Of a stretch of 52,917 nt of DNA, positions 1 to 52,917 are shown one piece after another (within the stretch, counting starts at the first letter, position 1; every line of letters starts with the position of its first letter). The position numbers were made by a program, and so were the translations under genes. The notes beneath the pieces are model-generated. The model was not told the DNA's origin. It saw only the letters and a program-made list of their open reading frames with translations, and did not search any database. The stretch covers positions 1 through 52,917 of the forward strand of contig JAFNSO010000104.1 in the NCBI GenBank assembly GCA_017384945.1. Reading direction: 5' to 3'. This stretch comes from Ruminococcus sp. GTDB taxonomy: Bacteria; Bacillota; Clostridia; Oscillospirales; Acutalibacteraceae.

Positions 1-32
1 AACAAAAAACACCAGAAAGGGTGTTTTTTGTT
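1..32 (-). terminator. Hairpin terminator after a tRNA 3'-end copy
   Basis: A-rich arm 1-13 pairs with the T-rich arm 20-32 around a short loop. Read on the minus strand it directly follows the tRNA-Gln-like 3' end at 33-46, the same arrangement as the real tRNA and its terminator at 178-216. The tRNA body expected at 47-107 is absent, so this is a terminator of a relic or of a small RNA. Confidence 0.6.
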
Positions 33-213
33 TGGCTGAGCTGGCGTAGGTTCAGGAGTGAGTAAGATTGATCTCGCCATATGGGTTCACGTTTTTTGGA
101 AAGGCTTCATCAGCGCTACGACCTAAAAACGCTCCCCCGGAGCGTTTTTTTAACGGTCTTTCGAATCCCGCCGTCAGCCAATAAAAAAGGCACCTTTCGG
201 GTGCTTTTTTTAT
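33..213. repeat. tRNA-end-bounded repeat unit, copy A
   Basis: The unit lies between two identical 14-base copies of the tRNA-Gln 3' end (TGGCTGAGCTGGCG at 33-46 and 214-227). It contains a 54-base core at 105-158 that recurs at 52405-52458 with 46 of 54 bases identical. The core has a hairpin with stem GCTCC/GGAGC whose closing pair is C130-G144 here and T-A in the other copy, so pairing is conserved while sequence changes. After the core, bases 160-172 copy the T-arm of tRNA-Gln in inverted orientation. It encodes no convincing protein. Its nature (non-autonomous element, RNA, or recombination product) is not settled by the sequence. Confidence 0.6.
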
Positions 214-216
214 TGG
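178..216 (-). terminator. tRNA-Gln intrinsic terminator
   Basis: An inverted repeat with stem CCAATA...GGCACC against GGTGC...TATTGG and loop TTTC. Read on the minus strand it starts at the CCA end of tRNA-Gln and carries the A-rich/T-rich arms of an intrinsic terminator. Confidence 0.75.
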
Positions 217-288
217 CTGAGCTGGCGGGATTCGAACCCACGAGTGCAGGAGTCAAAGTCCTGTGCCTTACCGCTTGGCGACAGCTCA
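214..288 (-). tRNA. tRNA-Gln (UUG)
   Basis: On the minus strand the sequence folds as a cloverleaf. The acceptor stem TGAGCTG pairs with CAGCTCA, the anticodon stem CAGGA/TCCTG encloses loop CTTTGAC with anticodon TTG, and the T-arm is GTGGG-TTCGAAT-CCCGC. The discriminator G is followed by an encoded CCA. A strong promoter lies at 313-340 and a terminator at 178-216, so it is a single-gene transcript. Confidence 0.95.
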
Positions 289-312
289 ATATTCAATTTA
301 TACAACTTCTTA

Positions 313-340
313 ATTATACCATATTATTGATAAAAGTCAA
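313..340 (-). promoter_or_regulatory. Sigma-A promoter of tRNA-Gln
   Basis: Minus-strand -35 TTGACT (335-340) and -10 TATAAT (313-318) are separated by 16 bases, with an extended -10 TG. The start would fall about 15-20 bases before the mature tRNA 5' end. Confidence 0.75.
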
Positions 341-347
341 TAATTAC

Positions 348-375
348 TTGCTTTTTTCTTCATTTATGGTATACT
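348..375 (+). promoter_or_regulatory. Promoter of the cobalamin operon
   Basis: -35 TTGCTT (348-353), 16-base spacer, -10 TATACT (370-375). It stands immediately upstream of the riboswitch and is divergent from the tRNA-Gln promoter. Confidence 0.65.
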
Positions 376-391
376 GTAATCAACTGAATAT

Positions 392-550
392 CACTTGCGC
401 GGTTTCGCGAGAATCAATAGGGAAGGCGGTGAAAGTCCGCCGCAACAGCCATTACCGTGTTCAGCCGAAAAGAAGCATTATGTCACTGATATGTATCGGG
501 AAGGCGCTTTTTACTATGACTGTAAGTCGGGAGACCTGCCGCGCTCGTAT
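392..550 (+). promoter_or_regulatory. Cobalamin (B12) riboswitch
   Basis: The conserved landmarks of the adenosylcobalamin riboswitch occur in order: GGGAA followed by GGCGGTGAAAGTCCGCCGC (about 420-442), AACAGCC (444-450), and the B12 box with AGTCGGGAGACCTGCC (525-540). The 5' GCGCGG (about 397-402) can pair with CCGCGC after the B12 box to close the aptamer. A terminator hairpin follows at 594-624, so control is most likely by transcription termination when B12 is plentiful. It places the downstream surface proteins and transporter in B12 uptake. Confidence 0.93.
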
Positions 551-593
551 TTTGCTGTTTTCCTTGGGCACATGGAGGAGGAACAGTTTTTTG

Positions 594-624
594 AAGTGCC
601 CTTCTTTTTCGGGGCGCTTTTTTT
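594..624 (+). terminator. Riboswitch expression-platform terminator
   Basis: The stem AAGTGCCC (594-601) pairs with GGGCGCTT (612-619), one pair being G-T, and is followed by a run of T to 624. It lies between the aptamer and the ribosome site GGAGG (625-629) of the first gene, which is the usual place for a riboswitch-controlled terminator. Confidence 0.8.
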
Positions 625-637
625 GGAGGTTTTTTTA

Positions 638-2014
638 ATGAAAAAGATTATGGCAATTCTATTGTCGGCGCTGCTTATCGTCTCGGTGTTCACCATTGCG
701 GTCAGCGCGCAGTCAAACACCGTCTCTGTACGTATCGAGGGTGTGAATGAGAACTTTTATTACGGCGACGTTCCTCTCGGCGAGGATGACACGGTAATGA
801 GTATTCTCAACCGTATCGACGCGGACAACGAGTCGATTACCGTCGTAAGCGAAAAAAGCTCCTACGACGGCAGTGACTACGTAACCGCCATTAACGGCGA
901 GAAGGCGGCGACCTTCGGCGGCTACGACGGCTGGCAGTACGCGGTCAACAATGTTTACGCCGAAGTCGGAATGGGCTCTTACAAGCCCTCCGCGGGGGAT
1001 AAAATCGTAATTCTCTACGGAGACTATCCCTGCGCTCTGCCCGTAGCGGACTTTTCAAAGGCGAATGAGGGCGTGATTTCCTTTGCAAGCGAGAACACAA
1101 ACTGGGTTCCAGATGAAAACGGAAACTACAATCCCGTTACGACGGTCGATCCTGTCAGTGACGCCGATGTTTTCCTTAATGGCGAGAAGTTTACAACCGA
1201 CAAGGACGGAAAAATCAGCTTCAACGCATCTGAGTTTAAGGGCTTTGTAAACGTTCAAATCAGCAGATACTCAAAGTCAGGCGCGCCGAGCGTTTGCAGA
1301 TACGCTCCCGATTACGGCTTTGAGATGAAGGGAGCCACAACAGACGAGAGCACTCCCGAGGAAACTACCGCTCCCGTTACGGTTCCCGAGACCACTCAGG
1401 CAACCGAGCCTACAACGTCTCCCGCGACCGAGCCCACAACGGCTCCCGCAACCGAGCCCACAACAGCTCCCGCGACCGAGCCGACGACGGCTCCCGCGAC
1501 CGAGCCGACGACGGCTCCCGCGACTGAGCCTACAACGTCTCCCGCGACCGACGCTGTTAAGGTTACAACCGTTTCGCTTCCTTCGGCAAAGACGCTTTAC
1601 GTTCAGGGTACATATACGATTTCCGCCAATGCCATCAATAACCCTGTCGGAAAGACGAACTACTCTTCGTCGAATCCTAAGGTGGTTTCCGTTATCGGCG
1701 GCAAGCTCACCGCTCTCAAAAAAGGAACCGCGAATATCACCGTTACGAACAACAATATTAAGGGTACAATGACCGTTACGGTCAAGAATCCCAAGCTCAA
1801 TAAAAAGAGCGTTACCCTTAAGCTGAAAAAAGGCAAGAAAACCTTTAAAATCAAGGTGAAGGGTCAGGTCGGAAAGCTTTCCTTCAAGTCCTCGAAGAAA
1901 AAGGTCGCGAAGGTCAGCTCAAAGGGCGTTGTGACCGCTAAGAAGAAGGGCAAGGCTGTCATCACCGTAAGTACGAACGGTATGAAATTAAAGCTGAACG
2001 TCAAGGTAAAATAA
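638..2014 (+). CDS. Secreted DUF4430 (transcobalamin-beta-like) protein with Ig-like C-terminus
   Basis: First gene after the B12 riboswitch. The start at 638 has GGAGG 8 bases upstream; an in-frame extension to 395 would run through the riboswitch and is rejected. The 458-residue product has a signal peptide (1-24), then a DUF4430 domain (about 28-130) with the signature GWQYAVNN (98-105) and a GDKIVILYG strand. This fold is that of the C-terminal cobalamin-binding domain of transcobalamin and intrinsic factor. A second beta domain follows (about 135-235), then a Thr/Pro linker made of 8-residue repeats, then two bacterial Ig-like (BIG2) modules; the last is very Lys-rich. No LPXTG motif or C-terminal membrane segment is present, so wall association through the cationic module is inferred. 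The likely role is capturing corrinoid outside the cell for the ECF importer. Confidence 0.82.
   Translation: MKKIMAILLSALLIVSVFTIAVSAQSNTVSVRIEGVNENFYYGDVPLGEDDTVMSILNRIDADNESITVVSEKSSYDGSDYVTAINGEKAATFGGYDGWQYAVNNVYAEVGMGSYKPSAGDKIVILYGDYPCALPVADFSKANEGVISFASENTNWVPDENGNYNPVTTVDPVSDADVFLNGEKFTTDKDGKISFNASEFKGFVNVQISRYSKSGAPSVCRYAPDYGFEMKGATTDESTPEETTAPVTVPETTQATEPTTSPATEPTTAPATEPTTAPATEPTTAPATEPTTAPATEPTTSPATDAVKVTTVSLPSAKTLYVQGTYTISANAINNPVGKTNYSSSNPKVVSVIGGKLTALKKGTANITVTNNNIKGTMTVTVKNPKLNKKSVTLKLKKGKKTFKIKVKGQVGKLSFKSSKKKVAKVSSKGVVTAKKKGKAVITVSTNGMKLKLNVKVK
1400..1543 (+). repeat. Six 24-bp tandem repeats coding a Thr/Pro linker
   Basis: Six in-frame 24-base units encode ATEPTTxP. They vary mainly at third codon positions, so the repeat is selected at protein level but is still prone to copy-number change by slippage. 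Confidence 0.9.
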
Positions 2015-2032
2015 TTAAATCAGAGGTGCGTT

Positions 2033-3448
2033 ATGAAAACCTGTAAAACCGTAATTTGTGTGTTGATTTGTTCTTTAATAGCCGTAAGTGCGTCTTTTAC
2101 GGGGTTTAACGCCGAAGCTGTCTCCCTCGACAACGTCAAAAGCGCTGTTGAGGGAGTAATCTCGTATAAATGCGGTCAGGCGAACGCTCAAAGCGTTGAT
2201 GGTCTGCTCGACTCATTGGGGTCAACGGCGGGGGAGTTTTCCGCCGACTGGTATATCATCGCGCTCTCGCTTTACGGGGTGGACTGCCGTAATTCAAGGG
2301 CTGTGTCCTGTCTGAAAAACAAGGTGAGAGAGTATTACCGCGACGGCATTTCCGCCGTGAAGGTGACCGATTTGCAAAGAACGGCTTTTGCTCTTATGGC
2401 TTGCGGCGAGAATATAAGAAATATTGAGGGTCGCAATCTGCTCGCGGACTGCACATATAACCGCGCCGAGAAAAAGTCACTCGACGCGCAGGGGGTTAAC
2501 TCCGTTGCTTACGCGCTTTTGCTGCTCGATTCGGACGATTTCCAAATCCCCGAGAAGGCGTCGACCACCCGCGACGATATGATCAACATGATACTCGACA
2601 AGGAGCTTGAGGGCGGAGGCTTTGCGCTGTTCGGTTCCTCGGCGGATGTTGATGTGACCGCGATCGTTTTGCAGGCGCTCGCTCCGTACAGGAGTCATGA
2701 GAAGGCTTCAAAGGCGATTGATCGCGCGGTTTCGATCCTTTCGGTAAGACAAAGCTCAGACGGCGCGTACAAATCCTTTTCAAACAAGCCGAGCGCCGAA
2801 AGCACCGCTCAGGTCGCGCTGGCTCTGTGCGCGAACGGAATCAATCCGATTTCCGACGGAAGATTTGTAAAGGAAGGTAACTCCGTAATGGACGGCCTGA
2901 TGTCCTTTAAGCTCGATAACGGGGCGTTCAGCCATTTCAGAGACGGTGAGTCTGATAACATAGCGACATATCAGAGCCTTTGCGCGCTTGTAGGCTGTTA
3001 CAGATTTATGAGCGGCAGCAAGTATTTTTACGACTTTAAAGGTAAAAGCTATGAAAAAACCTCGGAGCTAAACAAGGTAATCTCAAAAAAGAAAAAGACT
3101 GTTTCAAAAGCTTCGACTACATCAAAGACAAAAACCAAGAAAAATAAACAATCAGCGGTCAAAGCGACAGAAGAAACTCAAGCCGCGACTGTTCTGAAAT
3201 CATCCGCGCATCATTCAACAAAAATCACTTTTTCAAAAAACGTCAAGGCTAAGAAAAAGGCAAAGAACCCAAAGAAGGCAACTGTCACAGCGACATCGGA
3301 CGAGACCTCGCAAGCGTCTGTCTCGGCAAAGAAAAGCTCAGTACCCGATAATACAGAAAAAGGTGAAAGCGCTTTGTATATACCGTTCGCGCTTATCTTT
3401 CTCGGTTATCCTGTTTTGGTTGTGATTCTCCGCAGGAGGAAAAAGTGA
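2033..3448 (+). CDS. Membrane-anchored alpha/alpha-barrel protein (transcobalamin-alpha-like)
   Basis: The 471-residue exported protein has a signal peptide (about 1-28), then roughly 320 residues of helical repeats of the prenyltransferase/squalene-oxidase type. Repeats show the pattern DLQRTAFALMACG, NSVAYALLLL, DVDVTAIVLQALAPY, ESTAQVALALCANG and NIATYQSLCALVGCY. That alpha/alpha barrel is the fold of the N-terminal domain of transcobalamin and intrinsic factor. A Lys/Ser/Thr-rich stalk (about 345-440) leads to a C-terminal membrane helix ending RRRKK, so the barrel should be displayed outside and tethered. It overlaps the next gene by GTGA and lies between two DUF4430 genes under a B12 riboswitch. 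A role as the alpha half of a two-part cobalamin binder is inferred; no corrinoid-contact residues were verified. Confidence 0.8.
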   Translation: MKTCKTVICVLICSLIAVSASFTGFNAEAVSLDNVKSAVEGVISYKCGQANAQSVDGLLDSLGSTAGEFSADWYIIALSLYGVDCRNSRAVSCLKNKVREYYRDGISAVKVTDLQRTAFALMACGENIRNIEGRNLLADCTYNRAEKKSLDAQGVNSVAYALLLLDSDDFQIPEKASTTRDDMINMILDKELEGGGFALFGSSADVDVTAIVLQALAPYRSHEKASKAIDRAVSILSVRQSSDGAYKSFSNKPSAESTAQVALALCANGINPISDGRFVKEGNSVMDGLMSFKLDNGAFSHFRDGESDNIATYQSLCALVGCYRFMSGSKYFYDFKGKSYEKTSELNKVISKKKKTVSKASTTSKTKTKKNKQSAVKATEETQAATVLKSSAHHSTKITFSKNVKAKKKAKNPKKATVTATSDETSQASVSAKKSSVPDNTEKGESALYIPFALIFLGYPVLVVILRRRKK

Positions 3449-3939
3449 AACGGTTTTCAGCGCTTGTAATTCTCGCGGTTATTCTGATCGGCGGCTGTTC
3501 CGTAAAAAGCGCGGAGGAGTACTACGGCGAGACGAATGCCGAGACAGGCTTAAGGGTTAAAATTTCAATCAACTGCGAGAACGCGGTAAAATATTTGAAG
3601 GACAATAAGAGGGTAAACCCCGATATTCTGAAGGACTGCGAGGTCGGCTTCAAAAAAGGGGAGACCGTCTTTGACGCACTCAAAACCGCGTGCAAGGAAA
3701 ATAAAATTCAGTTTGAATACAACGGAAGCTCAGAATCCGTTTACATAAAAGGAATAGATTATTTGTATGAGTTCGACTGCGGAGAGCTCTCGGGCTGGGA
3801 GTATTCGGTCAACGGAGAATTCCCCTCGGTCGGCTGCAACGCTGTAAGGCTCAACGACGGCGACGAGATAAAATGGCTTTATACCTGCGACCTCGGAGCC
3901 GATATCGGAAATGTTTTTAAGGCAACACCGCACAATTAG
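3445..3939 (+). CDS. DUF4430 lipoprotein (transcobalamin-beta-like)
   Basis: The GTG start at 3445 has AGGAGG at 3434-3439 and overlaps the stop of the preceding gene. The product has 164 residues with a lipobox LIGGC, so Cys18 should be lipidated. The mature part is essentially one DUF4430 domain (about 37-150) with the signature GWEYSVNG (117-124) and DGDEIKWLY, the same pattern as the first gene of the operon. The last six codons and the stop are supplied by the terminal repeat of the inserted element at 3921-4081. Without that element the frame would end FKENR, with its stop overlapping the ecfT start. The domain is complete, so the protein is probably still functional. It is likely the membrane-proximal corrinoid-binding partner of the S component. 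Confidence 0.82.
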   Translation: MKRFSALVILAVILIGGCSVKSAEEYYGETNAETGLRVKISINCENAVKYLKDNKRVNPDILKDCEVGFKKGETVFDALKTACKENKIQFEYNGSSESVYIKGIDYLYEFDCGELSGWEYSVNGEFPSVGCNAVRLNDGDEIKWLYTCDLGADIGNVFKATPHN

Positions 3940-4081
3940 CGGCGTACGCCTTGCTTGAATATTATTCCGTCAGACTGTCCAAAAATCGGCGTCCATACGT
4001 CAGTGTGCACACCGATTATTTGTACACCCTGACGAAAAATTTTACTGCGCAATCCGCACACCTTAATTATGCGGTATTGCC
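3921..4081. mobile_element. 161-bp MITE-like element with TTAA duplication
   Basis: Terminal inverted repeats of 18 bases (3921-3938 and 4064-4081) match at 16 positions. TTAA occurs on both sides (3917-3920 and 4082-4085), consistent with a target-site duplication. Nested inner inverted repeats (CGTCAG 3968/CTGACG 4029; AATCGG 3984/CCGATT 4012) let the whole element fold as one long hairpin. It has no coding capacity. Removing it with one TTAA restores a shorter reading frame whose TGA overlaps the ATG of ecfT, like the other tight junctions in this operon. The transposase that moved it is not in the window. Confidence 0.85.
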
Positions 4082-4094
4082 TTAAGGAAAACCG

Positions 4095-4949
4095 ATGAAT
4101 ACATTCAGAAATCTGCACCCGGTGACGCTGCTCCTTTACTTTTCGTTTGTGACGGTGTTCTCGGTGTTCAACTTCAATCCCGTATACCTATGCTTTTCAC
4201 TTTTGGGAGCGGCGCTTTATTTCGCCTCGGTGAAGGGCGTTTTTGTTATGCTCAAAAGTATGGCGGGATATTTTATTATGCTTTTGGCTGTTGCCGCGCT
4301 GAACCCGCTGTTTTCTCACAACGGTGCTACGGCGCTCTTTTTTATAAATGATAACCGCGTTACGCTTGAGGCGTTTTGCTTCGGCGCCGCGCTCGGACTG
4401 GCGATAGCGTCGGCTTTGTGCTGGTTTTCGTGCATCGGAGAGGTTTTTGACAGCGAGAAGCTGCTATATCTTTTCGGGAGGGCTTCGCCGAAGCTCGCGG
4501 CAGTGATTTCCCTGTCCCTGAGACTGGTGCCAGGGATTTTTAAAAGCTTTAAGGAAATACACTCGGCTCAGTCGTCCTTTTCCTCAAATCAGGGAAGAGT
4601 AAGACGGTTTTTGAGCTCGTTTTCGGCTGTTATTACACAGAGCCTTGAAAACTCGATAATCACGGCGGACAGTATGAACGCGAGGGGCTTTGCTCTTAAA
4701 AAGCGAACCCGTTTCTCTCGGTTTCGATTTACGGCTTATGACGCTGGATTCTCGGCGTTTTTTGTATTGCTCGGGACTTTTATTTGTGTCGGATGGTTCT
4801 CTTTTGAGTTTTATCCTGTTATTTCAATCGGGAGGCTTAACGCGCTAAATATTATGAGCGTTGTTTTATTCGCGGTGATGTCGCTTACGCCGTTTGCCTA
4901 TGAGGTTAAGGAGGGTGTGAAATGGAAGATTTCTCTATCAAAAATCTGA
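4095..4949 (+). CDS. ecfT: ECF transporter transmembrane component EcfT (CbiQ family)
   Basis: The 284-residue integral membrane protein is the T component of an energy-coupling-factor transporter, linking the vitamin-binding S component to the ATPases. It shows several hydrophobic segments in the N-terminal half and the family signature ADSMNARGF (191-199), whose Ala-Arg-Gly inserts into the ATPase groove. SLRLVPG lies in the preceding coupling-helix region. The start ATG at 4095 uses AAGG at 4084-4087, which overlaps the TTAA copy of the inserted element. It overlaps the ATPase gene by 28 bases, implying coupled translation. Confidence 0.88.
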   Translation: MNTFRNLHPVTLLLYFSFVTVFSVFNFNPVYLCFSLLGAALYFASVKGVFVMLKSMAGYFIMLLAVAALNPLFSHNGATALFFINDNRVTLEAFCFGAALGLAIASALCWFSCIGEVFDSEKLLYLFGRASPKLAAVISLSLRLVPGIFKSFKEIHSAQSSFSSNQGRVRRFLSSFSAVITQSLENSIITADSMNARGFALKKRTRFSRFRFTAYDAGFSAFFVLLGTFICVGWFSFEFYPVISIGRLNALNIMSVVLFAVMSLTPFAYEVKEGVKWKISLSKI

Positions 4950-6502
4950 GCTTTAAGTACCCGGACCGCGAACGCTTTGCGCTCTCAAATATTAATCTCG
5001 GAATAAAAAAGGGCGAGTTTTTGCTTGTTATCGGTGAATCTGGAAGCGGAAAAACGACCCTGCTCAGAATGTTAAAAAACGAGCTCAGACCAAAGGGTGA
5101 GATCGACGGCGGGATACTTTTCCTAGGAAATAATCTTTTTGAATTGAAAGCGCTCGACAGCGCGCCAAAAATCGGCTTCATAACGCAGGAGCCCGAGGCT
5201 CAGCTTGTCAGCGACAGGGTGTACGGCGAGCTTGCCTTCGGACTTGAAAACCTTGGACTCGACAGGGAGATCATAAGAGCGAGAGTAGGGGAGTTCGCCT
5301 CGTATTTCGGGCTTGTAAAGGAGTTTACAAAACCGACCGCCAACCTTTCGGGCGGACAGAAGCAGCTGTTGAATCTCGCTTCCGTTATGGCGATGAATCC
5401 CGAGGTTATAATCCTTGACGAGCCGACCTCCCAGCTTGACCCGATTGCTGCCGTGGAGTTTCTCGACGCTCTGAAAAGGCTCAACGACGATTTGGGCGTT
5501 ACGGTCATAATCGCCGAGCATCACCTTGAAAATGCTTTTAAGCTCGCCGACAGGGTTGCTTATCTCGAGGACGGAAGGCTTTTCTGCTGTGAGGCTCCCG
5601 AAGGTCTTGCCCTTTTATTGAAGGATAAAAGGATTTCTCAGACCCTTCCTGTCAGCTCGAGGGTTTATCAGTATCTTGATTCGGACGGAAAATGCCCCCT
5701 GACCGTGAAAGAGGGCAGAGGGATGCTTGAAAAGTATGAAAATGAGCATTATATTTCTATAAAAGAATTAATAAATAATGAGGAAATAATCTCCTGCAAA
5801 GACATTTGGTTTCGATATGAGAAAAAGGGAGAGGATGTCCTAAGAAGCTGTTCGCTCGGCGTTCGCAGGGGTGAGTTCTACGCTCTCGCGGGAGAGAACG
5901 GAAGCGGTAAATCGACAATTCTAAAGCTTATTTTCGGCGCTTTGAAGCCGTACAGAGGAAGGCTCAGAAGAAGGAGCGAATCGCTCGCTTACCTGCCGCA
6001 GAATCCTAAGAATCTGTTTGTAAAGGACAGCGTTGAGGAGGATTTTAAGAGTGTAAATAATTCTTATCTGGAATTATGTGAAAGCTTTGGCATTGAAAAG
6101 CTGCTCAGCGCGCATCCTTATGATCTGAGCGGCGGTGAGCTTGAAAGAGCCGCGATTTGCAAGCTTCTGCTGCTTTCTCCCGAGGTCTTGCTGCTCGACG
6201 AGCCGACAAAGGGACTTGATTCCTTCGCAAAAAATGAGCTCGGCATGTTTTTGCGCGAGAGAATCAAAGAAGGACTCACAGTCATCTGCGTTACTCACGA
6301 CCTTGACTTCGCGGCGAATTTCGCTGACAGGTGCGGACTGCTTTTTGACGGCGGAATTATATGCGAGAATGATTGCAATACATTTTTCTCCGGGAACAGC
6401 TTTTACACAACCGCTTCATCAAGGCTGACAAAGGGGATTTTTAAAAACGCGGTAACATATGATGATATTCTCGAATGTATCAAGGCGGGTGAAGGAAAAT
6501 GA
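4922..6502 (+). CDS. ecfA: Fused two-domain ECF ATPase (EcfA-EcfA')
   Basis: The 526-residue protein has two complete ABC ATPase halves in one chain. Half 1 has Walker A GESGSGKT (38-45), Q-loop Gln89, LSGGQ (142-146) and Walker B VIILDEP (162-168). Half 2 has Walker A GENGSGKS (324-331), LSGGE (402-406) and VLLLDEP (422-428). All catalytic motifs are intact. In ECF systems the pair powers the EcfT-S complex at the cytoplasmic membrane. Because the cluster has its own S component and riboswitch, this is likely a dedicated (group I) cobalamin importer rather than the shared module. It overlaps the S-component gene by 4 bases (ATGA). Confidence 0.92.
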   Translation: MEDFSIKNLSFKYPDRERFALSNINLGIKKGEFLLVIGESGSGKTTLLRMLKNELRPKGEIDGGILFLGNNLFELKALDSAPKIGFITQEPEAQLVSDRVYGELAFGLENLGLDREIIRARVGEFASYFGLVKEFTKPTANLSGGQKQLLNLASVMAMNPEVIILDEPTSQLDPIAAVEFLDALKRLNDDLGVTVIIAEHHLENAFKLADRVAYLEDGRLFCCEAPEGLALLLKDKRISQTLPVSSRVYQYLDSDGKCPLTVKEGRGMLEKYENEHYISIKELINNEEIISCKDIWFRYEKKGEDVLRSCSLGVRRGEFYALAGENGSGKSTILKLIFGALKPYRGRLRRRSESLAYLPQNPKNLFVKDSVEEDFKSVNNSYLELCESFGIEKLLSAHPYDLSGGELERAAICKLLLLSPEVLLLDEPTKGLDSFAKNELGMFLRERIKEGLTVICVTHDLDFAANFADRCGLLFDGGIICENDCNTFFSGNSFYTTASSRLTKGIFKNAVTYDDILECIKAGEGK

Positions 6503-7167
6503 GAAAGCTTTTGATTCTTATTATTCCGCTTTTGATAATTCCCGCGGTCGTTGTTGCGGGGTATATTATCGGAAGAAACTCCTACGCGTTTGTTTCGGCG
6601 CTTGTCGTTCTTCTCGGCTGTGTTCCGTTCTTTCTCGCGTTTGAGGACGGGAATAACTCGGGCAGGAGAGTGGTCACCCTTGCGGTTATGACGGCTCTGT
6701 CCGTCGCGGGGAGATTTATCTTCGCTCCGATCCCGTTTTTTAAGCCTGTGACCGCTATGGTGATTATTTCGGCGATGTACTTCGGCTCAGGGTTCGGTTT
6801 TCTGACGGGAGCTTTGTCGGCTTTGATTTCAAACTTCTACTTCGGTCAGGGTCCGTGGACGCCGTTTCAGATGTTCGCGTGGGGCTTGATCGGCTTTCTC
6901 GCGGGACTGCTTTCCGATCCGTTGAAGCGAAGTAAGCTTGTTTTGATTTTGTACGCCGTTTTTTCGGGCTTTTTGTATTCGGTTATACTCGACACATGGA
7001 CTACGCTCTGGGCTGATTCGGGTTTTAATCTTACGCGTTTTCTCGCGTTGACGGCGACCTCTTTTCCGATTACGGTTGTGTATATCGTGTCAAATGTTGT
7101 CTTTCTTCTGATATTTACGCCGCTGTTTTCAAAAAAGCTCGACAGAATTATAAAAAAATACGGATAA
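6499..7167 (+). CDS. ECF transporter S component, probably cobalamin-specific
   Basis: The 222-residue protein is almost wholly hydrophobic, with about six membrane segments, the usual size of an S component. The central stretch with PFFKPVTAMVIISAMYFG and ALISNFYFGQGPWTPFQM resembles the CblT/CbrT-type cobalamin S components of Firmicutes as I recall them. Substrate assignment rests mainly on the riboswitch and the transcobalamin-like partners. It is the last gene of the operon and is followed by a weak terminator at 7173-7207. Confidence 0.85.
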   Translation: MRKLLILIIPLLIIPAVVVAGYIIGRNSYAFVSALVVLLGCVPFFLAFEDGNNSGRRVVTLAVMTALSVAGRFIFAPIPFFKPVTAMVIISAMYFGSGFGFLTGALSALISNFYFGQGPWTPFQMFAWGLIGFLAGLLSDPLKRSKLVLILYAVFSGFLYSVILDTWTTLWADSGFNLTRFLALTATSFPITVVYIVSNVVFLLIFTPLFSKKLDRIIKKYG

Positions 7168-7172
7168 GAATA

Positions 7173-7207
7173 CGGGACTGCCGCAAAAACTGTGACAGTT
7201 CCGTTTT
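7173..7207 (+). terminator. Probable terminator of the cobalamin operon
   Basis: CGGGACTG (7173-7180) pairs with CAGTTCCG (7196-7203), with one G-T pair, and is followed by TTTT. The loop is long, so strength is uncertain. Confidence 0.5.
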
Positions 7208-7325
7208 GCATATATTGCTCGTTTCTTATGTGCATTATATACAAAAACAGGAGTTAAACTTTGTTATATAAAGTATGGGATAATATGTTAGAATAAAGTA
7301 TACAAACCGAAAAGGACGTGAGCAC

Positions 7326-9635
7326 ATGAAAAAGCTGATATCTGTATTTCTTTCGCTGATAATCTTCGCGGGCGTGGTTACCTCGCTGCCGCTTGTTTCT
7401 TTTGCGGCTAAAAAGAAGGTAAGCCTTAAAAAGTCCTCAGTCACCCTTAAAATCTCCGACAAAAAGGGAAAGACAATATACGGTACGACCGCGATTAAGT
7501 TGAAAAAAGCAAAGGGCGTATCCGTAAAAAAGGTGACTTACAAAAGCTCGGACAAAAAGACAGCCGCCGTTTCCTCAAAGGGAAAGGTTGTCGCCAAGAA
7601 AAAGGGCTCGGCTAAGATCAAAGTTACGGTCAAGTATAAATTCAAAAAGAAAACCTATACCCAAAGGCTTAGCTTTAAGGTGACGGTCAAGGACGTAAGA
7701 AAAACGGCTCCTTTGTCCAAATCTACAGAGCCGCCGACTGCAAAACCGACAGAGCCGACTACCGATCCCGCGACCAATCCGGCGACAGAGCCTGCGACAA
7801 ATCCCGCGACCGAGCCCGACACTCAGCCTTCGACACAAAAGGAGGAGCCTGTCGTATTGAATCCCGCGGGTTATCCTCAGCTTATTATTTCTACCTATAA
7901 AGGCGATACAAGCAAGCTTTTGAACTCTCCCGAATACGGAGCCAGCTTCAGACTGTCGCCGTCATACCGTTTGCAGTGCGTTTCAACATTTCACTGGAAT
8001 TCAGGCAGGGGAGCCGAGCCCGGTGAGATATGGATAGAGGAAGCCTTTGGCGGACCGAAATACGGACCGTACAAGGCGGTCGGAAGAACGCTCAACGGAG
8101 TTGAAAACGCGATATGGGATATTTTTCCCGAGGACCTTGTTGTTAAGGATGATACATCATACAAGATTATTGATTCCGACGAGGCTACGCTGAGCTGCTA
8201 CAAGGACAAGGGCCCGATATTCGAGCTTCGCGGTTACGAGATTTCCGCCCAAAACAAAAGCGGGCTTGAAGCAAAAGAAGTCTTTGACGGCGGAGCCGCG
8301 GCTCCCGCAAAGGGCAGGGTAGAGTACGGCGAAGCCGCGCTTGATTTCGACGCGGACGGCGACGGCGACGTGCTTCTGCTCGACGATAAAAGCAAAGTTG
8401 AACATGACAATCAAAGCGCCAAGGTTTACGACGTTATCACAAACAGCAATTGTGAGGCTCCTGTGCGTGTTTCTCTTGACGCTCCCGAGCCTGCCGAGGG
8501 CGAAAAATGCTTTATACAGGTCGGACTCCCGATAAAGGACGATTTTGATAAAGAGGATACTCTTTGGGTTGACGTTGCGGCTGATTGGAAGGACGGCAAA
8601 GCGGCAGCCGAGATCAATCTCTCTCAGATAGAGGATCAAATCGGAGCCATAGAGTTTAACACGGGCAACGGGCTTACTCAGAATATGCGTAAGGCAGCCG
8701 AAACCGCTTTGGCGTTTTCCGGCAGCATTCCGAACAGCATTATCGACATGCTAAACGGCATCGACGACGGCGTAAATGTGACTGTTGATTCTCTTGACAA
8801 GGGAGTCAAGGCAATCAAGGTCTGTCTCGGAATAACTAAGGTTTATACCTCCGATCACTTTATGCTTTGTGTTCCCAAATCAATCGAATCGCTTAGTGAA
8901 AGAGGAGCTAATGAGCTTTTGAAGGATATGGAGACTATTCTCACCGACTATATGAAGGAGTATGATATCCACCGTAAAAAATGGCCTATGATGGTAAATG
9001 TAGGCACAATGATGCCTCTTATTGAGGGCGGCGACGCGCTGTTTGCTATGCCTTTGTTGTCAATCAACGGGCGTTTTGGAAGCAATCAGACAGGAATAAA
9101 TAACAGCTATATCAAGATAGACAAGGAAATACTGTCCTACGGCGACTACAAAAGGCTGGGCGAGCAGTACGATGACAGCTCAGGCTATCTGTTCTGCACA
9201 TTGGCTCACGAGCTTTTCCACTTTGTACAGCGCAATTACGTTTCTCAGGCGAGAACAAGCCGCTGGATGGACGAGAGCACCGCTACGTACGTCGGCAATT
9301 CGTGGCAGGAGAGAATCGGGATAAAGAAGTACAACGACGAAAATTATCTCCGCGAGAGTCGTATGCAGTTCGATATGCTCAGAAAGACCCTCAGCTTCAA
9401 AAAGACGGATAAGATGGATCCCGACTACATCAGCGCCCAGCTTATAGAGTTCCTTGTCAAGTACGACAGTCATTTCTTAAGAAAGCTCTACGAGGCGATG
9501 CGCGACAACAGCATTTTCAGCTCGTGGGAGACCTTGATTGAAAAAGCGGCAGGCGCGACGATGAAGGAGCTCGCCGTTAAGTATTACGGAGCCTTATCGG
9601 GAGGAGGGCTCTTTGCTCAGAATTATGAGGGCTGA
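7326..9635 (+). CDS. Secreted HExxH metalloprotease-like protein, interrupted by in-frame TGA
   Basis: The start at 7326 has AAAGGACG just upstream. The 769-residue product has a signal peptide (about 1-27), a Lys-rich BIG2-like Ig module (about 28-130), a Thr/Pro linker (about 135-175) and a large domain. Near its end is HELFH (628-632) followed by WMDESTA with Glu650, giving HExxH-x17-E. This is close to the HExxH-x18-E zinc site of gluzincin peptidases, so a zinc peptidase is likely, but I cannot name the family. The TGA at 9633-9635 is followed in the same frame by 291 more open codons to 10508 (stop at 10511). The native protein was therefore probably about 1061 residues. The peptidase site lies before the break and could still act. 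Confidence 0.75.
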   Translation: MKKLISVFLSLIIFAGVVTSLPLVSFAAKKKVSLKKSSVTLKISDKKGKTIYGTTAIKLKKAKGVSVKKVTYKSSDKKTAAVSSKGKVVAKKKGSAKIKVTVKYKFKKKTYTQRLSFKVTVKDVRKTAPLSKSTEPPTAKPTEPTTDPATNPATEPATNPATEPDTQPSTQKEEPVVLNPAGYPQLIISTYKGDTSKLLNSPEYGASFRLSPSYRLQCVSTFHWNSGRGAEPGEIWIEEAFGGPKYGPYKAVGRTLNGVENAIWDIFPEDLVVKDDTSYKIIDSDEATLSCYKDKGPIFELRGYEISAQNKSGLEAKEVFDGGAAAPAKGRVEYGEAALDFDADGDGDVLLLDDKSKVEHDNQSAKVYDVITNSNCEAPVRVSLDAPEPAEGEKCFIQVGLPIKDDFDKEDTLWVDVAADWKDGKAAAEINLSQIEDQIGAIEFNTGNGLTQNMRKAAETALAFSGSIPNSIIDMLNGIDDGVNVTVDSLDKGVKAIKVCLGITKVYTSDHFMLCVPKSIESLSERGANELLKDMETILTDYMKEYDIHRKKWPMMVNVGTMMPLIEGGDALFAMPLLSINGRFGSNQTGINNSYIKIDKEILSYGDYKRLGEQYDDSSGYLFCTLAHELFHFVQRNYVSQARTSRWMDESTATYVGNSWQERIGIKKYNDENYLRESRMQFDMLRKTLSFKKTDKMDPDYISAQLIEFLVKYDSHFLRKLYEAMRDNSIFSSWETLIEKAAGATMKELAVKYYGALSGGGLFAQNYEG

Positions 9636-10511
9636 TTTATTTGGGAGAGCGCGACCGATTCGAACAATCATTATTTCGACGACCTCGCGGACATTATCGA
9701 CGCGGCGGAATGGGCAAAAAAAGGCAGCGGTACTTACAATTTTAAGATCGGCCCCTACGGAGTGCGTTTTCTTGTTGTAAAGAATATAAACGCGGTTAAC
9801 GCAAACGACAGTTTTGTTTTTTCAAAATGCACCGACGGTATCGCGGTTTCAGAATGGGCAAATTACGCGCCGTATAAGGAAAAAGACGTAAAAAGCGGCA
9901 ACTGGAAATATGAGTATGATTATAGTGAAGAGAAGGGAGGCTCCTACGGCGGGTCGGCTTTAAACAATATAAAAATATATACATTTGTAAACGGAACAGG
10001 TAAAAACTACTCAGGCGGACTTTTCGGTTCGACTGCCAAGGTGAATTATCAGTATAAACCGTATATTGTACAACGCGGTGAATGGGCGGAGGAAAATAAC
10101 TATTCAGCCACATTCCCGAAGAACACCTCGGAATTGTTCGACATTTACCCGTGTGTATGGATGAATGTAGATGAAGCCGGAGGAAATCATAAGCGTGTCG
10201 AGCATAATTACGATGACCCCGAGGAATCGGGAAAGGAGCGCGTAGAGCTCAGCTTCAGCGGAGATTACGGCATTGATATAACGCTTTATGACGGAGATGA
10301 CAACAAGCTGTACACAGGAGCGCTGACCTTTGACCCCGAAACCGCGGCGGCAGGCAACGGGGAATGCTCCCTGCAGTTTGAATACATTGAGGTTGGCGCT
10401 GCTTACAAAAACGGTGTAAAAAAATCCTCCCACGTAAGCGGCAGGATTATTGTCGGAAACCGCAGGATCAGTTTTCTCGCCGATCCGTATTTTTGGGAGG
10501 TCGCAAGATAA
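9636..10511 (+). pseudogene. C-terminal remainder of the metalloprotease gene after a nonsense codon
   Basis: It is in the same frame as 7326-9635 and open directly after the TGA. It starts FIWESATDSNNHYFDD and runs 291 codons with the same codon style as the upstream part. The first possible independent start (GTG at 9762) has no properly spaced ribosome site and lies inside the continuous frame, so separate translation is unlikely. The residues look like beta-rich extracellular modules with many aromatic and acidic residues; I recognise no family. A single TGG-to-TGA or CGA-to-TGA change, or a read error, would explain the break. Confidence 0.7.
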
Positions 10512-10565
10512 AGGGGCTGTCCGGAACAGACAACCCCAAACGGAATAAATATTAATTTTTAACGG

Positions 10566-10604
10566 CTAAGGGGCGTCGCTTAACGCGGCAGCCTCTTAGT
10601 TTTT
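10566..10604 (+). terminator. Intrinsic terminator between convergent genes
   Basis: CTAAGGGGC (566-574 of this kilobase) pairs with GCCTCTTAG (10591-10599) and is followed by TTTTT. It overlaps the last codon of the convergent minus-strand gene. A second, weaker hairpin without a T run lies at 10513-10537. Confidence 0.6.
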
Positions 10605-11957
10605 GAGTGATTGAAGCGGAGCGGGAAGTCTGCCGCCTCTGTTGATGAATACTGACGGGTCGCCGCTTCTTACGGGCATTACGGGACCTGTGCCCAAAAG
10701 TCCGCCGAAGCTGAGCTCGTCGCCCGCCTTCTTTCCGATCGCGGGGATAAGCCTTACCGCGGTTGTCTTTGAGTTTACCATACCGATCGCGGCCTCGTCC
10801 GCTATAATCGCGGAGAGCGTCTCAGCCGTTATGTCCCCGGGTACGACGATCATATCGAGACCGACGGAGCATACCGCCGTCATACACTCGAGCTTTGTGA
10901 TGTCGAGCGTGCCCTTCTTCGCGGCGGCTATCATTCCCGCGTCCTCAGAAACAGGGATGAACGCGCCGCTCAGTCCGCCGACGTGAGAGGAAGCCATCAC
11001 GCCGCCCTTTTTGACCGCGTCGTTCAGAAGCGCGAGCGCGGCGGTCGTGCCGTGGCAGCCGCAGCTCTCGAGTCCCATTTCCTCGAGAATATACGCGACG
11101 CTGTCTCCGACCGCGGGAGTCGGGGCGAGGGAGAGGTCGACGATCCCGAACGGAACGCACAGTCTTTTTGAAGCCTCTCTCGCGACCAGCTGACCCATAC
11201 GGGTGATTTTAAACGCTGTTTTCTTGATCATCTCGGCGATTTCGTCCACGCTCTTGCCGTCTCCGTGCTTTGCGAGTGCCGCTCTTACGACACCCGGACC
11301 CGAAACGCCGACGTTTATTACGCAGTCAGCCTCGCCGACGCCGTGGAAGGCGCCCGCCATAAACGGATTGTCCTCGGGAGCGTTACAGAATACGACCAGC
11401 TTTGCTGCGCCGATGCAGTCGCGGTCGGCGGTTTTTTCGGCGGTCTCTCGGATGATTTTGCCCATCATCTTGACCGCGTCCATATTAAGTCCCGCCTTTG
11501 TCGAGCCGATGTTTACGGAGGAGCACACCCTCTCGGTGACCGAAAGCGCCTCGGGAATGCTGTCGATCACCGCGTAGTCGCCCGCTGAGAAGCCCTTCTG
11601 AACGAGAGCCGAGTATCCGCCGATGAAGTTTACGCCGAGCTCATGAGCCGCCTTGTCGAGAGCCTGAGCGAATTTTACAACGTTTCTGCTTTGACACGGA
11701 GCCGCGATCATACCGATAGGGCTGACGGAGATTCGCTTGTTAATAATCGGAATACCGTATTCCTTCTCGATGTCCTCGCCCGTCTTGACGAGGTCCTGAG
11801 CATATCTGCAAATTTTGTCGTAAACCCTGCCGCTCGCCTTGTCGACGTCCTCGTCCATACAGTCGAGAAGTGAAATACCCATCGTAATCGTGCGGACGTC
11901 AAGGTTTTCGTTGTCTATCATATTTATTGTTTCTAAAATGTCTCTTGTTTCTAACAT
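10596..11957 (-). CDS. PFL family protein (UPF0210)
   Basis: The 453-residue protein matches the UPF0210/PFL family along its whole length, with conserved stretches such as [44 protein letters not shown] and [17 protein letters not shown]. The family has a pyruvate-formate-lyase-like fold, but its biochemical role is not established. It lies 9 bases downstream of an ACT-domain gene in the same direction, a pairing conserved across many bacteria, so the ACT protein is probably its regulatory or ligand-sensing partner. Confidence 0.9.
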
Positions 11958-11966
11958 ATTTACCTC

Positions 11967-12233
11967 TTAAATGCGGTGCATACTATTAAAGATGTCCTCG
12001 TGCATAACGTGGATTTTGGTGTGGGTCTGCTTTTCAACCTCTGTGAGCTCGTCTCTGAGCAGGTCGATCGGTGTGTCCTCGGTAAGCTCAACGAGCATAA
12101 GCATCGCGAACATATCTCTGAGAACGCTCTGATTTACTTCGATAATGTTCACTCCGTGACCCGCGCAGGCGGAAGAAACCTTTGAAAGAATTCCGACGGA
12201 ATCCTTTCCGACTACTGTGATTACTGCTTTCAT
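11967..12233 (-). CDS. ACT domain protein (UPF0237)
   Basis: This 88-residue single ACT domain begins MKAVITVVGKDSVGILSKVS and contains GVNIIEVNQSVLRDMFAMLM, the pattern of UPF0237 proteins. ACT domains bind amino acids or other small ligands; none is known here. The ribosome site GGAGGG (12241-12246 read in reverse) is strong. It is the first gene of the two-gene operon with the PFL protein. Confidence 0.9.
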   Translation of the reverse strand: MKAVITVVGKDSVGILSKVSSACAGHGVNIIEVNQSVLRDMFAMLMLVELTEDTPIDLLRDELTEVEKQTHTKIHVMHEDIFNSMHRI

Positions 12234-12276
12234 AAAATTTGCCCTCCGTTTTTTATAAAAAATTTTTGATTATACA

Positions 12277-12305
12277 TTGCTAAGCGTAAAATCTTGTGGT
12301 ATATT
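12277..12305 (+). promoter_or_regulatory. Promoter of the PHP gene
   Basis: -35 TTGCTA (12277-12282), 17-base spacer, -10 TATATT (12300-12305), 16 bases before the start codon. It leaves a very short leader. Confidence 0.6.
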
Positions 12306-12321
12306 AAAATCGGTGATACTT

Positions 12322-13149
12322 ATGAAAATAATTTGCGATACACACGTTCATTCATCAAATTCCTTTGACGGCGAGAGCACCGTGCGCGAAATCTGCGAGA
12401 GCGCGATCGAAAAGGGGATAAGCTCCGTCACTATTACCGACCATATGGAGGCTCCCGAAATCAGTCTCGGGGATAAAAGTATCTTCGGCAACGCCGTAAA
12501 GTCGATCACTCAGTCCGTCAAAGACGTCGAGGAGCTGTCGGAGGAATACGAGGGAAGAGTCAGTCTGTTAAAGGGAATGGAGCTCGGCGAGCCTTTGCAC
12601 AAGCCGTCTCTGACCAAAAAGGCATATGAAATCGCGGATTTTGATTTTATCCTCGCGTCAATTCACAACGTCCTTAATGAAGAGGATTTTTACTATCTCA
12701 CCTATACAAGAGAGAATGTTCCCTCGCTATTGGAGCGTTATTTCAACGAGCTTCTCGACACCGCTCAGAACGCCGACTTTGACAGCCTCGCTCACCTGAC
12801 CTATCCTATGAGGTATATAATCGAACGGACGGACATCCGTCCCGACCTCGACAAATACAGCGAGATAATCGACGAAATTTTCCTGACCCTCGTAAAGCGC
12901 AACAAGGCGCTTGAAATCAATACCTCGGGGCTTTTTAAGCCGATCGGGACGACCCTGCCCGACCTTGATTTGGTCAGAAGATTCAGGGAGCTCGGCGGCA
13001 GCCTCGTTACAATCGGAAGCGACGCGCACAACTGTAAAAAGCTCGGAGCGGGGGTTGTTGAAGGAATAGAAATCGCGAGACTTTGCGGCTTCAAGAGCTA
13101 CACGGTTTATCAGAACCGTTCGCCAAAGCAGGTCGCTATATGGTACTGA
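12322..13149 (+). CDS. PHP-domain phosphoesterase (histidinol-phosphatase type)
   Basis: The start at 12322 (MKIICDTHVHSS) is preferred to 12277 because the earlier codon falls in the promoter. The 275-residue protein has the PHP metal motifs DTHVHSSNSFDG near the N-terminus, TDHMEAP, LASIHN in the middle and GSDAHNCKKLG near the end. These supply the His/Asp ligands of the trinuclear site. Family members hydrolyse histidinol phosphate or other phosphate esters. No histidine genes are nearby, so the substrate is undetermined. Confidence 0.88.
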   Translation: MKIICDTHVHSSNSFDGESTVREICESAIEKGISSVTITDHMEAPEISLGDKSIFGNAVKSITQSVKDVEELSEEYEGRVSLLKGMELGEPLHKPSLTKKAYEIADFDFILASIHNVLNEEDFYYLTYTRENVPSLLERYFNELLDTAQNADFDSLAHLTYPMRYIIERTDIRPDLDKYSEIIDEIFLTLVKRNKALEINTSGLFKPIGTTLPDLDLVRRFRELGGSLVTIGSDAHNCKKLGAGVVEGIEIARLCGFKSYTVYQNRSPKQVAIWY

Positions 13150-13179
13150 AACGGCTTATAAAGAATGAATTATATTTTT

Positions 13180-13212
13180 AAAGGCGATGAAGCGGAAAGC
13201 TCCATCGCCTTT
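13180..13212. terminator. Possible bidirectional terminator between PHP and galU genes
   Basis: AAAGGCGATG (13180-13189) pairs perfectly with CATCGCCTTT (13203-13212) between two convergent genes. The T run is inside the stem rather than after it, so efficiency is unclear. Confidence 0.5.
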
Positions 13213-13296
13213 CGTATCGCCAAAATTATAACACCTAGACCGATATTTTGCAAGAAATGAGTATTAAGTAACGAAAAATCAGCGGTTTTTGTAAAA

Positions 13297-14172
13297 TTAC
13301 AATGTCTCCGCGAGATTTTTTATGTATTCTTTAAGCTGAGCCTTTGTTTCGGGGTGTTTAAGCCCCATTTCGATGTTTGCCTGCAAAACTCCGAACTTGT
13401 TGCCCATATCAAATCTTTTGCCCGTCATTTCAACCGCGGTCATTCCCTTGGTGACGGCGATTTCGCGCATTGCGTCGGTGAGCTGGATCTCTCCGCCCGC
13501 GCCGGGCTTTGTCCTTTCGAGAATATCAAAGATCGAAGCGGGGAGCACAACGCGGTCGGTGATTGAGTAAAGCGAAAGCACCTCCTCGGGTGTCTGCGGC
13601 TTTTCGACCATATCGGTGCATTTGAAAACATTGTCGTGAAGGGCTTCGACCTTGAGCGAGCCGTACTTGTGGATTTCACTTTCGGGAACCTTTTTGACTC
13701 CGAGCACGCCCTCGCCGTACTCGCCGTAAGCATCGATAAGCTGCTTGATAGCGGGCTTTTCCTCGCTGTCGATAACTCCGTCTCCGAAGAGTATCGCGAA
13801 CGGCTCGTCGCCTACAAACGCTCTTGCTCTGAGAATCGCGTGACCGAGACCCTTCATTTCCTTTTGTCTAATGAAGGTGATGTCGGCGAGGTTCGCGATA
13901 TCTCTGACCTGTTTCAGAAAATCATTTTTCCCGCTTTTTTCAAGCGAGCTCTCGAGCTCGGGGGAAAAGTCAAAGTGATCCTCCATAATGCCCTTGCCTC
14001 TGTTTGTGATAATCAAAATCTGATCAAGTCCCGCGGCGACCGCCTCTTCGACAATGTACTGGATCGTCGGCTTGTCAACAATCGGGAACATTTCCTTAGG
14101 CATTGCTTTTGTTGCGGGGAGAACTCTTGTTCCGAAGCCCGCGGCGGGTATTACAGCCTTGCGAATTTTCAT
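13297..14172 (-). CDS. galU: UTP-glucose-1-phosphate uridylyltransferase
   Basis: It makes UDP-glucose from UTP and glucose-1-phosphate, a precursor for cell-surface glycans. The start MKIRKAVIPAAGFGTRVLP with GAAAGGAA upstream is preferred to the in-frame extension to 14292, which overlaps the neighbouring gene. The 291-residue length is typical. The nucleotide-binding motif AAGFGTRVLPATKAMPKEM, the FAILFGDGVI motif and the C-terminal KRFDMGNKFG motif are all intact. It follows a zinc-ribbon membrane protein gene by 19 bases and may be co-transcribed with it. Confidence 0.96.
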   Translation of the reverse strand: MKIRKAVIPAAGFGTRVLPATKAMPKEMFPIVDKPTIQYIVEEAVAAGLDQILIITNRGKGIMEDHFDFSPELESSLEKSGKNDFLKQVRDIANLADITFIRQKEMKGLGHAILRARAFVGDEPFAILFGDGVIDSEEKPAIKQLIDAYGEYGEGVLGVKKVPESEIHKYGSLKVEALHDNVFKCTDMVEKPQTPEEVLSLYSITDRVVLPASIFDILERTKPGAGGEIQLTDAMREIAVTKGMTAVEMTGKRFDMGNKFGVLQANIEMGLKHPETKAQLKEYIKNLAETL

Positions 14173-14191
14173 AGTTTTTTCCTTTCTTAAC

Positions 14192-15169
14192 TTATTGAAG
14201 CATTGATAAGATTGCCGGCAGCTCGTTGAGCACGAGGATAATCGCCATAACGCTGACGGCGATTGCCATATTGACTCCGCCCTTTGTCTCAAATTCCTGC
14301 TGGGGGTTTGCGGAGTCCTTTTTGATTTTTATTATTTCGGATTTGCAGTGAGAGAAGTACCACCTGTTCGCGAAAGCGCCCGAGAGTATTCTCGGAATAA
14401 AGTTGAGAACCGAGCACAGCGACATAAGCATAAACATCATCTGCTGTTCGATGCTCAGGCTTGAGAGCAGCTTAAAAATGTCGGCATAGGTTGTAAAGCT
14501 GCCGTTCGATAAAATGTTGGCTACGGAAATGCTGAAGTAAAGCTCCGCGCCCGTGAGAAGTATCATAAGAGCGGCAAAAACTCCTCCGAGTTTGTACATC
14601 TTGCGATAGAGAAGATACGCTCCGCCGAAAAGAAAAGCGCAGAAGTTAAAGCGGCTGTTGTTGAAGAGTCGTATGCTGTTGAACACCTTTATGAAGTACG
14701 GGGTGTTTTTCTGAACATACTTTGACATCTCTCCGGCGGTGACTCCGCCCATATCCTCGTTTGGATTGACTCCCGCCATGGGGTCAAACGCCTCTCCGAA
14801 CGGTACTCCGAAGCCCGAAAACGGCGAGCTCTGCTGACTCTGAGTCTGCCTGTTCTGAGCCTGCTGCTGAGTCTGCTGAGCGCCCAGAGGGAAACCGCAT
14901 TTTCCGCAGTAGAACATTCCCTTCTGATTGGATGAGCCGCAGCGCGGACAGATTACTGTGTCGGGATTTTCGCTTTCCGTCGTCTGCTGAGCTTCTTCAT
15001 TGTTTTCAAAGCTAAAGCCTTCGCCGTGCCTGTCATAAAAAGCGCAGCGGTTTTCCTTTTCATAACATTCCCTGTGGTGCGGCGCTCCGCATTCGGGACA
15101 AACTACTATGTCGTCGCCGTCCTTGAACCGAACCTTGCACACAGGACAATAATATTCGTTAAAATCCAT
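14192..15169 (-). CDS. RING-finger/zinc-ribbon membrane protein (DUF2628-like)
   Basis: The 325-residue protein starts with a prokaryotic RING-finger-like zinc domain (YYCPVC...CPECGAPHHRECY...C, about 7-45). A zinc ribbon (CPRCGSSN...CGKCG, about 74-96) and a Gln/Ser-rich linker (about 100-125) follow. The C-terminal half holds about four membrane helices of the DUF2628 type. Function is unknown; such proteins are common in Clostridia. It has its own promoter at 15200-15228. Confidence 0.8.
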   Translation of the reverse strand: MDFNEYYCPVCKVRFKDGDDIVVCPECGAPHHRECYEKENRCAFYDRHGEGFSFENNEEAQQTTESENPDTVICPRCGSSNQKGMFYCGKCGFPLGAQQTQQQAQNRQTQSQQSSPFSGFGVPFGEAFDPMAGVNPNEDMGGVTAGEMSKYVQKNTPYFIKVFNSIRLFNNSRFNFCAFLFGGAYLLYRKMYKLGGVFAALMILLTGAELYFSISVANILSNGSFTTYADIFKLLSSLSIEQQMMFMLMSLCSVLNFIPRILSGAFANRWYFSHCKSEIIKIKKDSANPQQEFETKGGVNMAIAVSVMAIILVLNELPAILSMLQ

Positions 15170-15199
15170 ATTTGTCTCTTTCTTGATTGTATTTATATT

Positions 15200-15228
15200 A
15201 GTATATCAAATATTTGCCGAAAAATCAA
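15200..15228 (-). promoter_or_regulatory. Promoter of the RING/zinc-ribbon gene
   Basis: On the minus strand -35 TTGATT (15223-15228), 17-base spacer, -10 TATACT (15200-15205). Confidence 0.65.
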
Positions 15229-15307
15229 TAACCGCGCTTTCGTGGTAATGTACAAAATTCTCTTTTTCCATTAATCTAATTTGAACATACGCGGGGATGT
15301 CAGGCTA

Positions 15308-15336
15308 TTTACTTTTTTTGCCTGTTTTGCTATAAT
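15308..15336 (+). promoter_or_regulatory. Promoter of prfB
   Basis: -35 TTTACT (15308-15313), 17-base spacer, consensus -10 TATAAT (15331-15336) with extended TGC before it. Confidence 0.8.
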
Positions 15337-15379
15337 ATAGGTTGGTAATTTGTTTAAATTTATTTTAAAGGAGAAATCA

Positions 15380-16498
15380 ATGGTTCAGTTTGAAGAGCTT
15401 TTGCTCAGACTCGAGGGCTCAAAGCCCGATATCGACGACTTGTCCGACGCTCTCGGAATGAAGTCTCTGCTCTCGGAAATCCAGCAGTTGGAGCTCAAGG
15501 CCACAGAGCCCGGGTTCTGGGACGACGTTGAAAGATCACAGAAGATTTTGCAGAAAACAGGTGCTCTTAAGGGCACCGTTGAGGAATATAACAAGCTCAC
15601 CGAGCATTACGACGACGCTCACGCTCTTATTGAGCTCGCGAACGAGGAAGAGGACGAGAGCCTGTACGCTGAGGCTTTAAGTGAGGTTGAGGCGGTCGAG
15701 AACCAGCTCGCGAAGCAGAAGCTTAAAACCCTTCTTACGGGCGAGTACGACAAGAACAACGCTATTCTGACCTTCCACGCGGGCTCGGGCGGAACCGAGG
15801 CTCAGGACTGGGCGGAGATGCTGTTCAGAATGTACACCCGCTGGGCGGCGGATCACGATTTTAAGCTGAAAACCGTTGACTATCTTGACGGGGACGAGGC
15901 GGGTCTAAAATCCGCGGTTCTTCTTGTCGAGGGTGAAAACGCCTACGGTTATTTAAAGAGTGAGGCGGGAGTTCACCGCCTTGTAAGAGTTTCGCCCTTT
16001 GACTCGCAGGGCAGGAGACACACAAGCTTTGCCTCCCTTGAGGTAATGCCCGAAATCAACGACGATATTCAGGTTGACATCAACCCCGAGGATATCAAGA
16101 TGGATGTTTACCGCGCGAGCGGAGCGGGCGGTCAGAAGGTCAACAAGACCTCCTCGGCTGTACGACTCACTCATATTCCGACGGGAATCGTCGTAGCCAG
16201 TCAGGTTGAGCGAAGCCAGTATCAAAACCGTGACGTGGCTATGAAGATGCTCGTTTCAAAGCTCATGGAAATCAAGGAGCGCGAGCACCTCGACAAAATC
16301 GAGGACATCAAGGGCGTACAGAAGGAAATCACATGGGGCAGTCAGATCCGCTCTTATGTTTTTATGCCGTACACAATGGTCAAGGATCACCGCACCTCGT
16401 TTGAGACGGGAAACATCGACAAGGTGATGGACGGAGACCTCGACGGCTTTATAAACGCGTACCTCAAGGCTCTGAGCACAGGCACGCTCAATCAGTAA
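15380..16498 (+). CDS. prfB: Peptide chain release factor 2
   Basis: It terminates translation at UGA and UAA. The start at 15380 follows AAAGGAG. The 372-residue protein has the stop-codon-recognition tripeptide SPF (205-207) and the catalytic GGQ (250-252). The gene is one uninterrupted frame. The programmed +1 frameshift with early in-frame TGA that autoregulates RF2 in many bacteria is absent. Its presence implies UGA is read as stop in this organism, relevant to the TGA at 9633. The next gene follows after 33 bases without a visible terminator. Confidence 0.96.
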   Translation: MVQFEELLLRLEGSKPDIDDLSDALGMKSLLSEIQQLELKATEPGFWDDVERSQKILQKTGALKGTVEEYNKLTEHYDDAHALIELANEEEDESLYAEALSEVEAVENQLAKQKLKTLLTGEYDKNNAILTFHAGSGGTEAQDWAEMLFRMYTRWAADHDFKLKTVDYLDGDEAGLKSAVLLVEGENAYGYLKSEAGVHRLVRVSPFDSQGRRHTSFASLEVMPEINDDIQVDINPEDIKMDVYRASGAGGQKVNKTSSAVRLTHIPTGIVVASQVERSQYQNRDVAMKMLVSKLMEIKEREHLDKIEDIKGVQKEITWGSQIRSYVFMPYTMVKDHRTSFETGNIDKVMDGDLDGFINAYLKALSTGTLNQ

Positions 16499-16531
16499 AA
16501 TCAGTAAATTTTATTATAAGAAGGTAATTTT

Positions 16532-17743
16532 ATGAAGTATTTTGTAATGCTTTGCGACGGAATGGCTGACGAGCCCACAGAGAAGCTCGGCGGCAAAACT
16601 CCCATGACGGTCGCGAAGAAGCCGATGATTGACAAGCTCGCTTCTCTCGGAGAGGTCGGACTTGTTAAGACCGTTCAGGAGGGTATGAAGCCCGGCTCCG
16701 ACGTAGCTAATCTCGCTGTGCTCGGCTATAATTCATCCGACTGCTACACGGGACGCTCGCCGCTTGAGGCAGCGAGTATCGGTATTGATTTGAAGGATAC
16801 GGACGTTACATTCAGATGTAACCTTGTGACGCTGTCCGATGAGGAAAACTACGAGGATAAGCATATGGTCGACTACTGCGGAGGGGATATCTCAACCGCG
16901 GAGGCGAAGGAGCTTATCGATTGTCTTGAGAAAAATCTCGGAAGCGAGGAGTTCAAGTTCTACTCGGGAGTAGCTTACCGCCACTGTCTCGTATGGGATA
17001 ACGGTAATCCTCATCCCGGTGTGCTCACACCTCCCCACGATATTCCGGGAAGAGTTATCCGCGACTATATTCCGAAGGGCGAGGATACGACGAAGCTATA
17101 CGAGCTTATGAAGAAGAGCTACGAGCTTCTCAAGGATCATCCCGTCAACAAAAAGCGTATTTCACAAGGAAAAAGACCCGCCAACTCCGCGTGGTTCTGG
17201 GGTGAGGGCACAAAGCCCCTGCTCGCTGACTTTGAGAAGAAAACGGGCTTGAAGGGAAGTATGATTTCCGCCGTTGATTTGCTCAAGGGAATCGCAATCT
17301 GCGCCAATATGACGAGCGTTGACGTCGACGGAGCGACAGGCTACATCGACACAAACTTCGAGGGCAAGCGCGACGCGGCGATCGAGGAGTTCAAGCGCGG
17401 TCAGGATTTCGTGTATGTTCACGTTGAGGCTCCCGACGAGTGCGGACACAGAGCCGAGGCGGAGAACAAGGTCAGAGCGATCGAGCTTATTGACGAGAAG
17501 ATTCTGACGCCCGTGGTTGAGTTTTTAAGAGGCTATGACGATTTTGCCGTCCTCATTTGTCCCGACCACCCGACTCCGCTCGATATTCAGACTCATACCT
17601 CAACCCCTGTTCCGTATGTGATCTACGACAGCAAAAACGAGCAGAACAGCGGCGTAACGACGGTCAACGAGGAGACTGCGAAAACAACGGGAAATTATAT
17701 CGAAAAGGGCTACACCCTTATGGATTATTTTCTTTCAAAGTAA
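16532..17743 (+). CDS. apgM: Cofactor-independent phosphoglycerate mutase, archaeal type
   Basis: It interconverts 3- and 2-phosphoglycerate in glycolysis. The 403-residue alkaline-phosphatase-superfamily protein has the N-terminal metal Asp in VMLCDGMAD and the catalytic Ser in GSDVANLAVLGY. HVEAPDECGH and CPDHPTPLDIQTHT carry further metal ligands. The length fits the ApgM group rather than the longer bacterial GpmI. An AGAAGG ribosome site precedes it. A terminator-like hairpin follows at 17752-17773. Confidence 0.93.
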   Translation: MKYFVMLCDGMADEPTEKLGGKTPMTVAKKPMIDKLASLGEVGLVKTVQEGMKPGSDVANLAVLGYNSSDCYTGRSPLEAASIGIDLKDTDVTFRCNLVTLSDEENYEDKHMVDYCGGDISTAEAKELIDCLEKNLGSEEFKFYSGVAYRHCLVWDNGNPHPGVLTPPHDIPGRVIRDYIPKGEDTTKLYELMKKSYELLKDHPVNKKRISQGKRPANSAWFWGEGTKPLLADFEKKTGLKGSMISAVDLLKGIAICANMTSVDVDGATGYIDTNFEGKRDAAIEEFKRGQDFVYVHVEAPDECGHRAEAENKVRAIELIDEKILTPVVEFLRGYDDFAVLICPDHPTPLDIQTHTSTPVPYVIYDSKNEQNSGVTTVNEETAKTTGNYIEKGYTLMDYFLSK

Positions 17744-17751
17744 AAAATCGA

Positions 17752-17773
17752 CCCCCTGAAAGGTTTCAGGGGG
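17752..17773. terminator. Hairpin after apgM
   Basis: CCCCCTGAA and TTCAGGGGG form a perfect stem. It lacks a T run on the plus strand but has TCGATTTTTT after it on the minus strand, so it may stop either direction. Confidence 0.6.
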
Positions 17774-17780
17774 TAAACTA

Positions 17781-17906
17781 TTGCGTAAATATGTTAAAAG
17801 CCGTAAAGCCAAATCGAGCGCATTCAAGGTCAAACAGCCGAGAAAAAACAATGTAAAAAAGCCCAAAAAACATCAAAGTCAAGCCCCGCCGTCGAAGAAG
17901 CTATAA
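17781..17906 (+). CDS. Possible 41-residue highly basic small protein
   Basis: A TTG-initiated frame with AGGGGG (the arm of the preceding hairpin) as a candidate ribosome site 7 bases upstream. The product has 16 Lys/Arg among 41 residues, with KKPKKHQSQ near the end, and would bind nucleic acid or an acidic surface if made. No family is recognised. The start codon and the hairpin-embedded ribosome site make this uncertain. Confidence 0.25.
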   Translation: MRKYVKSRKAKSSAFKVKQPRKNNVKKPKKHQSQAPPSKKL

Positions 17907-17938
17907 ACCAAATAAAACCCTTCCAAAGGCGGATTAGG

Positions 17939-17981
17939 CGGTCGCGGCTCGCGACCGGATAAGGCTGTCGGGGCTCCCGAC
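17939..17981. repeat. Two adjacent perfect hairpins with the same GCT loop
   Basis: CGGTCGCG-GCT-CGCGACCG (17939-17957) is followed by GTCGGG-GCT-CCCGAC (17967-17981) and a short CCGA repeat. The pair lies just past the stop of the minus-strand TSCPD gene and may be its 3' RNA structure. Confidence 0.6.
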
Positions 17982-17992
17982 CGACCGACCGG

Positions 17993-18247
17993 CTAATTCA
18001 TTTCTACGGCTTCTTCAAGGGCGATAGCGAGCTGGTCGGGGCAAGAGGTGCCTCTTCCGCCGCAGTCAATACCTCTGAGCCTTCTGATAGCCTCCTCGGC
18101 GTCCATTCCCTTTACGAGGGAGCTGATTCCCGTTGTGTTTCCCGCGCAGCCTCCTACGAAGCGGCAGTCCTTTATTATGTTATTATCGTCGAGCTCCACG
18201 AGGATTTGTCTGGAGCATACTCCTGTCGGTCTGAACTTATGTGTCAT
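17993..18247 (-). CDS. TSCPD domain protein (TIGR03905 type)
   Basis: The 84-residue protein contains the namesake GRGTSCPDQLA motif, plus other conserved Cys residues in GVCSRQI, GGCAGN and GIDCGG. It is the short stand-alone form; the same domain occurs at the end of some ribonucleotide reductases, where the Cys residues are thought to bind metal. Function is unknown. It has a strong promoter at 18277-18305 and GGAGGT before the start. Confidence 0.88.
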   Translation of the reverse strand: MTHKFRPTGVCSRQILVELDDNNIIKDCRFVGGCAGNTTGISSLVKGMDAEEAIRRLRGIDCGGRGTSCPDQLAIALEEAVEMN

Positions 18248-18276
18248 AATTACCTCCGAAATTTTTTATACTAAGT

Positions 18277-18305
18277 ATTATATGACGAGTTTTTGATTTC
18301 GTCAA
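18277..18305 (-). promoter_or_regulatory. Promoter of the TSCPD gene
   Basis: On the minus strand -35 TTGACG (18300-18305), 17-base spacer, consensus -10 TATAAT (18277-18282). Confidence 0.8.
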
Positions 18306-18344
18306 GAAATTTTATTCAAATATATGGCGCTGTGAGCTTTTTTA

Positions 18345-18353
18345 TGTTATACT
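18345..18353 (+). promoter_or_regulatory. Extended -10 promoter of dnaD-dnaI
   Basis: TGTTATACT is an extended -10 element 31 bases before the dnaD start; no good -35 is seen at the usual distance. Confidence 0.5.
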
Positions 18354-18383
18354 CTATAGTATATTTAGATAAGGAATGTTTGT

Positions 18384-19337
18384 ATGTCAGTTGGAATCAA
18401 TTTAGGCTGTTGGGGCTCGGTGTTCGCTGTGCCGAGCTCGGTGGTGGACGAGCATATTAAAATAGCGTCGCCGCAGCAGCTGAAAATACTTCTCTTTCTC
18501 CTGAGAAACGCGGGGAAGAGCTATACTCACAAGGAAATAGGCGACCTTCTCCTCATTCACGAGGACGACGTTAAGGACAGTATTAGGTTCTGGGTCGACC
18601 GAGAGGTGCTTTGCGAAAACGGAGCCGAGCTTGCTCCGAGCGATAACAAAAAAGAAATATCCTCAGAGCCTCCCGTCAAAAAGGAGGAAAAGAAGCCAAA
18701 AACAGTCGTTTCCCGTCCGCAAAAGCCCGATATCATCACTGCGGCTCAGAGGGTGAGCGCGGACGAAAACCTGCGCCATACTCTCGCGGAGGTCGAGTCG
18801 GCGCTGTCAAAGCCGCTTTCAAGCGGAGATACCTCGACTATCGTAATGCTGTACGATACCCTCGGGCTTCCCGCAGAGGTCATTATTATGCTTGTGAACT
18901 ACTGCGTGAGCATCGGCAAGTCGAATATGAGAGCTATCGAGAGAATCGGAATCCAGTGGTCGGACGCGGGAGTATATACGATAGAAGCCGCCGACAACAG
19001 GATAATGCAGTCGCGCAGGTCGTCGATGAACTTCAACCGCGTGAGCTCGGTTTTCGGGCTGAAAAACATCGGCTCCCCGACCGCGAGACAGCTTGTGTAC
19101 GTTGACCGCTGGATCGACGAGTGGCATTTTTCTGATGAAATGCTCAGGTCGGCGTATGAGGCGTGCGTGGACAATACGGGTCAGATGAAGCTCCAGTACA
19201 TCAACAAGATTCTTGAGCGCTGGCACAAGGCGGGGATTTCATCTCCCGACGAGATTGAAAAGCTCGATAAAAAGCCGCAAAAGAAAAAGCCGTCGGAAAC
19301 GTCCTTTGACTTGGACGAGCTTGACAAAATACAGTAA
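18384..19337 (+). CDS. dnaD: DnaD-like primosome protein
   Basis: The 317-residue protein has an N-terminal winged-helix domain (about 15-85, with the sequence LKILLFLLRNAGKSYTHKEI) and a charged linker. A DnaD/DnaB2 domain (about 135-290) follows, with the family-typical YDTLGLPAEVIIMLVNYC and YINKILERWHKAGI. In Bacillus-type replication, DnaD helps DnaI load the replicative helicase at origins and restart sites. The next gene, 9 bases on, is the DnaI-like ATPase, supporting that role. Confidence 0.9.
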   Translation: MSVGINLGCWGSVFAVPSSVVDEHIKIASPQQLKILLFLLRNAGKSYTHKEIGDLLLIHEDDVKDSIRFWVDREVLCENGAELAPSDNKKEISSEPPVKKEEKKPKTVVSRPQKPDIITAAQRVSADENLRHTLAEVESALSKPLSSGDTSTIVMLYDTLGLPAEVIIMLVNYCVSIGKSNMRAIERIGIQWSDAGVYTIEAADNRIMQSRRSSMNFNRVSSVFGLKNIGSPTARQLVYVDRWIDEWHFSDEMLRSAYEACVDNTGQMKLQYINKILERWHKAGISSPDEIEKLDKKPQKKKPSETSFDLDELDKIQ

Positions 19338-19346
19338 GAGGTACAT

Positions 19347-20351
19347 ATGGGTTACAGCAAAAAGGTTCGCCGAGAGGCGATAGCATTGATTCAGGAGAGA
19401 AAGCTTAACGCCGAGCGCGACGCGGATTACAGGCGTCAGAGGATTTTCTCTCAGCTTCCCGAGGCGAGGAGCCTTGAGCGTCAGATCGCGTCCTGCGGGA
19501 TAAGAGCGGGAAGAGCGGTTCTCAGGGGCGGAAACGTTAAGGAGGAGCTTTTGAAGCTTAAGGAGGAAAGCCTCAGACTGCAAAGCGAGTATGAAAAGCT
19601 CCTAAGCGAAAACGGCTTTTCCGTCAGCGATACGGAGCCTAAGTATTACTGCTCTAAATGCTCGGACACAGGTTATCTCGAACTCGAAAACAGAACGGAA
19701 CTATGCTCCTGCCTGAAAAACGCGATGGTCGAAATCGCCTGCCGCGAGCTCAATAAAAAATCACCGCTCAGCTTGTGCACCTTTGAGGATTTTAAGCTCG
19801 ACTATTACAGCAAGGAGAAAACAGACGGCTATCCTCGTTCTCCCTATGAGCAGCTCAGTATGATTTATAAAAAATGTAAGGCTTACGCCGACAGCTTCTC
19901 GGCCGACTCAAAGAGCCTTTTGATGATGGGAAGAACGGGACTCGGTAAAACTCACCTCAGTCTCGCGATAGCAAACGAGGTGATCAAAAAGGGCTGCGGC
20001 GTTATTTACGCCTCCGCTCCGACGATTGTCTCGCAAATCGAAAAGGAGCATTTCGGAAAGATAAAGACCGACGAGGAGAGCGTCGAGGACACGCTTTTAA
20101 ACTGCGACCTTCTTATAATCGACGACCTCGGTACGGAGTTCAACAATAAATTCACTACCCCCGCGATTTACAACATCTTTAATTCCAGAATCACAGCGGG
20201 AAAGCCCGTTATTGTCAGTACGAACCTAAAAATCAGCGAGCTAAACGAGATATACAGCGACCGCTTTGTATCAAGGATAATCGGCGAGGCCGAGCGGCTC
20301 GACTTTTTCGGAAGCGATATTCGGGTGATTAAAAGAAAAATGCAAAATTAA
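19347..20351 (+). CDS. dnaI: DnaI/DnaC-like helicase loader ATPase
   Basis: The 334-residue protein has an N-terminal coiled region, a Cys zinc site (YYCSKCSDTGYL...LCSCL, about 103-125) and an AAA+ domain. Walker A is GRTGLGKT (195-202), Walker B is LLIIDDLGTE, and the sensor region is VIVSTNLKISEL. This matches Gram-positive DnaI helicase loaders, which bind DnaB-type helicase. It is co-transcribed with dnaD and followed by a good terminator. Confidence 0.9.
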   Translation: MGYSKKVRREAIALIQERKLNAERDADYRRQRIFSQLPEARSLERQIASCGIRAGRAVLRGGNVKEELLKLKEESLRLQSEYEKLLSENGFSVSDTEPKYYCSKCSDTGYLELENRTELCSCLKNAMVEIACRELNKKSPLSLCTFEDFKLDYYSKEKTDGYPRSPYEQLSMIYKKCKAYADSFSADSKSLLMMGRTGLGKTHLSLAIANEVIKKGCGVIYASAPTIVSQIEKEHFGKIKTDEESVEDTLLNCDLLIIDDLGTEFNNKFTTPAIYNIFNSRITAGKPVIVSTNLKISELNEIYSDRFVSRIIGEAERLDFFGSDIRVIKRKMQN

Positions 20352-20354
20352 GCG

Positions 20355-20385
20355 AAGGCTGACCGTTTTTTTGGTCAGCCTTTTT
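20355..20385 (+). terminator. Terminator of dnaD-dnaI
   Basis: GGCTGACC (20357-20364) pairs with GGTCAGCC (20373-20380), followed by TTTTT. A flanking A run makes it usable from the minus strand too, where it meets the end of the PfkB gene. Confidence 0.85.
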
Positions 20386-21299
20386 CAGATTATTTCGTAT
20401 TTGATCGGATGGTTTTCCAGCCTTTGCTCGACCTCGTTTTCGGAGCAAAAGCCCTGCGCCGCGCCGTCAAAGCCGATTTTGATTCCCGCGAAGGTTTCGG
20501 CTCTGAGTAAGCTCTCTACACGGGAGAGACCCTTTGCGTAAAAATGCAGAAACGCCGAGAACAGCGAGTCTCCCGCGCCGACAGTGTTGACTATCTTCTT
20601 GCAGCGCGGAGCCTTCAAAGCGTAGAGCCCGCTTTTGTCGAGAAGCATCGCGCCCTTTGAGCCCATTCCTATGACGATGATTTTGTTTTTGTATCGTTCC
20701 TTAAGCTGTTTTATGAAGAGTTCGGGCTTGCTTGGGAGATTCTCGTCGCTTAAAAAGAGAATATCGGCGTTCTCCATAAAATCGCGGTTGTAAGCGTCCT
20801 CAATATCCGATAATACGTGAACGTCGCACGCGGTAACAACGCCCTCTTTTTTCGCCCGCTTAATCAGCTCGCGGTTGAAATTGATGTTGCACAAAACCGC
20901 GATGTCGCAGTTTTTCAGCTCGCCGATTAATGAGTCGGGATTAAGACTCTGCTCCTGAATGTCCTTTAGGTCGCAGTAAATCTGTCGTCTGCCCTCGGGG
21001 TCGTAAAGAACCACCGATGCGGGGGTTTCTTTGAGGGTCTTTTGTATCAAATCGGTCTTTACCGAGATTCTTTCAAGCTTACCGATAATCCTCTGAGCCT
21101 GTTCGTCGTCTCCCGTGTACGAGCAGAAGCGAGCCTCGTCTCCGAGAGCCTTCAGCGCGCTCGTGATATTGAAGCCTACCCCCGAAACATTCGAGCGAAC
21201 CCCGAAGAAGCTGTAGTCGATGGGGTAGTAGTCGATTGGGAATTTTCTTACGGCCGTTGTGGTCTCTATGTTAACCAGTCCCGAAACAAATATTTTCAT
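20385..21299 (-). CDS. PfkB-family carbohydrate kinase
   Basis: The start MKIFVSGLVNIETTT with GAAAGGAAG upstream is preferred to the in-frame extension to 21356. The 304-residue ribokinase-fold protein has an N-terminal GGxG-like SNVSGVGFNITSALKALGD segment. Near the C-terminus is the PfkB signature NTVGAGDSLFSAFL with the catalytic Asp. The family phosphorylates sugars or nucleosides; no neighbour indicates the substrate. Confidence 0.88.
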   Translation of the reverse strand: MKIFVSGLVNIETTTAVRKFPIDYYPIDYSFFGVRSNVSGVGFNITSALKALGDEARFCSYTGDDEQAQRIIGKLERISVKTDLIQKTLKETPASVVLYDPEGRRQIYCDLKDIQEQSLNPDSLIGELKNCDIAVLCNINFNRELIKRAKKEGVVTACDVHVLSDIEDAYNRDFMENADILFLSDENLPSKPELFIKQLKERYKNKIIVIGMGSKGAMLLDKSGLYALKAPRCKKIVNTVGAGDSLFSAFLHFYAKGLSRVESLLRAETFAGIKIGFDGAAQGFCSENEVEQRLENHPIKYEII

Positions 21300-21327
21300 G
21301 GCTTTCTTCCTTTCGTTATTCAGGCAT

Positions 21328-21356
21328 ATATTAACACAGTGCTTTTGAAAAATCAA
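21328..21356 (-). promoter_or_regulatory. Promoter of the PfkB gene
   Basis: On the minus strand -35 TTGATT (21351-21356), 17-base spacer, -10 TAATAT (21328-21333). Confidence 0.6.
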
Positions 21357-21481
21357 TCACCTAAAAGAGTATGTGCAATTTGCATAAATTAGCATTATAA
21401 AATTCGTACAAGAAATCAAAGGAAAAAACAAGCCGATTATGATAAAATAAAGGTACCATACTTTAAAAGAGGTGTATGAAA

Positions 21482-24400
21482 ATGAAACAAATACGAAAAT
21501 CGGTAGCGCTGTTTCTCGCGGCGCTGATGCTTTTGAGCGTTTTTGCCGTTTTGCCTGTCAGCGCGGCTGAGTCGGCGGCGGTTTCACTCGGCGGCAATAT
21601 AATCACAGAGGATAGGTTTGTTTATTCGATATCGGAGGGCGAAGCCACGGTTGCAGAGTTTCGCAAGCCCAGCTCATTTTATAACTCGGCTGAGATTCCC
21701 GAATCGGTTCAGGGCTATCCCGTTACAGCTCTCGGTCAGGGCTTATTCAAAAACAATACCGACCTGAATTATGTTACGATTCCCGCGGGCGTAAAGAAAA
21801 TCGGAAGCTCCGCCTTTGAGGGAATGACATCTTTAAGCAGGCTGTTTTTTTCCGATAAGAGGAGCGTCTGGAGAAAAATTCAGATAGATTCCGGCAACGA
21901 TCTGATTACAACAAACACCGACAACCTGATTGTCTATACATTCGGGGATATTTTGTACAGATATTACAGCAGTCCGGCCCAGCTTTCGGTTTACGCTGTT
22001 AAAGAGGGCGCGTATGATCTTGTCATCCCCGAGAGCATCGAAAGCGTTGACGTGACTACGATTTCCTCGGATGTGTTCACCGACAAGACCTTCGATTCGG
22101 TTACGATTCCCGACTCGGTAAGATACATCCACTGGGGAGCGTTCAGAAACGCTAACGTAAAGAGCGTAGTTCTCGGAAGCGGGGTTACTAAGCTTTCGGG
22201 CAACGCCTTTAGCGGCAATATCGAAAACATATACTATAACGGACTTTCGGAGGATTGGGAAAAGGTAACCAAGGAAGCTCCGAACGATTGGCTTTCAAAG
22301 GTCAGTGTGCATATGCTTCCCGTGCCGGGAACGAGGGATGTGAACAATAACTTTACGTCAAAAAATGTAAAATACAACTGGACGCCCGACGGCACGCTCA
22401 AAATCGTCGACTATACGGGCAACGGTGACGACTATGACAGGATTTTTTACGTAGCGGCGGGTTACACTCTAAGCGAGATAGGCGAGTACGCCTTTATGAA
22501 CTCTAATTTGACGAGAATTACAATTCCCAAGGGCATAATTGTGGCGAACTCGGCCTTTTATCACTCTTACTCACTTGAAAGCGTGACGGTCAAAAGCGCC
22601 GAAATCGGCAATTCGGCTTTTGCGGGCTGTACTTCGCTGAAACGTATTTCACTCGAAAACACTGTTTCTATAGGAAGCTACGCGTTCAGCCAGAACAAGG
22701 CGGAGAGCGTTAAGCTCCCGGAAACCGTCAGTTACGTCGGAGAGTGCGCCTTCAAGGACAGCTCCGAGCTCTTGGAGGTCGTAATCCAAAGGGGAGAAAT
22801 CGCTCAAAAAGCGTTTTACAACTGTCAAAATCTCAATACTTTGAAGCTCGGTGACAGAGTAAGCTCAATCGGCGCGGAGGCGTTTCTTAACACCGATTTG
22901 TCCGAAATCGAGCTTTCAAGACACGTTGAAACAATAGGCGACCACGCCTTGGGCTACACCTATGAGGGAGGATCCTACGTCAAGAGGCCGTATTTCACCA
23001 TAAGCGGCTGGAACCCGAGCGCTGCGAAGGCATACGCCGACGCGAACGGCTTTTCTTTCAATGAATTGGGGACTGTTATAACTTCCGTTTCGATAGTCGA
23101 TTTTATCGAGCCCGACGCGGGAGAAGCTCCGAACACAAAGGGATACAGCGAGGAAAATACTTACACCGTTATGAGCAGAGATTGGTACAACGACACCGAG
23201 AAACACTGGATGACTGACGGCGAGAAGTTTGTCGGAGGAAACTACTACACAGTTTATTTCCATTTGGAGCCTTTATATTTTAGTTACTTCTCCGACCCGA
23301 TGCAAAGCGCGACAATAAACGGAAAGCCTGCCCAAATTTCCTATACTCCCGAATTGGATCGCGAGGAGAATGTAAACGTCAGCAAAACGTATTACTGCAA
23401 GCCCGAGGAAGTCATTTCCGATATAAGTATTTCTGTTGATACTCCCAAAATGGATATGAAAAAGTCAGAAGCCGTCCCCGCGATAGTTGACACCGAGGGC
23501 GTTGAGATCGCCGATTATAAATGGGAGAAGAAAAGCGGTACCGAGACCGACGATTCGTTGTTCAATTACAACTGTAAGTATTTGCTGACCGTGTATTTCC
23601 ACGCTAAGGACGGATGGCGGTTCTCTTATATCAAGGACTCGAACAATTTAAACATAATCGGAACCTATCAGGTAATGGTTCATCTGAATGACAAATCAAA
23701 CAAGGGATATAAATGGGACGACAGGGAAAAAAGCTATTATATGTGCGCCGAATTTGAGTTTCCCGTCAGATGGACTCCCGACGATCCTTCAAAGTATATC
23801 GAAGAGGTGCGTATAGACAACGCGAAGGAGCCGATTGTCGGCGAAGCCTTCGAGAATTATAAGTTCAGCACCGATAAATACGACGTTGAGGTTGTTTGGA
23901 GGCATTTCGATTCCGGTAATTTCAGCTTAATGGAGGAGGGCGAAAGGTTTATAAAGGGTAATAAATACATCTGCTACTTTAACCTTTACACGAAAAACGG
24001 CTATGGCTTCCGTATTGATGAAAACGGCTATCAGGACTTCAAGGGCTATGTTAACGGCAGAGAGGCAAAAACAAACGGAACGTGGGGCGAGTATGATAAG
24101 GCGTATGTTTATGACGTGTACGGACCTCTTACGGGAGACGAAACTCAGCCTCCCACAGTCGCGACCACCGCGCCCGTTACGGACAAGCCGACAGAAACCG
24201 TTAAGCCGACCGAGACGATTACAAAGGCGACCGACCCGACGGAATCCGAAACCGCCGCTCCCGTAACAACCGAGTCCGCAGAACCGACGACAGCTCAGAA
24301 TACAACCGCCGCTCAGACCGAAAAGCCGACCGAGTCTCAGACAACCGAGTCGACCGACCCGACTGAGACGTCAACAGCCGCTCAGACCGAAAAGCCGACC

Positions 24401-25171
24401 GCCGCTCAGCCGACAACAGTTGAGCCTGCGGCCGAGCCGACGACAGCTCAGCCCGCAACAACTGTCCCCGCGACGGAAACTCAGCCCTCGACCCAAGCGC
24501 CGACGCAAATCCCGACGGCTCCCGCGATAAGCTCGCTCAGCGGCGACGCGGACAAAACGCAGGTCGATACCTTCGTAAAAGCACTCAAAACCGACAGCGA
24601 CCCCAAGGGCAGCGTATTCTTCCTGCTTGCGGCAAAGGCGAAGAAGGTAAGCAAAAGCTCGGTTACTCTTTCGTGGAATAAGGTCAAGGGCGCGAAGAGC
24701 TATGTGATTTACGGCAATAAATGCGGCGTAAAGAACAGGTATAATTACATCGCGACCGTATCAAAAACCTCCTTCGTGCAGAAGAAACTCAGTAAGGGTA
24801 CCTATTATAAATATCTGATTATGGCGTTTGACGGCAGTGACAAGCTCATTACAGCCTCAAAGACGCTGCACATCTCCACAAAGGGCGGCAAAACAGGAAA
24901 CTACAAAAAGCTCACAACCGCCGCCAAAGGCGACAAGGTCATTCTCGCTAAGAAGGGCAAGAGCTTTAAGCTGAAAGCAAAGGCTGTCCCCGAGAATAAA
25001 AAGCTCAAGGTTAAGCAGCACAGGAAAATCAGCTACGAGAGCTCCGACACAAAAATCGCCAAGGTCAGCAAGAGCGGCAAAATAACAGCCAAAAAGAAGG
25101 GCGTTTGCTATGTCTACGCCTACGCCCAGAGCGGAGCCTTTAAGAAGATAAAGGTAAAAGTAAAAAAATAA
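21482..25171 (+). CDS. Large secreted BspA-type LRR surface protein
   Basis: I choose the second ATG (21482) because GAGG at 21469-21472 is 9 bases from it and only 3 from the ATG at 21476. The 1229-residue product has a signal peptide (about 1-28) and two blocks of BspA-like leucine-rich repeats (LRR_5), with units such as LNYVTIPAGVKKIGSSAFEGM. Three copies of an unnamed roughly 100-residue beta domain follow (starting near SIVDFIEPDAGEAP, DISISVDTPKMD and EEVRIDNAKEPIVGE). After these come a long Thr/Pro/Glu linker, a fibronectin-III-like domain (SSVTLSWNKVKGAKSYVIYG) and a Lys-rich BIG2 module. There is no LPXTG. Adhesion or matrix binding is likely but inferred. It is a paralogue of the protein at 30405-34001. 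Confidence 0.85.
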   Translation: MKQIRKSVALFLAALMLLSVFAVLPVSAAESAAVSLGGNIITEDRFVYSISEGEATVAEFRKPSSFYNSAEIPESVQGYPVTALGQGLFKNNTDLNYVTIPAGVKKIGSSAFEGMTSLSRLFFSDKRSVWRKIQIDSGNDLITTNTDNLIVYTFGDILYRYYSSPAQLSVYAVKEGAYDLVIPESIESVDVTTISSDVFTDKTFDSVTIPDSVRYIHWGAFRNANVKSVVLGSGVTKLSGNAFSGNIENIYYNGLSEDWEKVTKEAPNDWLSKVSVHMLPVPGTRDVNNNFTSKNVKYNWTPDGTLKIVDYTGNGDDYDRIFYVAAGYTLSEIGEYAFMNSNLTRITIPKGIIVANSAFYHSYSLESVTVKSAEIGNSAFAGCTSLKRISLENTVSIGSYAFSQNKAESVKLPETVSYVGECAFKDSSELLEVVIQRGEIAQKAFYNCQNLNTLKLGDRVSSIGAEAFLNTDLSEIELSRHVETIGDHALGYTYEGGSYVKRPYFTISGWNPSAAKAYADANGFSFNELGTVITSVSIVDFIEPDAGEAPNTKGYSEENTYTVMSRDWYNDTEKHWMTDGEKFVGGNYYTVYFHLEPLYFSYFSDPMQSATINGKPAQISYTPELDREENVNVSKTYYCKPEEVISDISISVDTPKMDMKKSEAVPAIVDTEGVEIADYKWEKKSGTETDDSLFNYNCKYLLTVYFHAKDGWRFSYIKDSNNLNIIGTYQVMVHLNDKSNKGYKWDDREKSYYMCAEFEFPVRWTPDDPSKYIEEVRIDNAKEPIVGEAFENYKFSTDKYDVEVVWRHFDSGNFSLMEEGERFIKGNKYICYFNLYTKNGYGFRIDENGYQDFKGYVNGREAKTNGTWGEYDKAYVYDVYGPLTGDETQPPTVATTAPVTDKPTETVKPTETITKATDPTESETAAPVTTESAEPTTAQNTTAAQTEKPTESQTTESTDPTETSTAAQTEKPTAAQPTTVEPAAEPTTAQPATTVPATETQPSTQAPTQIPTAPAISSLSGDADKTQVDTFVKALKTDSDPKGSVFFLLAAKAKKVSKSSVTLSWNKVKGAKSYVIYGNKCGVKNRYNYIATVSKTSFVQKKLSKGTYYKYLIMAFDGSDKLITASKTLHISTKGGKTGNYKKLTTAAKGDKVILAKKGKSFKLKAKAVPENKKLKVKQHRKISYESSDTKIAKVSKSGKITAKKKGVCYVYAYAQSGAFKKIKVKVKK

Positions 25172-25177
25172 GCTTAA

Positions 25178-25203
25178 AAGGGAGCGTCGCAGGACGCTCC
25201 CTT
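25178..25203. terminator. Bidirectional terminator
   Basis: GGGAGCGTC and GACGCTCCC form a 9-bp stem with loop GCAG, flanked by AA/TT, between convergent genes. Confidence 0.7.
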
Positions 25204-25212
25204 AATCACAAT

Positions 25213-26400
25213 CTATTTCTTTTCGTCGTTTTGAAGCGGCTCAAGTCTTTGAAAAACCATCGCGTTTAAAAACTCCGAGAAAACACTTCTCCATAATACC
25301 GCGCTGTGCTCGCCCTTTTCGTTGAAGTGAAGAGCCAGCTTTTCCTTTGGATAGCCGAGCTTTTTTAAGCGGTTGTACATATTTGTCACGTAAGGGTCGG
25401 TGTCCGCCCTTGCGGCGCCTGTGTAAAAATACAGGAAGGGGGAATTTTCGTCAAAGCTCTTTTTCTTTAGGTATTTTTCCCATGTCGCGTCGTCAAATTC
25501 CCAGAAGGAGGGCGAAAACGCGCCGAGTGTGCCGAAAATCTCGGGGTGCTCGGTTGTGATGTAGAAGGCCGATAGTCCGCTGAGAGACGCTCCCGCAAGC
25601 GAGGTGTTCTCGGCGTTTGTCTCTACGTTGTAGTTTTTTTGAATATACGGCACGAGTACCTTTGCAGCAAAGTCCGAGAACTCAGTTCCGTTCATACCGA
25701 AGTATTCCGCCTTGCCGAAGCGCTTTTCGTCCGCGGAAACGCCGATTTTCGGAACAAGCTCGTAATCGCGTGGGAAGGAGTTGTCGACACCAACCATAAT
25801 AGCCTTTTTGCCTGTCGCCTGAGTCATGGCCTTGACTTGCTCGGGAACTACGGGGCATCCGCCGACGGTGTCCTTTTCCTCCTTGGCGGTTGTCATAAAC
25901 TGAGCGTCAAGCACATAGACGGTGGCGTATTTTTCGCTTGATTTCGCGTCGTAATCGTCGGGCTTCCAGATGTATATGTCCTTTTCGTATCCCTTGTATT
26001 TGAGGGTTTTCTTGTCAAATTTCGCGAAATAGTTCGTTTCCTTTTCGCCGTAGGTGTATGGCAGAAAGTTGTCCTCTGTTTTTTGCCATCCGCTGACGCA
26101 TTTATTGAAGGCGAATTCTCCCGTTTTTTCCTTGCCGCAGGTTATGTACGCCATATTGTAAAGCGAGGTGTCTCCCTCGCAGGAAAAGGTGGTTGAGTTT
26201 TTGTCCTTTTCTACAGGCTTCATTTTGACTTCCTTTTTCTTCCCGCTTTTGCTGTTGAAAAAGGTTGCCGAGGCGGTTTTGCTCTTTGTGTAGTCCCTGA
26301 AATAAACTGTGTGAGTTTTGCTGTCCTCAGCTGTACCGCAAGCGCAAAACAGTGAAGCTATAATTGCCGCCGAAAGTATAAAAGCCGTTAGTCTTTTCAT
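25213..26400 (-). CDS. Esterase-D family lipoprotein (alpha/beta hydrolase)
   Basis: The 395-residue protein has a lipoprotein signal with acceptor Cys21 in SLFCACG. The catalytic region is the esterase D (PF00756) fold, with IYIWKPDDYD, TVYVLDAQFM and a nucleophile elbow LAGASLSGLSAFY (nucleophile probably Ser272). The likely catalytic His is in KGEHSAVLWRSVF near the C-terminus. Relatives include feruloyl, trehalose-mycolyl and enterochelin esterases, so it may cleave acyl or feruloyl esters outside the cell. It converges with the LRR protein gene and is divergent from the sensory operon. Confidence 0.85.
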   Translation of the reverse strand: MKRLTAFILSAAIIASLFCACGTAEDSKTHTVYFRDYTKSKTASATFFNSKSGKKKEVKMKPVEKDKNSTTFSCEGDTSLYNMAYITCGKEKTGEFAFNKCVSGWQKTEDNFLPYTYGEKETNYFAKFDKKTLKYKGYEKDIYIWKPDDYDAKSSEKYATVYVLDAQFMTTAKEEKDTVGGCPVVPEQVKAMTQATGKKAIMVGVDNSFPRDYELVPKIGVSADEKRFGKAEYFGMNGTEFSDFAAKVLVPYIQKNYNVETNAENTSLAGASLSGLSAFYITTEHPEIFGTLGAFSPSFWEFDDATWEKYLKKKSFDENSPFLYFYTGAARADTDPYVTNMYNRLKKLGYPKEKLALHFNEKGEHSAVLWRSVFSEFLNAMVFQRLEPLQNDEKK

Positions 26401-26494
26401 ATTGTTTGCTCCTTCTTTATAATTTCATTTTTATTATACAGCGTTTATCTGTAGTTTATATGAAGAAAAACACATTATTGTACTTTTGTTTTGA

Positions 26495-26523
26495 TTGACA
26501 TTATATAAAATATCTGCTACCAT
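26495..26523 (+). promoter_or_regulatory. Promoter of the sensory operon
   Basis: Consensus -35 TTGACA (26495-26500), 17-base spacer, weak -10 TACCAT (26518-26523). A strong -35 with a poor -10 can indicate activator dependence. Confidence 0.5.
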
Positions 26524-26556
26524 TTTTATTGAATAAAACGGCAAAGGAGGGCTGAT

Positions 26557-28227
26557 ATGAACGAGTTAAAGCCGACCTTCAGGCATTTGGCGCTTTACTA
26601 TCTTCTTTTTGCGATCAGTATAATCCCGTGCGGAAACTTTATCCCCGACGTTTTTCCGACGCGTAATGTTTCAACAATTTATCTTCTTACGCTCTGTGTA
26701 TGCCTGATAATGTACTATTCCCACCGATTAACGCGGGCGGGAGGGCTTTCGGTTCTGATGAAATCGGTCTCGTGGCTTTTGCTGCTTTTGATTTTGCTTC
26801 GGGGAATAAAATACAGCGTCTTTGCGTCGGTTGATGTTTTAGCGCGGCACACGTGGTATTTTTACTATGTTCCGATGCTTCTGTGTCCTCTGTTTTTGTT
26901 TTATATTTCTCTTTTGGCGTCGTCAAAAAAGGGCTTTCACCTTCAAAAGGGCTGGTACCTTGCGGCGGCGGTGACGGTCTTGTTTATCGTTCTTGTGCTT
27001 ACAAACGACCTTCATCAGCTTATTTTCCGCTTTAACGCGGGCTTTGCTGATTGGAATAACGATTATTCATACGGTCTGTTGTTTTATGTGATTCTGGTCT
27101 GGCGGTATATATTGTATATTTCAGCCGTGATTATACTTGTGATAAAATGCCGTATTTCAAGCTCAAAAAAGAGCGCGTGGGTTATTTTGATTCCGTTTTC
27201 AATCGGAGTGATATTGAATCTGCTTATAATTACGGGGAATATGCCCAAGCCCCTCGGCGCCAATATTGTCGAGCTTCCCGAGACGCTTATCATTACGGTG
27301 GCGGCGGTTCTTGAGTGCTGCGTGCAGCTGGGAATGATCCCCACTAACACGGATTACGGAAGAATATTTTCAAAGCTCTCGATATCCGCTCAGATAACCG
27401 ACGGAAACGGAAAGGCTGTTTTTTCCTCGTCCTCGGCAAAGTCTCTGACCTCGGAGCAGTTTTCTTTGCCCGACGGCTCCCGAATTGACGATCACACAGT
27501 TCTTCGCAAGATGAAAATTCCGGGCGGTTACGGCTTCTGGCAGGACGATATGACGGAGCTTGACCGTTTGAACGGAGAGCTTGCCCTCGCGAAGGAGGAG
27601 CTTGCCCGCGAGGGTGAGCTAATCAGGCTCAGGGGTGAGTTGAAGGAAAAGCAGGAGGAAATCGAGCAGCGCACGCTTGTGTATGATACGATCGCTAAGC
27701 GGACGCAAGGGCAGTCGGAGCTGATTTCAAAGCTCGCGAAGGCCGCCCGATTCTCCTCCGATCCGGGAGAAAGGGATGAGTACCGCAAGCGTATTACCCT
27801 GCTCGGCGCGTACATTAAAAGGTATGCCAATCTTACTCTTTTGTCGCGTGAGAAAAACGTCATTGAAATCGGAGAGCTCGCTCTTTCCGTTTCCGAGGTG
27901 CTTCGGTACCTTAATTTCAGCGGGATACCGAGCGAGTTTATATGCGACGGACAGTGTGTGGTTTCCGCGGACTCGGCGCTTGCTGTGTTTGGGGCGTTTG
28001 AAATTCTGCTCGAAGAGAATTACTCGGCGCTGCGCGGAGTGTTTGTCAATCTGACCGTTCAGAAGGAGAGCGTCTTGTTCAAGCTCGCTTTGGAGAACGC
28101 AAAAGAGCCTCCTTCGGACAAAACGGTCGGGGCTCTTGCTTCGGTCAAGGTTCAAAGCGCTGTGGATTTCGAGGATGATGTCGCTTACGTCTGCTTCACC
28201 ATGCCGAAGGGGGGAGAAGAGATATGA
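26557..28227 (+). CDS. 7TM kinase-like sensor with degenerate ATPase domain
   Basis: Of the 556 residues, about the first 265 form seven or eight membrane helices resembling the histidine-kinase N-terminal 7TM domain. Next come a PAS-like stretch (about 275-325), a coiled coil (about 328-375) and a helical region with RTLVYDTIAKRTQGQSELI where a phosphorylated His would be expected. The C-terminal part is laid out like an HATPase domain, but the N-box Asn is not recognisable (AFEILLEENYSALRG) and no DxGxG box is seen. It is probably a pseudokinase or sensory partner. It overlaps the next gene by ATGA, which encodes an intact kinase, so the two may form one receptor complex. Confidence 0.72.
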   Translation: MNELKPTFRHLALYYLLFAISIIPCGNFIPDVFPTRNVSTIYLLTLCVCLIMYYSHRLTRAGGLSVLMKSVSWLLLLLILLRGIKYSVFASVDVLARHTWYFYYVPMLLCPLFLFYISLLASSKKGFHLQKGWYLAAAVTVLFIVLVLTNDLHQLIFRFNAGFADWNNDYSYGLLFYVILVWRYILYISAVIILVIKCRISSSKKSAWVILIPFSIGVILNLLIITGNMPKPLGANIVELPETLIITVAAVLECCVQLGMIPTNTDYGRIFSKLSISAQITDGNGKAVFSSSSAKSLTSEQFSLPDGSRIDDHTVLRKMKIPGGYGFWQDDMTELDRLNGELALAKEELAREGELIRLRGELKEKQEEIEQRTLVYDTIAKRTQGQSELISKLAKAARFSSDPGERDEYRKRITLLGAYIKRYANLTLLSREKNVIEIGELALSVSEVLRYLNFSGIPSEFICDGQCVVSADSALAVFGAFEILLEENYSALRGVFVNLTVQKESVLFKLALENAKEPPSDKTVGALASVKVQSAVDFEDDVAYVCFTMPKGGEEI

Positions 28228-29465
28228 CTCCCTTTTATATGCTTTCGGATTTCGCGAGGTCGCTTTTCTCGCTTTGGGCGCTTCTTCTCTGTCTTACGAT
28301 TATCGGGAGCGCTGTCTTGGCGGCTATAAGAAAAAGGTTATTATTCACCGCTCTGGCGTTGGTTCTGTTCGCGCCGTGTTACCTTATGTGGCAGATAGTT
28401 TTTGATATTTCCCTGTTTTCGCACACGGATAAGTCCTCAAAGCTCAGCGTGCTTTCGGGAGGACTTCCGTGGGTCGGCTGGCTTTTTGCCTTTGCGGCGC
28501 TAACGGCGGCCGCCGCGTTTTTACTCGTCAAAAACATAAGGTACGACAAAACATATATCACAAACCGAACGATAAAGCTCTATCTCGACAGAGTACCCTG
28601 CGGTATCTGCTGTTGGCGTGAAAACGGACGCGTGCTGTTTTCAAATATCTGTATGAATCGTCTGTGCGAGGTTCTTACGGGTGAGCAGCTTTTGAACGGC
28701 AGACAATTCAGCGACGCCGTTGGTGACGGAATAGTTAACGCGGACGGAAGGGTTCGGCGTTTTTTAAGCCGCGAAATTCTCTTGAACAACGAGCGCCTGT
28801 ACGAGATAATCGCCTCGGATATAACCGACGAGTACGCGAAAACCGAGGCTCTGAAAAAGGATAAGGAGGAGCTTTCTCGCCTGAACCGTGAGCTCAGCGA
28901 CTATTATCTCGGAATTGACGAGTCTGTCAGACGGCGTGAGATTTTGCAGGCGAAAATTAAAATCCACGACGAGATGAACCGCCTTATGCTCTCGACGGTC
29001 GCCGCGGATAAAAACGATACCGAGACGCTTGACGAGATTTTCTCACTGTGGGAGCAAAACGCGCTTCTTCTCAGCGTGAGCTCCGACAAAAAGAGAGGAC
29101 AGCATAATATAAGCTCGGTAAAGTCGCTCGCGAAGTCGCTCGGTCTGCGCTTGATTTGGAGCGAGGAGTCCTTGTCCGAGCTGAACGGCAGTCAAAAGGA
29201 ATTGTTCTTCTTCACCGCGAGGGAGGCTGTTGTAAACGCCGTAAAGCACGCGGACGCGGAAGAAATGAGAATAAGCTTTGAAAAAACGCGGGATAAGCTT
29301 ATTTTCCGCTTTTCAAACGACGGTAAAATGCCGCTCGGCGAGGTGAACTTTGAGGGAGGACTCTCAAATATCGCCCGTCTTGTCCAAAAGCAGGGAGCGA
29401 CGCTTCACACCGAGGTCGGGGAGCGTTTTGAGCTTGTTTTAGGCTTTGAGATAAACGGAGAATAG
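28224..29465 (+). CDS. Membrane sensor histidine kinase
   Basis: The 413-residue protein has three or four N-terminal membrane helices (about 10-110), a PAS-like segment (about 125-205) and a coiled coil. The dimerisation/phosphoacceptor helix carries AKIKIHDEMNRLML with His248, similar to the HD motif of NarX/DesK-type kinases. The HATPase domain is intact: AREAVVNAVKHAD (N-box, Asn338), FSNDG and EGGLSNIARLV. It should phosphorylate the LuxR-type regulator encoded 60 bases downstream. Confidence 0.82.
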   Translation: MTPFYMLSDFARSLFSLWALLLCLTIIGSAVLAAIRKRLLFTALALVLFAPCYLMWQIVFDISLFSHTDKSSKLSVLSGGLPWVGWLFAFAALTAAAAFLLVKNIRYDKTYITNRTIKLYLDRVPCGICCWRENGRVLFSNICMNRLCEVLTGEQLLNGRQFSDAVGDGIVNADGRVRRFLSREILLNNERLYEIIASDITDEYAKTEALKKDKEELSRLNRELSDYYLGIDESVRRREILQAKIKIHDEMNRLMLSTVAADKNDTETLDEIFSLWEQNALLLSVSSDKKRGQHNISSVKSLAKSLGLRLIWSEESLSELNGSQKELFFFTAREAVVNAVKHADAEEMRISFEKTRDKLIFRFSNDGKMPLGEVNFEGGLSNIARLVQKQGATLHTEVGERFELVLGFEINGE

Positions 29466-29525
29466 TGTGAAGCCCGCAAGGATAAGGCTGCAAAAAATAT
29501 TATAAAGAAAGGCTACGGTGATTAA

Positions 29526-30158
29526 ATGGCTTATAATGTATTGATTGTGGAAGACCAGGATATGCCGCGCGAGCTTTTTGAAATATATATCAATTCAAGC
29601 GATGAGTTCAATCACCTTTTGTCGGTTCAAAACGCGTCCGCCGCGCTTTCTGTCTGCCGAAATAATAAGGTGGATTTGATTCTTATGGACGTAATGACGG
29701 AGCTCGGACGCAGCGGTCTTTCAGCCGCGGAGGAAATAAAGCGGGAGTTTTCGGATGTAAAAATAATAATAGTGACCTCGATGCCCGAGTATTCGTGGCT
29801 TGAACGCGCGAGGAAAATCGGCGTCGAATCCTTCTGGTACAAGGACGGTCAGAAGGACAGCATACTGAGCGTTATGGAGCGGACAATGGCGGGGGAGAGT
29901 GTCTACCCCGACGATACTCCGCTCATACGCATAGGAAACACAACAAACCACGAGTTCACGACGCGTGAGCTTGATGTGCTCAAGGAGCTCACGACGGGCG
30001 ACACAAACGCCGCCATCGCGAAGCGGCTGAATGTTTCCGTCCCGACGGTCAAGAGCCACATCCAGCACATGATGGAAAAAACAGGCTTCAAAACCCGCAC
30101 CGAGCTTGTGAGCGAGGCGAGAAGCCTCGGAATCGTAATAAAAAACAAATATAATTAA
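29526..30158 (+). CDS. NarL/LuxR-family response regulator
   Basis: The 210-residue protein has a receiver domain with acidic pocket ED10-D12, phosphoacceptor Asp55 (LILMDVM) and conserved Thr84 and Lys106. A LuxR-type HTH follows (about 140-205), with TTRELDVLKELTTGDTNAAIAKRLNVS. It is preceded by AAAGAAAGG. The target is unknown; the surface-protein gene immediately downstream is a plausible one. Confidence 0.92.
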   Translation: MAYNVLIVEDQDMPRELFEIYINSSDEFNHLLSVQNASAALSVCRNNKVDLILMDVMTELGRSGLSAAEEIKREFSDVKIIIVTSMPEYSWLERARKIGVESFWYKDGQKDSILSVMERTMAGESVYPDDTPLIRIGNTTNHEFTTRELDVLKELTTGDTNAAIAKRLNVSVPTVKSHIQHMMEKTGFKTRTELVSEARSLGIVIKNKYN

Positions 30159-30203
30159 AACAAATTTTGTGTTGCCCGCGCACGAGCGATGGCTACGAAA
30201 CCC

Positions 30204-30230
30204 CGCGCACTTTGGTGCGCGAGTTTTTTT
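30204..30230 (+). terminator. Terminator of the sensory operon
   Basis: CGCGCAC-TTTG-GTGCGCG stem followed by AG and seven T. Confidence 0.9.
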
Positions 30231-30404
30231 ATTAAAATCATTCTTTTGGCTGATGCGCAAAAATAATTATGCAATTATAATAATAGTGTGATAATAGGCT
30301 AATTCTACCCAAAAAGCGGGAAATGTGTCTGTTTTATCCAAATTTTCAAATAACAGGCTCAATGCCTGTTCGGAAAGTATTATGATTAAAAAGGAGGCAT
30401 AATT

Positions 30405-33400
30405 ATGTCATCAATCAAAAAAACGGTGAGTATTGTACTCGCGCTTCTTATGCTCGCGAGCGTGTTTTGCGTCGCGCCTGTTTCTGTTTTCGCGGCGGGA
30501 AGCGTTGTGACGGGTACCGTGGGTAACTGCAAATACGAGTACGACACCGACGCTCAGAGCCTTCGTATCTACGGCGGCACAACTGTTGAGTCCGATAAAT
30601 CGGGCGATTTACCGTGGAACAACAGCAGCTCCGACGATTACAAAAGAATCAAAACCGTCACGATAGACGAGGGCGTAAATAATATCGGCAGCAGTGTATT
30701 TAAGGAATTTAAAAGCCTGACTAAGGTTTCGCTGCCCTCGACATTATTGACCCTGGGTACCTTTTCATTCTATTCGTGTTATTCTCTTAAATACATCACT
30801 CTGCCGAGCAAGCTTGTGAAGATCGACGCGCGCGCGTTCGGTAATTGCGGGGATCTCAGGCAAATCAATATTCCGAAAAGCGTCAAAAATATCGAAAGCG
30901 GAGCTTTCGCGGGCTGCAATGCGCTGACAATGGCTTATATCGCCGACGGTATCAACGCCGAAATCGGAGCCGAAGTCTTTCTGGGCTCGGGCTTGAAATC
31001 CGTTTACATCCCCGAGGGCGTCAAAAAAATCGGCGAGCACGCCTTTGGTTATACATATTCTTCATCCAAGTATTACCGCGTTGACGGCTTCAAGATAATC
31101 ACGGTTAAGGGCTCTGTTGCGGACGCTTACGCCGATACGAACGGTTTTTCCGTTGAGCGCGTCACGCTGATTCCGACTGTTGAAATCACCGATATCGACA
31201 CACCGATAGTTGACAAAAACCCCGATATGACCTTAAACTCTCCGCAGAAATCGCTTTTCAGCTCGAGTGTTTTTTGGCTCAACGTTACTACTGACCAGAA
31301 CGTTTCCGCCGAGGACTTTTTCGAGGAAGGAAACAATTACTCCGTCACCTTTGTTCTGACGGCAAAGAGCGGCTACAGATTCGTTCAGGACGGCGTTGAC
31401 CCGTGCTTTAACGCTACGATAAACGGCGAAGCCGTGAAGGCTAAAAACAACTCTTTTGACCCCGGCGAGGTCGCAAGCGTCGCGTACGAGTTTCCGAGAG
31501 TTTCCGCTAAATATATCAATACCGTTGTTTTTCAGGGCGTTGAGACTCCGCAGATAGGAAAACATCCCGATTTTGACTTTGCTACCACCTCGAAAGGCTT
31601 TACCGCGAAGGATAATTCGGTCTTGTGGTACAATGAGACGGATAAAAAGTATCTCAAAAAGACCGACACCTTCATCGCCAACAAGCAGTATTCAGCGCGT
31701 TTTGATCTGACCGCCGACGACGGCTACAGATTTACGGTAAAGGACGGAGCGCCTACCGTAAAAGCAAGCGTTAACAGAATTAACGCCGATGTCCGCGCTT
31801 TCCAAGGGAAAAACCCCGCCCGGAATATCCTCGTCGTATACACCTACCCGATGCTTACGGCGAATAAGGTTGTCTCTCATATTGACCTTATGGATCTGGT
31901 TGAGCCCGCGGTAGGGGAAAGCCCTTCCTTCGATTTGCCCGTATCGCTTTCTTCCGGAGCAACGGTTTACAAAATCGAGTGGAAAGAGAGCTACGACTAC
32001 GTCGAAGCCACAGATACCTTTGACTACGGCAAGACCTACAGCGTCATAGTCTATCTGGAAATCAATTCGGGCTTTGAGTTCGCTTCAAACGACGGCAAAA
32101 CACCTGCCGTTACCGCGACGGTTAACGGAAAAGACGCGGAGGTCTTTAACGCGTCTTTCTCGGGACTGTATAAGCTCGGCGTAAAAATGGAGTACACAAC
32201 ACCTAAGCTTATTGAGAATGTTGAAATCACGGACATTGTCGAGCCCGTCGCGGGCGAAAACCCGAGGTATACGGCGACCGCGTCCGAGAACGCAAAAGTC
32301 GTTGAAGTGATGTGGGAGGGCTCGGACGGACTTATGACGGAATCCGACGTCTTTGAGGAGGACGAGGACTATATTTGCGTTGTCATTGTATGCGGCGTTT
32401 CAGGCTTTGTTGTCGACGCGGATAAAACCTCGGTTTCAATCGGAGGCAGTTCTGTAAATCCAAGCTATTTCGGCGAGAACGCAATGGAGATTAATTGTTT
32501 GTTTACCGCCAAGCCCGCCCCGACCGAGCCGACCGAGGAAACCCAGCCCGACACGGACGAGCCGACTGAGGAAACCCAGCCCGACACGGACGAACCGACT
32601 GAGGAAACCCAGCCCGACACGGATGAGCCGACTGAGGAAACCCAGCCCGACACCATTGAACCCCAAAATATCAACGAGATACATATTGATGACGTTGTCG
32701 AGCCTGTTGACGGCAAGCATCCCGTTTTCACCGTGTCCGCCCATCCTCACGTTAAGGTTACCAAGGTTGAATGGTTCAATAATTATGAAGACATGCCCAT
32801 AGAGGAGTCGGATATCTTTGCTGTTGGCAGTGAATATGAGATTCGCGTTTCCTTAGAGACTGATGAGGGATTTGTATTTGACTCCTCGGTACCGGTTACA
32901 ATCAATGGTGCTCCTGTGAGTATTGAGAGCAGTACAGAAAATACTCTGACCGCGTATACATATTTTTACGCTGTACCCGAGCAGTCCGAAACAGAGGAGA
33001 CTTATGAACCGACAGATCCGCATAGTATGACCCAAACCTTCTATTATCTGCCGAGCGCTGAGCAGGAGGCGAAGAATTGCAGGTACGCGATCAGGGTTGT
33101 TCTTCCCGAACTCGAACACGACGATATGATTCTTGATATGATTCCATCGGGCAAGCAGGTGGACGGAGTTAACGTTTACAAAACGGAGGTTTACTCGCAC
33201 GACGAGGTTTTAAATGTGGAATTCAGAGTGTATGACGGTGAAACACTGTTTAACGCGCTTGCGTTTCCCGGTGAACTTGTTCAGGATCGGATTGTAACCA
33301 GTGAAGGTTCGGCTATTGACCTTGAAAATGCAACCGCCGAGCCCTCGACGATCGCGCCGCGTCCGACCGAGCCCGGGTACACCGAACCTTCCACCAAGGT

Positions 33401-34001
33401 GACCGAGCCCTCGGAGACACAGCCCGTGACAGGCAGACCGACCGAACCCGGTTACACATACCCGCCTACAAAGCCGACCGAACCCGGTTACACATACCCG
33501 CCCACAAAGCCGACAGAACCCGGTTACACGGAAACGCCGACTAATCCGACTGAGTCATCCGATACTCAGCCCGCGACAAAGCCGACGGAGCCCGGTTACA
33601 CCGAGCCGGCTGAAACGCAGAATTCGACAGACAAGCCTACCGAGCCCTCGGTAACGGAGCCTCAGCCGACCGCTCCCGTTGTGACAAAGAAAGCCGATAA
33701 CCCGATCAAGGTTACGGCAAAGACCAAGAGCGTCAAGCTGAAAAAGCTTAAGAAAAAGGCTCAGAAGGTTAAGTCCCTGACAATCAAGAAGGCTCAGGGC
33801 AAGGTGAGCATTAAGATAATCACAGCCAAAAAGTCAATCAAAAAGTACCTCAAGTTCAACTCGAAGGGTACGCTGACAATCAAAAGGTGGAAAAAAGCGA
33901 AAAAGGGAACCTACAAGCTTACGGTTTTAATAACCGCCAAAGGGAACTCGAAATATACTTCCAAATCAATTGTCAAAAACTTGAAAATCAAGCTAAGATA
34001 A
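30405..34001 (+). CDS. Large secreted BspA-type LRR surface protein, paralogue
   Basis: The 1198-residue product starts after AAGGAGG. It has a signal peptide (about 1-31) and a BspA-like LRR block (about 85-245; for example LTKVSLPSTLLTLGTFSFYS). Five copies of the same unnamed beta domain found in the 21482 protein follow, with openings near VEITDIDTPIVDKNP, VVFQGVETPQIGKHP, LMDLVEPAVGESP, VEITDIVEPVAGENP and IHIDDVVEPVDGKHP. They are interrupted by an acidic Thr/Pro/Glu linker. A second Pro/Tyr-rich linker leads to a strongly basic C-terminal module. It lacks LPXTG. A hairpin (AACAGGC 30352/GCCTGTT 30364) sits in its leader. The role, probably adhesion, is inferred. Confidence 0.85.
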   Translation: MSSIKKTVSIVLALLMLASVFCVAPVSVFAAGSVVTGTVGNCKYEYDTDAQSLRIYGGTTVESDKSGDLPWNNSSSDDYKRIKTVTIDEGVNNIGSSVFKEFKSLTKVSLPSTLLTLGTFSFYSCYSLKYITLPSKLVKIDARAFGNCGDLRQINIPKSVKNIESGAFAGCNALTMAYIADGINAEIGAEVFLGSGLKSVYIPEGVKKIGEHAFGYTYSSSKYYRVDGFKIITVKGSVADAYADTNGFSVERVTLIPTVEITDIDTPIVDKNPDMTLNSPQKSLFSSSVFWLNVTTDQNVSAEDFFEEGNNYSVTFVLTAKSGYRFVQDGVDPCFNATINGEAVKAKNNSFDPGEVASVAYEFPRVSAKYINTVVFQGVETPQIGKHPDFDFATTSKGFTAKDNSVLWYNETDKKYLKKTDTFIANKQYSARFDLTADDGYRFTVKDGAPTVKASVNRINADVRAFQGKNPARNILVVYTYPMLTANKVVSHIDLMDLVEPAVGESPSFDLPVSLSSGATVYKIEWKESYDYVEATDTFDYGKTYSVIVYLEINSGFEFASNDGKTPAVTATVNGKDAEVFNASFSGLYKLGVKMEYTTPKLIENVEITDIVEPVAGENPRYTATASENAKVVEVMWEGSDGLMTESDVFEEDEDYICVVIVCGVSGFVVDADKTSVSIGGSSVNPSYFGENAMEINCLFTAKPAPTEPTEETQPDTDEPTEETQPDTDEPTEETQPDTDEPTEETQPDTIEPQNINEIHIDDVVEPVDGKHPVFTVSAHPHVKVTKVEWFNNYEDMPIEESDIFAVGSEYEIRVSLETDEGFVFDSSVPVTINGAPVSIESSTENTLTAYTYFYAVPEQSETEETYEPTDPHSMTQTFYYLPSAEQEAKNCRYAIRVVLPELEHDDMILDMIPSGKQVDGVNVYKTEVYSHDEVLNVEFRVYDGETLFNALAFPGELVQDRIVTSEGSAIDLENATAEPSTIAPRPTEPGYTEPSTKVTEPSETQPVTGRPTEPGYTYPPTKPTEPGYTYPPTKPTEPGYTETPTNPTESSDTQPATKPTEPGYTEPAETQNSTDKPTEPSVTEPQPTAPVVTKKADNPIKVTAKTKSVKLKKLKKKAQKVKSLTIKKAQGKVSIKIITAKKSIKKYLKFNSKGTLTIKRWKKAKKGTYKLTVLITAKGNSKYTSKSIVKNLKIKLR
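32526..32657 (+). repeat. Four 33-bp tandem repeats coding an acidic linker
   Basis: Four units encode EPTEETQPDTD (last residue Ile in unit 4). Near-identity at DNA level suggests recent expansion. Confidence 0.9.
33438..33617 (+). repeat. Five 36-bp tandem repeats coding a Pro/Tyr linker
   Basis: Units 1-2 are almost identical (PTEPGYTYPPTK). Units 3-5 diverge. Confidence 0.85.
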
Positions 34002-34004
34002 CCG

Positions 34005-34032
34005 AAAAGGCTCGGAGAAATCCGAGCCTTTT
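34005..34032 (+). terminator. Terminator of the LRR surface-protein gene
   Basis: AAAAGGCTCGGA-GAAA-TCCGAGCCTTTT, a 12-bp perfect stem starting 4 bases after the stop codon. Confidence 0.9.
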
Positions 34033-34065
34033 CGTGCTTTGTATACCGATTTTTTGCCTAATGTA

Positions 34066-34094
34066 TTGACATTTTTCTTTTATAGTATCATAAT
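34066..34094 (+). promoter_or_regulatory. Promoter of the Pel-type operon
   Basis: Consensus -35 TTGACA (34066-34071), 17-base spacer, -10 CATAAT (34089-34094). It is the only good promoter seen upstream of the 13-gene run, leaving a leader of about 150 bases. Confidence 0.75.
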
Positions 34095-34153
34095 ATAAGA
34101 ATAGTGTCATGAGAAAGTGTGTCGTTTTGTGTCGGCTTACCCCATAAGGCTTA

Positions 34154-34212
34154 TCTGACGGTTTTGATTCCGCTTATCAGACGCGGCTTGGTTTGTTAAA
34201 ATTGACCGAGCC
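34154..34212 (+). promoter_or_regulatory. Structured leader of the Pel-type operon
   Basis: Two hairpins lie in the leader: TCTGACGG (34154-34161) with CCG (34170-34172) and TCAGA (34177-34181), and GGCTTGGT (34185-34192) with ACCGAGCC (34205-34212) followed by TTT. It matches no riboswitch I know; in particular the conserved blocks of c-di-GMP riboswitches are not seen. Regulation by attenuation is possible but inferred. Confidence 0.4.
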
Positions 34213-34252
34213 TTTGGACGGTATTAAATATGAAGGAAAGGGGGAAACTTGA

Positions 34253-36586
34253 ATGAAGCAGTTGAATATATTGCTCATCGGCAGCGCAAACAGCTTTACA
34301 AACCAACTTATCCGACAATTCAATAAGGAAGGTCACAGAGTTTCTCTCCTTACAGGTTCCTCCCGCAGCCGCCAAAAGTATCCCCGTGTGTTTGAACGAT
34401 ATGATTTCGATTATACAAGCAATGTGCTTCCCGAGATTTTTACCAGTGTTTCTCCCGATGTAACGGTTTTTGTCGGCGCTTATGACGGTAATTTTTCGTG
34501 GATCGACGAGAGAAACGATTCTGTTTCATATATTTCGGCAGTGATGAATATACTGTCAGCCTATTCTTCCACCCAAAAAGGACGTTTTATATATGTTTCA
34601 TCCGACGCGGTTTATCAGGAGGAAAGTGAGTTTCTGTATTCAGAGGAGGATGAGCTCAGTTCGGGCGATCCGCGCAGCGCTGCTTTTGTTCAGGCTGAGG
34701 ATATATGCAGACAATTCATGATGGATGTGAAAAACGATATCGTTATTGTCAGGGTCGGAGGTTATTATCACATTCCGAAAACTACCAAAGACGTTGACGA
34801 TTTTATATCGGAGTTCTGCATAAGCTATCTGAAAAACGGAGAGGTTGAAATCCCCGACAACAGTATGGTAATGCCGTTAGCGGGATCAGACGCGATCTTC
34901 TTTTTGTCGAGAATCATTCTTGCTCCGTCGCTTAAATATTCGGTCTATCATATCTCCTCGGGAAACCGTCTCTCCGTAAATGAACTGAAAGAGATGATTG
35001 CCGACGCCGCGCGGATTTTCGGCTACGAGGTTCCGAAAGGCGGGGCAAAAACGGTAAATTCCGTCCAGGGCGGCTGGCTGTCGTCCCGAATAACGATGTA
35101 TATACAAAGAAAAGAGGACGGCAGAGCGTACAAAACGAAGGAAGAGAACTCAAAAAGTACGTTTATACATTTGAAGCATTCGCGCGCTATGCTTGACTCC
35201 GAAAGATTCAAAGAGGAATTCGGAATCAACAGGCTGACGGATTTCGGGAAAAATCTCGAAAAACTCGTTTCACATATTCTTAAGCATAAAAAACAATTTC
35301 TCAATATCGACGACGGCGTCAACTCGCTGTTTGGTCTGATAGTAAAGGAAGTTGTCTGGCTTTTTCGTATAATTCTCCCGTTTGTGGAGAGCACTGCCTG
35401 CTTTTTCGTGTTTTTTATGCTCAACAACGGTCTGTCGGGAAACAAATATTTCGGACGGATAGATTTTTATTTGATTTATGTTCTGCTTTTTTCCATTTTA
35501 TACGGACAGCAGCAGGCGGTGTTTTCGGCGTTTCTCGCGTCGATGGGTTATCTTTATACGCAGTTCAGAGGCGGAATCGACAGCGGCACTCTGCTTGATT
35601 TCAACACTTACGTATGGATCGCGCAGCTGTTTATACTCGGACTCGCGGTCGGTTATCTCAAGGATCGACTGTCCGACCAGAAGGAAGAGGCGTTGTATGA
35701 TTACGAATATATGACGCAGCAGATAGATGATGTACGCGACATCAACGAGAGCAACGTCAGAGTTAAGGACGCATTGCATACGCAGATCATCAATCAGAAT
35801 GACAGTATAGGAAAAATGTACGAGATTACCTCGACTCTGGACAGATATGATTCTGAGGACATTTTTTTTCACGCTATGGATGTGCTCAGGCAGATTATGG
35901 GCAGCGACGATATCGCGCTCTATACTGTGTCTAACAGCGCTTACGCTCGTTTGTTTTCGGCGACAACCGAGATAGCGGGCTCGCTGGGTAACTCAATCAG
36001 ATACAAAGAGCTTGTCGAGATGTATGATGAACTCAAGGACGGAAAGCCCTATATTAACCGCAAGCTCGATAAGGATATGCCGATGATGGCCTGCGCGATT
36101 CGCGAAAACGAGGAGATACGCACCATAATAATGATATGGAATCTTCCGTGGGAAAAGATGACGCTGGGTCAGGCCAGTATTCTTACCGTTACCTCAATGT
36201 TGATTCAGAACGCGGTGCTCCGCGCGCACAGGCTTCTGGACATGATGCGCGACGACCGCTTTATTGAGAACACAAGGATAATGAAGAAAGAAGCTTTTTC
36301 TTCAATTCTGGATACATATAAAAAAGCCGAGCAAAACCGTCTCACAAGGTTCACCTTACTTCGGATATATTCCGACAATAAAGACGAGCCGATAATTGAA
36401 GTGGGCAACCGCGCCACGGCTCGCCTGCGTCAGGACGACTATCTCGGCTTGGGAAACGACAACAATCTGTATATTCTTCTGCCTAATACATCTCCCAAAA
36501 ACGCGGAGATTGTTATGAATCGTTTGACGGCTTTTTCAATTAACACCGTCGTAACCGATACCAAAAACAAAGGAGACACGCCATGA
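34253..36586 (+). CDS. pelD: PelD-like c-di-GMP receptor fused to a degenerate SDR domain
   Basis: Of 777 residues, 1-330 form an extended-SDR (NAD-epimerase-like) domain. Its glycine motif is degraded (GSANSFT, 10-16) and the Tyr-x3-Lys pair is replaced by Phe145 and Glu149, although YVSSDAVY (114-121) remains, so epimerase activity is unlikely. Then come about four membrane helices (about 360-480), a coiled coil, a GAF domain (about 515-665) and a GGDEF-like domain that has lost GGDEF. The latter keeps an RxxD (RQDD, 726-729) at the position of the c-di-GMP inhibitory site, followed by LYILLPNTSP. Membrane-GAF-degenerate GGDEF with RxxD is the PelD layout, in which bound c-di-GMP switches on Pel export. 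It overlaps pelE by 4 bases. GGAAAGGGGG precedes the start. Confidence 0.82.
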   Translation: MKQLNILLIGSANSFTNQLIRQFNKEGHRVSLLTGSSRSRQKYPRVFERYDFDYTSNVLPEIFTSVSPDVTVFVGAYDGNFSWIDERNDSVSYISAVMNILSAYSSTQKGRFIYVSSDAVYQEESEFLYSEEDELSSGDPRSAAFVQAEDICRQFMMDVKNDIVIVRVGGYYHIPKTTKDVDDFISEFCISYLKNGEVEIPDNSMVMPLAGSDAIFFLSRIILAPSLKYSVYHISSGNRLSVNELKEMIADAARIFGYEVPKGGAKTVNSVQGGWLSSRITMYIQRKEDGRAYKTKEENSKSTFIHLKHSRAMLDSERFKEEFGINRLTDFGKNLEKLVSHILKHKKQFLNIDDGVNSLFGLIVKEVVWLFRIILPFVESTACFFVFFMLNNGLSGNKYFGRIDFYLIYVLLFSILYGQQQAVFSAFLASMGYLYTQFRGGIDSGTLLDFNTYVWIAQLFILGLAVGYLKDRLSDQKEEALYDYEYMTQQIDDVRDINESNVRVKDALHTQIINQNDSIGKMYEITSTLDRYDSEDIFFHAMDVLRQIMGSDDIALYTVSNSAYARLFSATTEIAGSLGNSIRYKELVEMYDELKDGKPYINRKLDKDMPMMACAIRENEEIRTIIMIWNLPWEKMTLGQASILTVTSMLIQNAVLRAHRLLDMMRDDRFIENTRIMKKEAFSSILDTYKKAEQNRLTRFTLLRIYSDNKDEPIIEVGNRATARLRQDDYLGLGNDNNLYILLPNTSPKNAEIVMNRLTAFSINTVVTDTKNKGDTP

Positions 36587-37776
36587 GCTTAGACGGGATC
36601 GCTTTTTTCCTGATCCTGGCGATTAACTTCATTATCACCTTTATTTATTGGCTGTATTATTTTATAATCAGAAAAAAGTATGAGGCGGGCTTTGCCACAA
36701 GATGTATGGTAATGCTCCTATGTCCCGTCGTCGGACCCGTGTACTTTTTTCTGGGCTGGGTTCTGAGAAAGGTGCTTTTCCATAAGCCTGTTGATCTTGC
36801 CGATGTTATCTTTTCAAAGGAAAGAGGAAAAAGTCTGATCAAAGCCGACGAGTTCGGAGAAAGTAATATCATTCCGATAAAAGACGCGGTTTCCGTTGTC
36901 GACAAGGAGAACGCCCGTGAGCTTATGCTCGAGGTGCTGCGTCACGACGTCAGAAAATCGCTGAGCAGTCTTTTCCTCGCGCTGGACAGCGACGACAGTG
37001 AGATTTCTCACTACGCGGCGTCTGTTCTGCAATCCGAGCTGGGCAAGTTTCGTTTAGCCGTTCAGGATACCGTGTCGGATATCGACGAGAAGGAATCCGA
37101 ACTCAGGGCGTATGAAAAATATGACGGCGAGAGAAAAACGCCCGAGGGCGAGTTGTATTCAAAGCGTCTCGACGAGCTCAGCGGCAAAGAACCCGAAACG
37201 CTCAGAGAGGAAGAGGGTCTTGTAAAGGGACGCGAAAAAGAGAAAAGGAAAACTGTATTCGCCGATATTTCCGATAAAATGGAGCAGAGCGAGGATTTCG
37301 AGCGTCATGAGATCTACGCTTACGAACAGGGAATGCGCGCCTTCTACGGCGACGAGGTAGCCGAGGAGACATTAAAGCAAAAGCTTTTTGAGCAGGTTAA
37401 GACGGCTCATGAGCTTATTTCAGACATCTATGAGGTGGTCACGCAAAACGTGTTTACCGAGCTCGAGAGCATACATTTTACTGAGCTTTCGGACAGAATG
37501 GCGCATCTTTTGGAAAAACGCGACACGCTTTCCGCTGAGGAGATGGCGCGGATGGCGGAATGCTGGCGGCTAAGAAAGAACTATGAAAAATGCGCCGAAT
37601 GGAGCGACCGCCTTTTTATGATTTATCCCGATTCGCTCGAAGCATTCTCTACAAAGCTCAAGCTTTCATATGATAAGGGAGACCGCGAAAGCTTTTTCGC
37701 GACTCTCAACGAAATGAAAAGCAACGGTGTGCCGCTTGACCATGAAATGATGGAAATGGTTCGCGTTTTCGCGTGA
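36583..37776 (+). CDS. pelE: PelE-like membrane/repeat protein
   Basis: The 397-residue protein has two N-terminal membrane helices (about 5-27 and 40-62). A cytoplasmic part follows, starting with a HEAT-like segment (LEVLRHDVRKSLSSLFLALD...ISHYAASVLQSELGK, about 115-155) and a charged coiled region. TPR-like helices end the chain (about 320-390; RMAECWRLRKNYEKCAEWSDRLF). This matches the layout of PelE, which with PelD and PelG forms the inner-membrane Pel complex. Sequence similarity to PelE was judged by eye only; position between pelD and the rest supports it. Confidence 0.7.
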   Translation: MSLDGIAFFLILAINFIITFIYWLYYFIIRKKYEAGFATRCMVMLLCPVVGPVYFFLGWVLRKVLFHKPVDLADVIFSKERGKSLIKADEFGESNIIPIKDAVSVVDKENARELMLEVLRHDVRKSLSSLFLALDSDDSEISHYAASVLQSELGKFRLAVQDTVSDIDEKESELRAYEKYDGERKTPEGELYSKRLDELSGKEPETLREEEGLVKGREKEKRKTVFADISDKMEQSEDFERHEIYAYEQGMRAFYGDEVAEETLKQKLFEQVKTAHELISDIYEVVTQNVFTELESIHFTELSDRMAHLLEKRDTLSAEEMARMAECWRLRKNYEKCAEWSDRLFMIYPDSLEAFSTKLKLSYDKGDRESFFATLNEMKSNGVPLDHEMMEMVRVFA

Positions 37777-37809
37777 TACATTATTGCATAACGAAAGGAG
37801 GGGACGCCT

Positions 37810-40176
37810 GTGGATCAAGGTTATTGGGTAATTGAATATGTCAAGGTATTTTTGGTTTATATGTTCACGATGTATCTTTGGCCATCGGTTGTTTTCAGTA
37901 AGCACCTTTCGGGAAAAAGCAGGGCTTATCGTTTCTGTTTCTGTGTGAATATGTCCGTTCTTGTGATTTCTACAGGCGTACTCGTTCTGGGTCTAGTCAA
38001 TCTTTTGAACCAAGTTTTGGTTATGGTTTTGTTTTGGGCGGTCTTTATCATACAGCTTGTAAGAAATTACGATTTGGGCTTGTCGCGGTTTAAGGATATA
38101 AAAAGTGTTTTAAACAAAACTATGAGCGTCCGCAGAATGTTCCTTAAGTGGAATTCCTTTAACGTAGAAAAGCTTAAATCATTTACGTCAAGATGGTGGA
38201 GCTCCACAAAAGGACGCAGGCTTGAGTACTTGTTTCTTTGCTTGATTATTGCCTTTGCAATCGCTTATTTCAGTATCAACGCTCTGGAAGTGCATTGCTA
38301 CGGATGCGGAGACGAGTATGTTCACCACTCGTGGATCTATTCTTTGTCGCAGGGCAAAATATTTGTCAAAGGAATCTATCCAGAGGGAATGCACTGCTAT
38401 ATCTATGTTTTGGGAACCGCGTTTCCGATCTCCTTTTACAGTCTCCTGCTTTTTTTGGCGGGTATACATGTCTCCGTGTATATTGTCTCGGCGTATCTCT
38501 TGGGGCGCCAGCTGTTCGGCTGGAGAATGTCGGGTATGCTTGCTATTGTAGGCTTTCTTACCGTTGAGCAGGTAGTCGCAGACTGTGTGGTGGGAATCTC
38601 ACGATTTGCGTGGACGCTTCCGCAGGAGTTCGCTTTATACGCTGTATTTATGGCGCCATACGCGCTCGTGGGCTTTTTTCGTCAGGAGCCGAAGCGCAGA
38701 AAGGAACGGTTTCGTCCGTTAAAGCTCAGCTCATGGCGGGCGTACTTTTCAGACAGGTATCTGTTTATTCTGATTACGACAGTTGCCGTGTCGATAAGCG
38801 CGCACTTTTACGCCACGATACTTGCGGCTTTTGCCTGCATTGTGGTGGTTTTTGTTTATTTTCGCCGCTTGTTCAGGCGCGGCGTGTTTATAAAGCTTGT
38901 AACGGGAGGGCTTATCGCCCTTTTGATAGCGGTGGCGCCCATGGTTGGAGCCTTTGCCGAAGGCTATCCTCTTGAGGGATCGCTTTATTGGGCGATGTCG
39001 GTAATGAGCGGAAGCAGCGACAAAACCGATTCCTCCCACGCAAAGTCATCTTCAAATTCGGCGTTTTCGGATAAAGACGAGAGCTCTTACGAGTCAACCG
39101 AACCTTCCGAAAATAAGGAAAAAACTAAGCAAATGAGTTCACTGACGGAAAAGGCTAAGCACTTTGTTTCCAGAACCTATTTGGGACTGTACGGGGAACA
39201 GCGCGGAAAGCTGCTTTTTCTCGTTGATGTAGCTGTTGTCGGGTTCTCGTTTTTGATTTTGTTGTGTCACGGAATCATCAATTTTATACGAAAGCGTATG
39301 AATAAAAAACGCGCGAGATATTTATTCAAAGCCCCCGAAGGCTATCTTATCATCGCGCTCACGGTGGCTTTCCTGTTTATGCAGTATAAGCCGCGATTGC
39401 TTGGCTTGCCCTCAGTGATTTCGGGACCGCGCGTTACCTCGAGCATTGATTTTTATTCGATGTTCTTATACGCGTGTGCTTTTGACGTTTTGTTTACCCT
39501 GCTTCGACCGCTTTTGAAGGAAAGGTTTTTAAAGCCGCTGTCGGTTCTGGCTTGCGGGGGAATATACTTTTTTACACAGTACTTCGGTATTTTTCACGGT
39601 TTTCTTCATTTTGAGCTGACTCGATATCCTGTCGCTGTTGAACTCACAAAGGAAATCGTCGAGAATATGCCGAGTTACCAATATACGATTATTTCGACGA
39701 CCGATGAACTCTATCAGGTTATAGAGGGCGGCTTCCACGAGGAGTGGATTGATTTTCTCGAAAAACGCCGCAAGGCTACCTATACGATCCCGACGTCTTA
39801 TCTGTTTTTTTTCATAGAAAAGCATCCTATTCATTATGTCCATCATAATTTTGCGTCGGGTCCCGCGTGGCTCGGTGCCGAGAAGTACGTAGAGCTTTTC
39901 GGCATAACGGGAGTCAGGTATCCCACCATTCTTCACGGTGAGGTTTCGGAGGAAGAAGCAAAAAAAGATCTCGGCTACGGAGTAAAACGATCCGAAACCG
40001 CGTCGAAGCTTAAAAACCGTGTTATCCTCGAATCAAAGGCTTATATGTGGTATAAAGAATTCTCCGAGATGTATCCCAACGACGGAGAGGTCATTTATGA
40101 GGATGATGATTTTATGTGCTACTGCGTACACCAAAACGAATTTTCGCTTTTCTCGCTTGGAATAATGAAAGACTGA
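37810..40176 (+). CDS. Large polytopic membrane protein, probable GT-C glycosyltransferase
   Basis: The GTG start follows AAAGGAGGGG. The 788-residue protein has about eleven or more membrane helices. Its first long outer loop carries an acidic GDEY motif (Asp168-Glu169) and YPEGMH (190-195), where GT-C enzymes such as ArnT/PMT-type transferases hold catalytic and lipid-phosphate-binding residues. A Ser/Asp/Glu-rich cytoplasmic insert (about 395-450) and a soluble C-terminal domain (about 610-788) follow. GT-C enzymes use lipid-linked sugars on the outer face, so it could decorate the exported polymer or make its primer. It has no counterpart in the Pseudomonas pel operon. Confidence 0.6.
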   Translation: MDQGYWVIEYVKVFLVYMFTMYLWPSVVFSKHLSGKSRAYRFCFCVNMSVLVISTGVLVLGLVNLLNQVLVMVLFWAVFIIQLVRNYDLGLSRFKDIKSVLNKTMSVRRMFLKWNSFNVEKLKSFTSRWWSSTKGRRLEYLFLCLIIAFAIAYFSINALEVHCYGCGDEYVHHSWIYSLSQGKIFVKGIYPEGMHCYIYVLGTAFPISFYSLLLFLAGIHVSVYIVSAYLLGRQLFGWRMSGMLAIVGFLTVEQVVADCVVGISRFAWTLPQEFALYAVFMAPYALVGFFRQEPKRRKERFRPLKLSSWRAYFSDRYLFILITTVAVSISAHFYATILAAFACIVVVFVYFRRLFRRGVFIKLVTGGLIALLIAVAPMVGAFAEGYPLEGSLYWAMSVMSGSSDKTDSSHAKSSSNSAFSDKDESSYESTEPSENKEKTKQMSSLTEKAKHFVSRTYLGLYGEQRGKLLFLVDVAVVGFSFLILLCHGIINFIRKRMNKKRARYLFKAPEGYLIIALTVAFLFMQYKPRLLGLPSVISGPRVTSSIDFYSMFLYACAFDVLFTLLRPLLKERFLKPLSVLACGGIYFFTQYFGIFHGFLHFELTRYPVAVELTKEIVENMPSYQYTIISTTDELYQVIEGGFHEEWIDFLEKRRKATYTIPTSYLFFFIEKHPIHYVHHNFASGPAWLGAEKYVELFGITGVRYPTILHGEVSEEEAKKDLGYGVKRSETASKLKNRVILESKAYMWYKEFSEMYPNDGEVIYEDDDFMCYCVHQNEFSLFSLGIMKD

Positions 40177-40188
40177 AAGGAGACCGCG

Positions 40189-41451
40189 GTGAAAAGGCTG
40201 TCATATTTTTGCCCTTCCGAAACAACTGCAAAACTCAGATGCCCCGAACGCGGTTTCTATTCTATCCTGCGCTTTATGGCGGGGGAGAACCCGACATTTC
40301 CGGGTGATTTTTCGGCTCACCCCGACGATACGCTGATACTTGTTGAAATAAATCTTGCCGGGTATTCCGCCTGCGCTTTGTCCGAGCGCGCTTTGAGCGG
40401 TATTTACGGGCTGTTTGAAACGCTGAGAAGCTTAGGACGCGGTCTTATCGTTCGGTTTTTGTACGACTGGAGCGGAAGAAACATTATCACCGAGCCGAAA
40501 AGCATAGATATTATTCTCAGGCACATAAATCAGGTCGGCGCGACGCTCAGGAAAAACGAGGATATGATTTTTCTCATTCAGGGTCTGTTTGTCGGAAACT
40601 GGGGCGAAATGCACGGCTCAAGGTTTATACGCGGCGATTATCTCAAAAGACTGTACGCGGCGCTTTCGCGCGCGACCGATAACCGTATTCAGATAGCGGT
40701 GCGCACGCCCGCTCTCTGGCGCGCCGTAACAGGAACTTCGTTTGTTGACGAGCTAGAGTCCGACACTATGAGACTCGGGTTGTTTAACGACGCGATGCTC
40801 GGCAACGAGAGCGAATACGGAACCTTTGCCGAGGATCCGTTCAGCCGCGAGCAGGAGCTTAAGCTTCAGAAAACGCTTTGCAGCGGTGTTCCTTACGGCG
40901 GCGAGGTCGTCGGCACCGAGCCGCAGTCTGACGCCGAGAGAGCTATGCGGGCTCTCGAAAAAACGGGCGTCAGCTATCTTAACCGTATGTATGACGAGAA
41001 TACGCTTGATAAGTGGAGAAAAACCACTGTAAGAGACAAGGGTATATGGAACGGTATGAGCTATTTTGATTACGCGCAGGCGCGTCTTGGATATCGCTTT
41101 GTGATTCGCGGCGTGAGCCTGCGGCAATCCGCTTTTTCAAAAAGCCTTTGCGCGAGGGTCAGGCTTGAAAATATCGGTTTTTCTCCGATATATCACGACT
41201 CGGCGGCGGAGCTTGTTTTGCTTCATGAAAACCGAGAAGCCGTCTTTCCCATGACGGGAGATATAAAAAGTATTCTTCCGCAATCGGGGGCAAAGACGCT
41301 TACCGCCAAGGCGCCTCTTTCGACGGAGCTTTCCGACGGCGGTTATGACATATTTTTCCGCGTTAAAAGTCTAAAATACAACGTGATAATTCCGACCGCG
41401 AATCAAGGCGGCGGTGAGACGGGTTGTCTTATCGGGAGGTATACGGTCTGA
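40189..41451 (+). CDS. DUF4874/DUF4832 protein (TIM-barrel glycosidase-like)
   Basis: The GTG start follows AAAGGAG. The 420-residue protein begins with CPERGFYSILR (18-28) and has LVEINLAGYS and a WGEMHGS motif (138-144) whose Glu is a candidate catalytic acid. These are features of the paired DUF4874 and DUF4832 domains (C-terminal part about 230-410). No signal peptide is visible, so its compartment is uncertain. In Gram-negative Pel systems PelA carries a glycosidase domain; this gene may fill that role here, but that is inferred from position only. Confidence 0.72.
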   Translation: MKRLSYFCPSETTAKLRCPERGFYSILRFMAGENPTFPGDFSAHPDDTLILVEINLAGYSACALSERALSGIYGLFETLRSLGRGLIVRFLYDWSGRNIITEPKSIDIILRHINQVGATLRKNEDMIFLIQGLFVGNWGEMHGSRFIRGDYLKRLYAALSRATDNRIQIAVRTPALWRAVTGTSFVDELESDTMRLGLFNDAMLGNESEYGTFAEDPFSREQELKLQKTLCSGVPYGGEVVGTEPQSDAERAMRALEKTGVSYLNRMYDENTLDKWRKTTVRDKGIWNGMSYFDYAQARLGYRFVIRGVSLRQSAFSKSLCARVRLENIGFSPIYHDSAAELVLLHENREAVFPMTGDIKSILPQSGAKTLTAKAPLSTELSDGGYDIFFRVKSLKYNVIIPTANQGGGETGCLIGRYTV

Positions 41452-43334
41452 TGATTATTACAAGAAGACTTTTTTTCATAACAATTGTAATATTTCTCAC
41501 GCTTTTGCTGCTTTTTATGGGCTTTCAGGTCGGTAAAGAGGTTGTTTCCGATTCAGGGCTTAATAAGCATACCGTTTCTGTCGCTTCAAAAGGCAAGGGC
41601 AAAGCGGCTGTGTCCGAGTTTATCAAAGTGAATAAAAAAGGCAAGCCCGACGGACTGTCAAACGAGGATAACTACGCGCTGTATCTCGGAGATGAAAACA
41701 GCGAATACGCCGATACGGTCAGGGAATGGTCATATTACACCAAGGTTCCCGTTGCCGCCGCAAAAAAGCTTCCGGCAAGGTCCGTAACCGACCTTCCCGA
41801 TATTCTGATGATAGAACCCGAATTTGTAAGCGGACGCTCACAACGCATCGCCGAGCTGATGGATAAGGGTGTAGACGTTGTCTTTCTTTCGCTTCCATCC
41901 TACAGCTATGTGGAAACCGACAGCGTTCTTCGTGAAATACTCGGAATCTACAAGCTGATTCAGGAAAAGGTCGAGCTTCGCGGCGTGCATCTGTTCAAGG
42001 GCTTTCTCCTCGGCGGAGAAAGAATCTTTGAGGAGGATACCGAATCGGATTCATACGACGAGTCTGAAAATCGGCAGGATCTCGAGCTCAGTATCCCGTG
42101 GTACTCCGTGAGAACCCGTACAAAGACATATATGCGCGGCACTCTGTCCGACAAGGATTTGAAGATGGCGGAGGCGTATAAGTATAAAAACGAGGATTTT
42201 CCTGCGATTGTATGGAGAAGCTGTTACGGAAAAGGAGAGGCTTACGCCGTAAACGGAGAGTACCTGAAAAACCGCAGAGTCGGCATCGGAATGCTGCAGG
42301 CTATGATGTACGAGCGCAAGGAATATTTTGTGTATCCCGTAATCAACGCTCAGGTCTTTTCCGTTGAGAGCTTTCCCATTCTCACAGACGAAAACCAAGA
42401 TCAGGTCAAAAAAGTCTACGGACGCTCTATAACCAAGGCGCAGACCGATATTATGCTTCCTATGTTTATATCTCTCGCCTCAAATTTTGAGAAAAAACCG
42501 AGCTTCTTTCTTTCGGTAAAATATAATCTCAACGACAAGGCGAGTCCGCATAAGGATATTCTTAAGACTTATCTCTCTATGATTGATGATACCGACGGCG
42601 AGCTGGCGTTGTCGGCAAACCATCGCGGTGATTATTCAAATAAAGAATTTAGCGCGGACTTAAAGTTTTTGTCCTCGGAGGCTCCCGATTACAACATAAC
42701 GGCGGTCATTGGCTCCTCGGACGGGCTTTCCAAGTTGTCCGACGCTTTAGTCGAAAAGGATGTCCATACGGTTGCCACCTCAAAATACACTCCCGATATG
42801 CCTGTCGTCGGATATCTGGGCGATAATATCACCTTTCAGCAGGCAACCTCGGATTTGAAAAGACATACCTTTACAGACGAGCTGGAGCTGCTCGGAGTCT
42901 ACACTGTTCTGGCTTACAGTAACAGCTGCTACAATATGTCAGACGCTTTTTACCCGAGAACCCAAAAGGATGAATGGCAAAACAGCTCGCGAAAGGTTTT
43001 CAGTAATCTCACAACCTACAGCGACCCCTTCCGCGCTGTGGATTCCCTGACAGTCACCGAGAGCGACGAAAGAATCAGGAATTATTTGAAGATTGAGTAC
43101 AGCGTCGAGCGCAGCGGAGACGTTGTTACGATTAAATCGGAAGGCGGTTCGAGAGGTCCTGTGCGCCGCTTTATACTTCGTACCCACGACGAGAGGATCA
43201 AGTCCGTGAACGGAGGAGAATCAAAAAAGCTGGAGGATAACGCTTATCTTATATCAGCCGAACGACCAAGGGTCGAGATTAAGCTTTCATCCGTCCTTTC
43301 GGAGTTAGTTGAAATGAAAGGAAGTAACCGCTGA
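41451..43334 (+). CDS. DUF2194 membrane protein, PelA-deacetylase-like position
   Basis: The ATG at 41451 overlaps the previous stop (TGATG) and has GGGAGG about 10 bases before it, so I prefer it to the upstream TTG. The 627-residue protein has one N-terminal membrane helix (about 5-25). A large extracellular part follows, resembling DUF2194 proteins, which are found in Pel-type clusters and relate to polysaccharide deacetylases. Gram-positive pel operons place a PelA deacetylase-domain protein just before pelF, as here. I do not see the classic TFDDG or HxxxH metal motifs, so activity is uncertain. Its stop overlaps the pelF start. Confidence 0.7.
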   Translation: MIITRRLFFITIVIFLTLLLLFMGFQVGKEVVSDSGLNKHTVSVASKGKGKAAVSEFIKVNKKGKPDGLSNEDNYALYLGDENSEYADTVREWSYYTKVPVAAAKKLPARSVTDLPDILMIEPEFVSGRSQRIAELMDKGVDVVFLSLPSYSYVETDSVLREILGIYKLIQEKVELRGVHLFKGFLLGGERIFEEDTESDSYDESENRQDLELSIPWYSVRTRTKTYMRGTLSDKDLKMAEAYKYKNEDFPAIVWRSCYGKGEAYAVNGEYLKNRRVGIGMLQAMMYERKEYFVYPVINAQVFSVESFPILTDENQDQVKKVYGRSITKAQTDIMLPMFISLASNFEKKPSFFLSVKYNLNDKASPHKDILKTYLSMIDDTDGELALSANHRGDYSNKEFSADLKFLSSEAPDYNITAVIGSSDGLSKLSDALVEKDVHTVATSKYTPDMPVVGYLGDNITFQQATSDLKRHTFTDELELLGVYTVLAYSNSCYNMSDAFYPRTQKDEWQNSSRKVFSNLTTYSDPFRAVDSLTVTESDERIRNYLKIEYSVERSGDVVTIKSEGGSRGPVRRFILRTHDERIKSVNGGESKKLEDNAYLISAERPRVEIKLSSVLSELVEMKGSNR

Positions 43335-44764
43335 TGAAGGTTTGTATTTTCGCGGAGGGCTGCTATCCTTACGTTATGGGCGGTGTCTCGAGCTGGATCC
43401 ACAGTATAATCAAAATGTTTGATAAGGTGGAGTTTTCCATTGTGGCTATCGTTGCCGACCGTTCATACCGAAAAAAATTTGTGTATGAATTGCCGGATAA
43501 TGTTAGTGAGGTTTATGAGATATATCTATTTGACAAGGATTGGGCTCCGAATCAAAGAAACACCTCGATGACCGATAAGGAATACGCTACTCTTCGCCAC
43601 CTAATAATGGACAGCAAAGTTGACTGGGACGGAGTGTTTGACTTTTTTACAAAGAAGCAGCGCTCGCTCAATGATTTGCTGATGGGAGAGGATTTTTTCA
43701 AAATAATCACCGCTTTGTATGACAGGGATTATCCCGAAATAGCGTTTACTGATTTTCTCTGGACAATGCGTTCGTTATATCTGCCGCTGTTCCACGCGCT
43801 CGGCTCTCAGCTGCCGAAGGCGGATATTTACCACTGCGTGGCTACGGGCTACGCGGGAATCGTCGGCTGTCTCGCTCATTATCTAAACGGCGGGAAGCTC
43901 CTGCTCACCGAGCACGGCATCTATACCCGCGAAAGGGAAGAGGAGCTGATCAAAGCCGACTGGGTGCAGGGTATTTATAAGAATATATGGATAGCGCTGT
44001 TCCGCAAAATGTCACAGGTCATATATGACAGAGCCGACAGAGTAGTGAGCTTGTTCGGGCATGCTCGGGAGCTGCAAATCGAGCTCGGCTGTCCTCCCGA
44101 AAAGACAATGGTTATCCCCAACGGGGTTGACTTCAAGCGATATGCGGACATTCCGGGAAAAACAGCGGATGACGAGGGCTTCGTAAATATCGGCGCTATT
44201 TTGAGAATCACTCCGATCAAGGATATCAAGACCCTCATTCAGGCGTTTTCCGTCGCGAAGCAAAGAGCGCCTGAGCTGAAGCTTTGGATAATGGGACCCG
44301 ACGACGAGGATATGGAATACGCCCGCGAGTGTTATGAGTATGTCGATTATCTCGGAGTGAAGGATATCATATTTACGGGCAGAATCAACACCGCAGAATA
44401 TATGGGACGGATGGACGCTACCATCCTGACGAGTATCAGTGAGGGACAACCGCTCACCATACTTGAGGGCTACGCGGCGCACAAGCCGTCCATCGCCACA
44501 GACGTAGGAAACTGCCGCGGACTGATTTACGGTGAAGAAGACGACAATCTCGGCGAGGCGGGTATTCTGACGCACGTTATGAACATCGACGAGATAGCCG
44601 ACGCGATGGTCTTTATCGCCGAAAACAGAGAAAAATCCCGCGCTATGGGCGAGATAGGCTACAAAAGGCTCATGAGCCGCTTTAAGCTCAGTGACCTGAA
44701 AAACGCTTACGCCCGCTTGTACGGAGAATTGGGAGAGGAGTTGGGAATAAAATGGCAGGAATAG
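43334..44764 (+). CDS. pelF: Pel polysaccharide glycosyltransferase PelF
   Basis: The 476-residue cytoplasmic GT-B, family GT4, enzyme polymerises the Pel chain from UDP-N-acetylhexosamine. It begins MKVCIFAEGCYPYVMGGVSSW, the PelF N-terminal pattern, and has LLTEHGIYTREREEE in the middle and VIPNGVDFKRY at the domain hinge. The EGQPLTILE (E-x7-E) nucleotide-sugar motif lies in the C-terminal half. It overlaps pelG by 13 bases. It is the best-conserved marker of this locus. Confidence 0.93.
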   Translation: MKVCIFAEGCYPYVMGGVSSWIHSIIKMFDKVEFSIVAIVADRSYRKKFVYELPDNVSEVYEIYLFDKDWAPNQRNTSMTDKEYATLRHLIMDSKVDWDGVFDFFTKKQRSLNDLLMGEDFFKIITALYDRDYPEIAFTDFLWTMRSLYLPLFHALGSQLPKADIYHCVATGYAGIVGCLAHYLNGGKLLLTEHGIYTREREEELIKADWVQGIYKNIWIALFRKMSQVIYDRADRVVSLFGHARELQIELGCPPEKTMVIPNGVDFKRYADIPGKTADDEGFVNIGAILRITPIKDIKTLIQAFSVAKQRAPELKLWIMGPDDEDMEYARECYEYVDYLGVKDIIFTGRINTAEYMGRMDATILTSISEGQPLTILEGYAAHKPSIATDVGNCRGLIYGEEDDNLGEAGILTHVMNIDEIADAMVFIAENREKSRAMGEIGYKRLMSRFKLSDLKNAYARLYGELGEELGIKWQE

Positions 44765-46263
44765 GCTTCAAGCTTAACCGCGTTTACCGCCACCGTTCGC
44801 TCGGTATGCACCTGTACGGCTTTGCCTACAGCGCCCTTGTAACGGTTGCTCCTGTTTTTGTCGTTATCGGAGCGGTCGTCGTTTCACAGATTATTCTTCA
44901 CTTTGAAACCTTAGATTACAGCAGCCGCGAGCTTTTCGCGGATTCCATGCTGTACATTTTTATTTTCGCTTTGTTGTGCACCTCTCCGCTCAATGCTGTC
45001 TTGTCAAAGTATTTGTCGGATATTATTTACGATGAAAAATACGAGGATATTATTCCGTGTTTTCATTTCGGAATGTTTGTCACCGTTATTCTCGGCGCGG
45101 CTATCGGCATACCCTTCTGTCTGCATGAGCATTTTGTCGGAGGAGTGCCCGTTTACTACGTCTTTACGGGCTATTGCGGTTTTACCGCGCTGATTCTGGT
45201 GTTCTACACCATGCTTTATTTATCCATTACAAAAAACTATGTCAGAATATCGCTGTTCTTTGCAATCGGAATGGCTGTCACGGTTCTGACGGTGCTTTTG
45301 TGGTCGCTGTTCCATTTTCCCTTCCGTATGAAAACGACCTACGCTCTTTTGCTGGCTCTGACTGTAGGCTTCGCTCTGATCGCCGCGCTGGAGATCGCGC
45401 TTGTGAAATCGTTTTTCAGGAAAAACAGCGGAAACTGGAAGCCTGTGCTCGGTCATTTAAAAAAGTATTGGAGAATGATACTGATAAACTCGCTTTACAC
45501 CCTCGGGCTTTACGTGCATAATTTTGTTTTCTGGACGACCGATTTACGCAACGTGCTTGTGAAAAGCTTTGTGACCTGTATGCCGTACGATATGGCGACA
45601 TGTCTCGCAATGTTCACAAACATTTCCGCGACAATAATTTTCATTGTAAATATCGAGCTGCATTTCCGCGACCGCTACAGGCATTATTTTGAGGCGGTAA
45701 TAGGCGGACGCAGACACGACATCGTAAACGCCCGTTCGAGAATGTTCCGCCAGCTTTCCGCGGAGCTTATGACGCTTATCCGCCTGCAGTTCATCATTTC
45801 GTCCGCTATCTTTCTTTTGTGTATGATACTGCTGCCGACAATCGGCTTCGGCGGTCTCACTATGAAAATATACCCTTGCCTTTGCGTCGGTTATTTCGCG
45901 TTATTTCTCATGTATTCGGAAATCCTGTTTCTATATTACTTTAACGACGAAAACGGCGCTCTGCTGACGGCGTCTGTGTTCTTTCTCGTCACCCTTTTGG
46001 GAAGCTTTGCTTCCTCGCGCCTTCCCGAGATATGGTACGGACTCGGTGTTGTTCTCGGGTCGGTTTCGGGGTATTCCGTCGCGTATTTCAGGCTGAGATG
46101 GATCAACCGCCACATCGACAGAGAGGTTTTTTGCAAGGGAACGCTGATTCCTCGCGGAGAAGGGAAGATGCCTTCGCCCCTTGTGTATTCAAAGAAGTTT
46201 TCCGCGGACGGGGATAATGAAAGCAAGTCAAACGGTAAGTTGAAGGCTAAAGGAGAATGCTGA
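44752..46263 (+). CDS. pelG: Pel transporter PelG
   Basis: The 503-residue protein has about twelve membrane helices in the MOP-flippase-like layout. It begins with the PelG-typical MAGIGFKLNRVYRHRS and contains FVFWTTDLRN and HFRDRYRHYFEAV. PelG carries the polymer across the membrane together with PelD and PelE. A hydrophilic Lys-rich tail of about 30 residues ends the chain. It overlaps both neighbours. Confidence 0.93.
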   Translation: MAGIGFKLNRVYRHRSLGMHLYGFAYSALVTVAPVFVVIGAVVVSQIILHFETLDYSSRELFADSMLYIFIFALLCTSPLNAVLSKYLSDIIYDEKYEDIIPCFHFGMFVTVILGAAIGIPFCLHEHFVGGVPVYYVFTGYCGFTALILVFYTMLYLSITKNYVRISLFFAIGMAVTVLTVLLWSLFHFPFRMKTTYALLLALTVGFALIAALEIALVKSFFRKNSGNWKPVLGHLKKYWRMILINSLYTLGLYVHNFVFWTTDLRNVLVKSFVTCMPYDMATCLAMFTNISATIIFIVNIELHFRDRYRHYFEAVIGGRRHDIVNARSRMFRQLSAELMTLIRLQFIISSAIFLLCMILLPTIGFGGLTMKIYPCLCVGYFALFLMYSEILFLYYFNDENGALLTASVFFLVTLLGSFASSRLPEIWYGLGVVLGSVSGYSVAYFRLRWINRHIDREVFCKGTLIPRGEGKMPSPLVYSKKFSADGDNESKSNGKLKAKGEC

Positions 46264-46649
46264 TGGAAAATATAGTATTTTATAAGATTGTTGTAATCGC
46301 GACGGGAGTGTTTTTGCTCATTTTTAATCTCCATAATATTTCGAAAAAAAAGATGGATATCGGCATCGGCAGCTGGTGGACGATTATGGCTCTGGTAATA
46401 ATCGTATTCGGCGCGATTTTTGATTTCTCCTTGCTTCATCATTTGGTGCGTTTCAGAAATCTAATGCTTATATATATGTTTGCGATGTCGCTGGTGATGG
46501 CGCTGTATATATACGGTATGCACATCACACGCCTGAAAAAAAGAAACGATGAGCTCGCTATGTGGGTGTCCTACGCCAAATCCCTTGCCGACGCGAAGAA
46601 AACAGAAGAAAAAACAGATGAAAACGTCAAAGCTGTCGACGATCAATGA
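46263..46649 (+). CDS. DUF2304 small membrane protein
   Basis: The ATG at 46263 overlaps the pelG stop and has AAAGGAG 7 bases upstream; the ATG at 46257 lies too close to that site. The 128-residue protein has three membrane helices, a central GSWWTIMALVIIVFGAIFD and a C-terminal coiled coil (RLKKRNDELAMWVSYAKSL), the DUF2304 layout. DUF2304 proteins usually travel with GT2 glycosyltransferases, one of which follows at 47895, and are thought to be membrane partners for them. Confidence 0.75.
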   Translation: MENIVFYKIVVIATGVFLLIFNLHNISKKKMDIGIGSWWTIMALVIIVFGAIFDFSLLHHLVRFRNLMLIYMFAMSLVMALYIYGMHITRLKKRNDELAMWVSYAKSLADAKKTEEKTDENVKAVDDQ

Positions 46650-46668
46650 TAACGGGAAGGAGAGCCGT

Positions 46669-47877
46669 ATGAAAAGAAGAATTCTTTTTGTTATCAATAC
46701 GATGGGGCAGGGCGGAGCCGAGGTCGCTATGATCGAGCTGCTCAAGGAGCTCCCGAGGCTTACGGACTGTGAAATCGATCTGTACGTAATGCTCGGTCAG
46801 GGAGAGCTTATCGACAGGCTTCCTCCCCATGTTAATCTGCTCAATAAAAAAATGGATTCGTCGGACGTTCTTTCGTCCTCGGGAAGGTTCAGATTGTACA
46901 GGCATACTCTCGCAAGGCTTATCTCGGGCTTTTCGGGGCTGAGAAACCTTCCGTATATTGTCTCAAACTACAGACAAATGCGGCGCGTCGGAAACGTCGC
47001 GGCAAAAAACCTTCTTTGGAAGGCGATATCCGACGGTACTAAGCCGCCGAGTAAAAAGTATGACGTCGCTGTAGCCTATATCGAGGGCGCGTCGACCTAC
47101 TATGTGGCAGACAAGGTTCAAGCCGACGCGAAGGCAGCCTTTTTTCATACCAATTACTATAAGGCGGGATATAACCGCAAGCTGGATCACGGCTGCTACG
47201 AATGCTTTCAGGAGATATTCTGCGTATCAAATGACGTCAGAAGCGTGTTTCTGTCGGAGTATCCCGAGCTTGCCGACCGCGTCCATATTATGCGAAATAT
47301 AATCGATTCCGAGGAAATAATACGGAAATCCAAAACAGGAGAGGGCTTCGGCGACGATTTTGACGGAATAAGAATCGCGTCTATCGGCAGACTGGTCAAG
47401 CTGAAATCCTTTGATGTTGCGATTGAAGCCGCTTCTATTTTGAAAGAACGCGGTCATAAAATTCGTTGGTCTGTGTTTGGAGAGGGCGAGGAGCGCTCTG
47501 TTCTTGAAAGCAAAATAAAAGACAGCGGTCTGGAAAACGAGTTTATTTTGTACGGTACGGTGAGCAATCCCTTCCCGTATTTGCGCGAGTCTCAGATTTT
47601 CGTCCAGTGCTCCAAGTATGAGGGACAATCCATGGCTGTGCGCGAGGCAAAGGTGCTCGGTCTGGCGATCGTGCTTTCGCTTTGCGAAGGAAACAATAAT
47701 CAGATTATCGACGGAGTGGACGGGATATATGTCGCCTCGGACGCGCTAAGCATAGCGGACGGCATTGAGAGCTTAATCAAAAACCCCGAGCTGCGCTTAA
47801 GGCTCGGTTCGGCTGCGGCAAAATCAAACCAAAAACACGAGGACGCCGCCCAAATGCTTCGGCTTTTTAAGAATTAA
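46669..47877 (+). CDS. GT4 family glycosyltransferase
   Basis: The start at 46669 (MKRRILFVINTMGQGGAEVA) follows GGAAGGAGAG; the in-frame extension to 46549 lies inside the previous gene. The 402-residue GT-B enzyme has the N-terminal GQGGAE acceptor/donor loop, a hinge region IASIGRLVKLKSFDVAIEAA and the E-x7-E motif (EGQSMAVRE). Donor and acceptor are unknown. It probably acts on the same glycan as the neighbouring enzymes. Confidence 0.88.
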   Translation: MKRRILFVINTMGQGGAEVAMIELLKELPRLTDCEIDLYVMLGQGELIDRLPPHVNLLNKKMDSSDVLSSSGRFRLYRHTLARLISGFSGLRNLPYIVSNYRQMRRVGNVAAKNLLWKAISDGTKPPSKKYDVAVAYIEGASTYYVADKVQADAKAAFFHTNYYKAGYNRKLDHGCYECFQEIFCVSNDVRSVFLSEYPELADRVHIMRNIIDSEEIIRKSKTGEGFGDDFDGIRIASIGRLVKLKSFDVAIEAASILKERGHKIRWSVFGEGEERSVLESKIKDSGLENEFILYGTVSNPFPYLRESQIFVQCSKYEGQSMAVREAKVLGLAIVLSLCEGNNNQIIDGVDGIYVASDALSIADGIESLIKNPELRLRLGSAAAKSNQKHEDAAQMLRLFKN

Positions 47878-47894
47878 GATTGGGGCTGAGATAA

Positions 47895-48644
47895 ATGAAA
47901 AAAGGACACGAACTTTTGATCGTCATACCCGCATATAACGAAGCAAAGAACCTGCCTCTTGTATTTGAGGGTATGAGGGAGAATCAGATTGACAGTATTG
48001 CGGATATTCTGATTATCGACGACGCTTCAACTGACTCAACTTCCGAAATAGCTAAGCAAAACGGAGCAGTGTGCATTTCGCACATATGCAATCTGGGTTA
48101 CGGCAACGCTCTGCAAACGGGATATAAATATGCCAACGAAAACGGATATCGGTTTCTGATACAAATTGACGCCGATACACAGCACGATCCCTGCAACATC
48201 CCGATTATTTACAACGCTCTTAAAACTCCGTCCGATAACGGAGTTCTGCCTGACATTGTCCTGGGCAGCAGAAATATGAAAGGCAGCGGCGAGTATCACT
48301 CGGGCTTTATGAAGAAAATTGCCTTTGCGTGGCTGGGAACGCTGTTCAGTCTTTTCGGAGGGGGAAAGCTTGCGGATCCCACAACGGGTTTGCAGGGGCT
48401 CAGCAAGGCGGCATTCTCGCACTACGCGCGTTTTGATAATTTTGACGCAAAATACCCTGACGCAAATATGATACTTGAGATGAAGCTTCTCGGCTTCAAT
48501 ATTTTGCAGGTTCCCGCGATTATGCACACCCGCAAAAGCGGAACAAGTATGCACGCGGGAATATGGAAGCCTGCAAAATATATGATTCGCTCAACAATAG
48601 CGCTGATTGTAGCAAAGATGAGAGGATGGGCAAATAAAAAATGA
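47895..48644 (+). CDS. GT2 family glycosyltransferase (dolichol-phosphate-sugar synthase-like)
   Basis: The 249-residue GT-A enzyme has the start LLIVIPAYNEAKNLP, donor-binding IIDDASTDST, metal motif QIDADTQHDP and LGSRNMKGSGEY. Its shape and length resemble polyprenyl-phosphate sugar synthases, which would make a lipid-linked donor. Such a donor is exactly what the GT-C-like protein at 37810 would need. It overlaps the Stealth gene by 4 bases. Confidence 0.85.
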   Translation: MKKGHELLIVIPAYNEAKNLPLVFEGMRENQIDSIADILIIDDASTDSTSEIAKQNGAVCISHICNLGYGNALQTGYKYANENGYRFLIQIDADTQHDPCNIPIIYNALKTPSDNGVLPDIVLGSRNMKGSGEYHSGFMKKIAFAWLGTLFSLFGGGKLADPTTGLQGLSKAAFSHYARFDNFDAKYPDANMILEMKLLGFNILQVPAIMHTRKSGTSMHAGIWKPAKYMIRSTIALIVAKMRGWANKK

Positions 48645-49663
48645 AAAAAAACACAAAACAACAGGGAAAAATTGACTTTGTCCTTCTGTGGGTTGACGGC
48701 TCGGATCCTGAATGGCAAAAAATAAAAAGTGAGTATTCTCACACTTCCAATGATGATGACAGACCTCAGAGATACCGCGATCTCGGCTTCTTACGATACT
48801 GGTTTCGGGGTGTGGAGTTGTTTGCGCCCTGGGTCGGAAATATCTATTTTGTAACATGGGGACATCTGCCCGAATGGCTGAATACCGATCACCCAAAGCT
48901 GCGTATTGTCAACCATGCTGATTATATGCCCGCGGAATATCTGCCTACCTTCAGTTCCCACCCCCTTGAGCTGAATCTGTTTCGGATCAAGGGCCTTTCC
49001 GAACAGTTTGTTTATTTCAATGATGATGTGTTCCTGATCAATCACACCAAGCCCGAGGATTTTTTCAAGGACGGAAAGCCTGTTGATATGCTGGCGCTAC
49101 AGCCTGATGTCGCCAATCCGATTTTCCCGGTTATGTCTTATATTCATATCAACAACGCCCTTCTGATATCAAGGCATTTTGATAAACGGACACAGATGAA
49201 ACGCTTCAAGAGCAAGTTTTTTCATATCGGATACCCTGTGGAGCATTTTGGATATAATCTTATCGAAACGGTATTCCCGCGTTATACAGGATTCTACACC
49301 GTGCACGGACCTTCTCCTCTTCTGAAAAGCACCTGCGAGACAATCTGGTCGAAAGAGAAGGAACTGCTTGATGAGGTCAGCAGACATAAGTTCAGAAGCA
49401 GCGGTGACGTAAGTCAGTTTATTTTCAGAGAATGGCAAAAACAGTCGGGAGAGTTTGTTCCCGCAAATCTCCACCGCAAGTTCCGCTATTTTGAAGTCGG
49501 AAGAAACATGGAAAAGGCATTACATATCATTCGCAAGCAAAAGCGCAGGATGATTTGTCTTAACGATCCCGATAAAGAGATTGATTTTGAAGCGGACAAA
49601 GAAACTCTGAGCAAAGCTCTGGCGGAAATTATGCCCGAGCCTTCGTCCTTTGAAAAATACTGA
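48641..49663 (+). CDS. Stealth family sugar-phosphate transferase
   Basis: The 340-residue protein shows the conserved Stealth regions: CR1 IDFVLLWVDGSDPEW; CR2 RYRDLGFLRYWFRGVE, APWVGNIYFVT and LPTFSSHPLEL with YFNDDVFL; CR3 near the HGPSPLLKS stretch. Stealth enzymes transfer sugar-1-phosphate onto another sugar, making phosphodiester-linked glycans; relatives make capsule polymers and the lysosomal mannose-6-phosphate tag. It suggests a phosphodiester in the glycan made by this operon. Confidence 0.9.
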   Translation: MKKNTKQQGKIDFVLLWVDGSDPEWQKIKSEYSHTSNDDDRPQRYRDLGFLRYWFRGVELFAPWVGNIYFVTWGHLPEWLNTDHPKLRIVNHADYMPAEYLPTFSSHPLELNLFRIKGLSEQFVYFNDDVFLINHTKPEDFFKDGKPVDMLALQPDVANPIFPVMSYIHINNALLISRHFDKRTQMKRFKSKFFHIGYPVEHFGYNLIETVFPRYTGFYTVHGPSPLLKSTCETIWSKEKELLDEVSRHKFRSSGDVSQFIFREWQKQSGEFVPANLHRKFRYFEVGRNMEKALHIIRKQKRRMICLNDPDKEIDFEADKETLSKALAEIMPEPSSFEKY

Positions 49664-49700
49664 CAGAGCAATTTTTGAATGAGGTATACAAGGATAATAT

Positions 49701-51257
49701 ATGAATAAGAAAACAAGAACCGAATACTCAATGCGAAATTCCATGGTCGCTTTTATTTGCAAAATTCTGGTTTTGCTTGTTGCTTACGCCTCCAGAGTTG
49801 TGTTTATCCATGTCCTGGACGTTGAATGCACAGGCGCCTTTGGACTGTTCAACAATATTTTGATTGTATTTTCACTGAGTTCTCTCGGAATTGACACTGC
49901 CCTTGCATTTATGCTGTACGCTCCTCTTGCTGAAAACGACAGGATAAAACAGCAAGTGCTGATACAGGCCTTTCGACGCATTCATCTGATGATTGGTGTG
50001 TTCGTCACGCTTTCCTCCGCCGTGATTTTCTTTCTTCTTCCGATTATTTCGGCGGAATCTGCTTCAATTCCCGACATCGGCATTATTTACTGGCTGTTCG
50101 CGGGAAATATGATTCTGGGATATGTGAAATCTCATAAGCAGATAATCCTTTTGGCTGATCAGCAAAACTACATCAATGACTTGTATGAATCAGGACAGCT
50201 GATACTGCAATATGTCGTTCAGATAGTTGTTTTGCTGACAACAAAAAGCTTTCTTCTTTACAGTTTGGTGTTATTCTTAGCAATTATTCCGAAAAACCTG
50301 ATTTCTGCGGCTCACACGAACAAGCGTTATCCGTACCTTAAGGAACGCGTTAACACATCATTGGAGCCTGATGAAAAGGTTTTGCTGAGGAAAAATATCT
50401 GGGCTATTCTGATCAGAAAATCGGGCATTCAGCTGCAGCTGTTTACGGATACTCTTTTGCTGTCAGGCTATTTCGGACTGTTATCAATGGCGCGGTACGC
50501 TAATTACAGCCTTATTATTTCCTCTGTTAGGATGTTGGTTGAGAAGCTTGTCAACGGCATTATGGGTAGCGTCGGGAATTTGGGCGTAACGACTGACCGC
50601 GATAAGGTCGAGGATGTCTACAACGCGTCACTGATGCTTACGTGCCTTCTGTTCGGAATCGTTTCAATTGCTCTTTTTGTGTGCGTCGGACCTTTTATTG
50701 AAATGAGCTTCGGTCAGGTGTATGTGTTCCCTGTCGATATCACATTGGTTTTGTGCGTCAATCTCTATATCAAGGGTATCCGCAGCGTTACAAATGTGTT
50801 CCGCAATTCTCTCGGTCTGTTTCGACAGGCAAGATATATGGGATTCATAGAGGCGGCTGTAAATGTTGTATATTCCATTGCGGCGATCACGCTTTTCCAT
50901 GAGATAGGTATTTTTATCGGAACAACGCTGAGTATGCTGACGGTTCCGATCTGGATGGAGCCCTGGGCTCTGTACAGAGATTACTTTAATAAAAAGCTAT
51001 GGCGGTACTTCGTTCGTCTCGGCGGATATTCCCTCGTTATCGCCGTGTGCTGGGCGGTTTCATCCGCGCTGTGCGGTTTTATCGGCGGTCCGCTGTTTGT
51101 TCAGCTTATCCTCAAAGGGGTAGTGAGCATCGTCGTCTCAGTCGGTATCATAATTCTGTTTTTGCACTCGACAAAGGAGTTCAAAACTATTTGGTCTGCA
51201 CTTATTTCGACGCTTTTTAGCAAAAGAAAACGCGGAGCTAAGAAAGGGGAGGCTTGA
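49701..51257 (+). CDS. Polysaccharide flippase (Wzx/PST type)
   Basis: The 518-residue protein has about fourteen membrane helices in the oligosaccharide-flippase layout, with an N-terminal VVFIHVLDVECTGAFGLFNNIL segment typical of Wzx-like transporters. It would move lipid-linked units to the outer face. Its presence beside PelG means the operon carries two MOP-type exporters. AGGTATACAAGGA precedes the start. Confidence 0.85.
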   Translation: MNKKTRTEYSMRNSMVAFICKILVLLVAYASRVVFIHVLDVECTGAFGLFNNILIVFSLSSLGIDTALAFMLYAPLAENDRIKQQVLIQAFRRIHLMIGVFVTLSSAVIFFLLPIISAESASIPDIGIIYWLFAGNMILGYVKSHKQIILLADQQNYINDLYESGQLILQYVVQIVVLLTTKSFLLYSLVLFLAIIPKNLISAAHTNKRYPYLKERVNTSLEPDEKVLLRKNIWAILIRKSGIQLQLFTDTLLLSGYFGLLSMARYANYSLIISSVRMLVEKLVNGIMGSVGNLGVTTDRDKVEDVYNASLMLTCLLFGIVSIALFVCVGPFIEMSFGQVYVFPVDITLVLCVNLYIKGIRSVTNVFRNSLGLFRQARYMGFIEAAVNVVYSIAAITLFHEIGIFIGTTLSMLTVPIWMEPWALYRDYFNKKLWRYFVRLGGYSLVIAVCWAVSSALCGFIGGPLFVQLILKGVVSIVVSVGIIILFLHSTKEFKTIWSALISTLFSKRKRGAKKGEA

Positions 51258-51262
51258 TAATA

Positions 51263-52294
51263 ATGCTGTTTTCCGTGATTGTCCCTGTTTACGGGGTGGA
51301 AAAATACCTGAATAAATGCGTCGACAGTATTCTCGGTCAGTCGTTTGACGATTTTGAACTGATCCTTGTCGACGACGGCTCAAAGGACAGATGTCCCGAA
51401 ATATGCGACGAATATGAAAAAGCCGATTCGAGGGTGCGTGTGATACACAAGGAAAACGGAAAGCTTGTAAGCGCAAGAAATACGGGGATCAGGGCGGCAA
51501 CAGGCGAATACATCTGTTATGTCGACGCGGATGACCGTGTTACCGATAACTGGCTTGAAACTATCGCAAAATTGATTGACTCATCTCCCAGCCGACCCGA
51601 TATAGTCGCTTTCGGCTCGGTCAGGGATTTCGGCGATCATACCGAGAGGCTGGTAAAGACCATTCCCGACGGATTTTATGATAAAAAACGGCTTGAAAAC
51701 GAGGTTTATCCCGTACTTATGTCGGACAGAAGGTATCATCTGGGTAAGGAATGTATCTATACCTCGGCGTGGAATAAGTCATATAAAAGGGAGCTGTTGT
51801 CCAAGCACTATTGCCGTGACGAAAAGATAACGCGTTCGGAGGACGCGGTGTTTGTTTTTGAGTGTTTTCTTTACGCAGAGAGTCTCACGGTCAGTGATGA
51901 TTTGCTCTATTACTATAACAAAACCAACTCAGGCTCCAACCTGTCCCGCTACGACGAAAACAGGACTGACGCGGTCAAAAGGGTAGTGACCTACCTCAAT
52001 AAAAACATTCGCGGTATGTACGACTGCGTGGACGCGCAAATGAACGATCTGTTTACAAATTACACCGCCACGATACTTGTGCACGAGCTGACCCATCATC
52101 CGCAAGTTTTTAAAGCGGCGAAAAACATCAGGCGCAACTTTAACAGGACAAAAATAACGCGGCTGATTACCCCAAAGGGCCTGCCGTTATCCGCGAAAAT
52201 GCTTGTTATGTTCCTGAAGCTGCATTGTTACGTTTTGGCGCTGCTCGGCACAAAGTTACACATGAAAGGCAGCAGGCAGGATGACGACGAGTAA
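51263..52294 (+). CDS. GT2 family glycosyltransferase
   Basis: The ATG at 51263 has GGGGAGG about 10 bases upstream; the in-frame TTG at 51254 lies too close to it. The 343-residue GT-A enzyme has FSVIVPVYGVEKYLNKCVD, VDDGSKDRCPEI, SARNTGI and the metal motif YVDADDR. The C-terminal part has an amphipathic membrane-binding look (LPLSAKMLVMFLKLHCYVLALLG). It is the last gene of the operon and is followed by a terminator. Confidence 0.88.
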   Translation: MLFSVIVPVYGVEKYLNKCVDSILGQSFDDFELILVDDGSKDRCPEICDEYEKADSRVRVIHKENGKLVSARNTGIRAATGEYICYVDADDRVTDNWLETIAKLIDSSPSRPDIVAFGSVRDFGDHTERLVKTIPDGFYDKKRLENEVYPVLMSDRRYHLGKECIYTSAWNKSYKRELLSKHYCRDEKITRSEDAVFVFECFLYAESLTVSDDLLYYYNKTNSGSNLSRYDENRTDAVKRVVTYLNKNIRGMYDCVDAQMNDLFTNYTATILVHELTHHPQVFKAAKNIRRNFNRTKITRLITPKGLPLSAKMLVMFLKLHCYVLALLGTKLHMKGSRQDDDE

Positions 52295-52300
52295 AAAAAA

Positions 52301-52324
52301 GGGGCTGACTTTTGGGTCAGCCTC
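52301..52324 (+). terminator. Terminator of the exopolysaccharide operon
   Basis: GGGGCTGAC pairs with GTCAGCCTC (one G-T pair), 6 bases after the last stop codon. It is preceded by an A run but followed by few T, so it may work best on the opposite strand. Confidence 0.65.
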
Positions 52325-52331
52325 TATTCAA

Positions 52332-52527
52332 TGGTGCGGGCGACATATGTTTTTTATGTCAGAAAACATACGTTTCGCCTGTTGCGGCGTGTGCATAGCT
52401 AAGACTTCATCAGCGCTCCTCCCTAAAAATGCTCCACCGGAGCATTTTCTGAACGGTCGGCTTCAAGTCCTGTTACATACTTAATCACCAATAACAAAAG
52501 GGTACCCAACGGGTACCCTTTTGTTAT
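52332..52527. repeat. tRNA-end-bounded repeat unit, copy B
   Basis: It is bounded by two identical copies of TGGTGCGGGCGAC (52332-52344 and 52528-52540), the reverse complement of a typical clostridial tRNA-Leu 3' end with CCA. It holds the 54-base core (52405-52458) shared with copy A and an inverted TTCAAGTCCTGT (52462-52473) that copies the tRNA-Leu T-arm. No tRNA-Leu body adjoins either copy here. The short frames across it are not convincing proteins. Confidence 0.6.
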
Positions 52528-52532
52528 TGGTG
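52486..52532. terminator. Perfect 22-bp hairpin at the end of repeat copy B
   Basis: Arms 52486-52507 and 52511-52532 are perfectly complementary around the loop AAC, with A-rich/T-rich stretches outside a GGGTACCC core. It corresponds to the tRNA terminator hairpin of copy A and should terminate both directions. Confidence 0.75.
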
Positions 52533-52590
52533 CGGGCGACCAGACAAAAAGCCTGAAAAACCGCATAAATACTGACTTTTTAATTTTTCG

Positions 52591-52610
52591 GTTTGCAACC
52601 GTTTGCAACC
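52591..52610. repeat. Two tandem 10-bp repeats
   Basis: GTTTGCAACC occurs twice in direct tandem upstream of the small HTH gene; a possible protein-binding site. Confidence 0.6.
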
Positions 52611-52665
52611 GAGCTTATTTTTACTTTATTTTTCTTTGTGTTTACGTATTTTCAACAATCGATTT

Positions 52666-52842
52666 ATGCAAAACGATTTGATTTTTTACAACACCAAGCA
52701 ATTAGCAACCGCTCTTAATTGTAGTATACCTACAGCGAGGCAATTATTTCATCGACCTGACTTTCCAGCTCTTAAAGTAATGCCAACTGAACAATCCCAA
52801 ACACCCGAAAAACAGTGCAAAAAACATCGAAATATGATATAA
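52666..52842 (+). CDS. Small excisionase-like HTH protein, probably truncated
   Basis: The 58-residue frame starts at 52666 (MQNDLIFYNTKQLATALN). It matches the helix-turn-helix of excisionase/MerR-like DNA-binding proteins up to PDFPALKV, then loses the expected wing and ends in an unrelated Gln/Lys-rich tail. No good ribosome site precedes it. Such proteins regulate or excise mobile elements and fit with the repeat unit next to it. It is a truncated relic or a minimal form. Confidence 0.5.
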   Translation: MQNDLIFYNTKQLATALNCSIPTARQLFHRPDFPALKVMPTEQSQTPEKQCKKHRNMI

Positions 52843-52887
52843 TAAATGCAAGAAAAGCAGCTGAAAAGCCGCAAAAAGCTTGCATTT
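52835..52887 (+). promoter_or_regulatory. Extended -10 promoter with inverted-repeat operator or leader hairpin
   Basis: TGATATAAT (52835-52843) is an extended consensus -10. It is followed at once by AAATGCAAG (52844-52852) and its exact inverse CTTGCATTT (52879-52887), then GGAG. The inverted repeat spans the transcription start and could be an operator for the adjacent HTH protein or a hairpin in the leader. Confidence 0.55.
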
Positions 52888-52900
52888 GGAGATGGATGGG

Positions 52901-52917
52901 ATGTATAAATTCGACAA
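52901..52917 (+). CDS. Start of a gene cut by the window edge
   Basis: ATG at 52901 has GGAG 9 bases upstream (52888-52891) and a promoter at 52835. Only MYKFD is visible, so no function can be given. Confidence 0.35.

Follow-up and report, generated by a model that had tools for sequence, protein, structure and literature searches.

A cobalamin riboswitch and six genes on the forward strand

Within the window, that is, the whole stretch of 52,917 nt that was analysed, we annotated an operon with the following features.

383..557, + strand: cobalamin riboswitch aptamer (RF00174, 93.1 bits, model positions 1–189)
593..620, + strand: terminator-like stem with a U run, possible riboswitch expression platform (fold of 590–626)
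638..2014, + strand: gene A, exported DUF4430 protein with a Thr/Pro linker and a Big_2/Lys-rich tail (PF14478, PF02368)
2033..3448, + strand: gene B, exported alpha/alpha toroid with a Lys-rich linker and a C-terminal membrane helix (PF13243 and PF00432, both below cut-off; hydropathy)
3445..3939, + strand: gene C, DUF4430 lipoprotein, putative membrane-side beta half (PF14478, E = 8.8e-21; lipobox)
4095..4949, + strand: EcfT, CbiQ-type membrane coupling protein (PF02361, E = 2.9e-6)
4922..6502, + strand: EcfA and EcfA' fused in one chain (two PF00005 stretches, E = 2.3e-50)
6499..7167, + strand: EcfS, CbrT-like S component (6FNP, E = 4e-9 alone and 1.3e-19 with a profile)

The aptamer scored above the RF00174 gathering score of 31.5 bits and was the only match to this family in the whole assembly (2.08 Mb, 89% complete). 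Between it and the start codon of gene A lies the terminator-like stem, whose fold had an energy of −14.9 kcal/mol (z = −3.3; 2 of 200 shuffles were equally good) and which was absent from the 20 terminator-like sites given by a pattern scan. The riboswitch may act by attenuation through this stem. Downstream follow A, B, C, EcfT, EcfA-A' and EcfS, in agreement with an earlier note on this DNA, which had placed three exported proteins and an ECF transporter under a B12 riboswitch. Neighbouring genes overlap by 4 bases (B/C), 28 bases (EcfT/EcfA) and 4 bases (EcfA/EcfS).

In ECF vitamin importers, substrate binding is generally held to fall to the S component itself. That the transporter is complete, as had been claimed, was borne out by the presence of EcfT, of a single chain with two ABC ATPase domains (TIGR04520, E = 2.3e-90, under its curated cut-off) and of an S component. 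Pfam named EcfS riboflavin-type (above cut-off) and NCBIfam gave a sub-threshold folate-family match; its best relative of known structure in the PDB was 6FNP, ECF-CbrT. This match begins at profile position 52, leaving an N-terminal two-helix extension of ∼51 residues with hydrophobic segments at 6–24 and 30–48. We rejected another vitamin as the substrate, since among solved structures CbrT comes closest to EcfS, and the riboswitch belongs to the cobalamin class. Judging by these same two features, the operon very likely serves corrinoid uptake, as the earlier note had held. The transporter might still carry chiefly a precursor or analogue of B12 (cobinamide or other cobamides) and not cobalamin itself, a possible but doubtful reading that is compatible with the clamp discussed below: ECF-CbrT is reported to transport cobinamide besides cobalamin (PMC5997447), and a search of the host genome for one gene, CbiD, found none in the 89% complete assembly, which speaks against this reading but carries little weight either way. 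The same genome has one B12-binding domain, within an 815-residue frame, which together with the CbiD result we counted in favour of the operon model set out below.

The exported proteins A, B and C

Genes A and C encode the only two DUF4430 proteins found in the assembly, both matching PF14478 above cut-off, and the signatures GWQYAVNN and GWEYSVNG named in the earlier note are present in A and C, respectively. Protein A has a signal-peptide-like N-terminus, a DUF4430 domain (E = 2e-14) and a Big_2, Ig-like domain (PF02368, E = 4.9e-9). A-type proteins of relatives bear interchangeable surface modules of dockerin, SLH or sortase-like type (sortase and dockerin-like tails were called by simple motif rules), which supports a wall-side station for A and backs its description as a wall-type protein. 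Protein C has a lipobox at Cys18. Lipidation is not general among C-type proteins, since only 19 of the 61 proteins with a C-terminal DUF4430 domain have a lipobox. Membrane helices and lipoboxes were both assigned by simple rules, with a hydropathy threshold of 1.7 for the window proteins and 1.6 for the fused chains of relatives.

DUF4430 has been described as the transcobalamin-type beta domain (PMC4350170). Consistent with this, the first four of the seven PDB matches of a DUF4430 family profile were transcobalamin-2, at weak E values of 0.015 to 0.25, and the fold proposed for A and C, that of the transcobalamin/intrinsic-factor beta domain, thus gains some support; searches with the single proteins A or C did not find transcobalamin.

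Protein B has a signal-peptide-like N-terminus and a predicted hydrophobic helix at residues 448–466 followed by RRRKK, as expected from the C-terminal tether claimed for it. Its toroid-type Pfam matches, SQHop_cyclase_C (PF13243, 8.4e-4) and Prenyltrans (PF00432, 3.4e-4), both fell under cut-off. By sequence, then, B is a generic toroid of the squalene-cyclase/prenyltransferase type: of the barrel like the transcobalamin alpha domain that had been proposed, the toroid stands and the specific likeness does not. PF01122, the family of the animal carrier alpha domain, had matches above cut-off in none of 200 genomes of the same family; the host genome had no match at all, and weak matches elsewhere in the 200 genomes lay away from the toroids. 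Among 32 toroids, two gave a weak PF01122 match (best E = 0.0018). No transcobalamin appeared in PDB searches with a toroid profile (E up to 1) or with a profile of whole fused chains containing both domains (E up to 10). An alignment of the 32 toroids held no sufficiently conserved stretch, and a scan of the collection with the toroid alone as query recovered no relative.

The best PDB sequence matches of the toroid profile were squalene-hopene cyclases (E = 2.4e-15), as would be expected if B were an enzyme of isoprenoid chemistry that sits in the operon by accident. DxDD is the catalytic motif of class II terpene cyclases. The cyclase motif DxDDTA was kept in 0 of 92 toroid domains, on which ground we rejected a cyclase, and the toroid is moreover exported, fused to DUF4430 in relatives and located downstream of a cobalamin riboswitch, so that an isoprenoid enzyme is highly improbable.

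Recurrence in relatives and a candidate two-piece clamp

The layout of riboswitch, toroid, DUF4430 and ECF genes recurs in Bacillota. Across the 200 family genomes, at least 65 of 149 riboswitch matches, found with filters that lose weak matches, had a same-strand DUF4430 match within 8 kb downstream; among the DUF4430 matches listed, none lay upstream of any of the 149, and two of the 149 had one on the opposite strand. Homologues of gene B occurred in 54 of these genomes, its own included, and at least 55 of 68 toroid matches had a DUF4430 match within 6 kb on the same strand and none on the other, again among the matches listed. These strand-sided counts led us to reject chance neighbourhood. 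We also gathered related loci with the S component as query, keeping the best 80 of at least 597. Loci of this type occurred, among others, in Ruminococcus bicirculans 80/3, Kurthia sibirica and Lysinibacillus alkalisoli. Toroid and DUF4430 were found together on the same strand in 57 of these 80. Of the 66 loci whose upstream sequence spans 5.5 kb or more, 55 have this pair, three have DUF4430 only and eight have neither part. A strict B12-box pattern, searched on the plus strand only, was present in 16 of the 80 loci.

In relatives, B and C often form one chain. Of 35 such toroid-DUF4430 chains, 33 link their two domains through exactly two predicted membrane helices, and because of this pair of helices the predicted topology places both domains outside. 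The counts of chains are not counts of independent events, since near-copies are included (for example L048/L050, and L058/L093 on the same contig). A quick tree of 74 S components, in which 37 of 71 inner branches are weak, requires at least six changes between the joined and the separate state, two of them forced by well-supported branches.

The split B/C pair thus matches a natural fusion, which bears out the idea of B and C as halves and supports a clamp made of the two. We consider it probable, though with considerable room for doubt, that the riboswitch-controlled operon works as follows. At the outer face of the membrane, the tethered toroid B and the lipoprotein C would close as a two-piece clamp with the corrinoid between them, acting as intrinsic factor and transcobalamin do inside one chain. 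C, or the closed B–C pair, would pass the corrinoid to the CbrT-like EcfS, and the dedicated ECF module would power import. A, in the wall or surface layer, would most likely capture corrinoid farther out, or form an alternative clamp with B.

A variant, in which A and B form the functional clamp at the wall, leaving C as merely an adaptor for EcfS, could draw on eight chains in the reverse order, DUF4430-toroid, five of which have sortase-like tails by the motif rule. We regard it as unlikely, given that fusions of the toroid with a C-type domain are commoner and keep the toroid-then-beta order of the animal carriers, and that in the window B carries a membrane tether and its gene shares 4 bases with that of C.

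Several observations weaken the explanation by a B–C clamp: the toroid is not recognisable as a transcobalamin alpha domain; the match between DUF4430 and transcobalamin is weak and absent for A or C singly; some S-component loci, as counted above, have neither part or DUF4430 only; and in Lactobacillus the S component of CbrT is itself the substrate-binding protein (PMC5997447). We also counted against it a same-genus genome (G074, rated 100% complete), because it has one DUF4430 match with no toroid and no riboswitch match. Finally, in 9 of 12 hand-picked small loci, the riboswitch and DUF4430 gene are followed by an S component on its own, with neither a toroid nor an EcfT. Six of these S components (L144, L146, L148, L150, L152 and L153) matched a profile based on the window, and those of L145, L149 and L151 matched a profile of the six (E = 4.6e-36 or better); L143 and L147 showed no such S component, and L154 carries a toroid. 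For one small-locus S component, the sole PDB match was 6FNP (E = 0.014). As such DUF4430–S pairs exist, the toroid is not always needed.

The small loci and their CbrT-related S component favour corrinoid uptake without a clamp, whereby each DUF4430 protein would bind corrinoid alone and C alone would feed EcfS, the toroid having some other role, such as stripping corrinoids from other binders or keeping C near the transporter. We hold this to be fairly unlikely in view of the fused chains in both orders, the DUF4430 neighbours of most toroids and the combination of toroid and beta-grasp domain in the animal carriers (PMC1796856).

Relation to known B12-capture systems

The idea of B12 scavenging by such proteins is not new, since it was predicted by Burroughs et al. 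in 2007 (PMC1796856), who reported fusions of toroid and beta-grasp domains in bacteria, along with paired paralogues and operons containing CbiO/CbiQ. Like their transcobalamin-like clade of SLBB proteins, the operon combines exported beta-grasp proteins and a toroid partner in a Gram-positive host with a CbiO-like ATPase, a CbiQ-like protein and a second DUF4430 paralogue. For another trait of the clade, a host that lacks key B12 biosynthesis genes, the search covered CbiD, with no match in the 89% complete genome. Unlike in that clade as described there, the toroid forms a protein of its own that is tethered to the membrane, and to the account are added the cobalamin riboswitch (the word 'riboswitch' does not occur in the main text of PMC1796856), the CbrT-like S component, the two-helix hairpin of the fused relatives and the exchangeable modules of A. 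The split design, the hairpin and the third, wall-side protein are details worth testing beyond the 2007 idea.

With animal intrinsic factor and transcobalamin the system has a toroid and a DUF4430 part in common, and transcobalamin-2 heads the PDB matches of the beta profile. It differs from them in having two genes in place of one soluble chain, joined through a predicted membrane hairpin in the fused bacterial relatives, in a toroid that falls outside PF01122 by score, and in being tethered to the cell and linked to a transporter. A clamp in two pieces is backed by human intrinsic factor, which after cleavage into its halves retains tight cobalamin binding in the form IF30-Cbl-IF20 (PMC6257451) and so functions in two parts.

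Bacteroides, too, has surface proteins that catch B12 and serve an importer, namely BtuG and BtuH (PMC6143338, PMC8941943; for BtuG also PMC6977713). BtuG, which acts together with BtuB, is a beta-propeller, a type of domain absent from the Pfam lists of the six proteins here. For many gut bacteria that require B12, the means of uptake is a recognised gap: one survey detected relatives of known transporters in nearly half of the genomes whose pathway variant was auxotrophic, and called finding the others an open problem (PMC6593275). If our reading is true, this type of operon may fill part of the gap, extracellular capture proteins would be added to ECF transport, and the 2007 proposal of a Gram-positive bacterial origin for the animal carriers would become directly testable. 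More tentatively, and with the odds against it, many Bacillota might use a dedicated three-station corrinoid relay, consisting of a DUF4430 protein on the wall, S-layer or cellulosome, a two-piece, intrinsic-factor-like clamp at the membrane that shuts on the corrinoid, and a CbrT-type S component whose extra helix pair is a docking site, with animal intrinsic factor as a released, fused offshoot.

ECF-CbrT of Lactobacillus delbrueckii (PMC5997447, 6FNP) likewise has a homologous S component, an EcfT and two EcfA domains. The system in the window differs from it in having its own ECF genes in the operon, fused ATPases, dedicated extracellular proteins and the extra N-terminal EcfS residues with their two hydrophobic segments.

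A riboswitch-headed operon and its probable substrate

The first 7.2 kb of the window carry six tightly spaced genes on the plus strand, with the widest gap (155 bases) between C and EcfT. They encode three exported proteins (A, B and C) and an ECF transporter.

Features of the operon region
214–288, minus: tRNA-Gln gene
383–557, plus: cobalamin riboswitch, 93.1 bits
593–620: stem leading into a U run, downstream of the aptamer and ahead of the first start codon
638–2014, plus: gene A, DUF4430 (E 2e-14) and Big_2
2033–3448, plus: gene B, weak match to an alpha/alpha toroid, C-terminal helix
3445–3939, plus: gene C, lipoprotein with DUF4430 (E 8.8e-21)
4095–4949, plus: EcfT
4922–6502, plus: fused EcfA-A'
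6499–7167, plus: EcfS, the S component

This gene order and the riboswitch match bear out the earlier note, which had described a B12 riboswitch heading three exported proteins and an ECF transporter, DUF4430 in two of these proteins and a C-terminal helix on the third. The stem with its U run would fit attenuation by the riboswitch; it is absent from the list given by a terminator pattern scan. No further DUF4430 or cobalamin riboswitch match was found in the assembly, which totals 2.08 Mb in 106 contigs and is 89% complete. Upstream, a 23-base repeat (91%) at 24–46 and 205–227, comprising a T-run and the tRNA-Gln 3′ end (minus strand), is perhaps the remnant of a second tRNA copy.

The closest relative of EcfS with a known structure was PDB entry 6FNP (E 4e-9 with the single sequence), and a profile of 18 relatives searched against the PDB recovered the same entry at E 1.3e-19, with the second match at 1.3e-4. 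6FNP is ECF-CbrT, described as a transporter of cobalamin and cobinamide (PMC5997447); judging by length and homology, its chain A should be the S component CbrT. Together, the riboswitch and this relationship make corrinoid uptake the very likely function of the operon. The match to 6FNP starts at profile position 52, leaving EcfS residues 1–51, which bear two hydrophobic segments, without a counterpart. This N-terminal extension (window 6499–6651) also occurs in relatives, outside the CbrT match, and could possibly serve as a docking site for C. The genome encodes a single B12-binding domain, within an 815-residue frame that is probably MetH, and CbiD, the one biosynthetic gene looked for, was not found in this 89% complete genome, a slender hint of a B12 user that is not a producer.

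Conservation of the layout

Among 200 genomes of the family, including the window's own, toroid matches occurred in 54, DUF4430 matches in 150 and cobalamin riboswitch matches in 126, above cut-off in 120 of these. We jointly mapped 68 toroid and 149 riboswitch matches with the best 150 DUF4430 matches (from 118 genomes). With these best 150 mapped, DUF4430 lay downstream of at least 65 of the 149 riboswitches (same strand, ≤8 kb) and preceded none, and it was found within 6 kb of at least 55 of the 68 toroids on the same strand and of none on the opposite strand. A riboswitch lay ≤8 kb upstream of 37 of the 68 toroids and downstream of none.

Thirty toroid stretches were compared, namely the window and 29 larger stretches around the top-scoring toroid matches among the other 67. 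DUF4430 was present in 29 of the 30; 25 had EcfT, 23 EcfA-type ATPases and 20 EcfS, with contig ends cutting several of them short. Starting from the S component instead (best 80 of at least 597 loci fetched), toroid and DUF4430 were both present on the same strand in 57 loci, three of which (L088, L116 and L125) had them behind the S component. Where at least 5.5 kb upstream was available (n = 66), 55 loci had both parts, 3 DUF4430 alone and 8 neither. Among the named carriers are Ruminococcus bicirculans 80/3, Kurthia sibirica, Viridibacillus soli, Lysinibacillus alkalisoli and Siminovitchia thermophila. The layout is not universal: the set includes two more genomes of this genus, of which G185 had it complete, whereas G074 (rated 100% complete) had one DUF4430 and neither a toroid nor a riboswitch match.

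Separate and joined toroid and DUF4430 domains

The best evidence that B acts with a DUF4430 domain is that the same two parts have been joined repeatedly. Chains of relatives showed the order toroid–DUF4430 in 35 cases and the reverse in 8. Exactly two predicted membrane helices separate the domains in 33 of the 35, with a hairpin loop that is mostly short and basic (long in L068); of the remaining two, one has a single helix by the rule used and L138 (1674 residues) has none. Such a topology would place both domains outside, held by the hairpin, which is the expected product of fusing the C-terminal helix of B to the N-terminal signal segment of C. A quick tree was built for 74 S components, 32 from joined systems and 42 from separate ones, in which the toroid and a C-type DUF4430 are on different chains. 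It requires at least six changes of state, two of which are forced by well-supported branches; the window's S component falls in a well-supported set of eight, all separate. We therefore consider it likely that B and C form a clamp holding the corrinoid between them. L138 is one of three very large exported-type proteins of 1674 to 2613 aa that contain toroid and DUF4430 besides further parts (L138:1-5025, L057:8847-16685, L062:2397-9953).

A minimal form tells to some extent against a clamp being generally required. Of 12 hand-picked loci with short DUF4430 matches behind riboswitches, nine (L144, L145, L146, L148, L149, L150, L151, L152 and L153) have a small DUF4430 gene and then a lone S component (∼170–180 aa), with neither toroid nor EcfT; no S component was seen in L143 and L147, and L154 has a toroid followed by the contig end. 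Six of these S components match the window-based S profile and three more a profile of those six; for one, 6FNP was the only PDB match (E 0.014). Pfam re-checks covered DUF4430 in L144, L146, L148 and L151. DUF4430 and S may thus be the core, to which the toroid would have been added for tighter capture.

Animal carriers, earlier predictions and surface placement

The DUF4430 domain is described as the end of the animal B12 carriers (PMC4350170). A profile built from 33 DUF4430 domains and run against 177,635 distinct PDB sequences gave transcobalamin-2 as the top, weak match (E 0.015 and 0.25); A alone and C alone gave no transcobalamin match. Toroid profiles matched squalene-hopene cyclases, alpha-2-macroglobulin and complement-type domains and prenyltransferases, and the cyclase motif was kept in none of 92 toroids. 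PF01122, the transcobalamin alpha-domain family, was above cut-off in 0 of 200 family genomes, and a profile of the whole fused chain found no transcobalamin up to E 10. We thus do not class B, by sequence, as a transcobalamin alpha domain; of the earlier note's likening, the toroid fold class stands (weak match), and the toroid appears related to animal carriers at that level only. The note's observations hold and its interpretation is borne out in part, corrinoid uptake being very likely. Human intrinsic factor, whose fragments IF30 and IF20 are reported to retain tight cobalamin binding (PMC6257451), shows that separate halves can hold cobalamin.

This kind of system has already been predicted, and the window's operon adds a variant. 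In the account of Burroughs et al. 2007, exported bacterial transcobalamin-like beta-grasp proteins occur as paired paralogues, with toroid fusions on either side and in operons with CbiO- and CbiQ-like genes, much like the exported DUF4430 pair and CbiO/CbiQ-type genes here. Their hosts usually lack key B12 synthesis enzymes; B12 scavenging was proposed, and animals were suggested to have obtained the fused form from Gram-positive bacteria. Titles and abstract openings in the literature searched, which included few subscription journals, yielded no experimental study of such a bacterial DUF4430 system.

The wall-side placement of A, as claimed earlier, is supported by the surface modules at the ends of A-type relatives, which vary from protein to protein: Dockerin_1 above cut-off (L063, L067, L068, L058), Big_2 as in the window's A (L065) and sortase-like tails on 5 of 31 by our own motif rule; no anchor was recognised on 10 of the 31. 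Three S-layer homology (SLH) stretches lie on the A-type protein L123:3349-5070 of Lysinibacillus alkalisoli. A relay in which A passes the corrinoid inward from wall to membrane is possible. Dockerin type I was above cut-off on DUF4430 or toroid proteins at L063:633-1562, L067:4383-5429, L068:4188-5126, L058:7670-8635, L040:8491-10533 and L044:3975-4388, which suggests that cellulosome-type scaffolds carry some of the capture proteins. Lys-rich stretches and Thr/Pro-rich linkers as in A recur in exported-type proteins at window 7326–9635, 21476–25171 and 30405–34001, perhaps a common style of surface attachment in this genome.
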